In this document: positions 1 through 64,000 of the stretch, in pieces
Layout of the letters: each line of letters opens with the position of its first letter
How positions within the stretch are numbered: the first letter of the stretch is position 1
Source: a virus
IMG/VR virus record: IMGVR_UViG_3300042398_001307
Location: 24,250-88,249 of that record
Length of the DNA: 64,000 bases
Strand: one strand, 5' to 3'
The notes under the pieces: generated by a model
Seen by the model: the letters and a program-made list of their open reading frames with translations, nothing else
Databases searched by the model: none
What the model was told of the DNA's origin: nothing
Position numbers and translations under genes: made by a program

Positions 1-315
1 TCATCCAAAGGAAGACCGAGTTCAAGAAAGGGGAAAAGTGGAGTAGTATCTGATGAAGCTAAATTAAAGATTTCGGCGGCGTTGAAAGGCATTTCAAAAC
101 CTTCAAAAATATTGTGTTGTCCATATTGTTTATCAGAGATTAAAGGTGCATCAAACGCTAAAAGATGGCATTTTGAAAATTGCAAAAAACACCCTAACTA
201 TATAAAACCGGTAGCATTACAAAAACCAATAATTCATTGTCCATTTTGTAATGCAGCCAGTTCTAATAGATTAAGTATGCAACGATGGCATTTTGAAAAT
301 TGCACAAATAAATAG
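1..315 (+). CDS. Homing endonuclease, C-terminal part (cut by window edge)
   Basis: The frame is open from the left edge to the TAA at 313-315, so the start lies outside the window. The first visible residues form a NUMOD3-like DNA-binding motif (GRP...KGK...SDEAKLKISAALKG). Two zinc-finger-like repeats follow, each CPxC ... RWHFENC, spaced about 35 residues. The same build (NUMOD3 then paired C..C..H..C repeats ending in YHGxxCK) ends the HNH endonuclease at 32.6 kb, so this is probably the tail of a related HNH or GIY-YIG homing endonuclease. The catalytic domain is not in view. It is one of few plus-strand genes here, as expected for a mobile gene. Confidence 0.7.
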   Translation, partial: SSKGRPSSRKGKSGVVSDEAKLKISAALKGISKPSKILCCPYCLSEIKGASNAKRWHFENCKKHPNYIKPVALQKPIIHCPFCNAASSNRLSMQRWHFENCTNK

Positions 316-324
316 TTTGGATAA

Positions 325-597
325 CTACTCACTGTTTTTAATTTTATCGAACAGTTCTTGTTGTTCTTTTTTATATCTACGATACTGGTATTCTAAAGTT
401 TTATATACAACAAAATATAAAAACATACCAATTGCATACATAACAACAAATATTGCCAATGGCAAAGCATACTCATTAGGTAAGAAAGCTAGTGACCATC
501 CTATAACCAGTACGATTATAGATAAAACTGTAATCCAGTTGGTATCTTTAAACAACCATTGTATAAAATACCATAGTTCTTTAATTTTGTGTTTCAT
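325..597 (-). CDS. Small two-helix membrane protein
   Basis: About 90 residues with two hydrophobic stretches (near residues 18-35 and 42-65) and a charged C-terminal amphipathic tail (RRYKKEQQELFDK), so probably an inner-membrane protein with both ends in the cytoplasm. I chose the ATG that overlaps the stop of the upstream YqeY-like gene (ATGA), which implies translational coupling. I do not recognise a family. Confidence 0.6.
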   Translation of the reverse strand: MKHKIKELWYFIQWLFKDTNWITVLSIIVLVIGWSLAFLPNEYALPLAIFVVMYAIGMFLYFVVYKTLEYQYRRYKKEQQELFDKIKNSE

Positions 598-1034
598 TCT
601 ATTGCCCAAGATAAAATAAGGTTATCAACAACAGTAGCGGCTAATTTACCATCGTATTGCCCTGCATATTGTGCTTTTAATGCCTTTATTGCAGCTGGCT
701 TACCACCTTCTTGAACATGTGGAATAATAAATGCTTCAATTTCTGCAGCAGTTAATTGTTTTGGCATGTAAACTTCAAGAATGCCTTTTTCAGTTTGATA
801 TAATGAAATATCAATACCTTTAGCAGTACCAACCGTAATACATTTGTCTAAATTCTTATCGAATTTCTTAATAACTGCAGAAACTTCGGCATCGGTTGAT
901 TCGCGTTTCCCATCATTCAACCCAACATTGGCAGCTTCGCTATATAAAGTAGTTAATAGAGAAATTGCAGTTTTTGCAGTACCTTCTTTTCGTAAGGCAA
1001 ATAAATCAGTTTTAATTTTAGCTAGTAATGTCAT
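594..1034 (-). CDS. YqeY / GatB-tail-like protein
   Basis: 146 residues matching the YqeY family, which resembles the C-terminal tRNA-binding domain of the GatB amidotransferase subunit. Visible traits are the N-terminal helix (LAKIKTDLFALRKEG), a central VIKKFDKNLDKC segment, the EVYMPKQLTAAEIEAFI motif typical of YqeY (yLP.qLs..El), and a DGKLAATVVDNLI tail. The family is linked to tRNA-dependent amidation and tRNA binding, which suits the phage tRNA array next door, but the role in phage is unknown. It overlaps both neighbours by a few bases, suggesting one operon. Confidence 0.7.
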   Translation of the reverse strand: MTLLAKIKTDLFALRKEGTAKTAISLLTTLYSEAANVGLNDGKRESTDAEVSAVIKKFDKNLDKCITVGTAKGIDISLYQTEKGILEVYMPKQLTAAEIEAFIIPHVQEGGKPAAIKALKAQYAGQYDGKLAATVVDNLILSWAIE

Positions 1035-1224
1035 TGTTTTTACCTTCTCTGTGTGTGTTGATCCAATTTACAGCTTCTTCAGCCAATGATGAATCTAGAT
1101 TCGCGCCGACTATTACATCGGAAATAATATTACCAATTTCTATTAAATCAGGTTGGTATAACCCACAACCATTTTCTAATAAAACTTCGTTAATTTTGTC
1201 AAGTGTTTGTTCTATATATGCCAT
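1018..1224 (-). CDS. Hypothetical small protein
   Basis: 68 residues from MAYIEQTLDKINEV to the stop overlapping the next gene. It is acidic and mostly helical, without a family I recognise. The start was placed after the terminator hairpin at 1239-1260 rather than at an upstream ATG inside the preceding gene. Confidence 0.55.
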   Translation of the reverse strand: MAYIEQTLDKINEVLLENGCGLYQPDLIEIGNIISDVIVGANLDSSLAEEAVNWINTHREGKNNDITS

Positions 1225-1238
1225 AATCTTTTTAAATG

Positions 1239-1260
1239 AAAAGGGGGCCGAAGCCCCCAG
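1239..1260 (-). terminator. Rho-independent terminator
   Basis: On the minus strand GGGGGC-TTCG-GCCCCC followed by TTTT, a 6-bp GC stem with a UUCG tetraloop. It lies directly behind the stop of the DUF2828-like gene. Confidence 0.9.
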
Positions 1261-1264
1261 TTGT

Positions 1265-2677
1265 TTAAACCGCGTATCGATCAACCATTACAGTTTTTAA
1301 CATGATACCTTCTGGTGTGAAGTCACTCATGTCTGCCGCCAATAATGCTTTAACAATAGCTGGGCTGAAGCCAGAAACCATAGCTGCACCTGATTTGTCA
1401 GATTTAACTGGTACATTGTCAGATGAATTAATGTTCCAGAACACAATTTGTGGAACAGTGTAACCTGCTGCCGCATATTTGCGTTCAATCATTTGAATTG
1501 CACTATCATCGTAATGACTGCAGCAATTAAATTGCATGTCAGACATTATCAACAACATTTCTGGCATTTCAGCTTGTGGAACATCAAACTTAGTTGCTAC
1601 ATCTAAAATTAAATCAAATGCAGCGTGTAAGTTGGTACTCATACCCCATGCAGATTTAACCATTTGAGTTGCTTTTTCTACAACGTTGCCGCGTAATGTC
1701 AACAATTCTGGTTTTTCATTAAACGTGATAAAAGTATCTTTAAATTTACCAGTGTTTTTATCAGCTAAGTATAAACCTAGTGATACTGCAACATCCATGC
1801 AAGTTACCTCTGATTTAGAAGTATGCCCACCTGCACGACAGGACATTGAGCCACTAACATCAACCAATGGTAAGATATTAGCATCACCAACAAAGTTTGG
1901 TAAAGCATCCCATTGTGCAACGATATGATCTTTTTCAGTTCTATCGAAGCCATAGCTACCAACACCTTTAAGAACATCGTATGGGAATACTGCACCAGCA
2001 TTTACTTTCACACCAGCTTCACCTTTTACCAAAGCTTGAACATATTCGGCAAACTTTGGAGTATGGCGGTTAAATGCTTTTTTATAGCGAGAACTTGCCA
2101 ATGATGGCACATGGTTAAAGTTAATGTTATCCCAGTCATTCGCACACATTTGAGTTTCAACAACAGAAGTTAAAGAAACTAAAGTTTTACGGTATTGTTT
2201 TGGACTCCAACCTAAAAACTTACGAAATTCAACTGCTACATCCCCTTTACGAGGTGTCCATTTAGCAGCTAACCCGTTGCCATCAGTCAGTGCATTTTTC
2301 AACATTGTGAAAGCTTCAGTTTTCATTTCTTGAGTTTTGAACACAAAAATGTCATCCCAACGGCCCAATTCAGGCACTTTAGATAATAATACTTTTGCAG
2401 CATCGATATCAACAGTTTCTAAATGAGCTAAAATGTCTCTGAAAACTTTACGTTCGCCAGAACCGCCGCGAGCATCACGTGCCCATAATGCAATACGCAT
2501 TGCCAAGTCTTTATCTTCAACATATGCTGCTGTAAAAGCAGGAATAATGTCTTTACCACGGCTTGCACCGACATTGTAGAAAAAATCTACAGCTTTGTTA
2601 GTGGTTGATTTACGTGCTTTCATACCATTTGTGGTACGAGCTTCTTGATTTTCTACTGCTTCTACGAATGTAGTCAT
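1265..2677 (-). CDS. DUF2828 / TROVE-vWA (Ro60-like) RNA-binding protein
   Basis: 470 residues. The N-terminal two thirds are an alpha-helical repeat region with ARGGSGERKVFRDILAHL and ELGRWDDI, characteristic of DUF2828 and related TROVE/Ro60 proteins. The C-terminal third is a von Willebrand A domain with an intact MIDAS motif (DVSGSM, about residue 275). Ro60 and its bacterial homologue bind misfolded or Y RNAs and tRNA-like modules and take part in RNA quality control. Here it sits beside an array of tRNAs and odd tRNA-like RNAs, which makes an RNA partner attractive; that is inference. It has its own promoter (2744-2771) and terminator (1239-1260). Confidence 0.75.
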   Translation of the reverse strand: MTTFVEAVENQEARTTNGMKARKSTTNKAVDFFYNVGASRGKDIIPAFTAAYVEDKDLAMRIALWARDARGGSGERKVFRDILAHLETVDIDAAKVLLSKVPELGRWDDIFVFKTQEMKTEAFTMLKNALTDGNGLAAKWTPRKGDVAVEFRKFLGWSPKQYRKTLVSLTSVVETQMCANDWDNINFNHVPSLASSRYKKAFNRHTPKFAEYVQALVKGEAGVKVNAGAVFPYDVLKGVGSYGFDRTEKDHIVAQWDALPNFVGDANILPLVDVSGSMSCRAGGHTSKSEVTCMDVAVSLGLYLADKNTGKFKDTFITFNEKPELLTLRGNVVEKATQMVKSAWGMSTNLHAAFDLILDVATKFDVPQAEMPEMLLIMSDMQFNCCSHYDDSAIQMIERKYAAAGYTVPQIVFWNINSSDNVPVKSDKSGAAMVSGFSPAIVKALLAADMSDFTPEGIMLKTVMVDRYAV

Positions 2678-2743
2678 TGTGTTATCTCCTATGTCAGGTT
2701 AGTGTGTTAATTTGGTTTGCTGTTTACTAAACTATAAGTGTGT

Positions 2744-2771
2744 ATTATAGCAGATTTAATTTGTTTGTCAA
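2744..2771 (-). promoter_or_regulatory. sigma70-type promoter
   Basis: TTGACA, 16 bp, TATAAT on the minus strand, about 65 bp upstream of the DUF2828-like start. It lies inside the 3' end of the next upstream gene. Confidence 0.85.
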
Positions 2772-3044
2772 GTTTTTTATTGAAGCTGCAACCATGTCTT
2801 TAATATAATCATCGTAATCATCTGGGTGAACATATTCATCCCGTCCATCAACAGTCATCCAGTATCGATAATCATCCAACGGAAATACGCATGTTTCTTG
2901 AAGTTCATGGGCATAAATTGTTGTAGCATTGCTGAGGACTGCCCCTAATTCATATTCATCATTCATATTCAATCTCAATATAAATATCATGTCATATGGT
3001 CTCTTAGGTCTTACTACTGCGAATTCAGTATATTTTGGGATCAT
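2745..3044 (-). CDS. Hypothetical protein
   Basis: 99 residues from MIPKYTEFAVVRPKRPYD, acidic, with a VHPDDYDDYIKDMV segment. The ATG overlaps the stop of the upstream gene (ATGA), indicating coupling. No family recognised. The promoter of the downstream DUF2828-like gene is embedded in its last codons. Confidence 0.6.
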   Translation of the reverse strand: MIPKYTEFAVVRPKRPYDMIFILRLNMNDEYELGAVLSNATTIYAHELQETCVFPLDDYRYWMTVDGRDEYVHPDDYDDYIKDMVAASIKNLTNKLNLL

Positions 3045-3229
3045 AAATTTAATAAAAACCAAGTTGCATGTGCGTCATCGTTAAAAGTTATTTGATACTT
3101 ATCAATAATTTTAGATTTCTTACCTTTGTATACTTCTTTAACATAAGAATATGAAGAATAATAACCACACTCAGTTGCTTTTTCAATCAACAAAAAATTT
3201 TGGTCAAGTGTAATAGTAATAGTTTTCAT
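3041..3229 (-). CDS. Hypothetical small protein
   Basis: 62 residues from MKTITITLDQNFLLIEKATE. I chose this ATG because longer starts would run into the ncRNA cassette at 3248-3466. No recognisable family. Confidence 0.55.
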   Translation of the reverse strand: MKTITITLDQNFLLIEKATECGYYSSYSYVKEVYKGKKSKIIDKYQITFNDDAHATWFLLNL

Positions 3230-3247
3230 AGTAATTATCAAGTTAAA

Positions 3248-3466
3248 CAGGATGGCCGGAAGGATGTATTTTATTTTCTGGTTGTCATCTACCACTTGGG
3301 GACTTGATCCACAACCCTATCTGATTTAGTCTAATCAGCAAACATTCATTTTCTAATGACAATATCTATCTTTCGCGTTAGAAGCTATCTAGATTTCTTC
3401 TAGAAATATCCGATTGATGTAAACATCACCGGAGAATAGGTTGTAATATGCAGAAACCATCCTAAA
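3248..3466 (-). ncRNA. Candidate P1/CAGCA-type cassette (divergent, long)
   Basis: On the minus strand a TTTTTTAGGATGG leader pairs with a CCATCCTG trailer 200 nt later, the same end helix as the tRNA-array cassettes. The internal motif is CTGCA instead of CAGCA. The interior has a T-arm-like ATCAAGT loop with weak pairing, but I cannot fold a tRNA. This is the least certain member of the family. Confidence 0.4.
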
Positions 3467-3474
3467 AAAGTAAC

Positions 3475-3584
3475 AGGCTAGTGTTTGTTGAAGGTTTATA
3501 CTGGCTCTTCCTTCCAGTTCGACTAGCAGTATGTTCGCCAGTCCATCCATTATAATAAATTGGATTGCTGTATCTAGCCTAAAT
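3475..3584 (-). ncRNA. P1/CAGCA cassette, no clear tRNA inside
   Basis: Minus strand: TTTAGGCTAG then ATACAGCA at the 5' end and CTAGCCTG at the 3' end, a perfect 7-bp AGGCTAG/CTAGCCT helix. The inside can form an ATCCA/TGGAT hairpin and an ACTGGC/GCCAGT stem. A frame of 79 codons crosses it (3389-3628) but spans two such cassettes, so I treat it as chance. Confidence 0.55.
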
Positions 3585-3589
3585 ATTAG

Positions 3590-3685
3590 CGGAATAGGGG
3601 TTGCCATTTGTTTCGCTTCTAATAGCAAAGAAGTGTTTCTGGAGCGGGTATTAGCCGCGAAATTGTTGCTGTATCTATTCCCAAA
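3590..3685 (-). ncRNA. P1/CAGCA cassette with anticodon-arm-like hairpin
   Basis: Minus strand: TTTGGGAATAG then ATACAGCA, closing with CTATTCC (7-bp helix). The inside holds GCGG-CTAATAC-CCGC, a 4-bp stem with a 7-nt loop like an anticodon arm. It resembles the tRNA-Tyr arm GCGG-CTGTAAC-CCGC at 15.8 kb. A TTTCGC/GCGAAA stem encloses it. Confidence 0.5.
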
Positions 3686-3689
3686 TTTG

Positions 3690-3977
3690 TTATTCTAAGA
3701 TACCAATGATATCGTGTTCATGCATTACAATATAATCAATACCGTCTACTTTAATTTCAATACCAGTGCCTTTTGCATATAACACGGTATCACCAACTTT
3801 GACGAGCATAGGTCTTGTTTGACCATTATCAAGTTGTTTTCCATCACCAACTGCAAAAACTTTACCGGTTACTGATTTTTCAGTAACATCACTAGCAATT
3901 ATTAATCCAGATGCAGTAGTTTTCTTGTCAGTGTTTTTTTCAACCATAACTCTATCATTTAACACTTGTAAAGTCAT
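3690..3977 (-). CDS. groES: Co-chaperonin GroES (Hsp10)
   Basis: 95 residues, the usual GroES length. Visible are the N-terminal LNDRVMVEK strand, the mobile-loop region (TDKKTTASGLIIASD, with GLII as the GroEL-binding tripeptide region), the GDxVLYAKGTG barrel motif and a C-terminal DIIGILE strand. It would cap a GroEL ring; the phage also encodes GroEL at 34.3 kb. It overlaps the parvulin gene by one base, so the two are co-transcribed folding factors. Confidence 0.93.
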   Translation of the reverse strand: MTLQVLNDRVMVEKNTDKKTTASGLIIASDVTEKSVTGKVFAVGDGKQLDNGQTRPMLVKVGDTVLYAKGTGIEIKVDGIDYIVMHEHDIIGILE

Positions 3978-4249
3978 TATTCAGTCCTATTGATAATATG
4001 ATACCCAAATTGTGTTTGTACTGGTTCACTTAGATCACCAATTGCTAATCCAAATGAAACATCTTCAAATGGTTGAACCATTTGGCCACGGCGAAATGAT
4101 CCAAGATCACCACCATTTTTTCCACTAGGGCATTTACTATGCGATCTTGCTAGTAATTCAAAATCCTCGCCTTCATTGATTTGTTTAATCAAATTTTGTG
4201 CTTCATCTAGTGATCCTACTAAAATATGTCTTGCTCTTACTGTTGTCAT
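3977..4249 (-). CDS. Parvulin-type peptidyl-prolyl isomerase
   Basis: 90 residues forming one complete parvulin (PpiC) domain: RARHILV start, FELLARSHSKCPS, GGDLGSFRRGQMV, and QTQFGYHII end. There is no signal peptide, so it acts in the cytoplasm. It precedes groES in the same transcript. Parvulins catalyse cis-trans isomerisation of peptidyl-prolyl bonds. Confidence 0.9.
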   Translation of the reverse strand: MTTVRARHILVGSLDEAQNLIKQINEGEDFELLARSHSKCPSGKNGGDLGSFRRGQMVQPFEDVSFGLAIGDLSEPVQTQFGYHIINRTE

Positions 4250-4273
4250 ACATTCCTTTATTGTTAAATCAAA

Positions 4274-4390
4274 ACAGGATACGTGTTTTTAGCCTGGCGC
4301 TCTCCCATCTGAGCTACATTTCTATTGAAATGGTAGGACTTGAACCTACGACATCTAGGGTATATAAACTTGCTGAATGTATCCTAAAAA
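4274..4390 (-). tRNA. Permuted tRNA cassette A (possibly Ile, anticodon uncertain)
   Basis: Minus strand order: AGGATAC leader, ATTCAGCA, anticodon-stem 3' strand (CCTAG), T arm (GTAGG-TTCAAGT-CCTAC), acceptor hairpin CATTTC-AATA-GAAATG, D arm (GCTC/GAGC), anticodon-stem 5' strand (CCAGG), AAAAAC, GTATCCTG trailer. The 3' half thus precedes the 5' half. The acceptor is closed by four bases and one anticodon-stem pair is mismatched, so it may be decaying. Joining at 33/34 would give anticodon TAT. Confidence 0.65.
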
Positions 4391-4394
4391 TTAG

Positions 4395-4498
4395 CAGGGT
4401 CACTGTATTATACTGGCATACAACCATTATACTTCTAGACGGAATCGAACCGTTCCACCAGTTTGGCTTAATATAAAATGCTGAACTGACCCTAAATT
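4395..4498 (-). tRNA. Permuted tRNA cassette B (Gly-GCC, acceptor lost)
   Basis: End helix AGGGTCA/TGACCCT with GTTCAGCA. The interior is in permuted order: GCCAA-ACTGG, T arm, then a Gly-like D arm (GTATAATGG), CCAGT-AT. Joining between positions 33 and 34 restores a perfect CCAGT/ACTGG stem and the loop ATGCCAA (Gly-GCC). Only six bases lie between the T and D arms, so no normal acceptor stem can form. It begins right behind the CCA of the initiator-like tRNA. Confidence 0.7.
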
Positions 4499-4573
4499 TG
4501 GAAGCGGGAGTTGGATTTGAACCAACGACCTCTGGGTTATGAGCCCAGCCATCTACCACTGATATACCCCGCG
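4499..4573 (-). tRNA. tRNA-Met(CAT), initiator-like
   Basis: Anticodon loop CTCATAA on a stem with three consecutive G-C pairs at 29-31/39-41, plus an unpaired 1-72 position (C-U). Both are hallmarks of bacterial initiator tRNA. CCA is encoded. Confidence 0.85.
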
Positions 4574-4587
4574 ATAATTCTTGTTAT

Positions 4588-4655
4588 AACTGATACTATA
4601 GTAGATGTATATTTGATCTATGATCGCTATTATTATATGTAATAGCATCAGTTAT
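4588..4655 (-). ncRNA. Structured leader RNA before the initiator-like tRNA
   Basis: Minus strand ATAACTGAT ... ATCAGTTAT closes a domain holding a GCTATTA/TAATAGC hairpin with a 7-nt loop and a GATC-ATA-GATC hairpin. It begins just after the promoter at 4663-4691. The function is unknown. Confidence 0.5.
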
Positions 4656-4662
4656 TTTTAGT

Positions 4663-4691
4663 AGTATACTTGATAATATTTTAGTTGTCAA
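4663..4691 (-). promoter_or_regulatory. sigma70-type promoter
   Basis: TTGACA, 17 bp, TATACT on the minus strand, reading into the leader RNA and the initiator-like tRNA. Confidence 0.85.
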
Positions 4692-4701
4692 GTATTTAAA
4701 A

Positions 4702-4759
4702 CAGGCTCATTTTTTCTTGTTTGCAATAAGATTATGTTATGCTGAATTGAGCCTAAAAT
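4702..4759 (-). ncRNA. Minimal P1/CAGCA cassette C with Cys-GCA anticodon arm
   Basis: End helix AGGCTCA/TGAGCCT, ATTCAGCA, then only a hairpin TCTTA-TTGCAAA-CAAGA: an anticodon arm (loop with U33 and anticodon GCA) with an A-C mismatch at 31-39. No T, D or acceptor arm. It starts one base behind the CCA of tRNA-Gly. Confidence 0.6.
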
Positions 4760-4760
4760 T

Positions 4761-4834
4761 TGGAGCGGACTACGAGATTCGAACTCGTTTAGCTAGCTTG
4801 GAAGGCTAGAGCACAACCCATATGCCAAGTCCGC
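4761..4834 (-). tRNA. tRNA-Gly(TCC)
   Basis: Complete cloverleaf: acceptor GCGGACT/AGTCCGC, anticodon stem CTAGC/GCTAG with loop CTTCCAA, T loop TTCGAAT, CCA encoded. Confidence 0.95.
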
Positions 4835-4843
4835 AATGTTTAA

Positions 4844-4902
4844 CAGGATACGTTTTATTTCACCAATTGAAAGTTTTGTATTTGCTGAATGTATCCTAAA
4901 AC
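4844..4902 (-). ncRNA. Minimal P1/CAGCA cassette D
   Basis: End helix AGGATAC/GTATCCT with ATTCAGCA. The interior is one hairpin TTTCA/TGAAA with a 5-nt loop. I see no clear anticodon loop in this copy. Confidence 0.55.
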
Positions 4903-4903
4903 T

Positions 4904-4979
<76 letters not shown>

Positions 4980-4987
4980 ATTATTCT

Positions 4988-5128
4988 TTAAACTTTGTGT
5001 TTAGTGCCACACACTGTACAAGTGGCGTTAACTTTTTTGAAATCAAGGTTCATTACTCGCATACCTTTTCCGTATGTTTTGTCTTGAAATTCATGATTAC
5101 AATTGCATTTCTTTACTTCTACAGCCAT
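4988..5128 (-). CDS. Small zinc-ribbon protein
   Basis: 46 residues with CNC near the N-terminus and CTVCGTKH near the C-terminus, which together could bind one zinc. The start MAVEVKKCNC overlaps the stop of the upstream gene (TAATG), so translation is coupled. The function is unknown; such tiny zinc-ribbon proteins are common in large phages. Confidence 0.7.
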   Translation of the reverse strand: MAVEVKKCNCNHEFQDKTYGKGMRVMNLDFKKVNATCTVCGTKHKV

Positions 5129-5307
5129 TAGGCACCTCTTTTAATAAGAATGTTAATACGATTTTGATATTTACGTTTATCACGTGGTCTAACAGTTTTT
5201 TCAACTAGTTCTTGTAATTTAGCTAAACTAAAATTACCAATTCTAACTCTACCATTTTTAGTTTGATTAGGGTTAGCTTTTCTGTTTCCTTTACTAATAG
5301 TTGCCAT
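5128..5307 (-). CDS. Small basic protein
   Basis: 59 residues, strongly basic (KGNRKANPNQ, RPRDKRKYQNR), without cysteines. It is first gene behind the promoter at 5319-5347 and coupled to the zinc-ribbon gene. The charge suggests nucleic-acid binding, but no family is recognised. Confidence 0.65.
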   Translation of the reverse strand: MATISKGNRKANPNQTKNGRVRIGNFSLAKLQELVEKTVRPRDKRKYQNRINILIKRGA

Positions 5308-5318
5308 TTGATGTCCTT

Positions 5319-5347
5319 ATTATACTATTACTTATTGTTGCTGTCAA
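5319..5347 (-). promoter_or_regulatory. sigma70-type promoter
   Basis: TTGACA, 17 bp, TATAAT on the minus strand, 12 bp before the start of the 59-residue gene. It overlaps the end of the upstream ORF. Confidence 0.85.
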
Positions 5348-5609
5348 GTGTTTTTATATTTTCTTCGATAAATTTAATTGCTTCATCGACTGGTAATTCA
5401 CCCACTTCTACATGAAATACATTTCTGTCTTGTGCATGAGCACCATGTGAATTAAATGCTACCTTTGGCAATTCTTTATCGTTGGTTGTACCTAACACTT
5501 CTTCAACAACTTCCTTTTTCTTACCGAAAATTGCATCCCAGTTATCTGCAAACTTCTGCCTGTTAACTGGTCTAGCTGCACTTCCTTTGCCGCCATGCCA
5601 TCCTGCCAT
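5328..5609 (-). CDS. Conserved-type small phage protein
   Basis: 93 residues beginning MAGWHGGKGSAARPVN and KFADNWDAIFGKK. The N-terminal glycine- and tryptophan-rich stretch followed by NWDxIFG looks like a small protein seen in many myoviruses, from memory only. Function unknown. The promoter for the next operon lies in its last codons. Confidence 0.65.
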   Translation of the reverse strand: MAGWHGGKGSAARPVNRQKFADNWDAIFGKKKEVVEEVLGTTNDKELPKVAFNSHGAHAQDRNVFHVEVGELPVDEAIKFIEENIKTLDSNNK

Positions 5610-5619
5610 TGTATCTCCG

Positions 5620-5799
5620 TTACATTTTTGTTGCCAATATAGTTTTGGCTAATTCTTTTGTTGCGATTAAATCATTCTGACTAAATGAACTTTTAATCTT
5701 TTCTGAAAATTCAATTCTTTCTTCTATTGTCATTAATCTATAAATTATTTTTATCAATTCATAATCAAATTCAGTTGGTTCTTCTAAATTTTCAAACAT
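5620..5799 (-). CDS. Hypothetical small acidic protein
   Basis: 59 residues, MFENLEEPTEFDYELIKIIY..., helical and acidic. It ends ten bases before the next start, so the genes are probably co-transcribed. No family recognised. Confidence 0.6.
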   Translation of the reverse strand: MFENLEEPTEFDYELIKIIYRLMTIEERIEFSEKIKSSFSQNDLIATKELAKTILATKM

Positions 5800-5821
5800 A
5801 ATAATTATCTAGTCAGTGTGT

Positions 5822-6154
5822 TTAAATTTCAGGTTGAGTTTTTATAAATCGATCAATATTTTGAATCATCAATTGTTTCAACCTAACTTTATCATATTCA
5901 GGTTCTTTTAAACATTCTGGAAGTGTTAGCCTGAATAAAGTTTCTTTTTCTTCATCATATATGGATAATGCCCATATCTGTGTTCCACAGAATCCACTAG
6001 CAGCTAATAATATCATTTGCCACCCATCACCTTTAATAAAACTATGGGTGCGTTGCAATCGTGGTCCAACATTTGTTTTCAGAAAATCAAAAGTATTAGC
6101 TAATCTATTTTGATAATCTTCACCATAAGAATTGTTTCCGTGTATTACTAGCAT
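5822..6154 (-). CDS. Hypothetical protein
   Basis: 110 residues from MLVIHGNNSYGEDYQNR. The longer in-frame start would overlap tRNA-Ala, so I use this ATG. It has a hydrophobic core segment MILLAASGFCGTQIWALSIYD and a basic C-terminal region. No family recognised. Confidence 0.6.
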   Translation of the reverse strand: MLVIHGNNSYGEDYQNRLANTFDFLKTNVGPRLQRTHSFIKGDGWQMILLAASGFCGTQIWALSIYDEEKETLFRLTLPECLKEPEYDKVRLKQLMIQNIDRFIKTQPEI

Positions 6155-6174
6155 TTGTGCCTCTGTGTTAAAAT

Positions 6175-6248
6175 TGGTGGAGACTAGGAGAGTTGAACTC
6201 CTGATAACGCCGTGCAAGGGCGTGGTTATACCATTTAACTAAATCCCC
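6175..6248 (-). tRNA. tRNA-Ala(TGC)
   Basis: Anticodon arm ACGCC-CTTGCAC-GGCGT, T arm AGGAG-TTCAACT-CTCCT, acceptor GGGGATT/AGTCTCC with two wobble pairs, CCA encoded. Confidence 0.9.
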
Positions 6249-6251
6249 GGT

Positions 6252-6905
6252 TTATTTTAATTTTCGTCCCTTAACCCATCCTTCTGGTATTGGACTATTC
6301 TTTTGTATCTTTATATTTTTGTTAAGTTCTGCATTATGAATCCACATAGTTCCGTATTGAGAATTCTTTTCACCTGATTGTGAAATTGAACTTAACATAC
6401 CTATTTTTCTCTTTGCTTCATCTGAATGAGTTTTACCAAAAAAAGTGCCTGGTTTATTGCTATACTCTTTCTTTTTTATATCACTAATGGTTTTAGAGTA
6501 TTGTTGTTTGAATTCGTTATCTTCACGCAACTTTTTATGAAATGCATCAGAAGCTTTTTTCAGTGATGATAAAACTCTTGGATTATTTTTCCTACAATAT
6601 CTATTGAAGCCAGATGAATTTACATAATCGAACCCACCATGACCACCTTCTTTAATATTATACGTATCATTCCTACGGATAAAATCTTCTGTAACTAATT
6701 CTCTCTCCAATTCATACATTTGGTCTGAATTGTCAAATACTTGTAAAATGTCTTTTGTAAAATTATCAATACCATACTTACCAATAGCATGTTTAATGTA
6801 TTTTCCAGAACCCATATAACCATCATTTATATCTTTGGTTTTGTGAACACCAATATAAATTTTACCATTTGTATTGTTTGTTATTTTATAAACTATATAT
6901 TTCAT
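6252..6905 (-). CDS. GIY-YIG homing endonuclease with NUMOD3 motif
   Basis: About 217 residues. The GIY-YIG core is at the N-terminus (YIVYKITN ... KIYIGVHKTK), followed by the conserved GYMGSGKYIKHAI and an E-rich VTEDFI segment. The C-terminal half has NUMOD3-type GKTHSDEAKRKIG DNA-binding repeats and a GWVKGRK tail. These enzymes cut a target DNA and spread by recombination. It stands free between tRNA-Ala and tRNA-Asn, as Seg-type endonucleases do in T4-like phages. I chose MKYIVYK as start; an upstream ATG is possible. A paralogue lies at 8636-9247. Confidence 0.92.
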   Translation of the reverse strand: MKYIVYKITNNTNGKIYIGVHKTKDINDGYMGSGKYIKHAIGKYGIDNFTKDILQVFDNSDQMYELERELVTEDFIRRNDTYNIKEGGHGGFDYVNSSGFNRYCRKNNPRVLSSLKKASDAFHKKLREDNEFKQQYSKTISDIKKKEYSNKPGTFFGKTHSDEAKRKIGMLSSISQSGEKNSQYGTMWIHNAELNKNIKIQKNSPIPEGWVKGRKLK

Positions 6906-6948
6906 AGTATTATTTAGCAAAGTTCGAGACTTACCTTCGAACTTAAAA

Positions 6949-7053
6949 TACTATTTGCTCCACCCGCGCGACTCGAACACGCATACGGTTTCCCGATTAC
7001 AACTGATTAACAGTCAGTCCTCTTACCATTAGAGTAGGGTGGAGCAAATAGTA
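6949..7053. repeat. 17-bp inverted repeat flanking and including the tRNA-Asn acceptor
   Basis: Positions 6949-6965 and 7037-7053 are perfect reverse complements. The acceptor stem of tRNA-Asn is extended by ten further base pairs of leader and trailer. This would form a long helix in the precursor and may direct processing. Confidence 0.85.
6958..7043 (-). tRNA. tRNA-Asn(GTT) with long variable arm
   Basis: Anticodon arm ACTGA-CTGTTAA-TCAGT, D stem CTCT/AGAG, T loop TTCGAGT. The variable region is about 20 nt and contains CGG-GAAA-CCG, which normal tRNA-Asn lacks. CCA is not encoded. Confidence 0.8.
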
Positions 7054-7059
7054 CTTATA

Positions 7060-7157
7060 ATAGTTTAGTATCAAGAGTGAGTTGTACCAAGATACCGGTC
7101 ATTCAAAATATTGTTATACAATATCTAAATCTCGCACCGCATGTTATTGTAAACTAT
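7060..7157 (-). ncRNA. Structured RNA of unknown function (R1)
   Basis: Closed by ATAGTTTA/TAAACTAT, with a perfect ATATTGT-ATA-ACAATAT hairpin and a GTATC/GATAC stem. It has no credible reading frame and lies just upstream of tRNA-Asn in the same transcript. Confidence 0.45.
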
Positions 7158-7175
7158 CTTTTATTTATATTTTAT

Positions 7176-7243
7176 CAGGATGCGTTTTAACATTTTCAAT
7201 TTTTGAGATTGCTGTTTAAAGTTTGCTGAATGCATCCTAAAAC
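7176..7243 (-). ncRNA. Minimal P1/CAGCA cassette E with Leu-CAA anticodon arm
   Basis: End helix AGGATGC/GCATCCT, ATTCAGCA, and hairpin CAAT-CTCAAAA-ATTG whose 7-nt loop reads as anticodon CAA with U33 and A37. Confidence 0.6.
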
Positions 7244-7247
7244 TTTA

Positions 7248-7340
7248 CAGGATCTTTTATTTAGTGGACTTGAACCACTTAACTTACGAATATTAATCGT
7301 TTGTATTTTCCAAAGGAATATGCTGTAAAGATCCTAAATT
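7248..7340 (-). ncRNA. P1/CAGCA cassette F with tRNA 3' half only (Ser-like)
   Basis: End helix AGGATCT/AGATCCT with TTACAGCA. The inside holds TTTGGAAA (possible anticodon GGA), a class II-like variable hairpin ACGA/TCGT and an intact T arm AGTGG-TTCAAGT-CCACT. There is no 5' half and no acceptor stem. Confidence 0.55.
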
Positions 7341-7341
7341 T

Positions 7342-7430
7342 TGGCGGAAGATGTGAGATTCGAACTCACGCAACCCTTTCGAGGTTGACGGTTTAGCAAA
7401 CCGCTCCATTAACCACTCTGGCAACCTTCC
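7342..7430 (-). tRNA. tRNA-Ser(GCT)
   Basis: Class II tRNA: acceptor GGAAGGT/ATCTTCC, anticodon loop TTGCTAA, long variable arm (AACCTCGAAAGGGTT), T loop TTCGAAT, CCA encoded. Confidence 0.93.
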
Positions 7431-7445
7431 TATTATTTTAAATTA

Positions 7446-7529
7446 TGGTACGTCTGGGCAGATTCGAACTGCCAACTCCGAAGAGTATGGGTTTTAAGCC
7501 CACTATGTATTCCGTTCCATCACAGACGC
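7446..7529 (-). tRNA. tRNA-Leu(TAA)
   Basis: Anticodon arm GTGGG-CTTAAAA-CCCAT, variable arm ACTCTTCGGAGTT, T arm GGCAG-TTCGAAT-CTGCC, CCA encoded. Confidence 0.93.
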
Positions 7530-7546
7530 ATTATATACTTTATTAT

Positions 7547-7628
7547 CAGGTTAGTTGCTTACCTAAAGCTAATCGCATATAGCGACCGGAATCGAACCGA
7601 CTGTTTATTTTGCTGTAGCTAACCTAAC
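7547..7628 (-). ncRNA. P1/CAGCA cassette G (T arm, short acceptor, D arm; no anticodon arm)
   Basis: End helix AGGTTAG/CTAACCT with CTACAGCA. Then T arm GTCGG-TTCGATT-CCGGT, hairpin GTCGC-TATAT-GCGAT in place of an acceptor, and D arm GCTT/AAGC. The end helix takes the place of the anticodon stem. The order is permuted. Confidence 0.6.
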
Positions 7629-7634
7629 ATTTAT

Positions 7635-7773
7635 CAGAATGCATTTTATTTTTCACCATCGCGTTTACCAGTTTCGCCACTTAAAACCAGGTTTTAAGGT
7701 AGGACTTGAACCTACAAATCAAAGATAACGGTTTCCTATTAATAAAATATAGTTGCTGTAAGCATTCTAAAAC
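7635..7773 (-). tRNA. Permuted tRNA cassette I, class II, Leu-like
   Basis: End helix AGAATGC/GCATTCT with TTACAGCA. The 3' half (ACCGT, ATC-TTT-GAT variable arm, T arm GTAGG-TTCAAGT-CCTAC, CTTAAAA) precedes the 5' half (TTTTAAG, Leu-type D arm GTGGCGAAACTGGTAAACGC, ATGGT). The acceptor TTTTAAG/CTTAAAA is a perfect 7 bp with a 5-nt linker, and ATGGT/ACCGT pairs. I could not settle the joined anticodon loop. Confidence 0.75.
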
Positions 7774-7774
7774 T

Positions 7775-7849
7775 TGGAGGCAGCGGGATGATTCGAACAT
7801 CCGTCCTTTGGGTTATGAGCCCAACAATCTACCACTGATATACGCTGCG
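7775..7849 (-). tRNA. tRNA-Met(CAT), second initiator-like copy
   Basis: Anticodon arm TTGGG-CTCATAA-CCCAA with GGG/CCC next to the loop and a C-C mismatch at 1-72. Other acceptor pairs are intact. CCA encoded. Confidence 0.82.
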
Positions 7850-7865
7850 TTAATTCTTTGTGTAT

Positions 7866-7893
7866 ATTATACACGATTTTTTAATCTTGTCAA
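7866..7893 (-). promoter_or_regulatory. sigma70-type promoter
   Basis: TTGACA, 16 bp, TATAAT on the minus strand, about 16 bp upstream of the second initiator-like tRNA. Confidence 0.9.
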
Positions 7894-7905
7894 GATTAAT
7901 TTTAA

Positions 7906-8033
7906 CAGGATCCTTTTTTTACGTTGCTCTACCAAACTGAGCTAATCCCCGGTAGTTTTTCGGGGATGTTGGATTTGAACCAACGACCAACGGCTCCCAA
8001 TGCAATTATTGTATGCTGAACGGATCCTAAAAC
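7906..8033 (-). tRNA. Permuted tRNA cassette H, tRNA-Pro(TGG)
   Basis: Best-preserved copy. End helix AGGATCC/GGATCCT with GTTCAGCA. The 3' half (GC-ATTGGGA-GCCGT, T arm GTTGG-TTCAAAT-CCAAC, ATCCCCG) precedes the 5' half (CGGGGAT, D arm TAGCTC...GAGC, ACG). The acceptor CGGGGAT/ATCCCCG is perfect, with a 9-nt linker. Joining 5'-half position 29 to 3'-half position 30 gives stem ACGGC/GCCGT and a Pro-UGG loop. A-rich bases separate the 5' half from the trailer. Confidence 0.85.
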
Positions 8034-8073
8034 TTTTAAAATTGTTAAAGAGCTTATTAACTAATATGTGTAC

Positions 8074-8101
8074 ATTATACACTAATTAAATTATATGTCA
8101 A
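8074..8101 (-). promoter_or_regulatory. sigma70-type promoter
   Basis: TTGACA, 16 bp, TATAAT on the minus strand, directly upstream of permuted cassette H. Confidence 0.9.
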
Positions 8102-8541
8102 GTATAATTTGCTTCCCATCCATCTTTTTCAGTAAAAAATCTTACTGCCTTGATATTTGGATATTCACCAGCATCAAACCAATGTTTTACATTAGCTGGG
8201 ACACTGATTAAATCATTTGGTCCTACATCAAGTTCATAAAAAGTATCAGATACATTAAAAAAGAACTTTGCAGTACCATGAGTAAATAAACGCATTTCAT
8301 AATCAGTGTGAAAATGCTCTTTTTTAAACTGCTCTCTTAATGATTGATAGTTGTTAGTTGAACTATCCAATACAATAGTATCATTGTAAGGAACATCATA
8401 ATCATATTTTATTTGTTCTATAATGTTCTCATCGGGTGGAACATGGACATATAATACATGAATATTATCTAATTGTCTAGCAATTTCTTCATATTCCACG
8501 TAAGTAGTAAAATCTTCTGTGTTATCATAAATTTTTAACAT
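8098..8541 (-). CDS. mtnD: Acireductone dioxygenase (ARD)
   Basis: About 147 residues with the ARD cupin signature. EHFHTDYEMRLFTHG carries two His and one Glu metal ligands, NVKHWFDAG the fourth ligand His, and the family ending RFFTEKDGWEANYT is present. ARD oxidises the acireductone of the methionine salvage pathway to a keto acid and formate (Fe form) or to methylthiopropionate and CO (Ni form). No other salvage gene is in the window. I start at MLKIYDN; an ATG seven codons earlier is possible. It is an auxiliary metabolic gene in the tRNA array. Confidence 0.88.
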   Translation of the reverse strand: MLKIYDNTEDFTTYVEYEEIARQLDNIHVLYVHVPPDENIIEQIKYDYDVPYNDTIVLDSSTNNYQSLREQFKKEHFHTDYEMRLFTHGTAKFFFNVSDTFYELDVGPNDLISVPANVKHWFDAGEYPNIKAVRFFTEKDGWEANYT

Positions 8542-8580
8542 AATACTACTTATCTTTTGCACTATAATAGTGCTAAAATT

Positions 8581-8609
8581 TGGCAGCGCGGGAGGGATTT
8601 GAATTGACC
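8581..8609 (-). pseudogene. tRNA 3'-end fragment
   Basis: Minus strand TTCAAAT-CCCTC-CCGCGCT-GCCA looks like a T loop, half T stem, 3' acceptor strand and CCA. The other half of the T stem does not pair. A sequence resembling a matching 5' acceptor and D arm (AGCCCGG then TGATGAAATGG) lies beyond the endonuclease near 9.30 kb. The element may be a tRNA broken by insertion of the GIY-YIG gene. Confidence 0.4.
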
Positions 8610-8635
8610 ATCACTGCTTCTATATTTCTGAGTTA

Positions 8636-9247
8636 TTATTTCTTGTGTGGCATCCCGCCTTTTTTCCACCCTATAGTTTCATAATAAGTTAGTTCTTGTT
8701 TATCTATTCGCTTGGCAACAAACCCATTATTAATGAGAATTTTACCTATATTTGCTTCAGCAATTTTTTTACTATGGTCTAATGTCCTTGGATATGATGA
8801 TATTTTTTTCATATGCTCACGGTGAGCAGACGGGTTATGTTTAGACCAATGGTTTTTTGAAATATTGTTTCGTTTTCTATCAGTTGTAATTTGCTGTAAT
8901 GCAGCATTTCTTATTTTTTCTTTAGTTTCTGTTGAATGCCTTCTTCCACTAAATGCACCTATAATGCCAGGGTTCCCTCCAGAACCTCCCGGTTTTATAT
9001 TATATGTATTGGAAGTAGTTATAAATTCTTCGGTAACTATCTCCGCTTCTTTATCAAACATTTCTTGTTTAGAATTGAAAATAAACAAAATATCTTTTTT
9101 AAAATTTTCAATTCCGTATTTTTTTATGGCTCGTTTTAAATATTTTCCTGAACCCATGTATCCATCATTAATATCATCGGTGGAATGAGCTCCAATGTAT
9201 ATTTTTGAATCTATCAAATTAGTTGTTTTGTATATTATATAATACAT
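8636..9247 (-). CDS. GIY-YIG homing endonuclease with NUMOD3 motif
   Basis: 203 residues, paralogue of the gene at 6252-6905. N-terminal YYIIYKTTN ... KIYIGAHSTDDIND and GYMGSGKYLKRAIKKYG make up the GIY-YIG domain. GRRHSTETKEKIRNAA and a second, degenerate copy (DHSKKIAEANIG) are NUMOD3 DNA-binding motifs. The tail ETIGWKKGGMPHKK matches the paralogue. RBS AGGAG lies before ATG. It is flanked by the tRNA fragments described at 8581 and near 9.3 kb. Confidence 0.92.
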   Translation of the reverse strand: MYYIIYKTTNLIDSKIYIGAHSTDDINDGYMGSGKYLKRAIKKYGIENFKKDILFIFNSKQEMFDKEAEIVTEEFITTSNTYNIKPGGSGGNPGIIGAFSGRRHSTETKEKIRNAALQQITTDRKRNNISKNHWSKHNPSAHREHMKKISSYPRTLDHSKKIAEANIGKILINNGFVAKRIDKQELTYYETIGWKKGGMPHKK

Positions 9248-9261
9248 TTAAATTCTCCTAT

Positions 9262-9440
9262 ATGTATTTATACAAAACCATCATGATACCATTTCATCAC
9301 CGGGCTAAAAAAATAAATTCCAGGATAGTTTAATCTCTATGAAGCCTCTATCTTCCTATTGAAAGTTATCTGGAACGGGCTAACTCACTCTTGTTTATTT
9401 TAATAGGTTAAGAGCTTAACCGCCACAAAGGGCTCCTATT
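9262..9440 (-). ncRNA. Intergenic structured region (R2)
   Basis: No reading frame. It contains the hairpin GGTTAAG..CTTAACC and a CCGCCA/TGGCGG pair overlapping the end of tRNA-Ser. Near the endonuclease start is AGCCCGG-TGATGAAATGGTATCA, similar to a tRNA 5' half. It is otherwise unexplained. Confidence 0.35.
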
Positions 9441-9443
9441 GTT

Positions 9444-9533
9444 TGGCGGAAGCGGTGAGATTCGAACTCACGGAACCTTGCGGTTCGCCAGTTTTCAAGA
9501 CTGGTGCAATAGGCCATGCTCTGCCACACTTCC
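9444..9533 (-). tRNA. tRNA-Ser(TGA)
   Basis: Class II tRNA: acceptor GGAAGTG/CGCTTCC, anticodon arm CCAGT-CTTGAAA-ACTGG, variable arm AACCGCAAGGTT, CCA encoded. Confidence 0.93.
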
Positions 9534-9570
9534 ATAATTTGAAGGCCGGTCTATGACCTGCCTTAATAAT

Positions 9571-9646
9571 TGGTACCCTGGGGGAGACTTGAACTCCCAA
9601 AACCTGGTTTCTAAGACCAGTACGTATGCCATTCCGTCACCAGGGC
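9571..9646 (-). tRNA. tRNA-Leu(TAG) with short variable loop
   Basis: 76 nt cloverleaf, acceptor GCCCTGG/CCAGGGT, anticodon arm CTGGT-CTTAGAA-ACCAG, T arm GGGAG-TTCAAGT-CTCCC, CCA encoded. The variable loop is only GTTTT, whereas bacterial tRNA-Leu normally carries a long arm. Confidence 0.88.
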
Positions 9647-9652
9647 AATATT

Positions 9653-9904
9653 CTATTTATCTGTTAAATTTACTGCTAATAATAAAAAAGTCATCATCTT
9701 TTCATCTTTCAATCCAATCCAGTATGGGCCAGTAGATTGGCTTGCTCTATAATGATTCCAAATACTGAAATCCATACCATATTTTTCTTTTAATGTATTT
9801 CTACATTCTTGTGCGCCTTTTGACCATGTGCTATTGAATCGTAATGCTACAACAAATCCTTTATGGTATAGATGATGTGTTTTATTCAGTTTAACAACTT
9901 TCAT
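9653..9904 (-). CDS. Hypothetical protein
   Basis: 83 residues from MKVVKLNKTHHLYHKG; the longer in-frame start would overlap tRNA-Thr. It has WSKGAQECRNTLKEKYG and GPYWIGLKDEKMMTFLLL segments and looks like a small folded domain. I do not recognise it. Confidence 0.6.
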   Translation of the reverse strand: MKVVKLNKTHHLYHKGFVVALRFNSTWSKGAQECRNTLKEKYGMDFSIWNHYRASQSTGPYWIGLKDEKMMTFLLLAVNLTDK

Positions 9905-9919
9905 ATTATTAAAATAATT

Positions 9920-9995
9920 TGGAGCTAATAATCGGGATCGAACCGATGACCTCCACTTTACCAAAGTGGTGCTCTACCTACTGAGCTATATCAGC
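9920..9995 (-). tRNA. tRNA-Thr(GGT)
   Basis: Acceptor GCTGATA/TATTAGC, anticodon arm CCACT-TTGGTAA-AGTGG, T arm ATCGG-TTCGATC-CCGAT, CCA encoded. Confidence 0.95.
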
Positions 9996-10004
9996 TTTTT
10001 AAAT

Positions 10005-10079
10005 TGGCACCCTTGGAGGGAATCGAACCCCCATCATCTAGTTCGTAGCCAGGTATTCTATCCATTAAACTACAAGGGC
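10005..10079 (-). tRNA. tRNA-Arg(ACG)
   Basis: Acceptor GCCCTTG/CAAGGGT, anticodon loop CTACGAA (A34 would need conversion to inosine by host TadA), T loop TTCGATT, CCA encoded. Position 27-43 is a C-A mismatch. Confidence 0.9.
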
Positions 10080-10089
10080 TTTATTTTAT

Positions 10090-10207
10090 CAGGATCTGCT
10101 TTTTACGGTTTCCTACCACTAGAAGAACTCTTATAATTAAGAGTGTAGGATTCGAACCTACGTTCCCGGCCTGGAATGCTAATTGTATGCTGTATAGATC
10201 CTAAAAT
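10090..10207 (-). tRNA. Permuted tRNA cassette J, tRNA-Gly(TCC)
   Basis: End helix AGGATCT/AGATCCT with ATACAGCA. The 3' half (GC-ATTCCAG-GCCGG, T arm GTAGG-TTCGAAT-CCTAC, ACTCTTA) precedes the 5' half (TAAGAGT, D arm TTCT/GGAA, CCG). The acceptor is a perfect 7 bp and the linker only ATTA. Joining 29 to 30 gives the perfect stem CCGGC/GCCGG and loop ATTCCAG (Gly-UCC). Confidence 0.85.
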
Positions 10208-10211
10208 TGTT

Positions 10212-10484
10212 TTACTTCAGCTGTGATTTTTTAAACAAACGATCCAACTTAGTGTTGATATCTTTGCAGTATTGTTCAGCCAATAATGCAGCTTTCACTG
10301 CAGCATCAGTTTTAACATTTAATACAGTCACTGCTTTGTTGGTGTCAGCCAACTCAGAAACTAATGTTTTCTGGTTTGATTCGATCACATCGATTTCACT
10401 TTGTAATTTAGCAATATCAGAATTAGTAGCACATCCAGATAAACCAATCAATGCGACTACTGATAACATAACTAATTTTCTCAT
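10212..10484 (-). CDS. Lpp-like outer-membrane lipoprotein
   Basis: 90 residues. There is a signal peptide with a clean lipobox (VALIGLSGC, Cys about residue 18), then a long heptad-repeat helix of about 60 residues ending in basic FKKSQLK. This is the build of Braun-type lipoproteins (Lpp/OprI), which trimerise and can link the outer membrane to peptidoglycan through a C-terminal Lys. It would be lipidated at the host outer membrane and might stabilise the envelope or block further adsorption; that role is inference. Confidence 0.75.
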   Translation of the reverse strand: MRKLVMLSVVALIGLSGCATNSDIAKLQSEIDVIESNQKTLVSELADTNKAVTVLNVKTDAAVKAALLAEQYCKDINTKLDRLFKKSQLK

Positions 10485-10513
10485 TTTACACCTTTGTTAA
10501 GTTAAAAAAAATA

Positions 10514-10606
10514 CAGGATGATATATTTTGGCGGAGCCGAGGGATTCGAACCCCCTATAGATACCTACTTATCGGCTTCGGGATTACAGTGCTGTAATCA
10601 TCCTAT
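10514..10606 (-). ncRNA. P1/CAGCA cassette K with tRNA 3' half only (Tyr-like)
   Basis: End helix AGGATGA/TCATCCT with TTACAGCA. The interior reads CTGTAAT (Tyr anticodon GTA), a GATA/TATC variable hairpin, T arm GGGGG-TTCGAAT-CCCTC and an acceptor-like end with encoded GCCA. I find no 5' half. Confidence 0.5.
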
Positions 10607-10615
10607 GTTAAACAA

Positions 10616-11029
10616 TTAAGATAATCGTTCTTTTTCTGATTCCATAAAGCGTGTTCGTTTTACAAGTGATAAAACGAATTCTGACTCAGCGATTGATTTG
10701 GAATCAAGATCAATTCGCAAGTTCAAGAAATACGAAACATCGTTGTGAGTTAGTTTGATTGAGTTGAAATCAGTAACTTCACCAGTAAATGATGATGGTA
10801 CTTTGATAACAATGTCTAACAGTCTTTCAAAATGTTTATCCGCATCAATGAAATACTGTTCAACGAATGATTTCAAATGATGTGGTGTATTTCTCATGGT
10901 ATCGGTTTTATAATTTCTGTAAGAACCAACCGAAACTTTTACCGCTTCAATAAGGTCAGTACCAGTGTATCTAGGATACTCAGGGATTAAGTTGTAAGGG
11001 GTTTTTACTTCTTGTTCAATTACTAGCAT
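10616..11029 (-). CDS. Hypothetical protein
   Basis: 137 residues from MLVIEQEVKTPYNLIPEYPR; the longer in-frame start would overlap tRNA-Gln. Mixed alpha/beta composition, no membrane segment, no motif that I recognise. Confidence 0.6.
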   Translation of the reverse strand: MLVIEQEVKTPYNLIPEYPRYTGTDLIEAVKVSVGSYRNYKTDTMRNTPHHLKSFVEQYFIDADKHFERLLDIVIKVPSSFTGEVTDFNSIKLTHNDVSYFLNLRIDLDSKSIAESEFVLSLVKRTRFMESEKERLS

Positions 11030-11057
11030 TATATCATTCCGATAATAGTTAAAAAAT

Positions 11058-11131
11058 TGGCAGGGATACAAGAACTCGAATCTTGAATGCCAGAATCAAA
11101 ATCTGGTGTGTTACCATTACACTATATCCCA
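11058..11131 (-). tRNA. tRNA-Gln(TTG)
   Basis: Anticodon arm CCAGA-TTTTGAT-TCTGG, T loop TTCGAGT, acceptor GGGATA/TATCCC with a U-U at 1-72, CCA encoded. Confidence 0.93.
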
Positions 11132-11141
11132 ATTGTTATTA

Positions 11142-11262
11142 CAGGTTAGCATTTTAAGTTTTCCCAATTAAACTACATTAAGTGACCAACCCTAACGCTG
11201 GGATTCGAACCCAGAACTTTCTTTTACAATAAGATTTAATAAAATTGCTGAAACTAACCTAT
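11142..11262 (-). tRNA. Permuted tRNA cassette L, tRNA-Gln(TTG)
   Basis: End helix AGGTTAG/CTAACCT with TTTCAGCA. The 3' half (TCTT-ATTGTAA-AAGAA, T arm CTGGG-TTCGAAT-CCCAG, CGTTAGG) precedes the 5' half (CTTAATG, D arm GTTT/AAAC, TT). The acceptor pairs over 7 bp with two wobbles and an 8-nt linker. Joining at about 27/28 gives TTCTT/AAGAA and a Gln-UUG loop. It directly follows the ordinary tRNA-Gln in map order. Confidence 0.78.
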
Positions 11263-11298
11263 TGGTCTTATTCGCTGGTGACTAACCTCGAATGTTCT

Positions 11299-11556
11299 TT
11301 AAATTATTTCTATAAAGTCTTCTATCATACTTTTTGCTTTCTTGTATGATTTTTCATTCCACAATATGTCAGAATTATTTGGCATATGTCCAGGATTTCC
11401 ACCTAAATGACTATTACGTATCAAGTACTCTTCTGCTTCTCGGAAGTAATTTAAAAATGCTTGTCCATACCTATATGTTGGGTATTTTACCAACATCCAA
11501 GTATAATGAGCGTTAAATTCTTCATACTGCTGTGTTGTTATTGAGAATTCAGTCAT
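11299..11556 (-). CDS. Hypothetical protein
   Basis: 85 residues, MTEFSITTQQYEEFN..., mostly helical with aromatic clusters (YPTYRYGQAFLNYF) and a MIEDFIEII end. No family recognised. Confidence 0.6.
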   Translation of the reverse strand: MTEFSITTQQYEEFNAHYTWMLVKYPTYRYGQAFLNYFREAEEYLIRNSHLGGNPGHMPNNSDILWNEKSYKKAKSMIEDFIEII

Positions 11557-11577
11557 ATTATAGTTAAGTTAAGATTA

Positions 11578-11646
11578 CAGGATACACATTTTTACGGGTT
11601 TGATTAGCAGTCAAATGTATTATTGTTGCTGTAGGTATCCTAAAAC
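11578..11646 (-). ncRNA. Minimal P1/CAGCA cassette M with Ser-GCT anticodon arm
   Basis: End helix AGGATAC/GTATCCT, CTACAGCA, then a perfect anticodon arm TTTGA-CTGCTAA-TCAAA (anticodon GCT) and A-rich bases. No other tRNA parts. It has its own promoter 15 bp upstream. Confidence 0.65.
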
Positions 11647-11660
11647 CGTTTATGCTATGT

Positions 11661-11688
11661 ATTATACAGCATTTTAAAACATTGTCAA
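11661..11688 (-). promoter_or_regulatory. sigma70-type promoter
   Basis: TTGACA, 16 bp, TATAAT on the minus strand, placed to transcribe minimal cassette M directly. Confidence 0.9.
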
Positions 11689-11697
11689 TATTTATTT

Positions 11698-11772
11698 TGG
11701 AGCGGGTAATGAGATTCGAACTCACGACATTCAGGTTGGCAACTTGAAGCTCTACCACTGAGCTATACCCGC
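11698..11772 (-). tRNA. tRNA-Gly(GCC)
   Basis: Acceptor GCGGGTA/TTACCCGC region, anticodon loop TTGCCAA (one stem mismatch), T arm GTGAG-TTCGAAT-CTCAT, CCA encoded. Confidence 0.92.
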
Positions 11773-11779
11773 TTAAAAT

Positions 11780-11854
11780 TGGCGGACTGTACGGAATTCG
11801 AATCCGTGATACCACCGTGACAGGGTGGCGTGATAACCGCTTCACTAACAGTCC
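11780..11854 (-). tRNA. tRNA-Asp(GTC)
   Basis: Acceptor GGACTGT/ACAGTCC, anticodon arm CCACC-CTGTCAC-GGTGG, T loop TTCGAAT, GCCA encoded. Confidence 0.95.
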
Positions 11855-11855
11855 A

Positions 11856-11975
11856 AAATTGTTGAGTATCTAACATCATACAATACTCGGGAGACCTCTA
11901 CCAGCCTCGTTTTTATTACTGCGCCTATCCGAAGATAGTGTTTCAAATGATATTAAGGTTGCCCAGCTCTAGAGT
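11856..11975 (-). ncRNA. Structured RNA of unknown function (R3)
   Basis: No reading frame. Hairpins CTATC-TTCG-GATAG and GAGTAT/ATACTC are clear. It lies between tRNA-Cys and tRNA-Asp. Confidence 0.4.
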
Positions 11976-11976
11976 T

Positions 11977-12055
11977 TGGAGCTCCGAGACGGATTCGAAC
12001 CGCCGATTTTTACTGATTTGCAGTCAGTCCCATTAAGCCACTTTGGTATCGGAGC
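11977..12055 (-). tRNA. tRNA-Cys(GCA)
   Basis: Acceptor GCTCCGA/TCGGAGC, anticodon arm ACTGA-CTGCAAA-TCAGT, T loop TTCGAAT, CCA encoded. Confidence 0.95.
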
Positions 12056-12062
12056 AAAAACT

Positions 12063-12509
12063 TTATAATAATTTTAAATGACCACTTATTGGGTCAATAT
12101 TTTCTGGATAATCTGGACCGAGTGCTAAACAAGTTTTTGTTGGCACTCCATTAAATTCAGTCAATCCAGCATCAGTTATTAATTTAACATTTACGTTATT
12201 ATCTAATGCTTTTTGATAAATGTCAAGCAATTCTTCTTCACTGTCAACTGAAACACAAACTTTGGTAAATCTACCTTCTAACCATTCTTTAAGAGGCTGT
12301 TTATTTAATTGGATTACAGCACAATTTCCTACCTGAGATTCATAATTGTGATAACCATCGTTATAATCGATAGATGCATCCAAATATATCTCGCTGTAGT
12401 TAAGAATAGCGCCTAATGATGCGTGACTTGCTTGAGCGGCAATTTTGCCTTTTCTCATGTTAAGGTCTTTTCTAACTACAATTACTTGTTTTGGTTCATT
12501 ATTAGCCAT
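12063..12509 (-). CDS. Peptidyl-tRNA hydrolase, Pth2 type
   Basis: 148 residues. The archaeal/eukaryotic Pth2 signature is complete: KQVIVVRKDLNMRKGKIAAQASHAS with the catalytic Lys/His region, LKEWLEGRFTKVCVSVDSEEEL, the DAGLTEFNGVPTKTCLALGP active-site block, and a LKLL end. Pth2 frees tRNA from peptidyl-tRNA that dropped off ribosomes. Most bacteria use the unrelated Pth1, so this is a phage-type enzyme. Its place inside the tRNA array fits recycling of phage tRNAs. I start at MANNEPKQ; upstream in-frame codons overlap tRNA-Ile. Confidence 0.92.
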   Translation of the reverse strand: MANNEPKQVIVVRKDLNMRKGKIAAQASHASLGAILNYSEIYLDASIDYNDGYHNYESQVGNCAVIQLNKQPLKEWLEGRFTKVCVSVDSEEELLDIYQKALDNNVNVKLITDAGLTEFNGVPTKTCLALGPDYPENIDPISGHLKLL

Positions 12510-12524
12510 ATTTTTCCTAAATGT

Positions 12525-12598
12525 TGGTACCCAGTAGTGGTATCGATCCACTGTTTTGGTCTTATCAGGACCACGTTCTACCTTTGAACTAACCGGGT
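12525..12598 (-). tRNA. tRNA-Ile(GAT)
   Basis: Acceptor ACCCGGT/ACTGGGT, anticodon arm TGGTC-CTGATAA-GACCA, T arm AGTGG-ATCGATA-CCACT (unusual A54), CCA encoded. Confidence 0.9.
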
Positions 12599-12604
12599 AT
12601 AATT

Positions 12605-12769
12605 CTATTTAAACGGAGTTTTTTCACAAGCTAGTGCATGTAGATATGCATATCTTCTAGCTTCATAAGTCAATGTTGCTTCGTTTAATTGTTGTTGTAA
12701 TTTTAGCATATCTTTCTCTGCACTGTCAAGATATCTTTTAGCAATATCTGATGTTCTTTTACCTGCCAT
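12605..12769 (-). CDS. Small coiled-coil protein
   Basis: 54 residues, MAGKRTSDIAKRYLDSAEKD..., a single charged helix with heptad-like LQQQLNEA. It ends with TAG. Unknown function. Confidence 0.6.
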   Translation of the reverse strand: MAGKRTSDIAKRYLDSAEKDMLKLQQQLNEATLTYEARRYAYLHALACEKTPFK

Positions 12770-12771
12770 AC

Positions 12772-13146
12772 TTACCTCGCAAATCTTTTAGATTTTAACA
12801 ATGACGATAATTCTTTTTCAAATGAAAAAGGTTTATTATCTTCTGGTCTATCGTAAATATAATCTGGAACAATAATTCCAATACAAGTTAGAGCATTGTC
12901 TAAACTAGGTTCATTAAAAGTTGCCCAAGGCAAGTTATTCGAAGAATGTTTAAATAACCACAATAAACCATGCATTTGTTCACTAGTACCGCCATTCAAC
13001 ACATACATTGTTTTATGGGTCTCTGCCCAGTCTGTCAGTATTTCATTACCAGGGAAATTATTGTTGATTTCCTGTAAGCAATGTGCAGCTTGAATTCCAT
13101 GTTGTATGGAACTTAGGTACATATTTGTTAAAAAGTATCCTCTCAT
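12772..13146 (-). CDS. Hypothetical protein, possibly Pth2-like fold
   Basis: 124 residues from MRGYFLTNMYLSSIQHGIQAAHC. The N-terminal strand-helix (LSSIQHGIQAAHCLQEI) followed by HKTMYVLNGG and a TFNEPSLDNALTCIGIIVP block recalls the layout of Pth2-like proteins (start strand, AAxAxH helix), but the catalytic block is absent. It is adjacent to the true Pth2. The resemblance is weak. Confidence 0.5.
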   Translation of the reverse strand: MRGYFLTNMYLSSIQHGIQAAHCLQEINNNFPGNEILTDWAETHKTMYVLNGGTSEQMHGLLWLFKHSSNNLPWATFNEPSLDNALTCIGIIVPDYIYDRPEDNKPFSFEKELSSLLKSKRFAR

Positions 13147-13163
13147 ATATTCCTCTGTGTGTT

Positions 13164-13238
13164 TGGAGGTAACGGGTAGATTTGAACTACCGACCAACTC
13201 CGTATGAAGGAGCTGCACTACCACTGTGCTACGTTACC
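13164..13238 (-). tRNA. tRNA-Met(CAT), elongator-like (or Ile2)
   Basis: Acceptor GGTAACG/CGTTACC fully paired, anticodon arm CTCC-TTCATAC-GGAG, CCA encoded. The 1-72 pair is G-C, unlike the two initiator-like copies. An Ile-CAU (lysidine) role cannot be excluded. Confidence 0.9.
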
Positions 13239-13257
13239 ATTATATAAACTAATTAGG

Positions 13258-13331
13258 GGTGACCGATGGGACTTGAACCCATAAAAACCTGAATCACAAT
13301 CAGGATCGTCTACCAATTCCGACACGGCCAC
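13258..13331 (-). tRNA. tRNA-His(GTG)
   Basis: Acceptor GTGGCCG/CGGTCAC, anticodon arm CCTGA-TTGTGAT-TCAGG, T arm ATGGG-TTCAAGT-CCCAT. Leader and trailer continue as ACTAATTAGG/CCTAATTAGT, an extended stem. The expected G-1 is not encoded. Confidence 0.88.
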
Positions 13332-13347
13332 ACCTAATTAGTCTAAT

Positions 13348-13472
13348 TTTATATTAAAATGCATTAAACGAGGGAACACGAATGCTATACATTCTCCTGT
13401 CTCCGGCCCTCAAGCTTAACATCCTTCTGGCCAGTGATGTCAAGGTGACTGATTAATGCACTTTAATATAAA
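13348..13472 (-). ncRNA. Structured RNA with 20-bp terminal stem (R4)
   Basis: Ends TTTATATTAAAGTGCATTAA and its near-perfect complement close the element. Inside are GAATG-TATAG-CATTC, GAGGG/CCCTC and GGCC/GGCC stems. It has no tRNA T loop and no coding frame. It abuts R4b. Confidence 0.55.
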
Positions 13473-13583
13473 ATCATATAATAAAGCATACTACACGGAA
13501 TTGAACCGTCTTCATTCAAGCCAGGAGCTCAAACTGTGATCCACACAACGCTGATCAGACGCTAATATGCTTTATTATATGAT
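13473..13583 (-). ncRNA. tRNA-like RNA with 18-bp terminal stem (R4b)
   Basis: A perfect 18-bp terminal stem (ATCATATAATAAAGCATA and complement) encloses a T-arm-like ACGG-TTCAATT-CCGT near the 3' end, a TGTG/CACA hairpin and a GAGCTC segment. It resembles a tRNA with a stretched acceptor, but I cannot build a normal anticodon arm. It ends one base before tRNA-Lys. Confidence 0.5.
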
Positions 13584-13584
13584 T

Positions 13585-13660
13585 TGGTAGGACCGCCGAG
13601 ACTCGAACTCGAATTCCCGGATTAAAAGTCCGGTGTTCTAACCAATTGAACTACGATCCC
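13585..13660 (-). tRNA. tRNA-Lys(TTT)
   Basis: Acceptor GGGATCG/CGGTCCT, anticodon arm CCGGA-CTTTTAA-TCCGG, T loop TTCGAGT, CCA encoded. Confidence 0.95.
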
Positions 13661-13726
13661 AAATTTTCTTGCCTTCTTTTTCTGTTTTTGTCTTTCGTTT
13701 CATAATTATTTCCTATGTTGTTATAG

Positions 13727-13793
13727 CAGGATACGTTTTTACTAGTTGAATTAAAAGTTCAGTGTAAATTGTTTGCTGAATGTATCCTAAAAC
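13727..13793 (-). ncRNA. Minimal P1/CAGCA cassette N with Lys-TTT anticodon arm
   Basis: End helix AGGATAC/GTATCCT, ATTCAGCA, then hairpin TGAA-CTTTTAA-TTCA (anticodon TTT). It has its own promoter upstream and lies next to the ordinary tRNA-Lys. Confidence 0.65.
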
Positions 13794-13807
13794 TGTTTAT
13801 GCTGTTA

Positions 13808-13835
13808 ATTATACAGCATTTTTATACGTTGTCAA
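13808..13835 (-). promoter_or_regulatory. sigma70-type promoter
   Basis: TTGACA, 16 bp, TATAAT on the minus strand, directly before minimal cassette N. Confidence 0.9.
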
Positions 13836-14148
13836 TTATTTTATCTGGATATTGTGCATCACGGCGTTCAATTTCAGCATATGGACTGTATCCAGGCTGT
13901 AATTCCGTGATATTAGTAAATCCATTGGTTTCTGTAATCAAACTATCATTAGAATCGATAGAACCACGATATTTACTACCATAACTACCTTCTAATTTAC
14001 CAGTACTCGGATTAAGATCACCCCATTTAGTGTGATTACCACCGATAACTTCAATATAGTAAGTTTTACCAGTTCTGTATGAATAAACAACATGTCTACC
14101 GGTATCTTCAGTTTTTGTAAAAAATTTCTTTCGGGTTTCTTCGTCCAT
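13822..14148 (-). CDS. Hypothetical protein
   Basis: 108 residues, MDEETRKKFFTKTEDTGRH..., hydrophilic with a GKTYYIEVIGG strand, GDLNPSTGKLEGSYGSKYRGS and a tyrosine-rich GYSPYAEIERRDAQYP end. AGGAAAC lies before the start. No family recognised. Confidence 0.6.
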   Translation of the reverse strand: MDEETRKKFFTKTEDTGRHVVYSYRTGKTYYIEVIGGNHTKWGDLNPSTGKLEGSYGSKYRGSIDSNDSLITETNGFTNITELQPGYSPYAEIERRDAQYPDKIIDNV

Positions 14149-14166
14149 AATAGTTTCCTTTGTGTT

Positions 14167-14240
14167 TGGTGCCTCCTGATAGAATCGAACTACCGCAACC
14201 AGTGTGTAAGACTAGTGTTCTCCCATTAAACTAAGGAGGC
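14167..14240 (-). tRNA. tRNA-Val(TAC)
   Basis: Acceptor GCCTCCT/AGGAGGC, anticodon arm CTAGT-CTTACAC-ACTGG, T arm GGTAG-TTCGATT-CTATC, CCA encoded. Confidence 0.93.
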
Positions 14241-14241
14241 T

Positions 14242-14419
14242 AAAATTGGTGCTTTCTTATTCCCGGCTATCACAGAGGTTGCCACTTGTACTTCATGGTT
14301 CTCAACTTGCAGGTTCTGGCGGAACAGAATTCTCGTATTGCCAACGTGCTTTTGGTTCAAAGCATACCACCCGTGTGTATCACCACACTTCTTATCCTCT
14401 GGGTCAGAGTATCCGTTGA
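14242..14419 (-). ncRNA. Structured RNA with serial hairpins (R5)
   Basis: Four clear hairpins in series on the minus strand: CTCTG-ACC-CAGAG, GTGTG/CACAC, GCTTT/AAAGC, TTCTG/CAGAA. It is GC-richer than its surroundings. One frame is open for about 65 codons, but it has no start codon or ribosome site, so I favour a non-coding RNA. Confidence 0.45.
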
Positions 14420-14698
14420 TTAGACAGATCGTTCTTCAAGTACTTGTTGTTCCCATTTGCTTTTTAAATAGATTTTTTTACCATGCAACCAATATTCTTC
14501 TTCTGTGAAATTAGTAATAACAGCAGGGCCGTGTTCATTATGATATTTCCCATTTTGACAATAACAAGTTCTGCGGCCATCATATCTAATAATTGCTGGG
14601 CCATCTGTATTATGCGATACCCCATTCTTCATAAAAACTACTGTTGTATCAGATACGCTAATAGTGAGTTCAGGATTTTCTGGGTTAATATATTTCAT
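14420..14698 (-). CDS. MORN-variant repeat protein
   Basis: 92 residues from MKYINPENPELTISV with two degenerate repeats of the form G..HN.DGPA.I.Y.. : VSHNTDGPAIIRYDG and YHNEHGPAVI, then EEEYWLHGKKI. This is the YwqK-like or MORN-variant pattern common in large phages and giant viruses. The fold is a small beta meander; its partners are unknown. Confidence 0.65.
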   Translation of the reverse strand: MKYINPENPELTISVSDTTVVFMKNGVSHNTDGPAIIRYDGRRTCYCQNGKYHNEHGPAVITNFTEEEYWLHGKKIYLKSKWEQQVLEERSV

Positions 14699-14723
14699 AA
14701 TTACCAAATTGTAAAGTTAAAAT

Positions 14724-14799
14724 TGGTGCTACCGACTGGGATCGAACCAGTATAGCTGGATTTTCAGTCCAATGCATGAACCATCACTGCCACAGTAGC
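14724..14799 (-). tRNA. tRNA-Phe(GAA)
   Basis: Acceptor GCTACTG/CGGTAGC, anticodon arm TTGGA-CTGAAAA-TCCAG, T loop TTCGATC, CCA encoded. Confidence 0.93.
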
Positions 14800-14807
14800 A
14801 AAATTAT

Positions 14808-14866
14808 CAGGATACGCTTTTTCATTTTTCAAGAATGTTTTTTTAATTGCTGCATGTATCCTAAAA
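14808..14866 (-). ncRNA. Minimal P1/CAGCA cassette O with Ser-TGA anticodon arm
   Basis: End helix AGGATAC/GTATCCT, ATGCAGCA, then hairpin CATT-CTTGAAA-AATG (anticodon TGA). No other tRNA parts. A promoter lies 10 bp upstream. Confidence 0.65.
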
Positions 14867-14874
14867 CTGTGTAA

Positions 14875-14903
14875 ATTATAACGTATTATTTGAACATTTG
14901 CAA
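14875..14903 (-). promoter_or_regulatory. sigma70-type promoter
   Basis: TTGCAA, 17 bp, TATAAT on the minus strand, before minimal cassette O. The -35 differs from the usual TTGACA. Confidence 0.7.
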
Positions 14904-15416
14904 GATATTTTTCATAGCATCTGTATTACTATCCCATGTTTGTCCGCCAAATCGTCCGTATTCTATACGGTTATCAACAGACCATTTATTATAATAATCG
15001 GACAATTCACCATTGCATTCCAATAGTTCATCACCGTAATTAATTATCATTACATTAGGATTCATGCAATCACGAATTGAATAAACCTTCTCAAACGCTT
15101 CTTTAATACACATGCCATGTTGTATTAGTACTAGAATAGCAGTTGCTGTACTTCTACTAACACCAGCATGACAATGAATTAAAACTTTATCAGTATCAGT
15201 AAATGTTTTACTGAATTCTAAAATATTTTCAATATTTTGTAAAGTAGGATGTTGATATCCTTCTAATGGTACTTCAATATCATAAAATCTTTCTATATGA
15301 TGTGGAACATCACATTCAAATACAGGTGTAGTTGGATCAACAATGCTAATGACTTTAGTATGGGTTGGTGCCCATAAACTTGCTTCGTACAATCCTGATA
15401 TAGTTATATCTAACAT
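14886..15416 (-). CDS. Dual-specificity / tyrosine protein phosphatase
   Basis: 176 residues. The catalytic P-loop HCHAGVSRSTA (HCx5R) is intact near residue 82. A candidate general-acid Asp lies upstream in a YDIEVPLEGY segment. The enzyme removes phosphate from Tyr or Ser/Thr through a cysteinyl-phosphate intermediate. A kinase-like protein is encoded at 16847-17458, so reversible phosphorylation during infection is possible. The hairpin motif at 15430-15484 lies in its leader. Confidence 0.88.
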   Translation of the reverse strand: MLDITISGLYEASLWAPTHTKVISIVDPTTPVFECDVPHHIERFYDIEVPLEGYQHPTLQNIENILEFSKTFTDTDKVLIHCHAGVSRSTATAILVLIQHGMCIKEAFEKVYSIRDCMNPNVMIINYGDELLECNGELSDYYNKWSVDNRIEYGRFGGQTWDSNTDAMKNILQMFK

Positions 15417-15429
15417 TTTTTACCTCAAA

Positions 15430-15484
15430 AATTGGCGGGGCATAAATTGCTGTTAAAATCCTTGACAGGATTTATTTTGGCCCC
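15430..15484 (-). ncRNA. Hairpin carrying the P1/CAGCA motif in unpermuted order
   Basis: Minus strand: GGGGC, CAAAATA, AATCCT, GTCA, AGGATT, TTAACAGCA, ATTTAT, GCCCC. The same parts as in the cassettes occur (A-rich strand then NNNNCCUG; AGGNNNN then ACAGCA), but joined in one hairpin on a GGGGC/GCCCC stem. It lies between tRNA-Glu and the phosphatase start and may regulate that gene. Confidence 0.55.
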
Positions 15485-15492
15485 ATTATATT

Positions 15493-15567
15493 TGGCATTC
15501 CCTACGGGATTCGAACCCGTGACGACACCGTGAAAGGGTGTTGAGATAACCGCTTCTCCAAGGGAAT
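15493..15567 (-). tRNA. tRNA-Glu(TTC)
   Basis: Acceptor ATTCCCT/AGGGAAT, anticodon arm ACACC-CTTTCAC-GGTGT, T loop TTCGAAT, GCCA encoded. Confidence 0.94.
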
Positions 15568-15573
15568 AAAACT

Positions 15574-15688
15574 TTTATATAGAAACACACTCGTTTCTGA
15601 GCTTTCGGTATGTATGCCTACACTTTCGGATAGCCCCTGCGTCCAGTTGCTCAGTATCCCATTAACCGTGAATGTGTTTTTATATAAA
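15574..15688 (-). ncRNA. Structured RNA with long terminal stem (R6)
   Basis: Terminal stem TTTATATA.AAACACA and complement, an inner CTGAGC/GCTCAG stem, and two GAAA-containing loops. No coding frame. It lies between tRNA-Pro and tRNA-Glu. Confidence 0.5.
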
Positions 15689-15689
15689 T

Positions 15690-15768
15690 TGGTCTCCGTG
15701 GTAGGATTTGAACCTACGAATCCTCTCGATCCCAAATCGAGCGCTCTACCAAACTGAGCTACACGGAG
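15690..15768 (-). tRNA. tRNA-Pro(TGG)
   Basis: Acceptor CTCCGTG/CACGGAG, anticodon arm CTCGA-TTTGGGA-TCGAG, T loop TTCAAAT, CCA encoded. Confidence 0.95.
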
Positions 15769-15781
15769 ATAATTAAAAAAT

Positions 15782-15864
15782 TGGTGGAGAAGGTAGGAAT
15801 CGAACCTACTTGTCAGAGACGGGCGGGTTACAGCCGCTTGCCCTACCATTAGAGCATCTTCTCC
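15782..15864 (-). tRNA. tRNA-Tyr(GTA)
   Basis: Acceptor GGAGAAG/CTTCTCC, anticodon arm GCGG-CTGTAAC-CCGC, class II variable arm GTC-TCT-GAC, T loop TTCGATT, CCA encoded. Confidence 0.94.
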
Positions 15865-15865
15865 A

Positions 15866-16102
15866 TAATTTATAACACTCTCCCACTATGTGTTTTAGAC
15901 GGTTCGTATCCGAATAAAGAGTGTATATTAAAACATACTCACTTTAACTTGTCAAGAACCGTAATTCTTAATGCTGATCTAATATGTTTTAATATTTGCT
16001 AAGACATCCTTAGCTTGTCTATTGAAATTATCTCCAGAACCCCCTGCTTTCCGAAACTTTTTAAGTGTTTTCAGTGCCAGGTGCACCATTCACTGTGTAG
16101 AT
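15866..16102 (-). ncRNA. Promoter-proximal structured leader region (R7)
   Basis: Two RNA segments behind two promoters. The first contains TATTAAAACATA and a complement 45 nt later that straddles the second promoter. The second is closed by ACACTCT/AGAGTGT just before tRNA-Tyr. A 36-codon frame (15979-16089, MVHLALKTLKKF...) starts about six bases after the predicted transcript start without a ribosome site; I leave it uncalled. Confidence 0.4.
15927..15955 (-). promoter_or_regulatory. sigma70-type promoter
   Basis: TTGACA, 17 bp, TTTAAT on the minus strand, upstream of tRNA-Tyr and the rest of the array. Confidence 0.7.
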
Positions 16103-16131
16103 ATTATAATCTGTGTTACTGTGTCTGTCAA
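16103..16131 (-). promoter_or_regulatory. sigma70-type promoter, head of tRNA array
   Basis: TTGACA, 17 bp, TATAAT on the minus strand. It is the first promoter at the upstream end of the large array. Confidence 0.88.
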
Positions 16132-16160
16132 CTACTTTTTTAAGGAGTCTAAAACTAAAA

Positions 16161-16191
16161 AACCCTGAGAGTTTTCACTTTCAGGGTTCTT
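16161..16191 (-). terminator. Rho-independent terminator
   Basis: Minus strand AACCCTGA ... TCAGGGTT followed by TTTT. It separates the 46-residue gene at 16217 from the tRNA array promoter. Confidence 0.85.
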
Positions 16192-16216
16192 TGAAAAATT
16201 AACTTATAATATTAAA

Positions 16217-16357
16217 TTATGTCTTCAAAGAACCCTCTCGATACTCCGGTGTGCGATCATTATTAATTAAACTAAATACACACCATACAGACGCAATCGA
16301 GCCGCCTTTTAAGGTTGATTGTAGTTTAAATTGTTGATGTAATGATTGCATATCCAT
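16217..16357 (-). CDS. Hypothetical small protein
   Basis: 46 residues, MDMQSLHQQFKLQSTLKGG..., behind its own promoter (16409-16437) and before the terminator at 16161, so a single-gene transcript. GGAAAAT lies before the start. No family recognised. Confidence 0.6.
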   Translation of the reverse strand: MDMQSLHQQFKLQSTLKGGSIASVWCVFSLINNDRTPEYREGSLKT

Positions 16358-16408
16358 TTGTATCAATTTTCCTTTTATTCAATCAGTTGACCCCAACTGA
16401 TGTGATAT

Positions 16409-16437
16409 ATTATACTCTTACTTATCGTTATTGTCAA
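16409..16437 (-). promoter_or_regulatory. sigma70-type promoter
   Basis: TTGACA, 17 bp, TATAAT on the minus strand, for the 46-residue gene. Confidence 0.88.
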
Positions 16438-16512
16438 GAACTTTTTAAAATTCTTTTCCGGTTAAGTGAAAGTATTTATCATTTAACCGGAATTACTATC
16501 TAATATGTGTAT

Positions 16513-16540
16513 ATTTTAACATATTTTGTTTGTTTGTCAA
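16513..16540 (-). promoter_or_regulatory. sigma70-type promoter
   Basis: TTGACA, 16 bp, TAAAAT on the minus strand, just behind the stop of the 95-residue gene. It is tandem with the promoter at 16409. Confidence 0.75.
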
Positions 16541-16559
16541 GAACTACTTTTATTTATGT

Positions 16560-16847
16560 TTATTGTTTGACTGCCATAATTTTTTGTACTCTAAAGTATG
16601 GTTTTAAAACATTCATAAAAGTTTTAAAGCTGTATATCCCTTCACCAGGGCCTTCACCTTGAAAAACATTAGCATACCATGAATCTGGGTATTCTGCAAC
16701 AAAAAGATTACCATTTTTAGATTTTTTTACATGGGTTTTTACAAACTTCTGTAATTCAATTGGGATTTTAGTTCCAGTAAACCCACCAAGGTGGATGTTA
16801 ACTGCTGATGGTTTGTATCTATTTTCTATAATTTGATGTATTTTCAT
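16560..16847 (-). CDS. Hypothetical protein with possible capsid-targeting leader
   Basis: 95 residues. The N-terminus MKIHQIIENR fits the short leader seen on several genes here (M-K/R-x-x-E/Q, hydrophobic, then an I/L-x-E site), like T4 internal head proteins. The rest is basic with FVKTHVKKSKNG and a C-terminal VQKIMAVKQ. It overlaps the kinase-like gene by one base. Confidence 0.6.
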   Translation of the reverse strand: MKIHQIIENRYKPSAVNIHLGGFTGTKIPIELQKFVKTHVKKSKNGNLFVAEYPDSWYANVFQGEGPGEGIYSFKTFMNVLKPYFRVQKIMAVKQ

Positions 16848-17458
16848 TATGCTACCAATGGATCTATTATTACTGGGACATTACCACGCATCATTACATT
16901 TCCACTATGTAAATCTGGATATGCATTACTACTGAATACATTGCTGTAAAATAATGCATTTGCAATTTCATACATACCTGGATATTGTTGCATCATTCTT
17001 TTCACATCACTAGTCATTTCATAGTCAGGATCATAGTTTAAACTTATAAAGTATTCTTGAAATGTTTCTAATATCTTATCAACAATATTCCATTCTCCTG
17101 GAGAAATAGGTCTTAATTTTTCCAATTTAACTGCATATGAATCTGGTCCTATTTTAATAATAGGACCTAATCTTTTTGGAAGATTAGGATTGTTTTGATG
17201 TTTTTTAAAGTATTTATAAAACTGTAAGTATGCATCATCATGTTTAAAGACCTTATATATCCATGGATATGAAGGATGTTCATATGCAGAACCATATGAA
17301 CCAGTACCTAGATGTTTAAAGCCATACGTATCCATTATTGCTTCCCATTCTTCCAGTGTTGCATATAGAGGTTTATCCCTTATATCACCACCTAATATTT
17401 CTTTTGCTTTCTTATAAATATCAAATTTCTTATAACCAGTCAATTCATTTATTTTCAT
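16847..17458 (-). CDS. Protein-kinase-like protein
   Basis: 203 residues. A glycine-rich loop LGTGSYGSAYEHP (about residue 51) is followed by YKVFKHDD with a possible ATP-binding Lys. The C-terminal DLHSGNVMMRGNVPVIIDP corresponds to the kinase catalytic loop (D..xxN) and metal-binding D-P. The spacing is compact, as in phage or aminoglycoside-kinase-like folds. The N-terminus MKINELTGYKK may be a head-targeting leader, which would make it an injected enzyme; that is inference. It pairs in function with the phosphatase at 14.9 kb. Confidence 0.7.
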   Translation of the reverse strand: MKINELTGYKKFDIYKKAKEILGGDIRDKPLYATLEEWEAIMDTYGFKHLGTGSYGSAYEHPSYPWIYKVFKHDDAYLQFYKYFKKHQNNPNLPKRLGPIIKIGPDSYAVKLEKLRPISPGEWNIVDKILETFQEYFISLNYDPDYEMTSDVKRMMQQYPGMYEIANALFYSNVFSSNAYPDLHSGNVMMRGNVPVIIDPLVA

Positions 17459-17613
17459 ATGTAATTATCCATATATTATTCATTATTTATCATATCATGT
17501 AGAGGTGAACGGAGTTCACCTGGTCTTCGCTATCGCTCATCCCATATTCGCTAACGCTCTTAATTCAATAATGATAATAATCATAACATAATAATCAATT
17601 ATATACTATTCAT
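17459..17613. other. Intergenic, hairpin and short repeats
   Basis: Contains AGGTGAAC-GGA-GTTCACCT (perfect 8-bp hairpin) and two near-copies of TTCGCTAtCGCTC. There is no T run, so it is not an obvious terminator. No gene seen. Confidence 0.5.
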
Positions 17614-17778
17614 CTAGATTACGAGCACACTTTGCCTTAAGCAGGCAAAGTTAAAAAAATCTACTTCATCTGAGTTGACTTCGACTAGCATTACAACATT
17701 ACCGAGGCGGTCAGCCTGTACCTCTAGTTGCGTCTTTATCTGACGGCGGGTATATATACAAATGCCAGTTTCTTGCAT
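17614..17778 (-). CDS. Hypothetical 54-residue protein
   Basis: MQETGICIYTRRQIKTQLEV, then a VVMLVEVNSDEVDFF segment, ending with TAG. The composition looks protein-like (alternating hydrophobics, acidic patch). A 70-codon frame (17736-17948) overlaps its first codons in another phase, and I cannot tell which is used. No clear ribosome site. Confidence 0.35.
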   Translation of the reverse strand: MQETGICIYTRRQIKTQLEVQADRLGNVVMLVEVNSDEVDFFNFACLRQSVLVI

Positions 17779-18029
17779 ATATCCGTGTGGAATTTATCCA
17801 CTCTTTTAGCCTTAAATTTTCTCTCTTCAAATAGCAAAACCGGTTGTATGAAGGCATATCCGATCATCGTCCTGTTAAGGATAGTTGCTAAGTACTCCAT
17901 TACAGCGTGGAGATTAATGTCCAAGTGGCTTTTCTGCCCTATTTTCATTACACACGAAATAAACCTGTGCTAGTCATAACTGTACTATTGTGCCTGAAAA
18001 ATGTGCCTAAGAATTGCCTAATGAGATGT

Positions 18030-18058
18030 ATTATACTACAGACCTTTGAGATTGTCTA
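18030..18058 (-). promoter_or_regulatory. sigma70-type promoter
   Basis: TAGACA, 17 bp, TATAAT on the minus strand, in the gap before the region at 17.6-17.9 kb. Confidence 0.7.
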
Positions 18059-18069
18059 GCTTTATTTTA

Positions 18070-18606
18070 CTAATCGTAATCATCGTCATACGCAGATGGA
18101 TCATCATAATATTTGTAATATCCTTCATTTTCTTTTAATACTCTAATTTTGTCACCCATTTGTATTTGCAACATTGTTAAATGTGATTCTTTTAAAATGT
18201 CAGTGATGAACCATAACGTACCACAGCCGCCGCCGTATGTTTTGATTGGCCCGTGCTTGATACTGGTTTGCTGTAAACTTTCCCTAAGCAATGAACCATA
18301 TTCGGTTATGATTCTAGTAATACCTTTTTCACGATTCTTCAATCTAATTTTATCGTGTTCTGTAAGTTGTGTAATAATAGCAGTATTGCTATCATCGATC
18401 AGTAGCAAGCAATCTTTTATTTTAATCGATCCTTTGGTATGACTAGAATCGGGTCTTTCACGAGTTGACCATTTTACATTACACTCTACGTGATCTACGT
18501 AATAAGAAGTACCCTTTGTTGTTATTATCCACATCGGTATACTACTATCTTCTAAATGTTTCTTATTAAAATGAAATAATAAATCATCACACTCTAATTC
18601 TATCAT
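18070..18606 (-). CDS. Hypothetical protein
   Basis: 178 residues from MIELECDDLLFHFNKKHL, the ATG with AAGGAAA in front. Beta-rich with a GGGCGTLWFITD segment and an acidic tyrosine-rich tail (YYKYYDDPSAYDDDYD). Upstream lies the terminator of the preceding gene. No family recognised. Confidence 0.6.
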   Translation of the reverse strand: MIELECDDLLFHFNKKHLEDSSIPMWIITTKGTSYYVDHVECNVKWSTRERPDSSHTKGSIKIKDCLLLIDDSNTAIITQLTEHDKIRLKNREKGITRIITEYGSLLRESLQQTSIKHGPIKTYGGGCGTLWFITDILKESHLTMLQIQMGDKIRVLKENEGYYKYYDDPSAYDDDYD

Positions 18607-18633
18607 AATTTTTCCTTGAATAATTTTTGGCAT

Positions 18634-18682
18634 AAAAAAACCCAAGCCATCTTGATTGCTCAAGACAGTACTTGGGTAAAAA
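18634..18682 (-). terminator. Rho-independent terminator
   Basis: Minus strand ACCCAAG ... CTTGGGT followed by seven T, with an inner TCTTGA/TCAAGA hairpin, behind the 18730-19092 gene. Confidence 0.85.
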
Positions 18683-18729
18683 AGGAGTTTTTTAAATTTT
18701 TAAAAAATCTTGTAATCTACAACATGATA

Positions 18730-19092
18730 TTAGATCAAAGATTTATATAATGAACCAGACAATTGGAAGTTTGATTTCCAGCCCCATTCATCTAACACTA
18801 ACTGGTTAAAAGTTGTGTCATCTAACTCAATAATATCTTCGATACTCAATTCGAGCATTCTGATAGCACGGGTGTAGCTTTGTTCATACGAATTGGGAAC
18901 TGCTGGCAAGTTTTTAACTTTTGCAATGCTATCTAATTCACCGGTATTAACCAGTTTCAAGTTATTTTTAGTGATAACTACAACTGCTTTTTTAAAATCT
19001 TCGACAGATTCGATATATTCAGCAATGTGTTTTTCTTTGTTTTCACGAACTACTGCTAGTAATTCTTCTCTTTTGATTTTTACTGTTTTCAT
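18730..19092 (-). CDS. Hypothetical protein
   Basis: 120 residues from MKTVKIKREELLAVVREN. Helical, with AEYIESVEDFKKAVVVITKNN and a LDEWGWKSNFQLSGSLYKSLI C-terminus. This type of small protein is common in T4-like genomes, from memory only. The function is unknown. Confidence 0.6.
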   Translation of the reverse strand: MKTVKIKREELLAVVRENKEKHIAEYIESVEDFKKAVVVITKNNLKLVNTGELDSIAKVKNLPAVPNSYEQSYTRAIRMLELSIEDIIELDDTTFNQLVLDEWGWKSNFQLSGSLYKSLI

Positions 19093-19131
19093 AACATTAT
19101 TTTCAATGTTTCTCATAATAAAATGGAATAG

Positions 19132-19206
19132 TGGTGCGCTTGATGGGATTCGAACCCATTATCGTAAGTTTTAGAGGCTTTTGCTATACCAAGCAGCTTC
19201 AAGCGC
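19132..19206 (-). tRNA. tRNA with CTA anticodon (amber-suppressor-like)
   Basis: Acceptor GCGCTTG/CAAGCGC perfect, T arm ATGGG-TTCGAAT-CCCAT perfect, CCA encoded. The loop that keeps U33 and A37 is CTCTAAA, anticodon CTA, which would read UAG. The anticodon stem is weak (three pairs, mismatches at 27-43 and 31-39). An Arg-TCT reading would need C33. It may be a suppressor or a decaying tRNA. Confidence 0.6.
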
Positions 19207-19214
19207 GAAATTAT

Positions 19215-19597
19215 AAAAATAGTAGGGATTTCTCCCTACTAGGTATTTTTGGTTATAAGGTATTTCCTACCCCAGAACTCGCTGGATATTAAGCAGCGAT
19301 AGCATCAAAGATGCCATCTACAGTGTAGAATTCAAATTTTGTATTTGCTTTTGCATTTACTTTAAATGCTTGATTTACGGTCATCGCCTACCGATTCTCC
19401 AATGTTCTTTTATCCAGCAATCGAATCTAAGTCAGGCCCATTATAAAACATATTAGCACTTCCCTTTTAAGGGGCAGGAAGTTTATGGCTATGGCCCCAC
19501 TCTGATACCTCTAATATGTTTTATGGTGGACCTGGCGATGTTCTGCCCATCGCGTCTTACCAAACTATTACAACATCTTCAACGAATTCTTTAAATT
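19215..19597 (-). ncRNA. ssrA: Circularly permuted (two-piece) tmRNA
   Basis: In transcript order: a promoter; an acceptor piece with a T-arm-like GCGATG/CATCGC hairpin and CAGGTCC-ACCA (ending 19524); a linker closed by a 14-bp stem (19511-19524 with 19443-19456); then the coding piece starting GGGCCTGACTTAGATTCGATT (19439), like the tmRNA 5' end. GGGCCTG pairs with CAGGTCC over 7 bp. A tag frame 19348-19289 starts GCA-AAT and ends in AIAA-stop: ANTKFEFYTVDGIFDAIAA. GCTGGATA (19411-19418) pairs with TATCCAGC directly after the stop. tmRNA rescues stalled ribosomes and tags proteins for proteolysis. The T loop is not the usual TTCRA type. Confidence 0.8.
19219..19252 (-). terminator. Rho-independent terminator of the tmRNA
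   Basis: Minus strand AGTAGGG-AGAAA-TCCCTACT followed by ATTTTTAT, after the tag region. Confidence 0.85.
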
Positions 19598-19603
19598 ACA
19601 TGT

Positions 19604-19631
19604 ATTATACTACATAAAAAACTTTTGTCAA
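19604..19631 (-). promoter_or_regulatory. sigma70-type promoter of the tmRNA
   Basis: TTGACA, 16 bp, TATAAT on the minus strand; it would start the transcript near 19597, just before the tmRNA acceptor piece. Confidence 0.88.
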
Positions 19632-19634
19632 GAA

Positions 19635-19703
19635 CTATTTTCTTTTTACACGTGGTTTAATTCTTGGTTTACCGGTTAATGAGTTGTTTCTGCTTCTAGC
19701 CAT
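19635..19703 (-). CDS. Very small basic protein
   Basis: 22 residues, MARSRNNSLTGKPRIKPRVK..., strongly basic, with AGAGG before the ATG and its own promoter at 19735-19762. It ends TAG. This is too short to classify; its charge fits RNA or ribosome binding. Confidence 0.6.
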   Translation of the reverse strand: MARSRNNSLTGKPRIKPRVKRK

Positions 19704-19734
19704 TGTAAATACCTCTGTTGTTTAAGATGGGTTT

Positions 19735-19762
19735 ATTATACATCAGCCAAACGTGATGTCAA
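19735..19762 (-). promoter_or_regulatory. sigma70-type promoter
   Basis: TTGACA, 16 bp, TATAAT on the minus strand, for the 22-residue gene. It lies between divergent genes. Confidence 0.88.
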
Positions 19763-19800
19763 GCATTTTTTAATAAATACTACTATTAATGGAGAAGGTT

Positions 19801-20238
19801 GTGGATATAGGAATACCAAATTTTGATTTTTTTAGTCTTGTGCAACAATGTGGGTTTCCTATTGCATTAGCTGTGGTATGTGGATGGTTTGTTATGCAAG
19901 CAATCCAGTTAGTACTTGGGTCTGTTGTAAAATCCATTAAGAAGATGACATTTTTAATTAAATCAATGGATGGACGTGTGAAACAGATGAATGTTGATAT
20001 TATTGAGATTGATAAATTGATTTCACAAGCATTGAATGTTCAATCATTGCCAGAAAAAATACATCATGAAGTAGCTGCAGTTATGAATAGTCATGATGTG
20101 AAACAACCGATACCAACTAAACCAGTGCCTGATAATCCTAAAAAATCAATCCGTGAGAAATTTAAAAATGCGGTTGATAATGTGATTGATAAAAATGTTG
20201 ATTCAATCGTAGAAAAAGTAGAAGGAATTACAAAATGA
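19801..20238 (+). CDS. Membrane-anchored coiled-coil protein, paralogue 1
   Basis: About 145 residues. I prefer the GTG at 19801 because GGAGAAGG lies at the right distance; an ATG at 19789 would place that motif inside the gene. The N-terminus has CGFPIALAVVCGWFVMQAIQLVLGSV, one membrane helix, then a long charged helix and a basic tail. Two shorter genes behind it have the same build. Holin-like or membrane-scaffold roles are possible. It heads the plus-strand island. Confidence 0.65.
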   Translation: MDIGIPNFDFFSLVQQCGFPIALAVVCGWFVMQAIQLVLGSVVKSIKKMTFLIKSMDGRVKQMNVDIIEIDKLISQALNVQSLPEKIHHEVAAVMNSHDVKQPIPTKPVPDNPKKSIREKFKNAVDNVIDKNVDSIVEKVEGITK

Positions 20239-20516
20239 GCCCAGAATATATAAAATTTTTTTCTGATACAATAACCCCGATTCTTGGTAGTTGTGTGTTA
20301 GGTGCGTTTATATTCACTGCATTAAAATTTGTACTTGGTGATGTAATTACATCTGTTAGGACATTTGCTAGTATAGTTACTGCATTGGAGAACAGAGTAA
20401 GAATAACATCTAATGAATTGATTAAAATTGATGTTACAGTTTCTGCAAAACTGGGATTACGCCCTGATTTGGACAGAATTGCGAGATCAGTTAGAGATGA
20501 TTGTAGGAGAGATTAA
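20235..20516 (+). CDS. Membrane-anchored coiled-coil protein, paralogue 2
   Basis: 93 residues. One N-terminal membrane helix (ILGSCVLGAFIFTALKFVLGDVI), then the same VRxxxSNELIKIDxxxSAKL pattern as paralogue 1 (QMNVDIIEIDKLISQAL). The start overlaps the previous stop (ATGA). Function unknown. Confidence 0.65.
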   Translation: MSPEYIKFFSDTITPILGSCVLGAFIFTALKFVLGDVITSVRTFASIVTALENRVRITSNELIKIDVTVSAKLGLRPDLDRIARSVRDDCRRD

Positions 20517-20807
20517 ATGGATATAACACAAATAGCAGATATTATAAATCGTTATGGATTTCCAATAATTGCCGCAGGATATATGTTGAAAATGGTGAAA
20601 TATGTTTGGGATTTTACAATAAATGAGATTAATCCGGTACTGGTAGATGCAAATAAAGAATTAATTTCACTAATTGATAAAATTCGTCTAGTTGATGCGG
20701 ATTGCCTTCGAATTACTGCAAAATTGAATACAGTTCTTCAAATGCGAGAGAATGCACAAAAACAACCGGTGGAGAATGAATCAAGGGGTAGTAATGAGAG
20801 TAAGTGA
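20517..20807 (+). CDS. Membrane-anchored coiled-coil protein, paralogue 3
   Basis: 96 residues, N-terminal RYGFPIIAAGYMLKMVKYVW membrane helix, then LVDADCLRITAKLNTVL, matching the RIxxDxxxSxKL spacing of the other two. It starts immediately after the previous stop and overlaps the next gene. The triplet probably arose by duplication and may form a hetero-oligomer. Confidence 0.65.
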   Translation: MDITQIADIINRYGFPIIAAGYMLKMVKYVWDFTINEINPVLVDANKELISLIDKIRLVDADCLRITAKLNTVLQMRENAQKQPVENESRGSNESK

Positions 20808-21183
20808 AGTAATTTCTGATAAAACCTCAGATATGGCTATAAATGAATTAGTAAGATATGTTAATGAAAAGTGGAATAAAGTTGGCTTACAGGTTGATTT
20901 TGGCACACATTTTGGTCAAAGAATAAATGACGAGCGTAATAATCCACCGATTGATGTTAATGAAGTTGCTAAATTATTTGATAAGTTATTTATTAACGCT
21001 GGTAAAGCAATTTCAAGATTGCCGATTGGATTTAAATCGGTAATGAATGATCCAGATACCAACATAAATGTAATGTTTGTAATAGTAGAGGCTGGAGGGC
21101 ATAAAGAAGTTATGTTAACCTCGATTATTAGAAAAACAAAATTTAGATCGAATACAAAAGTGTTTAGAGAATATAAGGGATAA
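20794..21183 (+). CDS. Possible BECR-fold nuclease-like protein
   Basis: 129 residues from MRVSEVISDKTSD (AAGGGG before the ATG). FGTHFGQRINDERNNPPIDVNEVAKLF, with H, R, R and E spaced as in RelE/EndoU-type phage domains, and a C-terminal LTSIIRKTKF strand, suggest but do not prove a ribonuclease-like fold. The MRVSEVIS start also fits the head-targeting leader seen on other genes. Confidence 0.5.
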   Translation: MRVSEVISDKTSDMAINELVRYVNEKWNKVGLQVDFGTHFGQRINDERNNPPIDVNEVAKLFDKLFINAGKAISRLPIGFKSVMNDPDTNINVMFVIVEAGGHKEVMLTSIIRKTKFRSNTKVFREYKG

Positions 21184-21185
21184 CA

Positions 21186-22109
21186 GTGAAATTAAGAGAA
21201 ATGCTTATTGAACGAATATCATTGGCGAGCCATACACCAACTATTTCATCTGGTGTATTTGATCATGTTCGTGGTGTTATAACTAATGTATATAAATTAA
21301 ATAAACAATTGATGAAAACAACAGAATCGCGTAGGCAGATAACCCAACTATTCCAAGATGCATTGGTGTCATCCATTCCAGAGTTATTGACTGGATATGC
21401 AAAAACATATGCTGGTAGTTCGCCACTTATAGTAATAGACGCATTTGAAGCTGTTGGGGTCAATGGTGCATATATTCATGACACTAATACGTTACAAATT
21501 AGCAAGAAATTTATCATTGATTTAGCAAATTTCTATGTTGCAAGAATTAACAGAGAATTAAATGGTGAAGATTTTAGAACATATACACCGTTAATACGAT
21601 CTAAAACTAATGGGATTGCTGTGGTGTTTGTGCATGAACTTACACATTATATTCAGTTTTCAAAATCAGGTAAAGAACGCCCTAGAAGTTATATTTATGA
21701 TAAAGGCCAAGTAAATGATTTCTTAGCAAAAAACAAGTTGGTATCTAAGAAAGATCGGGATAATAACCCCGACTGGGATGAAGATACGAGTTTGCAAAAA
21801 ATTAATGTTTATATAGCAAAAGATGCACTTGATATTAAGAAGAATGTAGCAATATACTTGGGACAGCCGGAAGAAATTGCCGCACATGCACAGGAATTCG
21901 TTGCTGGGATACTTAATCAGATTTCAAAGCTTCCTAAAGATAACCAATTAACCCAAATAGATAAGGTATTAAGATCAGTACATGAAATATCGAATTATTC
22001 AATGATGAAAGATCAAGATAACCCTTCATATAAAAAAGTTTTAAACAGATATTTGAAATCTGTATACCAGGAATTTGATTCGTATAGAGATTCTTTAGAA
22101 TTGCCGTAG
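21186..22109 (+). CDS. HExxH metallopeptidase-like protein
   Basis: 307 residues, GTG start behind AAGGGA. The zinc-binding HELTHY motif (about residue 151, preceded by GIAVVFV) is followed by a possible third ligand in GQPEEIAAHAQEFVAG, a gluzincin-like layout. The N-terminus MKLREMLIERIS fits a T4-type capsid-targeting sequence with an I-E cleavage site, so it could be packaged and injected. It is the last gene of the plus-strand island. Confidence 0.65.
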   Translation: MKLREMLIERISLASHTPTISSGVFDHVRGVITNVYKLNKQLMKTTESRRQITQLFQDALVSSIPELLTGYAKTYAGSSPLIVIDAFEAVGVNGAYIHDTNTLQISKKFIIDLANFYVARINRELNGEDFRTYTPLIRSKTNGIAVVFVHELTHYIQFSKSGKERPRSYIYDKGQVNDFLAKNKLVSKKDRDNNPDWDEDTSLQKINVYIAKDALDIKKNVAIYLGQPEEIAAHAQEFVAGILNQISKLPKDNQLTQIDKVLRSVHEISNYSMMKDQDNPSYKKVLNRYLKSVYQEFDSYRDSLELP

Positions 22110-22191
22110 GACCGTGACTTTGTTACGAAGGCGATAGGTAGCTACTACCTTTGGAACGCTGATTCGCTACCAGCGTTCCATAAAAAGTAGT
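22110..22191. other. Hairpins between converging genes
   Basis: Perfect AGGTAG-CTA-CTACCT and GGAACGCTG ... CAGCGTTCC hairpins lie between converging genes. T runs are weak on both strands, so termination is possible but not certain. Confidence 0.45.
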
Positions 22192-22350
22192 TTATATTTT
22201 AGATTGTATCTTACATTTAGATATAATTACATCCCAACTGTAGACTATAAATATTTCTATAAAACTTATAATCGATACACCCAAAATTAGTAATAAAAGG
22301 AACAATGAAAATAGTATTGATAGTGGTGTTAAGCTTTTTCTGTTTCTCAT
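22192..22350 (-). CDS. Single-pass membrane peptide
   Basis: 52 residues, basic MRNRKSLTPL then a long hydrophobic run of about 25 residues and a short polar tail. AGGAC lies before the ATG, and it follows the adenylate cyclase stop by a few bases, so it is the last gene of that operon. Function unknown. Confidence 0.6.
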   Translation of the reverse strand: MRNRKSLTPLSILFSLFLLLLILGVSIISFIEIFIVYSWDVIISKCKIQSKI

Positions 22351-22357
22351 AAGTGTC

Positions 22358-24412
22358 CTACTTGGTTGTTGCTATGTAAATACCATCCCAGTCAGGTGGT
22401 AATTTAGTTTTTTTCATTTGTTCACACCGTTCAATCCATAACTCGTAACTATGAGCCATTTGTCCATCAAACTCGCTCATTAACTCGTTGGACATTTTGA
22501 TAGCTTGATCAAAATGTTGGGAACGATATGCTAATAACATGAAATTATGTTTTATTCTAGCCTCTTCATATGCTGGATAATCAACATTTTCTGTTAATAA
22601 TGGTGTATAAATTTGTAATCCAATTGTTTTACCTTTAACTGCTATATTATCAAGTTCCAATGTAAAAATTTCATCTTTAACTAATTCATTTGTATTAGGA
22701 CCAATGATTAATAACACACCATATGACTTAGTTTGGCCTTCTAGTCTGGCAGCAGTGCTTACTGAGTCACCTAATACATCATACCCAAATTTATCTTTAG
22801 ATCCAATGTTCCCAATCAATGTTTCACCAGTATTAACACCAGCGCCCATTCCAACTGGTGGTCTACCATTTGCAGTAAGTTCAATATTGAAGTCTTCAAT
22901 GGCTTTAATCATTTGTTGGGCAGTTTTCACAGCAGTAATTGCATGGTTTGGGTCATCTAATGGTGCACCATGCACGTGTAAACTAGCATCTCCTATGAAT
23001 TTAATCAATGTGCCGTCATTTTTTAATACTGGTACACTTAATGCAGTCATATAATCATTCATAATTTGGGTAAGACCTTCAACATCATCACCGAACGATT
23101 CACCTAGAGTGGTAAATCCACGTAAATCTGTCATTACAATTGAAAGTTCTTTACGTTCTCCACCTAGTTTAATAAGTTCTGGGTTCTTTTGAAGTTTTTC
23201 TACAATAGTAGGGTTAACATAAGAGCCAAATTGTTTCTTAATCTGCATTTTTTGCAAGAATTCACTTACAAATTTCACTCCATATGCGTGTAAAGATACT
23301 AAAATTACACCACTAACTGGTAATGTTATATCAAACAGGAACAAGTATTCACTAAATGCGTATTTACTGCCAATGATTATTATGGTTATGAGCCCAATAA
23401 CTGATGATAATCCAACATACATCCACCGTGATAGTAATAATACCACAATTCCAGCGAAAATTAATGTTAAAATCTCTAATCCATCGGCATAATCGGGGCG
23501 TTGTATTACTACATTATTCATGATAGTGCCAATTACCGCTGCTTGTACCTCATGTGGAAATACTGCACCTTTGGATGTTGGTATTGGGTTACCGATACCG
23601 GCTGCGGTTGGCCCTACGATAACAACTGATCCTTCTAAATCATGTGGAATGTTGGACAAACTGATACTTTTTGATGTTTGACTCCAATCAATCCAAATTC
23701 GACCTAAAGTATCGGTTGCAATAGGTCCAAATTTTGGAATTCTCATCTTTTCAACACCATATTCATTTAATTTTACTTGAAATGTTGTATCTCCGGTGGT
23801 TGCTAACGCCACTGTTTCTAAACTTAGAGCTGGGAATAGCTTATCAGATACCGAAACGATCAGTGGAATTCTTCTATTTACACCATCTATTTCAGGTAGT
23901 GTGTTTACAGTACCAGTTCCAGTTGCTGCTTCTTCAATAATTGGGATATTTGCAATTATTCCAGGATACTGAATAATACGATCTAGGTATTCTGGTCCAA
24001 GAACGGCTGAACCTGAAATTTTTGGAGTATTTTTTGAAATATCCGATGGTATGTTTGGTAAAATAGTTGGGTAAGTTTTGATAGCATCAGCAAATACGTC
24101 ATCCCCTCCTTGTCTATCCTGTTCCGGCATTAATACATTGAATACAACTAAACCAGCACTATGTTCATATAGGTTTTGGATTATATTTGCGTACACATCT
24201 CGCTTAAATGGCCATTGCCCGTACTTATCTAATGATGCTTCATCAATATTAATTGTATATATTGGGTTTTCAGTAGCTGGTTTTGCTGTTATTAATGTAT
24301 CAAAGTAGCGTAAACGAACGCTTTCTACAAATGATGGATCTGCTACTCTAACACTAACAATGAATATTAGTGTCAGTAGTGCTGTCCATGGACTTAATAG
24401 TATTTTTTTCAT
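22358..24412 (-). CDS. CHASE2-domain adenylate/guanylate cyclase
   Basis: 684 residues: N-terminal membrane anchor, periplasmic CHASE2 sensor (RYFDTLITAKPATENPIYT, GQWPFKRDVYANII), two or three further membrane helices (about 310-380), then a class III cyclase domain. Metal Asp residues sit in VMTDLRGFTTLGE and FIGDASL. The loop usually reading GDxVNxAARLE is GDSVSTAARLE here, replacing the conserved Asn but keeping the Arg. The enzyme would make cAMP or cGMP in response to an envelope signal, and cAMP controls biofilm and curli genes in many bacteria. Activity is uncertain because of the Asn change. Confidence 0.88.
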   Translation of the reverse strand: MKKILLSPWTALLTLIFIVSVRVADPSFVESVRLRYFDTLITAKPATENPIYTINIDEASLDKYGQWPFKRDVYANIIQNLYEHSAGLVVFNVLMPEQDRQGGDDVFADAIKTYPTILPNIPSDISKNTPKISGSAVLGPEYLDRIIQYPGIIANIPIIEEAATGTGTVNTLPEIDGVNRRIPLIVSVSDKLFPALSLETVALATTGDTTFQVKLNEYGVEKMRIPKFGPIATDTLGRIWIDWSQTSKSISLSNIPHDLEGSVVIVGPTAAGIGNPIPTSKGAVFPHEVQAAVIGTIMNNVVIQRPDYADGLEILTLIFAGIVVLLLSRWMYVGLSSVIGLITIIIIGSKYAFSEYLFLFDITLPVSGVILVSLHAYGVKFVSEFLQKMQIKKQFGSYVNPTIVEKLQKNPELIKLGGERKELSIVMTDLRGFTTLGESFGDDVEGLTQIMNDYMTALSVPVLKNDGTLIKFIGDASLHVHGAPLDDPNHAITAVKTAQQMIKAIEDFNIELTANGRPPVGMGAGVNTGETLIGNIGSKDKFGYDVLGDSVSTAARLEGQTKSYGVLLIIGPNTNELVKDEIFTLELDNIAVKGKTIGLQIYTPLLTENVDYPAYEEARIKHNFMLLAYRSQHFDQAIKMSNELMSEFDGQMAHSYELWIERCEQMKKTKLPPDWDGIYIATTK

Positions 24413-24612
24413 TCTTTTAAGTTATTGAATTCTTTTGTAATATTTTGTATGTGATGAACCATTCGGTTATCTTCATCAAATACCTTAATACTACAACAAT
24501 CTTCTGCTGTACTAGCAAAATTGGTTGCTTCATCTAAAGTTTCAAATTTATGATCAGTAAATTTTAAAACCCCTTCAACCCATTTGTGTAATCTAACTCT
24601 ACAATCAGCCAT
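24409..24612 (-). CDS. Hypothetical small protein
   Basis: 67 residues, MADCRVRLHKWVEGVLKFTDHKFETLDEA..., acidic with TAEDCCSIKVFDED. Its stop overlaps the cyclase start, so the genes are coupled. The layout (short strands and a central helix) is typical of phage SPOR-like small proteins, but that is only an impression. Confidence 0.6.
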   Translation of the reverse strand: MADCRVRLHKWVEGVLKFTDHKFETLDEATNFASTAEDCCSIKVFDEDNRMVHHIQNITKEFNNLKE

Positions 24613-24624
24613 TATAATTCTCCA

Positions 24625-25953
24625 TTAGTGGAATAAAAGAAAAACACCATCCACATCGTGTCTATTAGCACCAGAATCACCATCACCCGGTCTAACGATT
24701 ACATTCCATTTTGGGATATCCCCTTTTGGAATAGTTACCAATTGATCATATGTCACAACTGAATCTTTCGGAACTCCATAATTTAACACTAAATCACGAA
24801 TAAATGATTGTAAGGTTGCATCAGAATGCCATGATAATTGTTTAACCGTTTTTTTCGGATTTTTAGGGTCTGGAAACGTATGATAACTTGTATATTTATC
24901 GAACATTGTGACTGGAACAACAATCGAACGTTTCAATTTACCAAACATTTTTTCAAATTCTTTAATTTTTTTGTTTTCTTCGGGTTTTGCACCTTCTGAC
25001 CAGTTCGTGATGAAATTTTTAGGTTTAGATGATAACATTACTCCGGCTATTTTTGTATAGCAATAGAAATTCACGTTTGGAAATTTATTAGCAATATCAA
25101 ATGCAAGGTTAAGGTATTGGTCACTGAAGAAATCACCAGCATCATGCCAACGCACACTAACTTGATAATCTTTTTTACCCCATTTATCCAATTCTTTTTG
25201 AATTTCTGCACTTAATTTGGCAACAAACCCGCCTGGATCATTAATTAAGAAATTTAATGTTTTGCTTGATTTCTCCCAATTGGGATTATACATTACATAA
25301 TTGCCCTTTTTAGCATAACATATCGCTTGGCATCCACCAGCTCCTGGGCAAGTATCAACAAAAATAAATTGATCATTCTGTTCATTTACTGCAACGCCTT
25401 TAAGTGCTGGTAACCCAACATTGAAATATATTTCACCACCCTCGCCAGCAGTGTGTTCCATTTTTTCATTCTGTTTTAGTAAATTTTTTGGACGAGTTTT
25501 GATAATATTCTTTACACTATTTACATCAATTTCAGTTGACCCTTGCATAAATTTTATACTACTACCATGAACAAATGGTTGAGTATAATAATCCTTTTTT
25601 CGCTCCTTTTTATTACGTGGAGCTGGAATATCAGTCCATTGTTGTTTAATGTTCTGATAATCTTGTTGTTTTTTATCTGATTTATCTTTAGATCTTCTGT
25701 GAACTTGATCCGCTTTAACTCTAGTTAAATATTGTTTAAAATCATCATCTGAAACATTTTTAAATGCTGGATCATTAACAAATGGTTCATAATTTGGGTT
25801 GTTTTCTTGTTCTTCATCCAACTCGGATTCAGGATTAGCTAGATCTTCACCTGTTTCACTAGCCAGCCATGATGAAAGAGGCATATAGGTCATGTTGTTT
25901 TTAACTAGATAACCAGATCCTGCATTTTCATATAAAAATTCTTGTAATCTCAT
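24625..25953 (-). CDS. Gp88-like protein with head-targeting-type leader
   Basis: 442 residues. The C-terminal 270 residues match the Gp88 family: TCPGAGGCQAICYAKKG cysteines, then VSVRWHDAGDFFSDQYLNLAFDIANKFPN and a tyrosine-rich VNFYCYTK. This cysteine pattern suggests a bound metal or Fe-S cluster. The N-terminal 150 residues are acidic linker. The extreme N-terminus MRLQEFLYENAG strongly resembles T4 internal-protein leaders (LYE cleavage site). Function unknown. AAGGA precedes the ATG. Confidence 0.7.
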   Translation of the reverse strand: MRLQEFLYENAGSGYLVKNNMTYMPLSSWLASETGEDLANPESELDEEQENNPNYEPFVNDPAFKNVSDDDFKQYLTRVKADQVHRRSKDKSDKKQQDYQNIKQQWTDIPAPRNKKERKKDYYTQPFVHGSSIKFMQGSTEIDVNSVKNIIKTRPKNLLKQNEKMEHTAGEGGEIYFNVGLPALKGVAVNEQNDQFIFVDTCPGAGGCQAICYAKKGNYVMYNPNWEKSSKTLNFLINDPGGFVAKLSAEIQKELDKWGKKDYQVSVRWHDAGDFFSDQYLNLAFDIANKFPNVNFYCYTKIAGVMLSSKPKNFITNWSEGAKPEENKKIKEFEKMFGKLKRSIVVPVTMFDKYTSYHTFPDPKNPKKTVKQLSWHSDATLQSFIRDLVLNYGVPKDSVVTYDQLVTIPKGDIPKWNVIVRPGDGDSGANRHDVDGVFLLFH

Positions 25954-25986
25954 TATTATTCCTTGAAATGTGGTTTGATATTGTAT

Positions 25987-26859
25987 TTATGATAATTTAC
26001 TTTCGATAAATGATACAATAGCACCGGCTACATCTGTATTGCAGTATTTTTCGAACCCACTAAACCCTGGGTTGGAGTTTGCTTCACATACATGAAACCC
26101 CTTGCTATCAAACAACAAATCAATACCGGCGATATCTAATTTTAATACATTTGCGGCATTTAATGCTATTTCAGCAATCTCTGGTGTTACCGGATACGCT
26201 TCACCAGTCCCACCATTTGTTATATTTGCTCGAAAATCACCTGATGGTGCAGTTCTTTTCATTGCACCTAACACTTTACCGCCTACTATTAACACTCGCA
26301 GGTCTTCGCCTGGTCTATCACCTAAATATTGTTGTACTATTAATGTTTTTTCATTATGAAGTGCATCCGTAAATTCAATAATATTGTTGTATTCTTTTGC
26401 TGATTGACATAAGTATACACCAACCCCAAAACTACCAACTACGACCTTGATAATGCATGGAAATCCAATATTTTCAGCCACTAATTTATTTTTTGCTGGA
26501 TATTTTGCTATCATGGTGGTTGGTACTGCAATGCCAGCTCTACTTAGAATTTCAGATGATTGAAATTTATCCTGTACTATATCTATACTTTTACTAGAAT
26601 TGTAACATGGGACCCCGGCGAGTTCAAAATATCGTACAATTGCCAATTCATCACGTTTGATACCTGCACCTAATCTGACTAATACTACTTTTGGTAATTC
26701 AATTCGTTTACCATCATAATAAATCCCATTATTAATTACTACATCAAAGTTTTTAAAGTAACAAACTCTGATAGTTATATTTCTTTCTGCGAAAACACTT
26801 ATTAATTTTTTTGTTTCGAAATCATTTATTTTTTGTTTAGTTAAAATTATAACTGACAT
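25987..26859 (-). CDS. RimK-like ATP-grasp ligase
   Basis: 290 residues. The ATP-grasp core is clear: NSSKSIDIVQDKFQSSEIL, FPCIIKVVVGSFGVGVYLC (P-loop-like), QQYLGDRPGEDLRVLIVGGKVLGAMKR, and the catalytic end CEANSNPGF. RimK adds glutamate residues to ribosomal protein S6 or related targets. The phage also encodes bS21, so ribosome modification is possible. Substrate unknown. Confidence 0.85.
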   Translation of the reverse strand: MSVIILTKQKINDFETKKLISVFAERNITIRVCYFKNFDVVINNGIYYDGKRIELPKVVLVRLGAGIKRDELAIVRYFELAGVPCYNSSKSIDIVQDKFQSSEILSRAGIAVPTTMIAKYPAKNKLVAENIGFPCIIKVVVGSFGVGVYLCQSAKEYNNIIEFTDALHNEKTLIVQQYLGDRPGEDLRVLIVGGKVLGAMKRTAPSGDFRANITNGGTGEAYPVTPEIAEIALNAANVLKLDIAGIDLLFDSKGFHVCEANSNPGFSGFEKYCNTDVAGAIVSFIESKLS

Positions 26860-26886
26860 AAATTCCCTTTTATGGTATTTATCGAT

Positions 26887-28005
26887 TTATTGTTGCTGGA
26901 CGCTTATTTTTGGGCATCCACCAGCGGTGGTGCAGTTAAAGTTGATAGAATAAAATTGTTGAGTAGAGCCAGATTGAGTGAGACTTAAATCTACTGGATT
27001 TCCGGATAATCCGATATTAGCCATGTGATTACCAGACCCTTGTTGTGTAATATCAACATGTTTATCACCGTCTGATAGCGATGTTTCTACATAATGATTA
27101 CCAGAACCTGATTGATTTATCAATAGAGAGCTACTATTGCCAATGATATTAGCTGAAATTAAGTTGTTACCACCAGTACTGTTTTGTTTAAAATCAACAG
27201 AATTGTTATTTCCAATAATATTTAATGATGTGTAATTTGTAGTAGTATTTATAGATGATGATTGATCGATATTGATAGTATTTCCAGATCCATTTCCTGT
27301 ATAATTTGCATAATTATTCAGTGTGCCTGATTGATTTACGGTAATAGTATTCGCAGTACCAATTTGGTTAATATAAACTTGACTATCTGCCGTGGATCTG
27401 TTAATAAATTCCTGTAAATTCGCTAAATTAACTGGATTTGCTGAAAAACTACTGGAAGAACCGCCACAACACAATACCGGTGCAAAAAAACTTACAGATG
27501 TTGCAAAATTTGATACTGGAACTACTGTTATACCACTTCCAATATTCCAATCAAGCTGAATTACTGCCCCTCCTCCATTTTCGTACCACCAAACATCTAT
27601 ATTGTATACTTGACCTGCTGTTAATGTAATAGAACCAGAACTATTAAAATTAGCGGGTCCTTGTTCAACCCAATTATTGATTACTATAGTGTCATTGATT
27701 GTCATATAAAATCCATCATCACTTCTATCATAGAAAGTGACTGATTTTGATCCAGAACCAGCAGTGCCCGGCCATAAGATACTACCGGTAAAGTGTATTA
27801 TCACCCCATCAACATTCCCACTACTCATAATAACACCACCGCCCCAGTCATAATTTAATGTATCAGTTCTCCCAGAGGTCAACATTGTTCTATTTGTTGA
27901 TCTTGAAGGTGTAGCACCACCGGCTGAATATACGACATAATCTAAACCTGCAAAACCAGCTGAATATACATTAAATGACAGGAGAAAAAGCATGATATAT
28001 TTCAT
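26887..28005 (-). CDS. Secreted curlin-repeat protein with PA14-like domain
   Basis: 372 residues. Signal peptide, then a PA14/GLEYA-like domain (SVTFYDRSDDGFYMTINDTIVINNW ... VYNIDVWWYENGGGAVIQLDW, about residues 30-160), then at least five curlin-type repeats (INQIGTANTITVNQSG, ITQQGSGNH). Curlin repeats stack into amyloid fibres outside the cell. The PA14 domain would bind sugars or act as adhesive. The start overlaps the FecR stop (ATGA). Such a fusion is not a standard CsgA. Confidence 0.85.
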   Translation of the reverse strand: MKYIMLFLLSFNVYSAGFAGLDYVVYSAGGATPSRSTNRTMLTSGRTDTLNYDWGGGVIMSSGNVDGVIIHFTGSILWPGTAGSGSKSVTFYDRSDDGFYMTINDTIVINNWVEQGPANFNSSGSITLTAGQVYNIDVWWYENGGGAVIQLDWNIGSGITVVPVSNFATSVSFFAPVLCCGGSSSSFSANPVNLANLQEFINRSTADSQVYINQIGTANTITVNQSGTLNNYANYTGNGSGNTINIDQSSSINTTTNYTSLNIIGNNNSVDFKQNSTGGNNLISANIIGNSSSLLINQSGSGNHYVETSLSDGDKHVDITQQGSGNHMANIGLSGNPVDLSLTQSGSTQQFYSINFNCTTAGGCPKISVQQQ

Positions 28006-29087
28006 TTTTTAAACACTCCTGGGTTTTGTTTGATAGTAACTATGTTACCACCTGGGCTGCCATCGCCAAGAATTGTGGTAGCTGGCTCGAAATTTTGGAT
28101 AATGGTTACTGTTGTATTTGAGCTATAACCCAATGTTTTAACTTCTGCATAATCCTCTGTTCCTAAGACACGAAACGCTATACCTTTGCCTTTACTTTGA
28201 AGAATAGATGACTCTGGATGCTCCCAAATGACACAAATATTAGTAGTTGGATTACAGCCATTTGCATTTGCATTTTTAATCATGTCCAAAATTCTAGCTT
28301 CAGCTTCTTCTGTACTTTTGGTTGCTTGATTAACGATTCTTCGAGTCATTTCTTCTTCCATTGCTTGTTGCTCTTTATCTTTTGGTGATTTTCCAGCTTC
28401 TTTGATGGCTTTTTGTACTTCAATTGGTTTTACTAGAATTAAATTGTTATTAATTTTTGACTCGATTGTGCTAACAGCAGTGGGGAGTGTTGGACTGGTA
28501 GTAGAACTTTGTACATAGGTTGCTTCGAATGCTTTGTCTAAAGATACTGTGCCAGCCAATGTTGAAACTTCAATTTTTCCTACTTTACATGTATTTTCTT
28601 GTAACTCATACTGTTTAACATCTTTTTCATCTTTGCAGCTCGGTACCAACATAATTAAAGATTGACCAGCTTCATCAACAGTCATTGCAAAATCCGTTCC
28701 TCTAACTGCAATCGTGGCAGTTGGTGTTTGAATACCTACTTGCTGTGGATTATTTTTAGCAATTTGACCAGATGCATACCGAACAGTACCCATTCCAATC
28801 TTCAATGCCAATTTACCAGCGTCTGATTGTTTTGGATCAAATACAAAATCATCAATAAGTAATCTACTATTTTCATTCACTTTAACTTTTGTGTCATCTT
28901 TGAATGTTATATTTGCAACACAACCACCGGTGGTATAAGTATCCATACTTTCAACACTCACACCTTTATCACCCGGAAGTTTTTGTTTATTTCGTTCTAT
29001 TTGGCAATTAGTTCCCTTTGTATCCGCGACTGCCCCAATATCAGCAAATACGTTACCGGACATTAGAAGTAGAGCTGCCCACCACAT
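28002..29087 (-). CDS. FecR-domain secreted protein
   Basis: 361 residues with a signal peptide (LLLMSGNVFA). The FecR domain is seen at about residues 20-150: IGAV.D..G, NENSRLLIDDFVFDP, and IQTPTATIAVRGTDFAMTV, the hallmark. Residues 220-290 form a charged helix (KDKEQQAMEEEMTRRIVNQ). The C-terminus ends with repeats of type VTIIQNFEP and IVTIKQNPG that resemble single curlin units. FecR proteins often accompany CHASE2 and adhesin genes; here it lies between two curlin genes. Confidence 0.82.
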   Translation of the reverse strand: MWWAALLLMSGNVFADIGAVADTKGTNCQIERNKQKLPGDKGVSVESMDTYTTGGCVANITFKDDTKVKVNENSRLLIDDFVFDPKQSDAGKLALKIGMGTVRYASGQIAKNNPQQVGIQTPTATIAVRGTDFAMTVDEAGQSLIMLVPSCKDEKDVKQYELQENTCKVGKIEVSTLAGTVSLDKAFEATYVQSSTTSPTLPTAVSTIESKINNNLILVKPIEVQKAIKEAGKSPKDKEQQAMEEEMTRRIVNQATKSTEEAEARILDMIKNANANGCNPTTNICVIWEHPESSILQSKGKGIAFRVLGTEDYAEVKTLGYSSNTTVTIIQNFEPATTILGDGSPGGNIVTIKQNPGVFKK

Positions 29088-29088
29088 G

Positions 29089-29886
29089 TTATCTAGCTAT
29101 TGCAGATTGTGGGCTTACTAATGAACTTGAACTTGTTCTAACCGTGATTGTATTAAACCCCCCTTGTGTATCAATATTGATACTAGTATTGTTTGCACCT
29201 TGTTGTTGTGTAGTAATTGCATTACTATTGCCGGTAATAGTTTCGATTAATGAATGTATACCAACATCAGTTTGTTCAGCATTGATAATATTACTACCTC
29301 CTGAAATATTGAAATTAGTTGTATCATGTGATCCAGCTGATGATCCTGTACCAGAATTTCCTGTTAAATTCTGTGTAATTTGGTTACTATTACCAGATAT
29401 AGTCAGGGTGCTTGTGATATATTTACCGATTATATTTTGAATAGATAAATTATTATCACCTGTTATTGATTCGTTAATTATATTGTATTGATTACTAGTA
29501 TTATTTTGGTCACCGATAACTAACTGAGTTTGATTAGATGACCCAATTATGGTACTGGTATACGTGTTATCATTACCACGTATGTTATACTGTGCCCAAT
29601 CATTACTTCCATGTTGAGAAATGTTAAAAATATTATTACTACCATTAATTACCGCATAATTTGAAGAACTTGCTATATCTGGTGTGATTGTAGTAATACC
29701 ACCACTATCAACTGAAGTTATACCTGCAGGACCACTAATATTGTTAGTTCCACCAACTTGTTCAATAGTAATAGTATTAGATGTACCTAATTGTTGTATA
29801 TATACATTATTTGGACCAGTTGAAAGGTCTGTTGCTAACGATATGTGTGAAAATAATAATGATGAAATTATTAATGCTCTTTTCAT
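29089..29886 (-). CDS. Curlin-repeat (CsgA/CsgB-like) amyloid protein
   Basis: 265 residues. Signal peptide (ISSLLFSHISLA), then repeats of the form N-xx-IxQ-xG-xxNxIxIxQxG, e.g. NVYIQQLGTSNTITIEQVGG, NIFNISQHGSN and NAITTQQQGANN. This is the curlin pattern, with more Asn and Ser. The protein would be exported through CsgG and polymerise on the surface. It ends one base before the FecR start. Confidence 0.88.
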   Translation of the reverse strand: MKRALIISSLLFSHISLATDLSTGPNNVYIQQLGTSNTITIEQVGGTNNISGPAGITSVDSGGITTITPDIASSSNYAVINGSNNIFNISQHGSNDWAQYNIRGNDNTYTSTIIGSSNQTQLVIGDQNNTSNQYNIINESITGDNNLSIQNIIGKYITSTLTISGNSNQITQNLTGNSGTGSSAGSHDTTNFNISGGSNIINAEQTDVGIHSLIETITGNSNAITTQQQGANNTSINIDTQGGFNTITVRTSSSSLVSPQSAIAR

Positions 29887-29922
29887 AGTTATAAATGATT
29901 AAATTTCTCTAATCATGCTCCT

Positions 29923-30729
29923 TTATTCTTTATAAGACCATAAACCCTTACGGACTCCTTCTTTTATTGTTTCAATTACTGCTGCTTGGATAGCTTTATT
30001 GGTTGCTCTGTTAATGCTTTCATTAATACTACCACCGATTTCGGCTTCAACGGCCATTGTGCCAGCATCTAAAAATTTTAATAGCCCAACTCTATCTAAA
30101 TAGCTTAATACAGTTTTGGTAATAGTTACACTAGTAAGCACTTCACCAGAACTTACTGATACTGTACGCAAACTAATTGTTACGGTATCACTTTGGTATT
30201 GTGTATCTGCTCCTATACCAAAGAATCTTACCCCAGCCCCGCCTGTGACTGTGTTGGAATCATAACCAACAATCGACCCTTCTACTATAATACCTGCAAA
30301 TGTCATCGCTGGTAAAGGCTGTGCATCTTTACCTTGAAATTGCTCTCTCATTTGACGAATCATTTGTCTTTCTTTAACAAGATTCTCCAATCCAACTCTT
30401 TCTACCACCTTAAACCATTGTGCATCACCTGCATCTTGTAATGCTTTTATTAAATAACCCTCGCCGCCTTGTGTAACAGCTGAACTCAAACTAGCGATAC
30501 CGGTGACTGATTTACGTTGTCCAGTTTTATCTTGGAATCCGTATACTGCCACATGAACTGGTCCATTCGCCGGTGGTTTTAATTTGTTTTCTGGTTTTAT
30601 CAAAAACGTACTAATACTTTCATTGACTGGATCATCAAATTGTTCACCAGTGATTAGTTTATTCAATGCACTACTAGTGGCACACCCTTGTAAAATTAAA
30701 AATAATGGTATTAAAAGTAACTTTTTCAT
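29923..30729 (-). CDS. csgG: Curli secretion channel lipoprotein CsgG
   Basis: 268 residues. Lipobox LILQGCA, then the CsgG fold: HVAVYGFQDKTGQRKS, GEGYLIKALQDAGDAQWFKVVERVGLENLVKERQMIR, the membrane beta-hairpin region with GGAGVRFFGIGADTQYQSDTV, and a C-terminal helix. CsgG forms a nonameric outer-membrane pore that exports curlins. Its length matches the family (about 277). It is followed directly by csgF in transcript order upstream, sharing one base. Confidence 0.93.
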   Translation of the reverse strand: MKKLLLIPLFLILQGCATSSALNKLITGEQFDDPVNESISTFLIKPENKLKPPANGPVHVAVYGFQDKTGQRKSVTGIASLSSAVTQGGEGYLIKALQDAGDAQWFKVVERVGLENLVKERQMIRQMREQFQGKDAQPLPAMTFAGIIVEGSIVGYDSNTVTGGAGVRFFGIGADTQYQSDTVTISLRTVSVSSGEVLTSVTITKTVLSYLDRVGLLKFLDAGTMAVEAEIGGSINESINRATNKAIQAAVIETIKEGVRKGLWSYKE

Positions 30730-31208
30730 TAGAAATAAAACGTCCCTGCTGGTACTTGCATAGTGGTGGACTGGCCTGAAGCAGTATTTTGAATATTAAT
30801 TTGAATCATACTTGCATTATTTGGGCCACTGATCATTTGCCAACTTATTGAATTACCACCTAAATCTGGGATAGATCCACATATCCCACTACCCACTGTA
30901 CAATTAGCACCATCACTGAACATGCTGTTTGTTAGTTGTTGTGCCAATTGGGAATATATTCTGGATTGTAAATTAGCTAAAAACTGCGCTTGTGGCGTAT
31001 TTGCAGCAGCTGATATCGCTTGTTGTTTAATTGCTTCAGCAGCTGCCTGATTTTGTGTGGTAGCTTGTGTCTCTAATTGCTGTAATGTTAAGACATGTGA
31101 ACTATACCCAGTGCCACTAAATGCTGGACTATTGAATTGAAATTGAATTTCTGCAGCAAATATATTACTTGCTATGAACAATAATAAAATACCTACTATA
31201 TTAGTCAT
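30729..31208 (-). CDS. csgF: Curli assembly factor CsgF
   Basis: 159 residues with signal peptide (LLLFIASNIFA). The mature start IQFQFNSPAFSG corresponds to the CsgF N-terminus that plugs into CsgG. The middle has a Gln/Ala-rich helix (QNQAAAEAIKQQAISAAA) and QSRIYSQLAQQL. The C-terminal beta part ends in GQSTTMQVPAGTFYF, as in CsgF. CsgF couples the pore to fibre nucleation at the cell surface. Confidence 0.9.
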   Translation of the reverse strand: MTNIVGILLLFIASNIFAAEIQFQFNSPAFSGTGYSSHVLTLQQLETQATTQNQAAAEAIKQQAISAAANTPQAQFLANLQSRIYSQLAQQLTNSMFSDGANCTVGSGICGSIPDLGGNSISWQMISGPNNASMIQINIQNTASGQSTTMQVPAGTFYF

Positions 31209-31279
31209 AATTTAATCCTATATGATATATTTACAGGTATAAAACTTAATATAATACTAGCAGTTAATTTAATCTAAAA

Positions 31280-31954
31280 TTAATGTTCTTTAAACAAGCA
31301 GTCAGTAATGTAGGATAGTGCTTGATATTCCGTTAATCCTAATGACATTAGGACACGCGGGTTATGCGGATTTTGTTTTTGTTGTTGACAGTAAAACACA
31401 TGACTTTCGTTTGATTCATCTTGGGTGTAATTGAAAGAATCCAACGATGAGAGATAATATTTCAATGTGTATTCAATAACGGTATAAATTTGATCAATTT
31501 CCGAGTCTTCTTGGATATTACCGGCTGCGATGATTGCATCTGAGAAAATTGGTTTAGCCCATGCTGGTAAATCTCGTTTTTTATTCCAATCTAACGTAGC
31601 AGAATAATGTTCAAACCAATTCAGCATTGGGTGTAGTCTATCCACAGGGCTGAAATCATGAAAACATCCGGTAATTTTATTTTTACCAGCAAAGATATCG
31701 AATCCAAATATTGGAGAATTATTGTGGTTGTGTGGAAATATGCAGCAATGCATCATCCAGATCCCTTTGGTGTCTCTAGCATCGATAACGTTGATGCCTG
31801 CTTTTTTATATAATGGTGACACCCAGGTTGTATTAGACCAACCTGGATATGAAAAAGGTAATGAAACTGGGTCAATGACTTGTTCACCAGTTTCATTAAG
31901 ATGTGATTCAAAAAGGTTTTGAACTTTGTTAAGAGTGTTAGCTAATTTGCTCAT
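31280..31954 (-). CDS. Ferredoxin-dependent bilin reductase (PcyX/PebS-like)
   Basis: About 224 residues. Features of the FDBR family are visible: PFSYPGWSNTTWVSP near the N-terminus, HCCIFPHNHNNSPIFGFDIFAGKNK with the central Asp, HDFSP, and a C-terminal YQALSYITDCLF. FDBRs reduce biliverdin to coloured bilins. The neighbouring heme oxygenase supplies biliverdin. Marine phages are known to carry such pairs (PebS in cyanophages; PcyX in phages of non-cyanobacteria). The exact product cannot be read from sequence. Its start overlaps the heme oxygenase stop. Confidence 0.85.
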   Translation of the reverse strand: MSKLANTLNKVQNLFESHLNETGEQVIDPVSLPFSYPGWSNTTWVSPLYKKAGINVIDARDTKGIWMMHCCIFPHNHNNSPIFGFDIFAGKNKITGCFHDFSPVDRLHPMLNWFEHYSATLDWNKKRDLPAWAKPIFSDAIIAAGNIQEDSEIDQIYTVIEYTLKYYLSSLDSFNYTQDESNESHVFYCQQQKQNPHNPRVLMSLGLTEYQALSYITDCLFKEH

Positions 31955-32483
31955 TAAGGTCATTCATGATTGCAATGGCCCATTTAAACGCCACTCTTGC
32001 TTCGTCACCTAAATCATCAGTTGCGATACTACGAATTGATGTTTTTAGTATCTCGATATCTTTAAATTTATACATTCTACCGGTACCAGGTACCATTTTT
32101 GCTATGAATTGTCCACCAAACAAATCACCCATATGGCGAACATAAAAATGTGCCTTAATTAAGTGTCTACGTTCTTTATCGCCAACTAAATCGATTAAAT
32201 AACGGTTGTAGTCAATTGCTGATTGTACCCATTTATTAGTGTAATCTTTTCCAGCCAATTCAACGAAATCTTGGTAAATGAGATTAGTTCGTTCTATTCC
32301 TGGTAATGTATCTAGGACTCCCAATAGTCTAGCACCTAGTTCAATTGGATTATACACCAACATCATTTGATATAAATAATTGGCATATTGATCGTTTGTG
32401 ATCTTCCCAGACAACAAAAGTTTTGAGAATTCGGTTTTCTCAACTTCTGTATGAAGATCTTTTGTAATTTCACGTAATGACAT
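31938..32483 (-). CDS. Heme oxygenase
   Basis: 181 residues from MSLREITKDLHTEVE. The proximal heme-ligand His is in LHTEVEKTEF. The distal-helix motif is YVRHMGDLFGGQFI (GDLxGGQ). The family length is normal. It opens heme to biliverdin, CO and iron; biliverdin would feed the bilin reductase behind it. A perfect promoter lies just upstream. Confidence 0.92.
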   Translation of the reverse strand: MSLREITKDLHTEVEKTEFSKLLLSGKITNDQYANYLYQMMLVYNPIELGARLLGVLDTLPGIERTNLIYQDFVELAGKDYTNKWVQSAIDYNRYLIDLVGDKERRHLIKAHFYVRHMGDLFGGQFIAKMVPGTGRMYKFKDIEILKTSIRSIATDDLGDEARVAFKWAIAIMNDLNEQIS

Positions 32484-32506
32484 ATTTTTCCTTATAATAA
32501 TCATAT

Positions 32507-32535
32507 ATTATATCACTGTGCTGGAATAGTGTCAA
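32507..32535 (-). promoter_or_regulatory. sigma70-type promoter of the heme oxygenase / curli block
   Basis: TTGACA, 17 bp, TATAAT on the minus strand, about 25 bp before the heme oxygenase start. Confidence 0.88.
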
Positions 32536-32611
32536 GAAAAAATATAAATAAAGATGTAGTTCACGGAATTGGCGTTCCTAACTACTTTAATACTGTAAAG
32601 GAGTATCAACA

Positions 32612-33403
32612 ATGATATTTATAGAAAATAAGTATACCATATGGTATAATAAAATTATTAATTCCTCAAAAACTCGTAAATTATCAAATAATGTATATAC
32701 AGAAAGACATCACATTATACCAAGAAGTGTTGGAGGGTCTAATGATGACAGTAATATAGCAATTCTTACTGCCCGTGAGCATTTTTTATGCCATTTATTA
32801 TTAGTTAAAATGACTTCTAATAAAGAACGGGTTAAGATGATATATGCTTCTTGGAGAATGGTTTGCACATCTAACAGATATCAAGTAAGACATAAAACAA
32901 CATCACGGATTTATCAAAAAATTAGAGAAGATTATATCAATGTTGTTAAAAATAGAAAAATGACTGATGAAACAAAACAAAAATTAAGAGAAGCTAACCT
33001 AGGTAAAAAGCATAGTGATGAAAGTAAAGCAAAAATGTCCAAATCTAGAGCTGGTATACTATTAAATGAAATACACGGGATAGAAGAAGCAAATAAGATT
33101 AGGGAAAAACGTTCTGCTTCATTAAAAGGTAAAAATGCTGGAAAAACTCCTAGATTAGGTGCAAAATTAACAGAAGAATCCAAGCAGAAAATATCCGATA
33201 AAGCAAAACTCCGTAAAAAAGAATGCGAATATTGTAAAAATCAGTATTCTCTTTTAACTTACAATCGTTATCATGGTAAAAATTGTAAATTATCTGGGAA
33301 TACTGATATTAGATTAATGAAAACTTGTGTATATTGTGATAAAACTATGGACCCAGCAAATTATGCAAGATATCATGGTGATAAGTGTAAATTAAAACAT
33401 TAA
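32612..33403 (+). CDS. HNH homing endonuclease with NUMOD3 and zinc-finger repeats
   Basis: 263 residues. HNH core ERHHIIPRSVGGSNDDSNIAILTAREHFLCHLLL (about residues 35-67, listed by motif HHIIP, GG, N, H). Two NUMOD3 repeats follow (NLGKKHSDESKAKMSKSRAG; LGAKLTEESKQKISDKA), then two C-x2-C-x14-YHGxxC fingers. AAAGGAG precedes the ATG. It is inserted on the plus strand between minus-strand genes; its stop overlaps the clpS stop by four bases. Confidence 0.92.
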   Translation: MIFIENKYTIWYNKIINSSKTRKLSNNVYTERHHIIPRSVGGSNDDSNIAILTAREHFLCHLLLVKMTSNKERVKMIYASWRMVCTSNRYQVRHKTTSRIYQKIREDYINVVKNRKMTDETKQKLREANLGKKHSDESKAKMSKSRAGILLNEIHGIEEANKIREKRSASLKGKNAGKTPRLGAKLTEESKQKISDKAKLRKKECEYCKNQYSLLTYNRYHGKNCKLSGNTDIRLMKTCVYCDKTMDPANYARYHGDKCKLKH

Positions 33404-33702
33404 TCTTCACATTCAATTTTTATCTGGAGTGGAAAGCCATTATCTCTGGCCATACGTGTTGCTTCAACCGCCTTGATTTCAGCAATTTCAAAGTCATATA
33501 ACCCAGCAATACCAGAACCGGTTTCATGCACTTGCATAGTAACTGTGGATGCTGAATCGAAATTGTGTTTGAAAATATCAACAAGCATTTCAATTACGAA
33601 ATCGACTGGTGTGAAATCATCGTTAAGGATAATGACCTTCCATCTTTTAGGTTCTGAAACACGAACTTTAATTTTTTCTTCAATTTTAACGTCTACTGCC
33701 AT
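33400..33702 (-). CDS. clpS: ClpS, adaptor for ClpAP protease
   Basis: 100 residues with the complete ClpS core: WKVIILNDDFTPVDFVIEML (Asn and Asp that bind the N-degron amino group), VTMQVHETGSGIAGLYDFEIAEIKA, and PLQIKIE. ClpS feeds N-end-rule substrates to host ClpAP. Together with the phage tmRNA it indicates control of host proteolysis. Confidence 0.95.
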   Translation of the reverse strand: MAVDVKIEEKIKVRVSEPKRWKVIILNDDFTPVDFVIEMLVDIFKHNFDSASTVTMQVHETGSGIAGLYDFEIAEIKAVEATRMARDNGFPLQIKIECED

Positions 33703-33721
33703 GATATATTTCCAAATAAGA

Positions 33722-33745
33722 TGGGGGAGTTTTCTCCCCCGGGGT
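33722..33745 (-). terminator. Rho-independent terminator
   Basis: Minus strand GGGGGAG-AAAA-CTCCCCC then ATCTTATTT, between the Hsp20 stop and clpS. Confidence 0.8.
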
Positions 33746-33750
33746 TTATA

Positions 33751-34182
33751 TTATTTAATTTCAATTTTTCGAGGTTTTACAGCTTCTGGAACCAATAATT
33801 CTAGTTCAATACTTAGAATACCATCTTTAACTGTTGCACCACGGACTTCTAAATACTCTGCCAAAAAGATTGATTTCTCAAAACTTCTTAATGCTAATCC
33901 ACGATATTGATAATCGCGATCAGTGGTTTCAGTTTTATATCCCTTAACAATAATTTCGTTTTGATTCACTTCAACTGAAACTTCATCCTTACTAAACCCT
34001 GCAATGGCCATTTCAATTTCATAAGCGTTGTCATCAACTTTTACCACATTATATGGTGGATAATTATTAGTTGATGATTGTAAATATCGGTTTTCGTATT
34101 GACTATACAATCTGTCAAACCCGATTAATGCTCTACTTAAATTAGCTAATGCTGTTGTGTCTAATGTTCTTAATGTTGTCAT
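33751..34182 (-). CDS. Small heat shock protein Hsp20 (IbpA-like)
   Basis: 143 residues from MTTLRTLDTTALANLSRALIGFDRLYSQ, preceded by AAGGAGA. The alpha-crystallin domain is present (PPYNVVKVDDNAYEIEMAIAGFSKDEVSV ... GLALRSFEKSIFLAEYLEV; A-x-x-x-n-G-x-L-like DGILSIEL), with a C-terminal KPRKIEIK anchor motif. It holds unfolded proteins for refolding by DnaK and GroEL, both encoded upstream here. Confidence 0.93.
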   Translation of the reverse strand: MTTLRTLDTTALANLSRALIGFDRLYSQYENRYLQSSTNNYPPYNVVKVDDNAYEIEMAIAGFSKDEVSVEVNQNEIIVKGYKTETTDRDYQYRGLALRSFEKSIFLAEYLEVRGATVKDGILSIELELLVPEAVKPRKIEIK

Positions 34183-34246
34183 CTTTGATTTCTCCTTATA
34201 TAAGCAAGAGTTGAGGTAGCCTCGCCTGAGCACTACCTCTCCATGT

Positions 34247-37794
<3,548 letters not shown>

Positions 37795-37830
37795 AATATG
37801 TTCTCCTATAATGTTAAGCAAGAAATACAG

Positions 37831-37854
37831 TATACCCAACTGGCGTATACTTGT
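37831..37854. promoter_or_regulatory. Inverted repeat upstream of dnaK
   Basis: AGTATACCC-AACTGG-CGTATACT, a 7-8 bp palindrome about 40 bp before the dnaK start; TATACT could also be a -10. Possible operator. No heat-shock (sigma32) promoter is seen. Confidence 0.45.
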
Positions 37855-38613
37855 TTATTTATCATTTATTTTATTACTTTCGATAAATTCTGTCAATACT
37901 TTTTTCCAAGTATCTCTATTATAATTTGTTTTTCCATGACATTGTTTGCATAATGGTATAAGATTATCAAATACATTATTTTTCTTGTTATAATCAATGT
38001 GATGTATATCTAGTTTTTTTGTTTCAATTTTGCAGATCTGACATGTGAACTTATAACTTTCTTTTATCAGCTGTTTTAATTCTGTGCTAAATTCTAGCCC
38101 ATATTCTCCATTTGAAACACCACCTAACCACAGTGGATGATTTTCTTTTTTAGGTGTATTTTTTAATTGTTTTTCACGTTGTCCATCATTGTATGATAAT
38201 TTTCCCGTTTTTGTCTCTTTCCAGCGCTGTTTTGTTTCTATAGAATGTTTACATCCATGAAACGGGTTATTTTCACCTAATCTTTTTTCCGGGTGTTCTT
38301 TGATATACTTTTTTAAACTAATGCTAATCTTTTCTGCAGTTTCTGGACATTTACTTGGGTTATTATTTGATACCATTGTACTGCGCTGAACCTTTAACTG
38401 ATTCGCTTTTGTAACACCGTGAACATCTTCCCATGTGCGTGTTTTTTGCCAATCTTTCTGGCAATATACAGAACATGTTTTTTTCTTACGATGTGCTACT
38501 ATCGGTAATCCAAAATCAGGATGATCTGCATCATTTATTATTTTTATTTCTATAATATTATTGCAAGATGGATTGGAACATTCTTTATATGTTTTAATAC
38601 TGTATGATGTCAT
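37855..38613 (-). CDS. HNH endonuclease with N-terminal zinc fingers
   Basis: 252 residues from MTSYSIKTYKECSNPSC. N-terminal CSNPSCNN ... CSVYCQKDW zinc site, a NUMOD3-like SCLKKYIKEH / GCKHSIETKQRWKETKTG segment, and a C-terminal HNH domain: FTCQICKIETKKLDIHHIDYNK, NLIPLCKQCHGKTNYNR. A homing-type endonuclease set beside dnaK. Confidence 0.88.
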   Translation of the reverse strand: MTSYSIKTYKECSNPSCNNIIEIKIINDADHPDFGLPIVAHRKKKTCSVYCQKDWQKTRTWEDVHGVTKANQLKVQRSTMVSNNNPSKCPETAEKISISLKKYIKEHPEKRLGENNPFHGCKHSIETKQRWKETKTGKLSYNDGQREKQLKNTPKKENHPLWLGGVSNGEYGLEFSTELKQLIKESYKFTCQICKIETKKLDIHHIDYNKKNNVFDNLIPLCKQCHGKTNYNRDTWKKVLTEFIESNKINDK

Positions 38614-38661
38614 AATTAACTCCATTTATAGTATTTATCAATCCTAGATCAATACCCAGTA

Positions 38662-38940
38662 TTATTTATCATTTTCAAAAGAAATACTTGACCAATTTAG
38701 AAGTTTTATCTTCTTTTTGATAGCAGCATTTTCTACTTTATCTACATCAACTATTTTATTTTCAATCAATAGATGAATCATTGCTTGGAGATCACCAATT
38801 TCTTCTTCAAGGTGTTCTCTGTTTGTTTCTCCTTTCCATTCGGTATCTAACCCAAAACGAAAAATTTTTGATATTGCTTGAATTACTTCAGCACATTCTT
38901 CTTGAGTAATACTAAGTATTTCTCTATGTTGCTTATCCAT
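38662..38940 (-). CDS. MazG-like nucleotide pyrophosphohydrolase
   Basis: 92 residues from MDKQHREILSITQEECAEVIQ. The all-alpha NTP-PPase signature is present: EECAEVIQAISK and, 30 residues on, HLEEEIGDLQAMIHLLIE (ExxE ... ExxD). Such enzymes hydrolyse (d)NTPs or ppGpp-type nucleotides and are frequent in marine phages. It has its own promoter. Confidence 0.88.
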   Translation of the reverse strand: MDKQHREILSITQEECAEVIQAISKIFRFGLDTEWKGETNREHLEEEIGDLQAMIHLLIENKIVDVDKVENAAIKKKIKLLNWSSISFENDK

Positions 38941-38964
38941 AAGCACTCCCATGATTAAAAATTA

Positions 38965-38993
38965 ATTATAACATGGGAGATAACTGATGTCAA
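38965..38993 (-). promoter_or_regulatory. sigma70-type promoter of the mazG-like gene
   Basis: TTGACA, 17 bp, TATAAT on the minus strand, 25 bp before the start. Confidence 0.88.
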
Positions 38994-38996
38994 GTA

Positions 38997-41900
38997 CTAT
39001 TTATAATCTCTTACTGATGACTCAATAAAACTTATTTCTGTTTCTGATAGATTATATAGATTATACAACTCTGCATCATTCCATGATTTTGATAAATCAA
39101 TAACTGGTACAAATGCAAATCTATCAGGTGGGTTATGTTGTGAAATTTTACGTAATAACACCATAAATCTAAAAAACTTAGTTTGCATGTATGTAGCTAG
39201 GTTTAACGCTAATGTTTCATTATCAAAGTGATCAATCACTACGTAGGTTTCTGTACAAATTTCACCTGGTCCTATTACAAATGGTCTGTTAATTACTTGC
39301 AATTTATCGTTATCACCAGTACCAAACGCTGCACTGACTACTGTTTTATATCTATGAATAATATCAATATTTTTTTTGATGTTACCAATGTCTGTATACT
39401 TTGCAAACTTCCTTCCATGAACTAATACGGTATTATCATGTTGATCCACAAAATCACTGAAGGTAGTTCTCAATCCAAACGGTGTTGTAGAAAGTACAAT
39501 TGGACCATAAAATGAATCTGATTTATCTAAAACCTTATCAAGAATTGATATCGCTTCATTGAATCGAACAATAACATCATATTTATTAAGTGGTCTTAAT
39601 AATGAATTCACTACTTTATTATTATCAATACTAATAAATTCACAATCACCATTATATGATTTGTCCATCAAGAAATATGAAACACTTCCTTCAACTAATG
39701 TATTATGGAAACAGTCTTTAGATGTTTTATAAATTCCAAGCTTTTTGATGTTGGTATTATTCATCATTTGCTCTCTAAAGTCATCAACATTTTTCCCACA
39801 TGTGAACCATCTAGCAGGAGTCATCATTAATACAACATCTGGATTAAATGAGAATGCACGATCAACGAACAACTGGTATACTGATTTAGAACTGCGACCA
39901 TACCCACCATCTGGCTTATTGTACATAGGGTTTGAAATAATCACATTTACTTTTGGATCATACGTGGGATCAAAAATATCACCTTCTGATATATTTCCTG
40001 TGGGAATTCCTAAATTATATACAGTGTTAACTCTTTTAAAGAATGATACCATACTGTGATCAATATCACGGTAAAACACATTTTCTGGTTTTACTGTTAA
40101 ATTACGTTTTTTAGCCTCATTCAACAAATAAATCAATAATATTCCTCTACCACCACACGGGTCTAACACTGTCAGCTCTGGATTAGCCTCAACATATGGC
40201 ATTATTTCATTCACCAATTGCTCAGCAATTTCTTTACGAAGTGCAACGAATCCTTTATTATTTTTATAAATTGAATCTTCCATCGCCATATATAATGATT
40301 CTAATGGTAACTCGGAATCTACGAATTTTTCTATCCACAAGTTTGTATATATGGTATCGATTTCCGAAGGACTTAACGCTAATTCAACAAATTCAATGCC
40401 TTCATCAAACAAAGATAATATTTCAGTATCGCCATCAATGATTGCTTGTTTAACAATCTTTACACAGTCTGCTACTGTTTTTACATCCCTGATGAATGCA
40501 ATAATTCTACATTTAGCAACACATAACAGTTTGAAATTATTCCAAATTTGTTTTTGTTGTTCTTCATCAAATAAATCCAGTTGGATCGGGTTTGGACTTT
40601 TACTTTGCTTGACAGTTTTTCCACCGGTCCCATTATTATTAATTTCTAATATTGCACTTTCTGATGAAACTGTGTTCTTGATTGATAACAAAAAATCAGA
40701 TGGTGTTAATGTATTGATATTAATACATTGTTGAATACCATATTTCCCATTTGCAGCCAACTCAGCATAAATTTTATTAAAGCTAATTTCATCAATTTTA
40801 ACAAATCCACCATTTACTTGTGTGAAGAAATCGTAGTTATTGTAAATTGTTCTAGAGATTTCAGCAGATCCACCGCCTGTGTTACGATCTGCAGCTAATT
40901 TCTCAGCCACTGTGATCATCACATTGATTGATGCTTCTAAATCGGCAATAAAGATACCACAGTTTGATTTCCCAGGGGATTGTCTACATACTCTACCAGT
41001 TGCCTGTTCAAAGAAGTTAACGCTATCACCAATACTTCTTAAAAAGATTACTGAGCCCCATTTAGGGATATTTGCGCCAGTACAATCTTTAATACAAGTC
41101 AATGTTAGGGTTGGTTCATTAGATTGCTCAATTTGATCTTTTCTATCACGTAGATTATCATCGTATGCATCAAAAATTTTACCATTAAAGATCCCGTTAT
41201 CAATTAACAATTGTTTAAGTGCTTTAATGTATACGCTTGCAGATCCATCTTTATTGCCATTTGGTAATATAGTTAAAATATGTTTTGTAGATTCACTGCA
41301 TAATCCTGGTGCGTTATAAATACTTAATGCATCGCCTTTCGGATTAAATGGTGATCTTCCAACTAGACGTTTAAAAAACCATAAAATTGAACTTTCATAT
41401 GTGAAAACTACCTCATTATCAACAACTGTAAAATTAAACAATTTGTTAAAGGTAAATGCCTCAGCATCATCAACCCAAAGTGGACTAGTTTTTAAATGTG
41501 ATACTAGATCTTTTACATCAAGTGCATAAGTATTCATATCTGGAAATGATTTATACGGACTATCTGGGTTGGTTCTTTTATCTTCAAATATATCATCCCT
41601 GGTAAATAAAACCCGATTAGAATGGTCAAACAACTCAGCCGCAGTACCACTAAAGATAAAGTCATACGGAGTACCTGAAACAAATACTTTAAAGCAATTT
41701 TGACCAAATGTTTCTTCAATTGCCATCCACATCTTATTTGTTTTTGACCCTAATAATACATGGGCTTCACCAATCAATAATACGCCAATCCGGTTTTCTA
41801 AACCAACATATCTACTATTTAAAATATTATTTGATTTTTGGGCAACATCGTGGTAGCCAGCAAATAAAACAGGTATTTCATCATTTTCGTGAATTTCTGG

Positions 41901-42809
41901 AATATCAGAAACCGAATCAATCATTACCGCTCGTTGATTGATCATCAATAATGTGTCAGCATTGCAATTTGATTTGTATGCGTCATACCATTGTTGAGTA
42001 ATATATGGTTTGATTCTAGTAAAATCGATAAATCCATCATTCTCAGTATTGATTCCGTTTAATGTAGCGATTTCATTTAGTGTTTCACTAAGTGTACTTG
42101 GAATAGTTGTTAAAATTGCATGAATTGTATCGTTGTTATACTGTTTTTTATCGTGTAATGCTGCTACCAATGCAACTGATGCTGCTTCTTTTCCACTGCC
42201 AGTTGCTGGACCCAAAAGGAACTTATCAGCATGTGTGATTTTTTCCAATGCTTCGTTAAGATATGGTCTAGCATCATATGTTTTAAGAAAAATATGATGT
42301 TCACCAGAACAAATTTCTTGCATTTTTTGGTCCCATAAAACTATTGCTTGATTCAGCCAATTTGGACGAGTTAAAAACTCTTCTGGTACTGGATGTACTT
42401 CTAGACTTCTGCCACCTACAAAATTTTGAAAAAATTGTTTTTTAAATGGCATATATGGGCGAATATGATTATCATATCCTTTTCTGTAATTCGTTAAATT
42501 TGGGTCATACATTGGATCAACACTGATTGCATGGTCTGTCATATCCCAGATTCCAATGATATTGTCTTCAGTCATTAGTCCTCTGAAATTTTTGACTGAA
42601 TTAAAGCAATATGATATTACATCGTTGTATGATTCACATCTATGGTCACCCATTTTGATATACCAAACGCTATCCGGTCCGGTAACTATAATTGCATAAA
42701 TCCAGAGTCTTGTTGCACCTGGGACTCGCAATTGTTTTGCATTTGATCTTTTTGATTTAAATTTTGGTGTTTTTGGTTCTTGTTTTGTTACTTCTTCTAA
42801 AAATGCCAT
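38997..42809 (-). CDS. SF2 helicase - DNA methyltransferase fusion
   Basis: 1270 residues. N-terminal 60 residues contain YAIIV ... WYIKMGDHR, faintly like a GIY-YIG/T5orf172 start. A helicase core follows: Walker A GPATGSGK (about residue 200), motif II GEAH in place of DEAH, SGTPYDF, and motif VI QATGRVCRQ. At about 900 a methyltransferase domain begins: VLDPCGGRGILLIYLL (AdoMet motif I) and SNPMYNKP (NPPY-like catalytic motif). This resembles type ISP or Eco57I-like restriction-modification proteins or viral helicase-methyltransferases. It has its own promoter. Modification of phage DNA against host defence is a reasonable inference. Confidence 0.75.
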   Translation of the reverse strand: MAFLEEVTKQEPKTPKFKSKRSNAKQLRVPGATRLWIYAIIVTGPDSVWYIKMGDHRCESYNDVISYCFNSVKNFRGLMTEDNIIGIWDMTDHAISVDPMYDPNLTNYRKGYDNHIRPYMPFKKQFFQNFVGGRSLEVHPVPEEFLTRPNWLNQAIVLWDQKMQEICSGEHHIFLKTYDARPYLNEALEKITHADKFLLGPATGSGKEAASVALVAALHDKKQYNNDTIHAILTTIPSTLSETLNEIATLNGINTENDGFIDFTRIKPYITQQWYDAYKSNCNADTLLMINQRAVMIDSVSDIPEIHENDEIPVLFAGYHDVAQKSNNILNSRYVGLENRIGVLLIGEAHVLLGSKTNKMWMAIEETFGQNCFKVFVSGTPYDFIFSGTAAELFDHSNRVLFTRDDIFEDKRTNPDSPYKSFPDMNTYALDVKDLVSHLKTSPLWVDDAEAFTFNKLFNFTVVDNEVVFTYESSILWFFKRLVGRSPFNPKGDALSIYNAPGLCSESTKHILTILPNGNKDGSASVYIKALKQLLIDNGIFNGKIFDAYDDNLRDRKDQIEQSNEPTLTLTCIKDCTGANIPKWGSVIFLRSIGDSVNFFEQATGRVCRQSPGKSNCGIFIADLEASINVMITVAEKLAADRNTGGGSAEISRTIYNNYDFFTQVNGGFVKIDEISFNKIYAELAANGKYGIQQCININTLTPSDFLLSIKNTVSSESAILEINNNGTGGKTVKQSKSPNPIQLDLFDEEQQKQIWNNFKLLCVAKCRIIAFIRDVKTVADCVKIVKQAIIDGDTEILSLFDEGIEFVELALSPSEIDTIYTNLWIEKFVDSELPLESLYMAMEDSIYKNNKGFVALRKEIAEQLVNEIMPYVEANPELTVLDPCGGRGILLIYLLNEAKKRNLTVKPENVFYRDIDHSMVSFFKRVNTVYNLGIPTGNISEGDIFDPTYDPKVNVIISNPMYNKPDGGYGRSSKSVYQLFVDRAFSFNPDVVLMMTPARWFTCGKNVDDFREQMMNNTNIKKLGIYKTSKDCFHNTLVEGSVSYFLMDKSYNGDCEFISIDNNKVVNSLLRPLNKYDVIVRFNEAISILDKVLDKSDSFYGPIVLSTTPFGLRTTFSDFVDQHDNTVLVHGRKFAKYTDIGNIKKNIDIIHRYKTVVSAAFGTGDNDKLQVINRPFVIGPGEICTETYVVIDHFDNETLALNLATYMQTKFFRFMVLLRKISQHNPPDRFAFVPVIDLSKSWNDAELYNLYNLSETEISFIESSVRDYK

Positions 42810-42873
42810 TATGCCTGTCCTTTTGCCTTAAAAATTTCCCTAACCGTGGAATCCGCTTCCATTGGTGAGACAC

Positions 42874-42902
42874 ATTATATACCGTGATATATAATGTGTC
42901 AA
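42874..42902 (-). promoter_or_regulatory. sigma70-type promoter of the helicase-methyltransferase
   Basis: TTGACA, 17 bp, TATAAT on the minus strand, within the short gap after the bS21 gene. Confidence 0.88.
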
Positions 42903-42907
42903 GTTTA

Positions 42908-43138
42908 TTATCGTTTTTTTGGTAATGCTTCTTTTTTGATCTTTTTAGCTAAACGTGCTTTTGCTGCACCTTTTGCTCTTTTTCTTTCTGTAGTTGGCTT
43001 TTCGTAGAATTCTTTTTCACGTAAATCTAGTAATTTACCGGATTCTTCTACTTTTTTCTTAAACCGGCGCAATGCCTGGTTAATATTTTCTTGTTCTTTG
43101 GCACACACGCCAGTTCTAATCCTCTGATTCATCATCAT
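42908..43138 (-). CDS. rpsU: Ribosomal protein bS21
   Basis: 76 residues, close to the 71 of E. coli. The family core is evident: NINQALRRFKKKVEESGKLLDLREKEFYEKPTTERKRAK (seen as ALRRFK, REKEFYEKPTTERKRAK). The tail is Lys/Ala rich. bS21 sits near the anti-Shine-Dalgarno end of 16S rRNA and affects initiation; phage versions can replace the host protein. The start overlaps the acidic gene upstream; two further in-frame ATGs follow the first. Confidence 0.93.
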   Translation of the reverse strand: MMMNQRIRTGVCAKEQENINQALRRFKKKVEESGKLLDLREKEFYEKPTTERKRAKGAAKARLAKKIKKEALPKKR

Positions 43139-43529
43139 CGCTGTTATCTTCCTCTTCTTCGGTATAAGTTAACCATTCTAGGTTATAAATTCTATTTTTT
43201 GAGATCAAGTTGTATGGAGTGATCTCGTCTGATGTTATGTAATGCACATTAGGCATTGAAAGCAGATAGGTGACAAATTGCTTCGTAATAGTAGAGCAAT
43301 TATCGATGTCAATAATTACAACGTCAACCATGTGTGCTACACTTAACAGCCAATCAACATCATTTTCATCTTGCTCGTAAATGAACACATTAACATCATC
43401 TATATACGATGATAATACCTGTTGCAATTGTTGTTTAACAAATAATGATGGATTAACTATAAGGTAGTTTGGGTTAAGATTGAATAATTTATCTGGTGGT
43501 GTAACGATTGTAATTTTACCTAAGTTCAT
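43116..43529 (-). CDS. Hypothetical protein with acidic tail
   Basis: 137 residues from MNLGKITIVTPPDKLFN. A Rossmann-like run of strands (VNVFIYEQD, VDVVIIDIDNCSTI, VHYITSDE) and a C-terminal acidic stretch (EEEEDNSDDDESED). Function unknown. It precedes and overlaps bS21. Confidence 0.6.
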   Translation of the reverse strand: MNLGKITIVTPPDKLFNLNPNYLIVNPSLFVKQQLQQVLSSYIDDVNVFIYEQDENDVDWLLSVAHMVDVVIIDIDNCSTITKQFVTYLLSMPNVHYITSDEITPYNLISKNRIYNLEWLTYTEEEEDNSDDDESED

Positions 43530-43542
43530 ATATCCTTCTATA

Positions 43543-44580
43543 TTAAAGTTTTGTTGAATCAACCCAATGTGTTCCATTAAACGTGAAATCCTTTGGTGGG
43601 TTGAAATCAGTTCTTGTAAAATTTTGACCATGTAATGGGTCACTTGGAAATACATCTCCAGAAGTATTTACTTTATTTCCATCATTTGGTGAAATTTCTT
43701 GTATATTAAAAGCTTCATACGCCTTTTCTACTGTAAATCCATCACTTTCGTATATTTTATTAATCATTTCATCCATTTCGGGAGATCGAGCTGCTTTTGG
43801 TTTATTAAGTTCTTTAAAGCTATGTTGACATGCTAGTAGTAACATCACCGCCATTGGATCAAATACTGAAACAATTAGGATAATCATCCACCTAACAGCT
43901 TTTTCTAAAATATTTGAATTGATGTCATCACCATACACCATCGCAGCAATGTAACGTATTGGTCCAACTTCTGCTTCTACTCTTCGTAGATCGTTGGCAA
44001 TAGGTGCTCGTTCTTCTCTCAACTTGGAAATTTCCTTCTGTGATTCTGCAATGTCTTCTTGAAGTTGGGTACGTTCTCTTGCTTGCGTTTTTCGTATTTG
44101 CACTGATTTTGCTGCGCCTTGCTCTGATGAAGATCTGATCATAGTTTGATCAACTGCAATATCAAGTTGTGCCAATGATTTTCTTGCAATATCAATATTA
44201 TCTTTTTGTGTTTTTATTTTTTCATCTAGTAATGCTACTTTATCAGCAATGTCACCGGATGGAACTGTTTGATCTGAGTGCGCTTTTGACAGGTATCCAA
44301 AAATACCCATTGAAGTGATGAACATTAGTATAATGACTGCTAATGTTAGGTATGATAATAACATCTTTGAAGCATCGTTCCAATGACGTTTGAGCCAGAC
44401 TGTCACCACTAATTTGCTGATTTCCAGTACAATACCCATAATCATAATTGGAATTGCTGTAGATGAAAATATACTAATAAGACCAATTACTGAATAGTAC
44501 ACCGCAACAGCGGATATTGATAATCCGCTGAAGAGTGTCAAGTATGCAATTATAAAATCACTTGAAAATTGTTTGTTCAT
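43543..44580 (-). CDS. Multi-pass membrane protein with coiled coil
   Basis: 345 residues from MNKQFSSDF. Three or four N-terminal membrane helices (residues 10-110), then a long periplasmic or cytosolic coiled coil (ADKVALLDEKIKTQKDNIDIARKSLAQ ... REERAPIANDLRRVEAEVG), another membrane helix (WMIILIVSVFDPMAVMLLLACQ) and a polar tail. The layout resembles DUF4407-like proteins and a membrane protein frequent in marine myophages. Function unknown. Confidence 0.65.
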   Translation of the reverse strand: MNKQFSSDFIIAYLTLFSGLSISAVAVYYSVIGLISIFSSTAIPIMIMGIVLEISKLVVTVWLKRHWNDASKMLLSYLTLAVIILMFITSMGIFGYLSKAHSDQTVPSGDIADKVALLDEKIKTQKDNIDIARKSLAQLDIAVDQTMIRSSSEQGAAKSVQIRKTQARERTQLQEDIAESQKEISKLREERAPIANDLRRVEAEVGPIRYIAAMVYGDDINSNILEKAVRWMIILIVSVFDPMAVMLLLACQHSFKELNKPKAARSPEMDEMINKIYESDGFTVEKAYEAFNIQEISPNDGNKVNTSGDVFPSDPLHGQNFTRTDFNPPKDFTFNGTHWVDSTKL

Positions 44581-44590
44581 ACTATATTTA

Positions 44591-45070
44591 TTAACCAACA
44601 ACTTCTAATGATACTCGTTGTACGCCATCTATACCAATTTCTTTGGCAGCGCCTTTTGACAAGTCCATGATTCTATTTTTAACCCATGGTCCTCGGTCAT
44701 TTATCTTAACAACTACTGACTTATTGTTTTTTAAGTTAGTAACTTTTACTTTACTTTGCAATGGTATTGATCTATGTGCAGCGGTTAATGCATTTTGATT
44801 AAATATTTCACCAGATGCAGTTGGTTTACCGTGGAACTTTCTTCCATAGTATGAAGCCAGTCCTATATTTTTAGTAGATTTTTTGGTAGGATGTTTGACT
44901 ACCATTTTAACTTTACTGTGTTTAACAGATTCTTTTTTAACATGTTTAGTGACATGTTTTGGAACGTCTTTCTTCACTACCACATGATGTGTAGTTTTGT
45001 GAGATTTCGCTAAAGTAAGCGAAGGTAATAGACTAGTGATCAACACTAGAATTATAAGTGAATTTTTCAT
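44591..45070 (-). CDS. RlpA-like double-psi beta-barrel protein
   Basis: 159 residues from [21 protein letters not shown], a signal peptide. A His/Lys-rich linker (residues 25-75) leads to the RlpA domain: [45 protein letters not shown], then [26 protein letters not shown] with the catalytic Asp region. RlpA cleaves denuded glycan strands of peptidoglycan. In a phage it may act on the cell wall at lysis or infection. The SPOR domain of host RlpA is missing. Confidence 0.85.
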
Positions 45071-45099
45071 TTTTTCTCCTTTCACTTGGTGCATTCTAA

Positions 45100-45335
45100 C
45101 AAAGTATGCATTACATTAAGGGAGATAACTGCCAAGGATTTTAACCCTGTGTCACTGGCGTTTTCTCCATCAGCTAATCAACTGTCACTTGTTTTAGCTT
45201 AGGCGAGTATGGCTTCCCAACTACGGGTTTCTTCATTGGCCAAGACTCGCGGGATCATTAAACCTCTTATGATCCAACTATCTTAGTTTCTTACGAAACA
45301 TAACATGAGTAGAATTAACTACTGCATAGTATTTA
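45100..45335 (-). ncRNA. Structured leader RNA upstream of the RlpA-like gene (R10)
   Basis: It runs from a promoter to the gene and has no frame. Hairpins: TTTC-GTAA-GAAA, GGATCAT/ATGATCC, and GCGAGT/ACTCGC enclosing TGGC/GCCA. A stretch AGGGTTAAAATCCTTGGC lies near the start codon. Possibly a regulatory 5' UTR or stable RNA. I cannot match a known riboswitch. Confidence 0.45.
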
Positions 45336-45338
45336 GTA

Positions 45339-45367
45339 ATTATACTATCAATAAAGATATTTGTCAA
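45339..45367 (-). promoter_or_regulatory. sigma70-type promoter
   Basis: TTGACA, 17 bp, TATAAT on the minus strand, heading the structured leader and RlpA-like gene. Confidence 0.88.
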
Positions 45368-45585
45368 CCCCAAAAAAAGGAAAAATCATCTATCTTATTG
45401 ATATTGATAAGTCTAAATTGATCTGAGCTGAAGTTTAAATATGACAATAACTTTGTCATTTCTGCTTCATCTACTTCTATAGTTTGAACACTTACCCAAT
45501 TACTCGATATTTTCAAGTAATTGGGCTTGTAATCAACTAGCTCTACATCTAGTTCGAACGGTTTGTTAATCGATAGTTTCATCAA
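45364..45585 (-). CDS. Hypothetical protein
   Basis: 73 residues, beta-rich (LSINKPFELDVELVDYKPNYLKI) and acidic. Two ATGs in a row; either may start. It overlaps the 46-residue gene upstream by 20 bases. No family recognised. Confidence 0.6.
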   Translation of the reverse strand: MMKLSINKPFELDVELVDYKPNYLKISSNWVSVQTIEVDEAEMTKLLSYLNFSSDQFRLININKIDDFSFFWG

Positions 45586-45706
45586 TTTCTTCCAAATCTA
45601 ATATAAAGTATTTACCTTTATCAAAGATTTGATTAAGTTCGTCTAAATTGTCAAGTTTAACCGTAGATACTGTTCTTTCATGTTCTACTACTACATTGTA
45701 AATCAT
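45566..45706 (-). CDS. Hypothetical small protein
   Basis: 46 residues, MIYNVVVEHERTVSTVKLDNL..., acidic C-terminus (LDLEEIDETID). Coupled on both sides: ATGA overlap with the gene before and a longer overlap with the gene after. Confidence 0.6.
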   Translation of the reverse strand: MIYNVVVEHERTVSTVKLDNLDELNQIFDKGKYFILDLEEIDETID

Positions 45707-46059
45707 ATGTGTTTATGAATGATAAATGGTGTTTTATAACCATTGAACTGTAACGATCTTGGATCAAATGACAGTTTCAACACCGTAAAGTTTCCTCTGA
45801 TGTGTTGCTTAATTTCCGAAAAAATATCTTTAGAACTGCAGGATTTTCCAGATAATTGGTCTGCCATTCTTTTCACATCTTCTTTGTATAAGAGGATAGA
45901 TGATTCATCGGTGACCACTGATTCTACATATGCGTAAAATTGTGCTTTCTTGTCAGCTCTTTTCTCGCCATCAAGAGTAATTGATGTATCGATAAAATGC
46001 ATACCATCAATAGATGGTTTAACTAAAACTACCGGTAATGTAATTACTGGCTTTGTCAT
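45703..46059 (-). CDS. Hypothetical protein
   Basis: 118 residues, MTKPVITLPVVLVKPSIDG..., with a DTSITLDGEKRADKKAQFYAYVES segment and IHKHI end. It is first behind the promoter at 46090-46117. No family recognised. Confidence 0.6.
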   Translation of the reverse strand: MTKPVITLPVVLVKPSIDGMHFIDTSITLDGEKRADKKAQFYAYVESVVTDESSILLYKEDVKRMADQLSGKSCSSKDIFSEIKQHIRGNFTVLKLSFDPRSLQFNGYKTPFIIHKHI

Positions 46060-46089
46060 GATTGAATCCTCATAAATGATAAAAATTTA

Positions 46090-46117
46090 ATTATACTGAA
46101 AAAATGTTGAATGTCAA
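46090..46117 (-). promoter_or_regulatory. sigma70-type promoter
   Basis: TTGACA, 16 bp, TATAAT on the minus strand, 30 bp before the 118-residue gene. Confidence 0.88.
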
Positions 46118-46122
46118 GCTGT

Positions 46123-46254
46123 TTACATAAGATTGATTATTTTTTCGATAAACATATCGATTTTTTTACAACCTCTATAAAAGTAGATAAAGATATCACA
46201 GATAAACTTCAACGTAAAGTAGATCAATCGTAAAATGATTCTTCTAATTTTCAT
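46123..46254 (-). CDS. Possible small membrane peptide
   Basis: 43 residues, basic start MKIRRIILRLIYFTLKFI then hydrophobic and aromatic residues. No good ribosome site, so the call is weak. It sits between a hairpin and the next promoter. Confidence 0.4.
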   Translation of the reverse strand: MKIRRIILRLIYFTLKFICDIFIYFYRGCKKIDMFIEKIINLM

Positions 46255-46261
46255 ATGTAAA

Positions 46262-46283
46262 TCAGTGTACTTTCATACACTGA
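46262..46283 (-). terminator. Hairpin behind the Hc1-like gene
   Basis: Minus strand CAGTGTA-TGAAAG-TACACTG then ATTTACAT. The stem is good but the T run is poor, so termination is likely partial. Confidence 0.5.
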
Positions 46284-46289
46284 ATGCTA

Positions 46290-46484
46290 TTATTTCTCTA
46301 ACTTACGTGCGTTTTTAACATCAGTAACATCTTTACGAACTTCTTTCGCAAGCGTGGTTAATGCTTGTAGTTGTTTTCTGACTCTAGTGCCAGCAGCATT
46401 GATGCCTTTGTCATAGAATTTTTCAAAATCACTTTCCAAATCTTCAATTAATTTTTGGAATTCTTGGTGTCTATTTGTTGCCAT
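46290..46484 (-). CDS. Histone H1-like (Hc1-type) protein
   Basis: 64 residues, one long helix: FQKLIEDLESDFEKFYDKGINAAGTRVRKQLQALTTLAKEVRKDV. The AGTRVRKxLxxLxxLAKEVRK pattern is that of bacterial Hc1-like proteins that condense DNA. It would coat phage or host DNA. Its start overlaps the upstream gene. Confidence 0.7.
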   Translation of the reverse strand: MATNRHQEFQKLIEDLESDFEKFYDKGINAAGTRVRKQLQALTTLAKEVRKDVTDVKNARKLEK

Positions 46485-46854
46485 TATTTTCTCCTTTGCA
46501 TATGTTTAAAACAAGCGAGTAATTTTCATAAGCCAATTTGACTGCTGGAAACTTTGCTTGTAGCCGTTTTTCGTTTTCTTTTTGCTCCATTAAAACTTGG
46601 AACAAGTTAAAATGCCCATATTGAGCCATGTTGTTGAACACTTGATCTTCAAATTTCTGTAGACGTTTCAGTTCACTTTCTGGGATTTGAATCGTATAAA
46701 GTGGTTCTGTCTCAATTTCTGAAACATACTGAACAGCATTATAATCAAGTGGTGTTCTAAAGTAGTTATACGTTGGTTTGTATCTACTAAATTTTTTTTC
46801 AGTGCTCACGATTGAAATATCGTGTCTTTTTAAAAAAGCTGCTAATTCATCCAT
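46471..46854 (-). CDS. Hypothetical protein
   Basis: 127 residues, MDELAAFLKRHDISIVSTEKKF..., with a central helix (ELKRLQKFEDQVFNNMAQYGHFNLFQVLMEQKENEKRLQ). No family recognised. Own promoter at 46877-46905. Confidence 0.6.
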   Translation of the reverse strand: MDELAAFLKRHDISIVSTEKKFSRYKPTYNYFRTPLDYNAVQYVSEIETEPLYTIQIPESELKRLQKFEDQVFNNMAQYGHFNLFQVLMEQKENEKRLQAKFPAVKLAYENYSLVLNICKGENNGNK

Positions 46855-46876
46855 AAAATTTTCCTATTATGGATGA

Positions 46877-46905
46877 ATTATACTATAAGTGATATGTTAT
46901 GTCAA
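46877..46905 (-). promoter_or_regulatory. sigma70-type promoter
   Basis: TTGACA, 17 bp, TATAAT on the minus strand, overlapping the end of the tail-fibre assembly-like gene. Confidence 0.88.
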
Positions 46906-47453
46906 GCCCATTCTAACACTGGTAGATCTGCTTCAACATCATTGTAACTATTTGGTAATTGGCGAATACCGGCTTCAACTTCGGTAAGAATGCTATACAG
47001 TGTAGACCATGTGTTATCACGCAATTCAACGCATAATTGACCTTCTGATTGAAATTGCGGAATAGATGAGGTAGCATATGTACATGCTGACAAGATGCTA
47101 TCATAATTTCTAGTTTTTGCAAACTCGTCTAATCTTATCTGTACCGAGTTTACTATAGATTGTTTAACCTGGTCCAACCTAGAAGCCATATTAGACTTTA
47201 CTAGATCTTCATCTAGCTCGATGATTTCCCATTGTTGTTCCCAATGTCCTTTGTCTGTTAAAACGGGTTCAATTTCTCGAACTGATTGGGTTATTGAATC
47301 AAATGATGGTTGAGGCGCAGAAAACACCACTGCAATATTTAAAAATTCACACAATGTATTATCCCAAATTAATGGAAATGATGTATTTGGGTTTCGTTTG
47401 ATTATTTCTTCTTGTGATATTATTTCTTTTGTATCAAGCATTATATATGCCAT
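46902..47453 (-). CDS. Tail fibre assembly-like protein (DUF4376-type)
   Basis: 183 residues. The N-terminal part has the tail-fibre chaperone layout (FPLIWDNTLCEFLNIAVVFSAPQPS then GHWEQQWEIIELD). The C-terminal part DSILSACTYATSSIPQFQSEG ... WSTLYSILTEVEAG resembles DUF4376. Such proteins help fold or attach fibres. It lies last in the block of tail adhesin genes. Confidence 0.65.
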   Translation of the reverse strand: MAYIMLDTKEIISQEEIIKRNPNTSFPLIWDNTLCEFLNIAVVFSAPQPSFDSITQSVREIEPVLTDKGHWEQQWEIIELDEDLVKSNMASRLDQVKQSIVNSVQIRLDEFAKTRNYDSILSACTYATSSIPQFQSEGQLCVELRDNTWSTLYSILTEVEAGIRQLPNSYNDVEADLPVLEWA

Positions 47454-47465
47454 TATTGTTCTCCG

Positions 47466-49400
47466 TTATGCAATCGCCAAAAATAGGTAAGATGCGTTTA
47501 ACACGTTTATATTAGTTGCTGCTACTTGGTTGACTATAAATCCTGAATTATCTGGATCAATTGAATCATCCGTAGTGACTTCAGCTACTGCAGTATTTAA
47601 CGAAACATGTGGATCATTTGCTGCAACTATTCCACGTGCAGAATCCCATATATACCAATCGCCAGTATTAATAATGCTTTTTATAAGAATAAATCTAGCC
47701 CCAGTCGAAAATCCACAATTAATTGTCTGCGAGGTGCCGTTGCCATTGTATGAACCTACTTTGGAAACACCTGGACATGATGCAAATAAGTAAGATATAT
47801 ATGTCACTGCATTATTGTTTATAGCCGCTACACCAGAGTTACTTAGTGTAAAAAATGAATTAGTAACTTCTGAATATCCGGCGGGTGTTAATGTCGCAAC
47901 AGGGGACGATGAATTTAACAATAGCGAATAATTGAGACCAAGCTGGGTTGGACAAACATCCCATGACCCAGTAGTGGATCTGCTTTTTGTGATAATTAAT
48001 TCAGGCGTGACAGATAAATTGTGATTTAATGTTAACACTGCGCCGGTCCCGGTATAATATACTGTATCGAAGAACCCTGGTGCACGTTTGAAACTATACA
48101 AGAAATATGTGAAAGCAGCTTGATTTTGTTCGTATGTAATAACCGCTCCTAATGTAACTGAATCTTGCCCAAATTTTTGAACACCATATGCAGTTGAACT
48201 AGTATCGCTGGTTGTTGTATTTAATAGTAAATAATGTGCACCACCAATAATTCTAGTACTTGCAATGAAATTAGCATTGGATACATTATTTCTAGTCCGA
48301 AAAAATGCAAAATCTGCAGGAAACCCTAATGATGAAATGATTCTATTAACCACACTGTCACCGGTGAATAACACGGTGCTAAAAACGCTAGTTCCAATTG
48401 ACGGGATTTTCATTGGTCTACGTATCGTTATGTAAATATATGTATCTGTACCACCAACTGTTTGATTAAATCCTACATTATTGATAGTAATACCAGTTCC
48501 AGTTGTGAATTCTGCTTGTGCTAAATTTGGGTCAACGAATGCATAACCAGTGCTATCAAATCCACGCATTGTATCCATTACATACCAGTTACCGGCAGTT
48601 GATGCATTTTTTACTAAAAGATACTGTGGTTCATAACCGAGGTTGACTATATTAGAACCGGTGAATGATCCACATGAAATCACGTTATCAACACCATATG
48701 TTCCAAACCCACCTGCATTATGTGCGAATAAGTATGCAACATAAGTCCCTCCAGCAGCATTAACTGATGCATCAGTACCAATACTGAATAGTGTGCTTGT
48801 TGGTGCTGTACTGTTCCAAACAGTGGTTGCGCTAGCCTGTGCATTGGTTAAGTTTAGCTGAATACTATATGCAGCGGAAGTCAGACCGTTGTGGTAAACC
48901 TGCCAGTCACCAGTCGTATCAGTGCGCTTAACCATGATGCAACCAGGTGTACTACCAAGATTGTGAGACACAACTCTGTTTAAACCGCTTCCTGTATAGG
49001 TAATTACATCAAAGAACTTTGGTTGCTTGCGGAATGTCCACGAGGCAAAGGTGCCGGAATTATTTACAAACCCAGCAGTTAACGCATCAGCGCCCAGTGA
49101 AAATCCAGTAGCGTTAAACGCGGTTAACAAGTCAGTATACGTGCCACCGGGGTTTTGTGCGCCAGTGGAATTGGATCGAATGTAATTATTAACCCCCCGT
49201 GCAGTATCAAATATTGTATGGTCTTGAATACCTGATCTTTGTTTAACCCAAACCAATCCACCCTTACCTGCCAGATCAATGCCATTACTAATAGTTTGTG
49301 TAGTGCCATTACCAGTATATAAATATGTGCTAAAAACATCTTCTACATATATTGGTGATGAATTAGCAGCAGCTGATTGTAATATTGAGCGAACACTCAT
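47466..49400 (-). CDS. Large tail/adhesin protein with repeated carbohydrate-binding-like units
   Basis: 644 residues built of at least four repeats of one unit: YTGNGTTQTISNGIDLAGKGGLVWVKQRSG..HTIFDTARG; VITYTGSGLNRVVSHNLGSTPGCIMVKR...W.VYHNGL; related copies follow. Pairs such as W-V-K and D-T-x-R-G recur. This type occurs in phage and prophage tail proteins and probably binds the cell surface. No catalytic motif seen. Confidence 0.7.
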   Translation of the reverse strand: MSVRSILQSAAANSSPIYVEDVFSTYLYTGNGTTQTISNGIDLAGKGGLVWVKQRSGIQDHTIFDTARGVNNYIRSNSTGAQNPGGTYTDLLTAFNATGFSLGADALTAGFVNNSGTFASWTFRKQPKFFDVITYTGSGLNRVVSHNLGSTPGCIMVKRTDTTGDWQVYHNGLTSAAYSIQLNLTNAQASATTVWNSTAPTSTLFSIGTDASVNAAGGTYVAYLFAHNAGGFGTYGVDNVISCGSFTGSNIVNLGYEPQYLLVKNASTAGNWYVMDTMRGFDSTGYAFVDPNLAQAEFTTGTGITINNVGFNQTVGGTDTYIYITIRRPMKIPSIGTSVFSTVLFTGDSVVNRIISSLGFPADFAFFRTRNNVSNANFIASTRIIGGAHYLLLNTTTSDTSSTAYGVQKFGQDSVTLGAVITYEQNQAAFTYFLYSFKRAPGFFDTVYYTGTGAVLTLNHNLSVTPELIITKSRSTTGSWDVCPTQLGLNYSLLLNSSSPVATLTPAGYSEVTNSFFTLSNSGVAAINNNAVTYISYLFASCPGVSKVGSYNGNGTSQTINCGFSTGARFILIKSIINTGDWYIWDSARGIVAANDPHVSLNTAVAEVTTDDSIDPDNSGFIVNQVAATNINVLNASYLFLAIA

Positions 49401-49858
49401 TATTTAATATCCTTAGCCAATACTAACCCATTCCATACTAATCCACCATCGTAAGTAAAAAACCCTAATATATCTCTTCCAGAAATAGTTAATGACGGGG
49501 CAATGCCACTCGCCCACTTGACACCATTCCACCAAGTAATTGCATATGATCCACCATTTGATAAATCTAAAATAAAACTTGAAACCGCACCATTTGCTGC
49601 AACATTACTAACAGTTAATGTTGTGATGCTAGTAATAGTTTTGGTATAATAATTTGCTAATGAAAGGTCTATATTATTATCATAAATGGTTATTTTGGAT
49701 TCTGTAAGTTTAGTAGTGTCTAACCAATTAACTACGCCATTTACTAATGTTCGTTTGTATATTTTTCCAGATACTGGATTATTCCATTCATCGCCCAATG
49801 CTGCACCCGAAGGTGCAGTTTCTGAAATGACATGCTGGTTAAATGATCTTGATGACAT
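49400..49858 (-). CDS. Tail fibre-associated structural protein
   Basis: 152 residues from MSSRSFNQHVISETAPSGAALGDEWNNP. The phrase GDEWNNPVSGKIYKR is typical of short phage tail-fibre or collar modules. A beta-rich C-terminus follows (ITWWNGVKWASGIAPSLTISGRDILGFFTYDGG). GGAG precedes the ATG. Confidence 0.65.
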   Translation of the reverse strand: MSSRSFNQHVISETAPSGAALGDEWNNPVSGKIYKRTLVNGVVNWLDTTKLTESKITIYDNNIDLSLANYYTKTITSITTLTVSNVAANGAVSSFILDLSNGGSYAITWWNGVKWASGIAPSLTISGRDILGFFTYDGGLVWNGLVLAKDIK

Positions 49859-49870
49859 ATATCGCTCCAA

Positions 49871-52720
49871 TTAAGCTTGCGCTTCAGTCCATGATATACG
49901 TGCGTTAATAGAATTAGTAGTTACTGATGTTATGTTAGTCGCACACAAGGTAATAATATCTGGACCATCTGGGTACACATTTAACGCAGAAGTCGGCGCG
50001 GCTAATGTATTTCCACCGCCTAAAATACTATTTCCGATATCTCTAACTGTGCTTAAGTCCTGGCCAGTAACACCTGGTGTTGTTGTGAAAAACGCGAATA
50101 CTTGTTCACCACCTGAAATAGTTTGGCCACTTGTGTGATATGCTACTTGGGCTAAACTAGAACCACCAACTCCAGCAAATGTACCACCACTAACTCGTCC
50201 ATTTAACCGTAAACTAATTAAGAAAGACATATTAGCACCAGTTGTAAAAGCACCCATTGTTCGTAGAACTAATTGCATACGATTAATAATTTCTCTATTA
50301 CCAAGAATCCCAGTTAATCCATTATCAACACTTGGTGCAACTCGAATACTAATTAATGGTTGAGTAACACCTGCACCAATATTAGAAATTGCAGTTTGCA
50401 TACCAGCAACGAATACAAATGATTTATCATCATCAAAACGTCCATCCATAATAACTGCACTACCCCAATGGCTAATCGTACTAGCCGCTTGTGGACTGTA
50501 TAGTTCTACCATAACTGGCGCGGTTGCTGAATATGTAAATGCAGTAGCTGCAGCTCCGCCCGTTTGCCCTCTTGCACTAATTGTTAATGACGTTGTTGTT
50601 TTAGAACTATATGTCATATATTCGATTGCACCACCTGTTGCAGTAGCTGCATATACGGCCACTGTACCAGATGCTGGCCATCCTGTTGTATCAGCAACCG
50701 AAATGACACCAGTAGTCGTACTAATACCCCAAGTAGCAGTTAGGTATGTTTGATATGGGATCGTATTGGTTTCATATCTAGCAGGTAAGTTACCAGACCT
50801 CATATATGCTTCTGTGTTAATATTATTGTTTGGTATTCTGTGACAATATACAACTTCTCCGCGATTGTTTTTAAAACCAAATCTAACTGCACCAGCACCA
50901 TACCATGTATAATCAATATAGAACATTTGCATTTTGGTCAAGTCTAAATTCATTAAACTGTGACCAGTTCCATCCATTTTATCAATGTTCCAGGTACTTT
51001 GTGCATATCTAGTATTAACAGTTTTACTAACAACACAGTTTGAAGTTGTCACTCCTCTGTATTCAGGATAGATATACATCTGCGTATCGCTAGTAATTAC
51101 TTGGACTAGATAACTCATTCCTCTAATAACAATAAAATCACCTGGTTTAAGTTGTGAACTAAATTTAGTACCAACCCCAACAACACTTTGACTTGATATA
51201 GTGGCTGTTACTTTTCCAGATATCTGAGCGGTACTTGATCTTTTAACTGCATATAAAGTTTGACCATCGTATTCAAAATAAAAACCATTTTGTGAGTCAA
51301 ACATTCCTATTCTATTACTACCACCATACCATGAAAATGGAGAAATATTAATAGGGAATCCGGTCGCGGTTGTTGCACTTGGCGTTGACCCAGCGGTATA
51401 CGTAAAAGTCAATGGGGTTGCAGTGGTGGCCACGGTGAAATTTCCGTTATATGCTGTTTCAACTGCACCACTGACTTTTACAACTGCTCCTGGTCGTAAC
51501 CCATGTGGATATCGTGTGGTTACAGTTACCGTAGTGCCGCTTGATGTAACTGTATCAACATACAGCACTGGCTTCATAATAGAACCAGTTGAAAACTGCA
51601 TCGCTTTGCCAGATTGGTATCTAAATTGTCTTCTAGTTTGACGAATTAACTGATATCCATGATATGGTGTTTCATTGCTAAACTGTACACCACCATCATA
51701 CGGACGATGTTCTACATATCCTAATTGTCGCGTATAAATAGAAGCATTAAGGGTAGCAGTAATTGTTCCAGTTGCAGTACATGCAAAAGTGAACGTGTTA
51801 TTTGTTGGTGTAGTTGCAACCACCCAACTACTTAGTAAAGTACCAGTCATTCCAGATACACCAACCACGAAAATACCATCACCTTGGCGAAGTCCATGTG
51901 CATTAGTAGTAGTTACAGTTGCAGTTGTTCCGTTTACTACAATCGCATTAGTAGCAGATGGAATAGCCGCACCAGAATACCAAGCACCTATATATAGATA
52001 TGTTTTAGATGCATCAAATAATGAGGCTGATGGTGTATTTGTAACAGTGAACGAAATATTAACATTTGCACTAACGGTTTCAACAACCCACCATCCATCC
52101 ACGTTTGCGGTATCTAGTGACCCGGTAATAAAAATTGGAGTACCAACTGTAATACCAGTGGTATTTGTAATCGATACAGTAACCACTTTGGCAGCGGCAG
52201 TTGCTGCGGTTATTTGGTAATTACCACTTGCTCCTACAAACGTTCCAGCCGCTACAGTATTAGAAATACCAGAAGTTGGCTCATATGATGCACTTGGGCG
52301 ATTATTAACCAACGCAAGGGTTTCCCATTTTGTTGGTTGCATCCCATATTCGAAGTCGGTATCGATTAATGATTGTGGGGTACTAACACGTAATTTATCA
52401 ACTGGATCTCTTAATGTTTCTGCAGGGACAATTTCTGTATAAGTTTCTTCTACAAGAATTGACAATTTATCAGTCGAAGTCATTGCAGCAGTATTATATG
52501 TTAAAACTAATGTAGTTGTTTCTTGACCAGTTACACTATCAGCTGCGTTTGTATAACTAGTTGCAGTCAATGCAGGGTCAGAAAAATTATAAATTACTGT
52601 ACCGGTTGTAGTATTCGTAATAAGTAATAATTGTTCTCTTCTAATATTTTTACCTGTTACTACAATCGTTTTTGTTGATGGGGTAAAAGTATAACTTTCT
52701 AATATAACGTGTTTTGCCAT
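49871..52720 (-). CDS. Large virion structural protein, probable tail fibre
   Basis: 949 residues, Thr/Ser/Val-rich beta structure with three to four Ig-like or tail-spike repeats (e.g. TNAHGLRQGDGIFVVGVSG and TRYPHGLRPGAVVKVSG, with RQGD/RPGA turns). The central region has RYQSGKAMQFSTGSIMKP and FYFEYDGQTLYAVKRSS. The C-terminus recalls long tail-fibre proteins of marine myophages. No enzyme motif found. Confidence 0.7.
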   Translation of the reverse strand: MAKHVILESYTFTPSTKTIVVTGKNIRREQLLLITNTTTGTVIYNFSDPALTATSYTNAADSVTGQETTTLVLTYNTAAMTSTDKLSILVEETYTEIVPAETLRDPVDKLRVSTPQSLIDTDFEYGMQPTKWETLALVNNRPSASYEPTSGISNTVAAGTFVGASGNYQITAATAAAKVVTVSITNTTGITVGTPIFITGSLDTANVDGWWVVETVSANVNISFTVTNTPSASLFDASKTYLYIGAWYSGAAIPSATNAIVVNGTTATVTTTNAHGLRQGDGIFVVGVSGMTGTLLSSWVVATTPTNNTFTFACTATGTITATLNASIYTRQLGYVEHRPYDGGVQFSNETPYHGYQLIRQTRRQFRYQSGKAMQFSTGSIMKPVLYVDTVTSSGTTVTVTTRYPHGLRPGAVVKVSGAVETAYNGNFTVATTATPLTFTYTAGSTPSATTATGFPINISPFSWYGGSNRIGMFDSQNGFYFEYDGQTLYAVKRSSTAQISGKVTATISSQSVVGVGTKFSSQLKPGDFIVIRGMSYLVQVITSDTQMYIYPEYRGVTTSNCVVSKTVNTRYAQSTWNIDKMDGTGHSLMNLDLTKMQMFYIDYTWYGAGAVRFGFKNNRGEVVYCHRIPNNNINTEAYMRSGNLPARYETNTIPYQTYLTATWGISTTTGVISVADTTGWPASGTVAVYAATATGGAIEYMTYSSKTTTSLTISARGQTGGAAATAFTYSATAPVMVELYSPQAASTISHWGSAVIMDGRFDDDKSFVFVAGMQTAISNIGAGVTQPLISIRVAPSVDNGLTGILGNREIINRMQLVLRTMGAFTTGANMSFLISLRLNGRVSGGTFAGVGGSSLAQVAYHTSGQTISGGEQVFAFFTTTPGVTGQDLSTVRDIGNSILGGGNTLAAPTSALNVYPDGPDIITLCATNITSVTTNSINARISWTEAQA

Positions 52721-52725
52721 TTTGT

Positions 52726-53190
52726 TTAATCTCCTAGTGCGATTGTAGTCGCAGTAAATGGGTATCTTGATGTTTGGACTGATGAACTTGCTTGTCTAAG
52801 TATTAATGAACTGGAATCACCGATATACGGTGCATTGTAAATAATAAGCTTACCAACGTTGGTGATTCCAGTGGTGTTGTCTGGTAGGTTGCGAACTCGA
52901 AATCCCTTAAATGAATCATATGGTGTTACCCAAGGATATGTATAGTTTGTTATATACGGTGTTAATCTTAGACCATTTATTACAACTTCTAAATCTTTTG
53001 AATCAACTATTGTGTTTACCGTTTCTTGATTTTGGCGTAAATCAAATACCGATTTCAATCCATCAAATTGTGTTGAAATATCATTTAAGATAATAGGAGT
53101 TGAACCAGACCCCGCAGGCCCAGTTGCCCCTGTTGGGCCGGTAGCCCCAGTAATACCACTCCCAGAAATTATACTTTGATATAGTGTCAT
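52726..53190 (-). CDS. Tail fibre protein with short collagen-like stretch
   Basis: 154 residues. Residues 10-28 are a collagen-like GATGPTGATGPAG run that would form a short triple helix. The rest (VVINGLRLTPYITNYTYPW, FRVRNLPDN) is a trimeric beta domain. It lies between the two big fibre genes. Confidence 0.75.
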   Translation of the reverse strand: MTLYQSIISGSGITGATGPTGATGPAGSGSTPIILNDISTQFDGLKSVFDLRQNQETVNTIVDSKDLEVVINGLRLTPYITNYTYPWVTPYDSFKGFRVRNLPDNTTGITNVGKLIIYNAPYIGDSSSLILRQASSSVQTSRYPFTATTIALGD

Positions 53191-53259
53191 GCTTGTCCCA
53201 AATTAGATAATATAATATTTATCATAATTATTATTGATAATAACACCATTCACACTTCA

Positions 53260-53430
53260 TTAAATCACCTTATCGCTTAACGGACCTTCTGGCGTTTGTT
53301 TAACTTGTGATTTAATTTGTTCATCTAATTCTGAAATCAATTTTGCAACAGATTTATATGGCTGATCTGCCAATGCTGTAAAAATTGAATTGATTTGATT
53401 GATGTCCAAATATAATTGTATTTTATCCAT
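53260..53430 (-). CDS. Hypothetical small protein
   Basis: 56 residues, MDKIQLYLDINQINSIFTALADQPYKSV..., an amphipathic helix with a polar C-terminus, preceded by AAGGATAA. It may be a fibre-linked small protein; no family recognised. Confidence 0.6.
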   Translation of the reverse strand: MDKIQLYLDINQINSIFTALADQPYKSVAKLISELDEQIKSQVKQTPEGPLSDKVI

Positions 53431-53466
53431 TTTATTATCCTTTTGTTTAAAATTTTATTTATAATA

Positions 53467-53841
53467 TTAAACAGGCGGCTCGGAAATTTCTGCAGAAGCA
53501 ACTTGTACGGGTGACCATGGCATAGCTGTATCTATAACTGGATTAATCTTATCATTGATGTGTTTTAAAATTTGCTCGTTAACATGATCTTCGTAACTTC
53601 CGATAACGATTGATTTAATCCAATCTAGTACATTTTCTTCAGTTAATTCTGAAAATGGAACAAATGGACCTGAGTTATCAGTAGAATCTGCGGTAAATGG
53701 AGTAGCACCATTAAAGATGCCTTCATTACCATTATCATCAGTGCCAATTTTTTTCCAATAGGTTTGTACTACTACATTTGCAGTAGATCCAATTGTAGTA
53801 GTTTTTAAACTGGTTACTTCCCATGTATATGTAATTGTCAT
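53467..53841 (-). CDS. Tail-associated protein
   Basis: 124 residues. Beta-strand start TITYTWEVTSLKTTTIG, NVVVQTYWKKIGTDDNGNEG, then a helical region ELTEENVLDWIKSIVIGSYEDHVNEQILKHI. This VTWxV...VVxQVxWxxxG layout is common in proteins encoded next to phage fibres. Function unknown. Confidence 0.65.
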   Translation of the reverse strand: MTITYTWEVTSLKTTTIGSTANVVVQTYWKKIGTDDNGNEGIFNGATPFTADSTDNSGPFVPFSELTEENVLDWIKSIVIGSYEDHVNEQILKHINDKINPVIDTAMPWSPVQVASAEISEPPV

Positions 53842-53844
53842 AAT

Positions 53845-56800
53845 TTATCCTTTTAATTTAAATTGTTGAATATCTTTATCTAATTTATCGATATGCAGTT
53901 GTTGTTCTTTAATTGCTTCAATTAATACTGGAACCAATCTTGCATAATCAACGGTTAAATAATTCTCACCAGATTTTGATGTAATAATTCCATCAAATTC
54001 CGAAGTTTCCATATCAAATGGCGCTAATGATACTATTTCTGGTAATACTTGTTGCACTTCTTGTGCAGATACCCCTAACTGAATTTCTTCTTTAGAATAC
54101 CCAACTGATTTTGCTAATTCATTATTTACATATCTAAATCCATTCAATGATTTTATAATATCAATTGAATTGGATATATTTCCTAAATTAGTTTTTAATC
54201 TTTCATCAGAATAGTATGCAGTTATATTACCAGTAGCAGCAATTTCATTTGCAACATATAACGCTTTTGAATCATATATTCGAACCCAAGTGGTATCTAT
54301 TTGATAGATACCACCACCATATGAAGCATTATACCACCCGGTAGTTCCATTACTTCTAAACCATGCAGAACAACTTATTGAATTTGAAACACCAGAATCG
54401 TACCCAGTATAAATCCTACCAGCCGCACCAATCACATTTAGATACGATGAACTATTTGGGTCGCAATAATATCCAGTATTATTATAATCATAAAATATAG
54501 TTCCAGTTAAACTACTAGTCATTGTTAATGAACCAGTATAAGTTCTACCGCCAGTGCTTAAATATTCAACCCATGATGACCAGGTACCGGATGACACATT
54601 GCGCTGGCACAATCTATTTGAGTTATCTTCCCAACCCCATGCGATTTGAGTACCCCAGTAGTTACTCGTATTGGAATGTCTATAATGGTCGTAAAACCAC
54701 CAAGTACCACCTGGGCTATTAGTAACAGATGCATCATCACCGGCATGTCTCATACTCCCTGCAGGTGTATTATTGAAGTCAGTATTTAAATTACTGGAAG
54801 TGCCTGATCTAGCCCATCCATTTGGATATATTATATTAAATCTAGACCAACTAGATGGGTCGCAATAATAATATGTGTCATTACCATCATAATAAACCCC
54901 ACCATAAACAGAGTTACCCCCGAAATTACAATACCCTGAATAGTTGGATGAATCTAATACAGTTCGCCATGCTTGCCATGTCCCAGAGTTTTTACCACGA
55001 ATAGCAATCTGCCCCGTTCTGAAATCTCCGTTTATTTGATGTTGCCAATCTGAACTGAATGTTGAACAGTAAACCCCACCATCTGTTTGCCCGAATAATG
55101 TATAGCCTGTGGAATACCCAATACCATTAGTCGCTTGGGTGTCAACAACAAAACTAGAAGTACTATTTGAATTTTTAAAAGCTATACCATCTATATTGTC
55201 TGCACTTGTAGCAGTAGCAGCATTACCTGTACAAGAAGCAGAAGAACCTGTTACTGATATACCCCAAGAACCAGAAGCACCTGTACCAGTTAGAGATGGA
55301 GCATAGGAGTTGTAGTTATCACTAGCTAATAGCGTTTTCCATGATGTCCAAGAGTTTCCACTCGAAACGTCATAATTACCAAAACGAACTTGTAATCCAG
55401 TACCACCATAAGTAGGACTGTAAGGAACATATAACTGTAATGCACCACCACCACCGCTATATGTATTCATCGTCATCACAGAACCGTAGTTTTGAAATCC
55501 TTGTGATGACGAAACAAATGACGATTGAATGCCTGAGTTATAACCAGTTGGTAGTGTAGATGCACTCCAAACATAGTTACTTAAAGCAGAAAGCAACGGA
55601 GAAGAAGCAGAAGATCCTGATACTGAGCCCGAAATGGTGTTTGAAACAGTTAATCCAACAAAATTAGATGTACTTGCTGGATCTACATAATATGCAGTAT
55701 TACTTCCATCATAAAAAACCCCAGCATATAAATTCCCAGTAGAACCACCGCCATTCGCACCATATAATGGTATTGAATACCAAGAATTCCACGTTGAATC
55801 AATACCTTTCCTAATATTAAGCCACGGATATCCAGTGCCATTTGTTGCCGTTGAACCAAATGCTAATTGATATGACGCATCACCTGTACTAGCAGTTGTA
55901 CCAGTCCATGGAGCGTATGTCATAACACCTGCATAATTTCCACTAGTACCAGTTGTACTTGCATTAGCAAAATCAAATCTTACTGCTTGTGGGGTAGTAG
56001 TTGGTAATTTTTCAGCAGCATTTCTGTTAACACTATCCACTGAAGCAATATAGGTAGCCGTTCCGCTAGTCGGCCCAGTTGCCCCTTGAGGACCAGCCGC
56101 ACCAGTAGCACCTTGTGGACCTGCAACCGTTGATGCCGCACCAGTAGCGCCCTGTGGACCTGATACACCAGTAGCACCAGTAGCACCAATAGAGCCAGAT
56201 AAGGTAGATGGTGTTATATCTAAGTATGTACCGGTCGGTGCGGTTACTATATTTCCATTATGTGTCCAAGAAGTACCTGATGGAAGTTCAACACTATAGA
56301 ATGACCCAGCCGTGCTATTACCTGTGTAATTAGAAAAATTGCCATATATAGCAAATACGGTGGCTGATACCATCAAAACTCTTATGAAGGATGGTGCTAC
56401 ACTCGAACCGCTTAATGCAGTATTTCTATATGCGGTTCCATCACCATAAAATGCACCGCCACCAGTGCCGGTCTGCGAATTAGTTCCGTTCGATGTTTTA
56501 AAAAATAATTCAGTATATTGATTTTGTGATGTTTGTGCATTATAACCGGAACCAGATGTGATCCGCATTAACAATTTTGCGCCAGTTTGTGTAGTAGTCC
56601 ATGTACCCATTAATATATAAGATGCAGTGGCACCAGTTTCTGGAAGAGAAAATGTTGTTAAGCCACTCGGACCAGTAGCACCGGTTGCACCTGGATTTCC
56701 ATTTGCGCCAACGCCGGTAGCACCTTGTGGACCAGTGGCACCAACTGCACCAGTGACAGTAATATTCCATGATGCATATGTACCGGAACCACCAATGTAA

Positions 56801-59715
56801 TCAACATTTACAGTTAATGAGGTTCCACTAAATGCGGTAATTGATCCCTCCATAAAATTAGCTGGTGTGGTAGTATATGATACTCGCACCCTGTTTCCAA
56901 CTGCAAATGCAGTGCTAGTTGCAGCTAAGTTAGTAGTAAATGCTTTAGAACCAGTTCCAATTAAAAATGAGGTAGAAGATGTTAATCCATTATAACCAAG
57001 TCCAGTAGCACCAGGTGAACCAACACCAGTGGCACCAGTAGCACCAATAGTACCAACACCAGTTGCACCAGTAGCACCAATAGTACCAACACCAGTGGCA
57101 CCAGTCGCACCAATGGTACCAACACCAGTCGCACCAGTCGCACCAATGGTACCAACACCAGTTGCACCAGTCGCACCGGGATTTCCATTTGCGCCAACGC
57201 CAGTGGCACCTTGCGGACCTGTTGCACCGATTAATCCAGTGTCAGTTATATTCCATGTTGCATATGTACCAGATCCAACAACATAATCAACTGTTACAGT
57301 TAATGTGTTTGCAGTAAATGCTGATATAAATCCTTCCATGAAATTAGAAATGTTATAGGTTGCCCGAACTCTATTACCAACTGTAAATGCAGAACTAGTA
57401 GCAGCTAAATTTGTAGTAAATGCCTTAGAACCAGTTCCAATTAAAAATGAAGTAGTAGATGTTAATCCATAATACCCAACACCAGTAGCACCAGCACCAG
57501 TAGCACCAGTAGCACCCGGATTACCTGTTACACCTGTAGCACCTGTTGCACCAGCGCCAGTAGCACCTGGATTACCGGTTACACCTGTAGCACCAGTAGC
57601 ACCAACAGTACCAACCCCAGTAGCACCAGTAGCACCTGGATTACCTGTTACACCTGTAGCACCTGTGGCACCAGCCGTACCAGCACCAGTAGCACCAGTA
57701 GCACCCGGATTACCTGTTACACCTGTAGCACCTGTGGCCCCCGATGTTCCCTGTGGACCGGCAGTGGAATATATTTGCCAAGTTGAACCATCGTGAACCA
57801 TAGTTACTGAACTGTGGCCAATATTTAAATTTAATACATCATTAACGCCAGCAATCGTTGCACCATTATTATTAATTACTAGGTTATTTGTATTCCAATT
57901 ACCACCATCAACGAATGCAACTGCAAATCCCAATGTTGGGCTTGCTGGGAGAGTTATAGTAAATGAACCACTGGTAGTATTTGCAATAATTTGATCACCA
58001 TTTACAGCTGTATAATTTGCAGTTTTGATAATCCATGGTTTCATCGCACCAGTAGCACCTGGATTACCTGTTACGCCTGTAGCACCGGTTGCACCTGGAT
58101 TACCGGTTACACCTGTAGCACCGGTTGCACCTGGATTACCGGTTACACCTGTAGCACCGGTTGCACCTGGATTACCGGTTACGCCTGTAGCACCTGTTGC
58201 ACCATCATTTCCTGTTAATCCAGTAGCACCCGTTGCACCGAGCCCACCTGCGGCCCAAGATACCGTAGATCCATTTGTTGTTAAATATTTTCCATTTTGT
58301 CCAGTAACTGAGGGTATGCCAACAGCTTGTGTCACACCATCTGGGAATCTAACACCAGTCGTTGTTTCGATAGTACCACTCACCAATAATTTAGAATTAT
58401 TGGTATTTGTAGTAGTACCAATCAATACATTTCCTAGTGCTCTAACTTGTTGGAACCAATCTATTGCTGTACCAACTGCTGCGGTATAAGTGGCAATACC
58501 AACACTACCCACGGCACTACCGTCATAATAAGTGGCAGCATTAATGCCATTATTTTCAGTATACAATTGAACAGAAATTAAATATTCTTGATATAGCTGC
58601 TCATTAGCTACTTGTATTTCATAATTACCTGTGCTTAATTTAACAGCTCTAATATGACTCGCTGGCCCGCTGATATAACAGGAATCTGGGGTATCTTGGA
58701 CAATACCTTCAGTTCTAACACACGCTGCATAATAAGTATATTTGTCTGGATTTATACTTATCGAGATGCCATGATTAGCATTTGGATCAACTATATCAAT
58801 TTTATATGCAGCAGATACATAAGAACCTGTACCTAATGATACCGTAAATAATTTACGCCATGAACCAGCAGGGTCGCCCAAAAAATCCAATTTTGTTTGA
58901 TAAATCGGTGTGCCGTTAGAACCTAATTGCATTCCTTGATTAGCAATAGTTTTACCTAATGCCCCTTGGACTGCACTGCCTAATGTTATATTATTAGTCG
59001 AACCACTAGTTCCATTTGTCCCTATAACAATACTTTTAGTGGTACCATTGGTAGTTGCCCCGGTACCAATGTTTAAAGTTTGTGTTTCTGTTGTTGAACC
59101 CACTGTTATAGTAGAAGACCCTGTTCCACCGCCAGTAGTACCACCAATATTAATAATAGTAATTGAACCACTAACACCATTAACACCCATATTGATAGTT
59201 TTAGTCGTGCCATTAGTAGTTGCACCAGTTCCAAGATTTAATGTCTGTGCACTGGTTGATTGACCAACAGTAATAGCACCAGTTTGAGTCGTTCCTCCGA
59301 TTAGGGTTGTTCCAGTGGTTGCTGCAGTTCCAAGTGTCGTTGCAGTAGTTGTTGCACCAGATAATGATATTATGGAAGATGCAGAAAGGGTCCCGCCTAC
59401 TGTAACACCGATACCGGACGCAGTGGTGACAGTGGTTCCATTGAATGTTAAACCGGCATCTGTTGTAACAATACCAGACCCGTTCAGGTATAGTATTCCA
59501 TTGTTAGTACCAGAAATAACCGATAATGTTCCAGATGGTATATTAACAGTCCCAGTGCCTTTTGGGTTTAAAATTATACTTATATTGGCATCGGTTCCCA
59601 ATGCGTTGATTTGAACCGCATTGCCAGTAGAGTTTCCTAGGAGTTGTAAATAGTTTGCATTGGCAGTACCTGATAGTACACCATTTCTAGCGTTGAATTC
59701 TTTGTTTGTTGACAT
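53845..59715 (-). CDS. Giant tail fibre with collagen-like repeats and S74 chaperone end
   Basis: 1956 residues. N-terminal 290 residues are beta repeats with [20 protein letters not shown]-type units. Three collagen-like zones (G-A-T-G-x-T/P, roughly residues 500-560, 650-720, 840-920) alternate with globular modules of the type [18 protein letters not shown], seen twice. The middle contains receptor-type repeats ([17 protein letters not shown]). The last about 110 residues are an intramolecular chaperone (peptidase S74): [17 protein letters not shown] with the Ser-Asp-Glu catalytic site, [15 protein letters not shown]. The chaperone trimerises, then cuts itself off. Confidence 0.92.
57004..57185. 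repeat. 18-bp tandem repeats coding collagen-like G-x-T
   Basis: About ten copies of a GATGCTAATG-type unit in the fibre gene (ATTGGTGCNACTGGTGTT on the minus strand). Similar arrays at 57490-57745 and 58040-58215 use units coding [12 protein letters not shown]. Coding repeats, not CRISPR. Confidence 0.85.
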
Positions 59716-59792
59716 CCGTTTCCCTATCCACGAAAATATCTAACTAAGTTAGTTAATATATTTATCTGTTTAAATAAGAAACGTAAAAATAC

Positions 59793-59818
59793 GAAAAAGC
59801 CCTCGAAGAGGGCTTTTG
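59793..59818 (-). terminator. Rho-independent terminator
   Basis: Minus strand AAAAGCCCTC-TTCG-GAGGGCTTTTT, right behind the PAAR gene. Symmetrical, so it may work in both directions. Confidence 0.92.
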
Positions 59819-60112
59819 TTAATCGAAAGTATCTGGTGATGCTGTTATGATGTGTGCAGTATACGGACTATCACCAACTTCATCATCTAACCTTGCAACA
59901 CCACGGTTGTTGGCAAATTTGGTAGGTGAAGCTGTTATAATCACTGCTTCGTGACCACAATCTGCTTTTACTTTATCACCTAACCTTGCTACACCGCGAT
60001 TGTTTGTTATCACATCGGCTGATGCTGAAATGATTTTCCCACCAATATTACCACCATGCACTGAACAACTTCCCATGGTTTGATCATCTAATCTTGCTAC
60101 GCCACGGCTCAT
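59819..60112 (-). CDS. PAAR-motif spike-tip protein
   Basis: 97 residues with three repeats of the PAAR unit: GVARLDDQTMGSCSVHGG, GVARLGDKVKADCGHEA and GVARLDDEVGDSPYTAH, each ending in IITAS. The cysteines and histidines (CSVHG, CGH) bind the metal at the tip. PAAR proteins sharpen the membrane-piercing spike of contractile tails, so this phage is myovirus-like. The start overlaps the upstream gene. Confidence 0.92.
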   Translation of the reverse strand: MSRGVARLDDQTMGSCSVHGGNIGGKIISASADVITNNRGVARLGDKVKADCGHEAVIITASPTKFANNRGVARLDDEVGDSPYTAHIITASPDTFD

Positions 60113-60780
60113 GCTAATGCAGCCTCTATATCAGCCACAATTGCTCCGAAGCTATCGGTAACGCTTGCACCAACACTTGCAAATGACGAAGGAATTGCAT
60201 CAGCTACTGCATTTGCACCATCCGTTAATGCTGACGCTGCTGATGCAACTCCATCCGCTACGAACGAGTTTACCGAGTCCATCGCACTTGACACCCCAGC
60301 GCCTAATGAAGATGCAATATTTTGAACACCTTTACATGATAATGCACTTAAATTTATTCCGCTAATAGCATTAGCAAGTTTGGTTTTAAATTCATTTAGT
60401 TTATTACCGATTGCGGTAACCATATCACTTATACTTGATGCAAGACTACTTAATGCATTACTTAATGAATTTTTTAAGTTATTGATTGCATTGGTGATAG
60501 AAGCCAGTGCTGATGATGCTAGGTCCGCAAGTTTGCTAATAGCTTTGTTAATACTAGTCATTACACTGTTGATAGCTTTTGAAATTTCACCAACTATTTT
60601 CATTGCTTGCTGAACTGCACGTTCGGCAGCTTTAGCAATTGCCTCGGCTGCACTATCAAACATACTACCCATTGTACCAAACAGATCACACGCACTACCA
60701 GATAGTTTCACCATATCATTGAGTGATCCTTTTATTGATGCCGATAATGCTGTTAATTCTGAAGGTATTTCTATGGTCAT
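60109..60780 (-). CDS. Baseplate-linked coiled-coil protein
   Basis: 223 residues, almost entirely Ala/Ser/Asn-rich amphipathic helix (e.g. AISKLADLASSALASITNAINNLKNSL). One Cys pair (SACDLF, LSCKG). Its place directly before the PAAR gene and behind a small Sm-like gene matches baseplate hub or spike-associated proteins. No specific family recognised. Confidence 0.6.
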   Translation of the reverse strand: MTIEIPSELTALSASIKGSLNDMVKLSGSACDLFGTMGSMFDSAAEAIAKAAERAVQQAMKIVGEISKAINSVMTSINKAISKLADLASSALASITNAINNLKNSLSNALSSLASSISDMVTAIGNKLNEFKTKLANAISGINLSALSCKGVQNIASSLGAGVSSAMDSVNSFVADGVASAASALTDGANAVADAIPSSFASVGASVTDSFGAIVADIEAALA

Positions 60781-61067
60781 ACTAATTGAATTCCTGTTGT
60801 TCCAGATATATATTGGCTGGCATAATCTGATTCAGATATTTCAATAACAACGATAGAAGCTCTATACATTTTTATATCTTTATCTGGATCAACTGTAAAT
60901 AAATATGGTGCCAACCCAATGCCACCTTGTGCTGAAGTTAATACACGTGGTTTAGATACTTTTATGTATATATCATTTTCTTCAACTAATTTAGCAATTA
61001 CTTCTTCACCAGAAGATAATTTAATGGTGATTACATCACCTACTGATAGTCCTTTTTCTATAATCAT
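60777..61067 (-). CDS. Sm-like / Hfq-fold small protein
   Basis: 96 residues: GLSVGDVITIKLSSGEEVIAKLVEENDIYIKVSKPRVL is a curved beta-sheet of the Sm/Hfq type, followed by APYLFTVDPDKDIKMYRASIVVIEIS. Such phage proteins lie near baseplate genes in many myoviruses; they may bind RNA or be structural. Its ATG overlaps the glutaredoxin stop region and its stop overlaps the next start. Confidence 0.65.
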   Translation of the reverse strand: MIIEKGLSVGDVITIKLSSGEEVIAKLVEENDIYIKVSKPRVLTSAQGGIGLAPYLFTVDPDKDIKMYRASIVVIEISESDYASQYISGTTGIQLV

Positions 61068-61312
61068 ACTGCCTCTTGTAAATAATTTCTTAATTCTGTG
61101 AATCCACCAATATAGTTATCATTGATGAAAATTTGTGGAACGGTTCTTGCAGTTGGAACAACTTCTAATAATTGTTCTCTTGACCAAACTCCTGATGCTA
61201 AGTTACGTTCTTCGTAATCGATACCGTTGGCTTTTAATAATGATTTAGCTTGTTCACAAAATGTGCAATTCACATTGCTCCAAATAATTGCTGATTTTAC
61301 GGTATCTGACAT
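61064..61312 (-). CDS. grx: Glutaredoxin
   Basis: 82 residues, complete domain: NCTFCEQAKSLLKANGIDYEER with the CxxC active site, TVPQIFINDNYIGGFTEL with cis-Pro and the glutathione-binding GG. It supplies electrons to ribonucleotide reductase, whose beta subunit is encoded 1.2 kb upstream. CTFC differs from the usual CPYC. Confidence 0.93.
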   Translation of the reverse strand: MSDTVKSAIIWSNVNCTFCEQAKSLLKANGIDYEERNLASGVWSREQLLEVVPTARTVPQIFINDNYIGGFTELRNYLQEAV

Positions 61313-61313
61313 G

Positions 61314-61475
61314 TTATGCTTTCTCTACTTCTACGATTACCGTGCTACCAACTAATTCTTGAACGATTGATTCAACCGTTGCCTCAAAGTCATCACCTAC
61401 TAATGGTGCAACTGCATCACCTTTAACTAACTTGCTTAGTTTGATTACTACTACTTCTTCTTGAATTTGTGCCAT
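61314..61475 (-). CDS. Hypothetical small protein
   Basis: 53 residues, MAQIQEEVVVIKLSKLVKGD..., acidic beta-type with VAPLVGDDFEATVESIVQELV. This kind of small protein recurs near NrdB in T4-like marine phages, from memory only. Confidence 0.6.
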   Translation of the reverse strand: MAQIQEEVVVIKLSKLVKGDAVAPLVGDDFEATVESIVQELVGSTVIVEVEKA

Positions 61476-61476
61476 T

Positions 61477-61920
61477 CTATTTTCCTATGTTATATGTTTG
61501 TTGGAATATGTCTTTCTTGACAACTCCGTAATCATTATCACCATGTCTAACGATTACATCTTCTCCTGCTTTATAATGCAATGGTTCACCCCATGATGTG
61601 TCTACAACACCGTCATGATCAGCCATCTTTGCAATTTTAATGATTTTCTTTGGAACACAAGTTCCATCACCATTATCATCTTTCAATTCATTAAACTTTT
61701 CAGGAGGCATACTATATTGTTCACCTTTCGGACCAGTGAGTATATACCATCCTTTTTTATAATGCTGAGGTTTCCCATTACTTTCTAATGTATCAATGGT
61801 TCCAGGTTTATCAGCAATTTCATAATGTTCTGGATTACCTTTTTTATAAGTTTCAAATGAATCGGTTTTAAACCAATTATCGGTGATACCTTCTGAAACT
61901 ATATTAATTAAATCTCTCAT
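61477..61920 (-). CDS. PGDYG-like protein with possible capsid-targeting leader
   Basis: 147 residues from MRDLINIVSEGI; AAGGA lies at the right distance. The leader with an IVSE|G site resembles T4 internal-protein leaders. The body has two related units: QHYKKGWYILTGPKGEQYSMPPEKFNEL and LHYKAGEDVIVRHGDNDYGVVKKDIFQQTY, PGDYG-like. Function unknown; it could be packaged in the head. Confidence 0.6.
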   Translation of the reverse strand: MRDLINIVSEGITDNWFKTDSFETYKKGNPEHYEIADKPGTIDTLESNGKPQHYKKGWYILTGPKGEQYSMPPEKFNELKDDNGDGTCVPKKIIKIAKMADHDGVVDTSWGEPLHYKAGEDVIVRHGDNDYGVVKKDIFQQTYNIGK

Positions 61921-61949
61921 TCTCATCCTTATCAACTGATTGGAATATG

Positions 61950-61978
61950 ATTATACACCATATTCCAACGTTTGTCAA
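61950..61978 (-). promoter_or_regulatory. sigma70-type promoter
   Basis: TTGACA, 17 bp, TATAAT on the minus strand, 30 bp before the PGDYG-like gene. Confidence 0.88.
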
Positions 61979-61982
61979 TTAC

Positions 61983-62534
61983 TTATGCATTTTTAAACGC
62001 ATCGATTTTTGCTTTAATTCGATCCCATCGTGAAGGTTTTGCTTCTAGATAACTAACCGAAAGATCTCTGAACTTCATAAGTTCTTCACGATCTATACGT
62101 TGTCGTTCTAGATTACGTTCTTCAACAGAGCCGTGGTGATGTGGCATAGGCCGTAGCTCAGGTTTTGGACTACCTGCTATACTACAAACCGGTGCATTAA
62201 TTTTGGTGATTGTATATTCACGTATGTTTTTCGCTAATGATTTTGAAATCGATCTAGGTTTATCAAAAAAATCAGCTACTGCAAACATAAATTTTACAGT
62301 TCTACAATTATATTTGTCTTCAACTGCATTGATATGCCCAGTAATAGCTTTCATTTCAACGGCCCATTTATCAAGGTCTCGATCCTTCATTGCTTCGTAT
62401 TTTTTAACTTCCGCTTGTTCTTTTAAAAGTTGTGCTTCTAGCAACGGTTTATGATGTTCTTTAAGATCGGGATCTTTTAATTCTTCTTCTAACTTTTTAA
62501 CTTTATCTTTTGCTTTTTCTAACAAATAACTCAT
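61983..62534 (-). CDS. Hypothetical coiled-coil protein
   Basis: 183 residues. N-terminal 70 residues are a charged coiled coil (AKDKVKKLEEELKDPDLKEHHKP). A hydrophobic TVKFMFAVADFFDK patch and a polar ELRPMPHHHGSVEERN segment follow. It lies eight bases behind nrdB, so it is probably in the same operon. No family recognised. Confidence 0.6.
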   Translation of the reverse strand: MSYLLEKAKDKVKKLEEELKDPDLKEHHKPLLEAQLLKEQAEVKKYEAMKDRDLDKWAVEMKAITGHINAVEDKYNCRTVKFMFAVADFFDKPRSISKSLAKNIREYTITKINAPVCSIAGSPKPELRPMPHHHGSVEERNLERQRIDREELMKFRDLSVSYLEAKPSRWDRIKAKIDAFKNA

Positions 62535-62542
62535 AATTTACC

Positions 62543-63655
62543 TCATATGGATGGTAGTGCATCGTAGTCAAGTTCATCACTCATCGCTCCGATGATATAA
62601 TTTGTGCTTTCTGACTCTTGCAAAGCGGTTTGTTTTTTACTGCTGTCGCTATGCTTATTGAACCATGGGATAGGAGTAGTTTTAGGTGCAGTGCCTTGAT
62701 ACTTAATACCAATTTCTTTTAGTGCACCAACTGCGGTATAATCAACAAAATCTTTTAAAATATTGGCATTTAACCCGATAACTGGTCCTTTCATAAACAA
62801 GTAATCAGCCCATGCTTTTTCTTCTCTAATAACAGATTCATAAATCCCATATACTTCACGTTCTAATCTTACCTTAGCTGCCGCAAATCTTGGATCATCT
62901 TTAACTACTTGGTTGATCAAGTAAGCAGTCCAATCTTTATGCAACAATTCATCTTGTAAAATTAATGCAATAATATTGCCATTACCGATGAATAGTTTAT
63001 TTTCAACCATTGCTAAACTGGTGGCAAATGAAACCATAAACCTAAATGCTTCTAGTGCATAACTGGCATGTAAAGCCAACCAAATATGATCTATATGAGT
63101 ATCTTCATTATAGATGAAACTGATAGTATCTTTAACTTCTGTTAGACAGTTATATACATGTAATCTATTATAATATTTACCAACACTCGATGCCATATCG
63201 ATGATTTCTTTTGTATCATGAATGGTATTAAATACTTCTTTTGGTACATTATAGATATTACGAATGATATGACTATAACTACGGCTATGAATATTTGTTT
63301 CAAACATAGACCATATAGACATAAGTGCTTCTACTTCTGGTAAGCTAGAAACTGGACCAAAAATTTGAATCGGTGCTCTTCCTTGCAAACTATCTAAAGC
63401 AGTTTGTCTTAACAAATTACTAGTGAATATATGTTTAACCGCATCACTGGCATCTTTAAAATCATTTGCATCTTTACTCAATGAAATTTCTTCTGGAATC
63501 CAGTAAAACCCCCGTTGAGTTTGTTCAAATTTTGCTATTTTATTATATTTTGTTTCTTCAAACCGTTGAATAGTTACTGGCCCTGCTGGGTCAAGGAACA
63601 TTTTACGATTTAAATAATCAGTTTGTGTTTTTAAGTTATATTGCTGTTCTGACAT
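62543..63655 (-). CDS. nrdB: Class I ribonucleotide reductase, beta subunit
   Basis: 370 residues. The NrdB core is clear: IPEEISLSKDANDF with the first metal Asp, FETNIHSRSYSHIIRNIY with the His and radical Tyr, LEAFRFMVSFATSLA, and LILQDELLHKDWT with Glu and His. The conserved C-terminal end LDYDALPSI binds the alpha subunit. The enzyme makes deoxynucleotides for phage replication. In the second metal block the Glu is four residues before the His (E-T-N-I-H) rather than three, see findings. nrdA is outside the window. Confidence 0.93.
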   Translation of the reverse strand: MSEQQYNLKTQTDYLNRKMFLDPAGPVTIQRFEETKYNKIAKFEQTQRGFYWIPEEISLSKDANDFKDASDAVKHIFTSNLLRQTALDSLQGRAPIQIFGPVSSLPEVEALMSIWSMFETNIHSRSYSHIIRNIYNVPKEVFNTIHDTKEIIDMASSVGKYYNRLHVYNCLTEVKDTISFIYNEDTHIDHIWLALHASYALEAFRFMVSFATSLAMVENKLFIGNGNIIALILQDELLHKDWTAYLINQVVKDDPRFAAAKVRLEREVYGIYESVIREEKAWADYLFMKGPVIGLNANILKDFVDYTAVGALKEIGIKYQGTAPKTTPIPWFNKHSDSSKKQTALQESESTNYIIGAMSDELDYDALPSI

Positions 63656-63664
63656 TCCTTGTCC

Positions 63665-63805
63665 TTATTCGTCTGGTAATCTTCTTTCGTGATAAATTAC
63701 TAATGCATCATCTAGTAATTCGATTTGTTTTTCAATCCTCCATTTTACTAGAGGATCGGTTTCTGTTTCTAATTTTTGTTTTAAGTGTTCGATATCGGTT
63801 TCCAT
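63665..63805 (-). CDS. Hypothetical small helical protein
   Basis: 46 residues, METDIEHLKQKLETETDPLV..., helical and charged. It ends ten bases before nrdB and is likely co-transcribed. No family recognised. Confidence 0.55.
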   Translation of the reverse strand: METDIEHLKQKLETETDPLVKWRIEKQIELLDDALVIYHERRLPDE

Positions 63806-63963
63806 GCATTTACCTTTATTAATTTTTTAATACCTGGAACACGTCTAATTAAGAATACTTTTCTACATGGACCTTCTTTCTTAATGAAATCGTGTGCATC
63901 AACATAATTCACAGTTTTTGTAAAAGGTGACTCTAATCTGATATACCAACCCCATGGTTCCAT
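63781..63963 (-). CDS. Hypothetical small basic protein
   Basis: 60 residues, MEPWGWYIRLESPFTKTVNYVDAHDFIKKEGP..., basic C-terminus (IRRVPGIKKLIKVNAWK). It overlaps the 46-residue gene by 25 bases. No family recognised. Confidence 0.55.
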   Translation of the reverse strand: MEPWGWYIRLESPFTKTVNYVDAHDFIKKEGPCRKVFLIRRVPGIKKLIKVNAWKPISNT

Positions 63964-64000
63964 ATTAAATTTGATATTTTTTCCGATACTTAATAATGTA

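What the first reader, a model, noticed from the sequence alone, without database searches (positions are those of the whole stretch)
19215..19597. Phage-encoded circularly permuted (two-piece) tmRNA
The acceptor piece with CAGGTCC-ACCA lies upstream of a coding piece beginning GGGCCTGACTTAGATTCGATT. The seven acceptor pairs form between the pieces. The spacer between them is closed by a 14-bp stem. The tag frame starts GCA-AAT (Ala-Asn) and ends Ala-Ile-Ala-Ala-stop, with a helix around the tag. Permuted ssrA is established in alpha-proteobacteria, cyanobacteria and some beta-proteobacteria, but most tmRNAs in phages are one-piece. It lies next to a phage that also permutes tRNAs.
Basis: partly seen in the sequence, partly recalled or inferred. 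Interest (0 to 1): 0.9.

Follow-up and report, generated by a model that had tools for sequence, protein, structure and literature searches.

The report
Two-piece tmRNA gene in freshwater jumbo phage
A bacterial virus carries its own two-piece version of tmRNA, the RNA that frees stuck ribosomes and tags unfinished proteins; the gene looks intact and functional, but two-piece phage tmRNAs are already known, so it is a new member of a known kind whose mixed alpha/beta ancestry and long tag are the unusual parts.

Summary
On the minus strand at 19215-19597 lies a complete permuted ssrA gene: sigma70 promoter, acceptor piece (7-bp acceptor with G3:U70, encoded CCA), 84-nt spacer closed by a 14-bp helix, coding piece, tag and terminator. 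Rfam tmRNA_permuted scores 92.5 bits (cut-off 47); alpha_tmRNA also passes. The "weak" T loop, GGCAGAA, is the alphaproteobacterial form; ARAGORN misses it. By comparison with relatives the tag is 21 residues (AKANTKFEFYTVDGIFDAIAA), not 19. 26 of 87 related viral records (mostly fragments) carry a permuted tmRNA; the acceptor helix covaries (0/500 shuffles reach it), G3:U70 is kept in 27/27 copies, and tags change more synonymously than non-synonymously. No record searched encodes SmpB, so host SmpB is presumably used. Two-piece phage tmRNAs are published (Melnitz; 53 of 133 phage tmRNAs), so the class is known. Unusual here: one phage family holds alpha-type and beta-type forms; this copy joins an alpha-type tRNA-like domain to a tag and 3' end shared with near relatives whose tRNA-like domain differs; the tag carries a family-specific FEFYTVD-like insert; the spacer contains a probable H-type pseudoknot. 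Processing, charging and tagging are inferred, not shown.

The parts
19604..19631 (-). sigma70-type promoter TTGACA-N16-TATAAT; predicted start of transcription near 19597
   Evidence: exact consensus match; 17 such in the window against 0.32 expected in shuffles; similar TTGACA/TATAAT upstream of L094, L098, L100, L107 and L126
19524..19597 (-). acceptor piece of the two-piece tmRNA (tRNA-like 3' half, encoded CCA end)
   Evidence: RF04321 match; cofold with the coding piece recovers the 7 acceptor pairs
19535..19553 (-). T arm: 6-bp stem GCGATG/CATCGC, loop GGCAGAA (alphaproteobacterial type)
   Evidence: RF01849 consensus; L125/L126 keep the loop with stem GCGGG/CCCGC, L102/L106 have GGCAGTG
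19528..19534 (-). acceptor 3' strand CAGGUCC, followed by A73 and CCA (19524-19527)
   Evidence: pairs 7/7 with 19433-19439; covariation 0/500 shuffles in ten distinct relatives
19440..19523 (-). intervening sequence, presumably excised, with a 14-bp closing helix
   Evidence: fold; length 84 against 26-279 in phage relatives and 5 and 30 in two bacterial genes
19455..19498 (-). probable H-type pseudoknot inside the spacer (GGGGC/GCCCC and ACUUCCU/GGGAAGU)
   Evidence: same element in L096, L098, L100, L118; p about 0.02 against shuffles; one compensatory change U-A to C-G in the second stem
19433..19439 (-). acceptor 5' strand GGGCCUG; G1 at 19439 is the expected RNase P site
19215..19439 (-). 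coding piece: D-loop region, tag frame, downstream region and terminator
   Evidence: RF04321/RF01849; alignment with 17 phage and 2 bacterial genes
19289..19354 (-). tag frame GCA...GCT GCT TAA, peptide AKANTKFEFYTVDGIFDAIAA (21 aa)
   Evidence: CM alignment, alignment, pN<pS in 122 of 123 tag pairs
19215..19241 (-). intrinsic terminator, stem AGTAGGGA/TCCCTACT plus T run
   Evidence: sequence; a terminator hairpin with T run at the equivalent place in most relatives

Best explanation
This is a functional phage ssrA gene of the circularly permuted form. One transcript is made from its own sigma70 promoter and ends at its own terminator (sequence features shown; use inferred). The transcript folds so that the acceptor stem closes across the spacer. 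Host RNase P should cut before G1 (19439) and 3'-end nucleases should trim to the encoded CCA (19524), releasing the 84-nt spacer and leaving two pieces held together by the acceptor stem and further helices (inferred). Host AlaRS should charge it through G3:U70; host SmpB and EF-Tu should bring it to stalled ribosomes; translation resumes at GCA 19354, adding AKANTKFEFYTVDGIFDAIAA, whose -IAA end should direct the product to ClpXP-type proteases (inferred). It probably maintains ribosome rescue while infection and mRNA decay create non-stop messages (inferred). The gene is mosaic: an alpha-type tRNA-like domain joined to a tag and 3' end found in close relatives with a different, canonical tRNA-like domain.
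For: RF04321 92.5 bits and RF01849 57.8 bits, both over cut-off. 7/7 acceptor pairs and G3:U70 in 27 of 27 copies (the parser required 7 pairs, not the G:U); acceptor covariation 0/500. ARAGORN independently calls permuted tmRNA* in homologues carrying the same spacer and tag modules. The two pieces bind in silico better than 199 of 200 shuffles and recover the acceptor stem ab initio. Tag frame open in every complete copy, ending in a hydrophobic residue followed by Ala-Ala or in -MVA, with pN<pS in 122/123 pairs. Own promoter and terminator. No SmpB in the own record or in 24 relatives, two of them over 370 kb. Mosaic: tag 91-100% and 3' end 92-97% identical to L096/L103, but acceptor piece and 5' coding part only 56-64%; beta_tmRNA fits L096 while alpha_tmRNA fits the window.
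Against: No RNA or protein data. The record is an 88-kb fragment, host unknown. ARAGORN misses this copy. The cofold puts the non-acceptor helix in a different register from the CM. Tag pairs are not independent, and the 21 codons are few. Whether host SmpB accepts an alpha-type T arm is untested.
Confidence: 0.88

Rival explanations
1. A decaying or captured bacterial gene with no function in the phage.
For: Fragmentary records; only 26 of 87 related records show it; T stem has an extra pair; one sibling (L103) lacks the encoded CCA.
Against: Acceptor covariation, G3:U70 in 27/27, open tag frames with synonymous bias, own promoter and terminator, spread over many divergent phages. The extra T-stem base is matched on the other side.
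Confidence: 0.06
2. A tmRNA mimic or decoy that titrates host SmpB or blocks host trans-translation, rather than a working tmRNA.
For: A CDS-less phage tmRNA (DS6A) is reported to inhibit the E. coli tmRNA (PMC11915505).
Against: Here the tag frame, resume context and stop codon are kept and look under purifying selection, which a decoy would not need.
Confidence: 0.05
3. A working tmRNA whose tag has an altered target: the extended FE(F/Y)xTVD tag sends products to a phage- or adaptor-specific fate rather than plain ClpXP degradation.
For: The insert recurs in window, L096, L098, L099, L100, L127 and in looser form in L091, L094, L101, L104; other family members have ordinary 10-13 aa tags.
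Against: C-termini remain hydrophobic-Ala-Ala or -VA, as in ordinary degradation tags; no partner identified.
Confidence: 0.15

Closest known systems
Two-piece ssrA of Methylophilales phage Melnitz and pelagimyophages (PMC9004378)
   Same: Phage-encoded permuted tmRNA, alpha-type in a phage of a non-alpha host, aquatic
   Different: Different phage family; Melnitz ssrA carries a predicted glutamine riboswitch, here the spacer has another conserved element, probably a pseudoknot, with no Rfam match
alpha_tmRNA RF01849
   Same: Over cut-off; T loop type GGCRGUA; acceptor piece first
   Different: Lower score (57.8) and a 21-aa tag with an insert; tag and 3' end shared with phage relatives whose tRNA-like domain is canonical
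beta_tmRNA RF01850 and bacterial genes L141, L137
   Same: Most relatives of this phage family match it (92-159 bits); coding 5' part aligns with L141
   Different: The window copy itself is not a beta match; bacterial spacers seen were 5 and 30 nt
tmRNAs of huge phages (Al-Shayeb et al. 2020, PMC7162821)
   Same: Very large phages with translation genes and tmRNA
   Different: That study used ARAGORN, which misses this alpha-type copy; five 484-735 kb uncultured-phage records (LR745206, LR7565xx) gave no RF04321 match

Membership tests
permuted (two-piece) tmRNA, RF04321 | covariance-model score over the gathering cut-off | tested here: met
   92.5 against 47 bits
permuted (two-piece) tmRNA, RF04321 | acceptor piece upstream of coding piece, 7-bp acceptor stem between them | tested here: met
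permuted (two-piece) tmRNA, RF04321 | G3:U70 and CCA end for alanine charging (sequence features) | tested here: met
   present; 27/27 copies have G3:U70; charging itself not tested
permuted (two-piece) tmRNA, RF04321 | tag frame with resume codon and hydrophobic-Ala-Ala end | tested here: met
permuted (two-piece) tmRNA, RF04321 | two mature RNA pieces produced by cleavage in the spacer | not testable with these tools
   needs RNA from infected cells
alpha_tmRNA RF01849 | score over the gathering cut-off and alpha-type T loop | tested here: met
   57.8 against 50 bits; GGCAGAA against consensus GGCgGUA
beta_tmRNA RF01850 | best-scoring permuted subtype over the gathering cut-off | tested here: not met
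   window listed as alpha, best of the clan; most relatives L091-L104 listed as beta
trans-translation system | SmpB partner encoded by the phage (not required if the host supplies it) | tested here: not met
   none in own record or 24 relatives; host SmpB presumed

The most novel reading that the evidence does not exclude
A phage lineage that builds tmRNAs by shuffling modules (alpha- or beta-type tRNA-like domain, spacer cargo, tag, 3' end), with a family-specific extended tag and a structured spacer RNA that is released as a separate functional product.
Probability: 0.2. Interest if true: 0.65.

Novelty: new member of a known kind. Interest (0 to 1): 0.42.

Why it matters
It shows that permuted tmRNA is a recurrent gene of a large group of freshwater jumbo phages, and that ARAGORN-based surveys undercount it because alpha-type T loops are missed. 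The alpha/beta mosaic and the conserved tag insert give a concrete system for asking what phages gain from their own ribosome-rescue RNA.

Tried and rejected
Direct DNA search of 50,697 phage records with the tmRNA or its 1.1-kb surroundings: no real match. SmpB search: none. Spacer as a known riboswitch: no Rfam family, only chance hits. A pseudoknot in every spacer: tested on 14 spacers, significant only for the window group, L121 and L127, so not a general rule. A host from tmRNA similarity: an exact 20-nt match only in a Pseudogulbenkiania MAG, and just 5 of 120 genomes of its order pass the cut-off, one of them (L142) reading as a one-piece gene, so host not assigned. GroEL/DnaK similarity to Salmonella or Acinetobacter 'phage' records: the hits lie in what look like bacterial contigs and say nothing about the phage's relatives. 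Five 484-735 kb uncultured-phage records: no permuted tmRNA.

Full report
WHAT IS THERE. The feature lies on the minus strand of an 88,249-bp IMG/VR record (window = 24250-88249 of it). Reading the minus strand: promoter TTGACA-16-TATAAT (19631-19604), acceptor piece ending in CAGGUCC-A-CCA (to 19524), an 84-nt spacer (19523-19440), then the coding piece starting GGGCCUGACUUAGAUUCGAUU at 19439, tag 19354-19289 with UAA, and an intrinsic terminator at 19241-19215. The seven acceptor pairs are complete and the third is G:U, the alanine identity pair (established knowledge). Rfam RF04321 (tmRNA_permuted) scores 92.5 bits, cut-off 47, E=1.5e-16 for the whole window; RF01849 (alpha_tmRNA) also passes at 57.8.

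The tag starts at the first GCA of TAAATGCAAAAGCA, which is the resume position in the CM and in the aligned relatives. It is 21 residues, AKANTKFEFYTVDGIFDAIAA. The T loop, called the weakest point, is GGCAGAA; the alphaproteobacterial consensus is GGCgGUA, and L125/L126 keep GGCAGAA on stem GCGGG/CCCGC where the window has GCGATG/CATCGC. So the loop is a known type, and it is probably why ARAGORN is silent here while calling tmRNA* in homologues with the same spacer or tag modules.

RELATIVES. Two markers (a DnaK-like protein and the neighbouring phrog_34511 protein) brought in related viral contigs. 19 of 38 and 7 of 49 records have RF04321 over its cut-off; three of the latter set were found through the tmRNA or its spacer. 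Most are fragments, so absence means little. The largest carriers are 383 and 372 kb, so these are jumbo phages; a virion protein is about 42-44% identical to those of T4-like cyanophages. In the 27 copies parsed, all have seven acceptor pairs (a condition of the parser) and all have G3:U70 (not a condition). Over ten distinct acceptors there are 12 cells with changes on both sides, 0 of 500 shuffles as high. Seventeen distinct tag sequences show pN below pS in 122 of 123 pairs, means 0.29 and 0.60 (pairs are not independent). Most of the longer tags, the window's included, carry an insert of the form F-(E/K)-(F/Y)-x-x-V-D or a looser variant; others have plain 10-13 aa tags such as ANAANDEVFALAA.

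ALPHA AND BETA TYPES IN ONE FAMILY. Most relatives match beta_tmRNA (92-159 bits); the window, L107, L125 and L106 match alpha_tmRNA. The window copy shares tag (91-100%) and 3' end (92-97%) with its near relatives L096 and L103, but only 56-64% in the acceptor piece and 5' coding part, where those have a canonical T loop; L107 has the reverse, an almost identical gene with a different 3' end (66%). The simplest reading is module exchange by recombination (inference).

THE SPACER. It is closed by 14 pairs. Its centre is conserved in L096, L098, L100 and L118 and can form an H-type pseudoknot, GGGGC/GCCCC with ACUUCCU/GGGAAGU: p about 0.02 against shuffles, with one compensatory change in the second stem and four in the closing helix, though L096 is imperfectly aligned there. 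Unrelated spacers in L121 and L127 also give significant pseudoknots, most others do not. The spacer can hold other cargo: an 84-aa frame in L097 and a 38-aa frame in L091/L105. A tRNA gene and a repetitive element inside such spacers have been reported (PMC11915505).

HOW IT LIKELY WORKS. Transcription, RNase P cut at G1, 3' trimming to CCA, spacer release, pairing of the two pieces, alanine charging, delivery by host SmpB, tagging, proteolysis. Only the sequence features are shown. In silico the two pieces bind by -13.0 kcal/mol, as well as or better than all but one of 200 shuffled acceptor pieces, and the acceptor stem is recovered without constraint; the remaining 18 pairs lie in another register than the CM's. 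SmpB is not encoded in any record searched.

WHAT IS KNOWN. Two-piece phage tmRNA is established: phage Melnitz, and 53 of 133 distinct phage tmRNAs by ARAGORN, 50 of them aquatic (PMC9004378). RF04321 and a curated set with 79 phage sequences are in PMC11915505. Huge phages with tmRNA are in PMC7162821. So this is a new member of a known kind; the mosaic, the tag insert and the spacer element are its unusual parts.

Noticed in passing
window 3480-13790, minus strand: About 14 copies of a covarying element: stem AGGxxxx, three bases, CAGCA, then 44-116 nt, then the complementary stem xxxxCCT followed by G(A/T/C)(T/A)AA or similar. Rfam reported no family for it at gathering scores. It is absent from the tmRNA.
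   Followed up: partly
window 7692-7715, 7961-7984, 10138-10161, 11191-11214, minus strand: Four candidate permuted tRNAs inside that element: T arm and 3' acceptor, 4-9 nt, then 5' acceptor and D arm. Other copies seem to enclose only an anticodon arm (e.g. near 11631 and 13778) or a T arm, as if tRNAs were encoded in pieces.
   Followed up: partly
window 19132-19206, minus strand: tRNA-like gene with anticodon CTA (called tRNA-Pyl by ARAGORN), just downstream of the tmRNA and kept in relatives L085, L086, L112, L113, L116; its anticodon stem looks poor. A possible amber suppressor.
   Followed up: no
window 17829-17975, minus strand: Polynucleobacter-1 RNA, 83.1 bits, also near the tmRNA in L103.
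   Followed up: no
L097 1641-1895; L091 spacer: Open frames of 84 aa (membrane-like) and 38 aa lie wholly inside the tmRNA spacer, between CCA and G1.
   Followed up: partly
window, minus strand, e.g. 2744-61978: 17 exact TTGACA-15..18-TATAAT promoters, 0.32 expected in shuffles.
   Followed up: no
window 34271-35881 and 35899-37839, minus strand: Phage GroEL and a DnaK-like protein.
   Followed up: no

What the first reader, a model, noticed from the sequence alone, without database searches (positions are those of the whole stretch)
26887..31208. A curli system in a phage genome
Two curlin-repeat proteins, a FecR-domain protein, CsgG and CsgF form one minus-strand block with overlapping starts. 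CsgG and CsgF are specific to curli export, so the phage could make the host cell secrete amyloid. Effects might be aggregation of infected cells, trapping of virions, or masking of receptors. CsgE and the regulator CsgD are not present. I am not aware of phages described with csgFG plus curlins.
Basis: partly seen in the sequence, partly recalled or inferred. Interest (0 to 1): 0.88.

Follow-up and report, generated by a model that had tools for sequence, protein, structure and literature searches.

The report
Phage curli operon with swappable adhesin heads
This giant-phage fragment carries a curli (sticky amyloid fibre) export operon of a kind already described in ocean phages, but its second fibre protein carries an interchangeable, probably sugar-binding head, which suggests the phage makes its infected host cell selectively sticky.

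Summary
csgF, csgG, a curlin, a FecR-domain protein and a second curlin lie on the minus strand at 26887-31208, and a CHASE2/adenylate cyclase at 22358-24412 belongs to the same module. The record is an 88-kb viral fragment related to jumbo T4-like phages, not host DNA. It is not new as a kind. Pelagibacter phage HTVC008M and methylophage Melnitz have the same gene order, and papers from 2020 and 2022 describe the phage type VIII secretion module including FecR, both curlins and the cyclase.

Three things go beyond those papers. (1) The module is conserved in at least 80 IMG/VR contigs, up to 372 kb, under purifying selection. (2) The second curlin is modular: a conserved curlin tail carries a head that is PA14 (here), F5/8 type C, other types, or absent. 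Heads change at least 24 times on a 48-row backbone tree, even between phages with 96% identical CsgG and FecR. The PA14 head models like sugar-binding adhesins. (3) The FecR protein is secreted and ends in curlin-type strands, unlike the membrane regulator.

Best reading: export of adhesive fibres on infected cells; effect untested.

The parts
30729..31208 (-). csgF: exported CsgF homologue; N-terminal FxxPxFxG segment aligns with the N-terminal region of E. coli CsgF
   Evidence: Pfam CsgF 2.6e-10; F25, P28, F30, G32 invariant in 10 phages incl. HTVC008M and Melnitz; PDB CsgF alignment restricted to this region, E=0.18; dN/dS 0.12-0.27
29923..30729 (-). csgG: outer-membrane lipoprotein pore (lipobox LQGC)
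   Evidence: Pfam CsgG 1.4e-49; profile matches E. coli CsgG structures at 3.9e-67 over almost full length; lipobox in 84/84 relatives; dN/dS 0.02-0.10
29089..29886 (-). curlin1: exported curlin-repeat protein, candidate main fibre subunit or nucleator
   Evidence: canonical repeat NNVYIQQLGTSNTITIEQ at residue 26; 75/75 relatives have one; 61% G/N/Q/S/T
28002..29087 (-). FecR-domain protein: exported, no transmembrane segment after the signal region, C-terminal curlin-type strand
   Evidence: Pfam FecR 4.4e-11; 0 of 68 have a TM-like segment beyond residue 45 and 68 of 68 end in a strand motif, 5.7 expected
26887..28005 (-). curlin2: signal sequence, PA14 head (about residues 18-170), CCGG linker, curlin solenoid (208-357)
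   Evidence: Pfam PA14 2.6e-9; model mean pLDDT 70.1, solenoid blocks mostly 78-93; PDB matches of the head to PA14 sugar-binding adhesins, Z 11-14
25987..26859 (-). RimK-like ATP-grasp ligase, often next to the module in close relatives
   Evidence: Pfam RimK 2e-49; present beside the module in part of the contigs
24625..25953 (-). GP88-family gene, occasional insertion between curlin2 and the cyclase
   Evidence: Pfam GP88 1.9e-28; same place in L017
22358..24412 (-). CHASE2-adenylate/guanylate cyclase, last gene of the module
   Evidence: Pfam CHASE2 1e-39, Guanylate_cyc 2.2e-16; same place in HTVC008M, Melnitz and most relatives

Best explanation
This is a phage-encoded curli (type VIII secretion) operon of the pelagiphage type. 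CsgG forms a lipoprotein pore in the host outer membrane and CsgF docks on it. Two curlin proteins and a FecR-domain protein with curlin-type C-terminal strands are exported through it and assemble as amyloid-like fibres on the infected cell. Curlin2 is the specificity part: its conserved curlin tail fits the fibre while its exchangeable head (here a PA14 lectin-like domain) binds a glycan, so the infected cell sticks to particular cells, particles or polymers. The likely benefit is bringing new hosts next to the burst ('sibling capture') or covering the surface against competing phages. The CHASE2-adenylate cyclase probably adjusts cAMP in response to the envelope or fibre state. Shown: gene identity, order, conservation, purifying selection, modular heads, secretion-type N-termini. 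Inferred: secretion, amyloid, glycan binding, adhesion, benefit, role of the cyclase.
For: CsgG profile matches E. coli CsgG structures almost end to end; lipobox in 84/84 and hydrophobic N-termini in nearly all module proteins. Same order csgF-csgG-curlin-FecR-curlin-(rimK)-AC across contigs up to 372 kb and in two cultured phages. dN/dS 0.02-0.27 for all five genes. Canonical curlin repeats in 75/75 and 57/62 proteins. Curlin2 heads: PA14 in 8 and F5/8 type C in 14-15 of 45; at least 24 label changes on a csgG+FecR tree of 48; L020 vs L058: CsgG 96%, FecR 96%, curlin2 tail 82%, head 27% identical. PA14 head models like the MpAFP PA14 sugar-binding domain (Z 13.8), RTX adhesin PA14 (13.7), Flo1/Flo5 flocculins (12.6-12.9) and Epa adhesins. 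CsgF keeps FxxPxFxG, the stretch that aligns with the N-terminus of E. coli CsgF, in every phage compared.
Against: No clumping was seen with phage Melnitz under its culture conditions (PMC9004378), although Melnitz curlin2 has no head. CsgE is missing from the related records searched. The CsgF match to E. coli CsgF is weak (E=0.18). Heads are absent in 8 of 48 relatives, so adhesion by a head is not essential everywhere. No expression, amyloid or binding data exist here.
Confidence: 0.55

Rival explanations
1. The pore is repurposed: phage CsgG (with or without CsgF) acts as a channel for lysis timing (pinholin/secretin-like) or for nutrient uptake, and no fibre is made.
For: Proposed for Melnitz on the basis of AlphaFold models and supposed lack of csgA/B (PMC9004378); uptake was proposed in PMC7029224 and PMC9599517; CsgE gate not found.
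Against: The premise fails: curlin-repeat genes and a FecR protein with curlin-type strands follow csgG wherever the contig is long enough, with few exceptions for curlin2, and also in Melnitz itself, and they are under purifying selection. CsgF keeps the segment that aligns with the E. coli CsgF N-terminus.
Confidence: 0.12
2. The fibres chiefly mask the infected cell (superinfection exclusion or protection from grazers), and the variable heads are diversified to avoid being recognised by others rather than to bind a target.
For: Same anatomy; superinfection defence proposed in PMC9599517. Head turnover fits either diversification for new targets or evasion.
Against: Heads are recognisable binding-domain families (PA14, F5/8 type C), and the PA14 model resembles sugar-binding adhesins, which favours binding.
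Confidence: 0.2
3. The curlins are carried in or on the virion, as fibres or adhesive decoration, rather than displayed by the cell.
For: Exchangeable heads recall tail-fibre tips; the T4-like phage has large tail-fibre genes.
Against: All module proteins have secretion-type N-termini and sit with an outer-membrane export pore; virion parts do not need these.
Confidence: 0.06
4. The FecR protein and the cyclase form an iron- or cAMP-dependent control circuit and curli is its output (reading of PMC9599517).
For: FecR and AC are regularly in the module; argued in PMC9599517.
Against: The FecR protein has no transmembrane segment beyond the signal region in 68 of 68 and ends in curlin-type strands, unlike the membrane-bound anti-sigma FecR (established knowledge). 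The cyclase may still be regulatory.
Confidence: 0.1

Closest known systems
Pelagibacter phage HTVC008M T8SS module (KC465899) and pelagimyophages (PMC7029224, PMC9599517)
   Same: Same gene order csgF-csgG-curlin-FecR-curlin-AC; CsgE not reported; HTVC008M curlin2 also has a PA14-type head with DDG
   Different: CsgG 44-46% identical; different phage branch, with a heme oxygenase-bilin reductase pair next to the module here; PMC9599517 reads FecR as an iron-dependent regulator, and neither paper mentions the heads in its main text
Methylophilales phage Melnitz curli operon (MZ577098, PMC9004378)
   Same: Same order, two curlin-repeat proteins around FecR, then cyclase
   Different: Curlin2 has no head; its authors proposed a lysis pore and said csgA/B were lacking
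HTVC023P-type pelagipodophage T8SS (PMC9599517)
   Same: csgF, csgG, curlins, FecR, AC together
   Different: Podoviruses with one or two histidine kinases before csgF; here a bilin reductase precedes csgF
E. coli csg curli system
   Same: CsgG and CsgF homologues and canonical curlin repeats
   Different: No CsgE found; extra FecR and CHASE2-cyclase; headed curlin; E. coli constriction-loop residues NF are aligned with SL or QL in most phage copies
PA14/GLEYA adhesins: Marinomonas MpAFP PA14, yeast Flo1/Flo5, Candida Epa
   Same: Predicted fold of the curlin2 head, Z 11-14, and the DDG motif
   Different: Head is fused to a curlin solenoid rather than an RTX or cell-wall stalk; identity 9-21%; binding untested

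Membership tests
Curli / type VIII secretion system | CsgG outer-membrane lipoprotein pore | tested here: met
   Pfam 1.4e-49; PDB CsgG 3.9e-67; lipobox 84/84
Curli / type VIII secretion system | CsgF homologue with CsgG-docking N-terminus | tested here: met
   Pfam 2.6e-10; FxxPxFxG invariant; PDB CsgF aligned only there, E=0.18. Docking itself not tested
Curli / type VIII secretion system | Secreted subunits with curlin repeats S-x5-Q-x-G-x2-N-x-A-x3-Q | tested here: met
   Relaxed canonical repeat in 75/75 curlin1 and 57/62 curlin2; in the window the A position is I
Curli / type VIII secretion system | CsgE periplasmic factor | tested here: not met
   No match over the Pfam cut-off in 11 records, most of them possible fragments. 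Reported as lacking in pelagiphage modules (PMC9599517), so treated as non-essential
Curli / type VIII secretion system | Extracellular amyloid formation | not testable with these tools
   needs wet work
Curli / type VIII secretion system | CsgD regulator | not tested
   CsgD was not searched for; PMC9599517 says it is lacking in most bacterial lineages
Pelagiphage-type phage T8SS module | Order csgF-csgG-csgA/B-FecR-csgA/B-AC | tested here: met
Pelagiphage-type phage T8SS module | Histidine kinase before csgF (podovirus form) | tested here: not met
   Upstream gene is a bilin reductase; a podovirus trait, so it does not exclude the myovirus form
Anti-sigma FecR regulator | Transmembrane helix between cytoplasmic and periplasmic parts | tested here: not met
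   0 of 68 full-length proteins have a TM-like segment beyond residue 45
PA14 sugar-binding adhesin domain | PA14 fold with paired-aspartate calcium motif | tested here: met
   Pfam 2.6e-9; Z 13.8 to MpAFP PA14; DDG in all 11 PA14-headed copies listed. Model confidence in the head is moderate
PA14 sugar-binding adhesin domain | Binds a glycan | not testable with these tools
   no binding assay

The most novel reading that the evidence does not exclude
Phages run a host-surface adhesion system with swappable specificity: a conserved curli export and fibre chassis whose second curlin carries an exchangeable lectin-like head, replaced between close relatives much as tail-fibre tips are, so that an infected cell, not the virion, is programmed to capture chosen targets.
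Probability: 0.4. Interest if true: 0.8.

Novelty: new variant of a known kind. Interest (0 to 1): 0.52.

Why it matters
Why phages carry curli genes has been called unclear since 2020 (PMC7029224). The exchangeable heads are a specific clue to function in the sequence: they point to selective adhesion of the infected cell, which can be tested by glycan arrays on the heads and by expression in csg-deleted laboratory E. coli. The data also argue against the published pore-only reading for Melnitz, because the curlins and the CsgF N-terminal segment are kept, and against reading the FecR protein as an iron regulator.

Tried and rejected
Host segment or prophage: rejected on viral gene content and relatives. 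Phage unrelated to described curli phages: rejected. T4-type late promoter TATAAATA upstream of csgF: none there, and the count in the window is at chance, 15 vs 12.7. AlphaFold model of the FecR protein: too poor to use, mean pLDDT 42. Bacterial donor of the module: the genome scan returned 13 loci, most with the phage-type module on MAG contigs that look like binned phage DNA, so no donor could be named. The Salmonella phage hit (OR851715) is a 1.5-kb unverified contig and was set aside. A class-wide bacterial search could not be centred on a virus record. Same head families in other genes of these phages: PA14 elsewhere in one record (G003, two places), not pursued. Literature for jumbo or huge phages with curli: no relevant paper among those listed. 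Curlin plus PA14 domain: one paper, on yeast adhesins.

Full report
What is there. Pfam names CsgG (1.4e-49), CsgF (2.6e-10) and FecR (4.4e-11) over cut-off. The Pfam curlin repeat is below cut-off in the window's own proteins, but the family evidence is strong: a canonical curlin repeat is present in 75 of 75 curlin1 and 57 of 62 curlin2 relatives against about 0.2 expected from shuffles, and in none of the csgG, csgF or FecR proteins. Downstream lie RimK, a GP88 gene, a small ORF and a CHASE2-adenylate cyclase at 22358-24412.

Not host DNA. The window lies in an 88-kb viral record with T4-like tail-fibre, RNA-ligase and structural genes and 26 tRNAs. Five of ten long related records (202-372 kb) have a T4-type large terminase; that of a 372-kb one is nearest to the jumbo phages PA5oct, Phosso and CBB. 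An RNA-binding-protein gene in the window is 68-71% identical to the copies in three of these long records, versus 48% in the best cultured phage. The window's own record is a fragment that was not searched for a terminase, so its assignment to the jumbo branch is likely but not proven.

Already known as a kind. Pelagibacter phage HTVC008M and Methylophilales phage Melnitz carry the same order csgF-csgG-curlin-FecR-curlin-AC. PMC7029224 (2020) reported csgF and csgG in pelagimyophages and proposed 'sibling capture'; PMC9004378 (2022) reported them in Melnitz, saw no clumping and proposed a lysis-timing pore; PMC9599517 (2022) described the full module with FecR, both curlins and AC in podo- and myophages, and its expression in the sea. 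PMC9636769 mentions csgGF in sediment temperate viruses. The PHROGs library has families of unknown function that match the phage CsgG, CsgF and FecR proteins.

Breadth and selection. A scan of viral contigs found 164 stretches encoding relatives of CsgG; the best 80 (66-88% identity) were kept. Where contigs are long enough the order csgF-csgG-curlin1-FecR-curlin2-(rimK)-AC is kept almost everywhere, often with hsp20, clpS, heme oxygenase and bilin reductase upstream. dN/dS (Nei-Gojobori; dS is near saturation, so the ratios are rough) is 0.02-0.10 for csgG and 0.06-0.27 for the others: the whole set is maintained.

New point 1, swappable heads. Curlin2 has a conserved curlin tail, usually behind a CCGG linker. 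In front of it stand different heads: PA14 in 8 and F5/8 type C in 14-15 of 45 by Pfam, other recurrent types recognised by sequence, or no head. On a csgG+FecR tree of 48 non-identical rows the head type changes at least 24 times (minimum possible 8). L020 and L058 share 96% CsgG, 96% FecR and 82% curlin2 tail, but their heads are only 27% alike; L044 and L070 share 86% FecR and 76% tail but 26% head. Head types were assigned by my own patterns with Pfam as support, and ORFs were called mechanically. The window's PA14 head, modelled with moderate confidence, matches PA14 sugar-binding domains of bacterial adhesins and yeast flocculins at Z 11-14 and keeps the DDG motif in all PA14-headed copies listed. 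The best matches of all are an anti-sigma-factor-domain protein of Clostridium clariflavum (Z 15-16), and PA14 also occurs in glycosidases and the anthrax antigen, so the fold alone does not prove sugar binding. The curlin tail is modelled as a 14-strand solenoid with block confidence mostly 78-93. The three phage-curli papers do not mention PA14, discoidin or lectin domains in their main text.

New point 2, the FecR protein. In 68 of 68 full-length copies there is no transmembrane-like segment beyond residue 45, and in 68 of 68 the last 20 residues hold a curlin-type strand motif (5.7 expected); HTVC008M and Melnitz share this end. The FecR protein is thus better read as an exported, fibre-associated part than as the regulator suggested in PMC9599517. 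It has no full canonical curlin repeat, and its structure model was too poor to help.

New point 3, CsgF. The invariant FxxPxFxG segment aligns with the N-terminus of E. coli CsgF (weak E=0.18), which from established knowledge inserts into the CsgG barrel. This argues against the proposal that phage CsgF no longer pairs with CsgG. The E. coli constriction residues NF are aligned with SL or QL in most phage copies, so gating may differ. CsgE was not found over cut-off in 11 records.

Reading. Most likely the phage makes the infected cell export an adhesive amyloid-like fibre whose specificity sits in the curlin2 head. Identity and conservation are shown; secretion, amyloid, glycan binding and benefit are inferred. 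Melnitz showed no clumping, but its curlin2 has no head, so that observation does not test the headed form.

Noticed in passing
17829-17975 (-): Match to Rfam RF01718 Polynucleobacter-1 RNA, 83.1 bits, a possible hint to a freshwater betaproteobacterial setting or host.
   Followed up: no
19238-19635 (-): A permuted (two-piece) tmRNA gene, RF04321 and RF01849; Melnitz also carries a phage tmRNA near its curli genes.
   Followed up: no
19132-19206 (-): tRNA with CTA anticodon called tRNA-Pyl by ARAGORN; perhaps an amber suppressor. It sits next to the tmRNA.
   Followed up: no
31280-32504 (-): Heme oxygenase and ferredoxin-dependent bilin reductase pair, conserved upstream of the curli module in many relatives.
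   Followed up: partly
33400-37839 (-): A set of proteostasis genes: ClpS, an Hsp20-like protein, GroEL-like and Hsp70.
   Followed up: no
38997-42809 (-): A 1270-aa protein with ResIII helicase and Eco57I methylase matches, resembling a fused restriction-modification or defence protein.
   Followed up: no
L092-L102, L104: Curli modules on contigs labelled as Rhodobacteraceae, Flavobacteriaceae, Pelagibacter and other MAGs have the phage-type gene order and look like phage contigs binned with bacteria.
   Followed up: partly
L003: The Melnitz paper says csgA/csgB are lacking, but the GenBank record annotates two curlin-repeat proteins beside csgG.
   Followed up: yes
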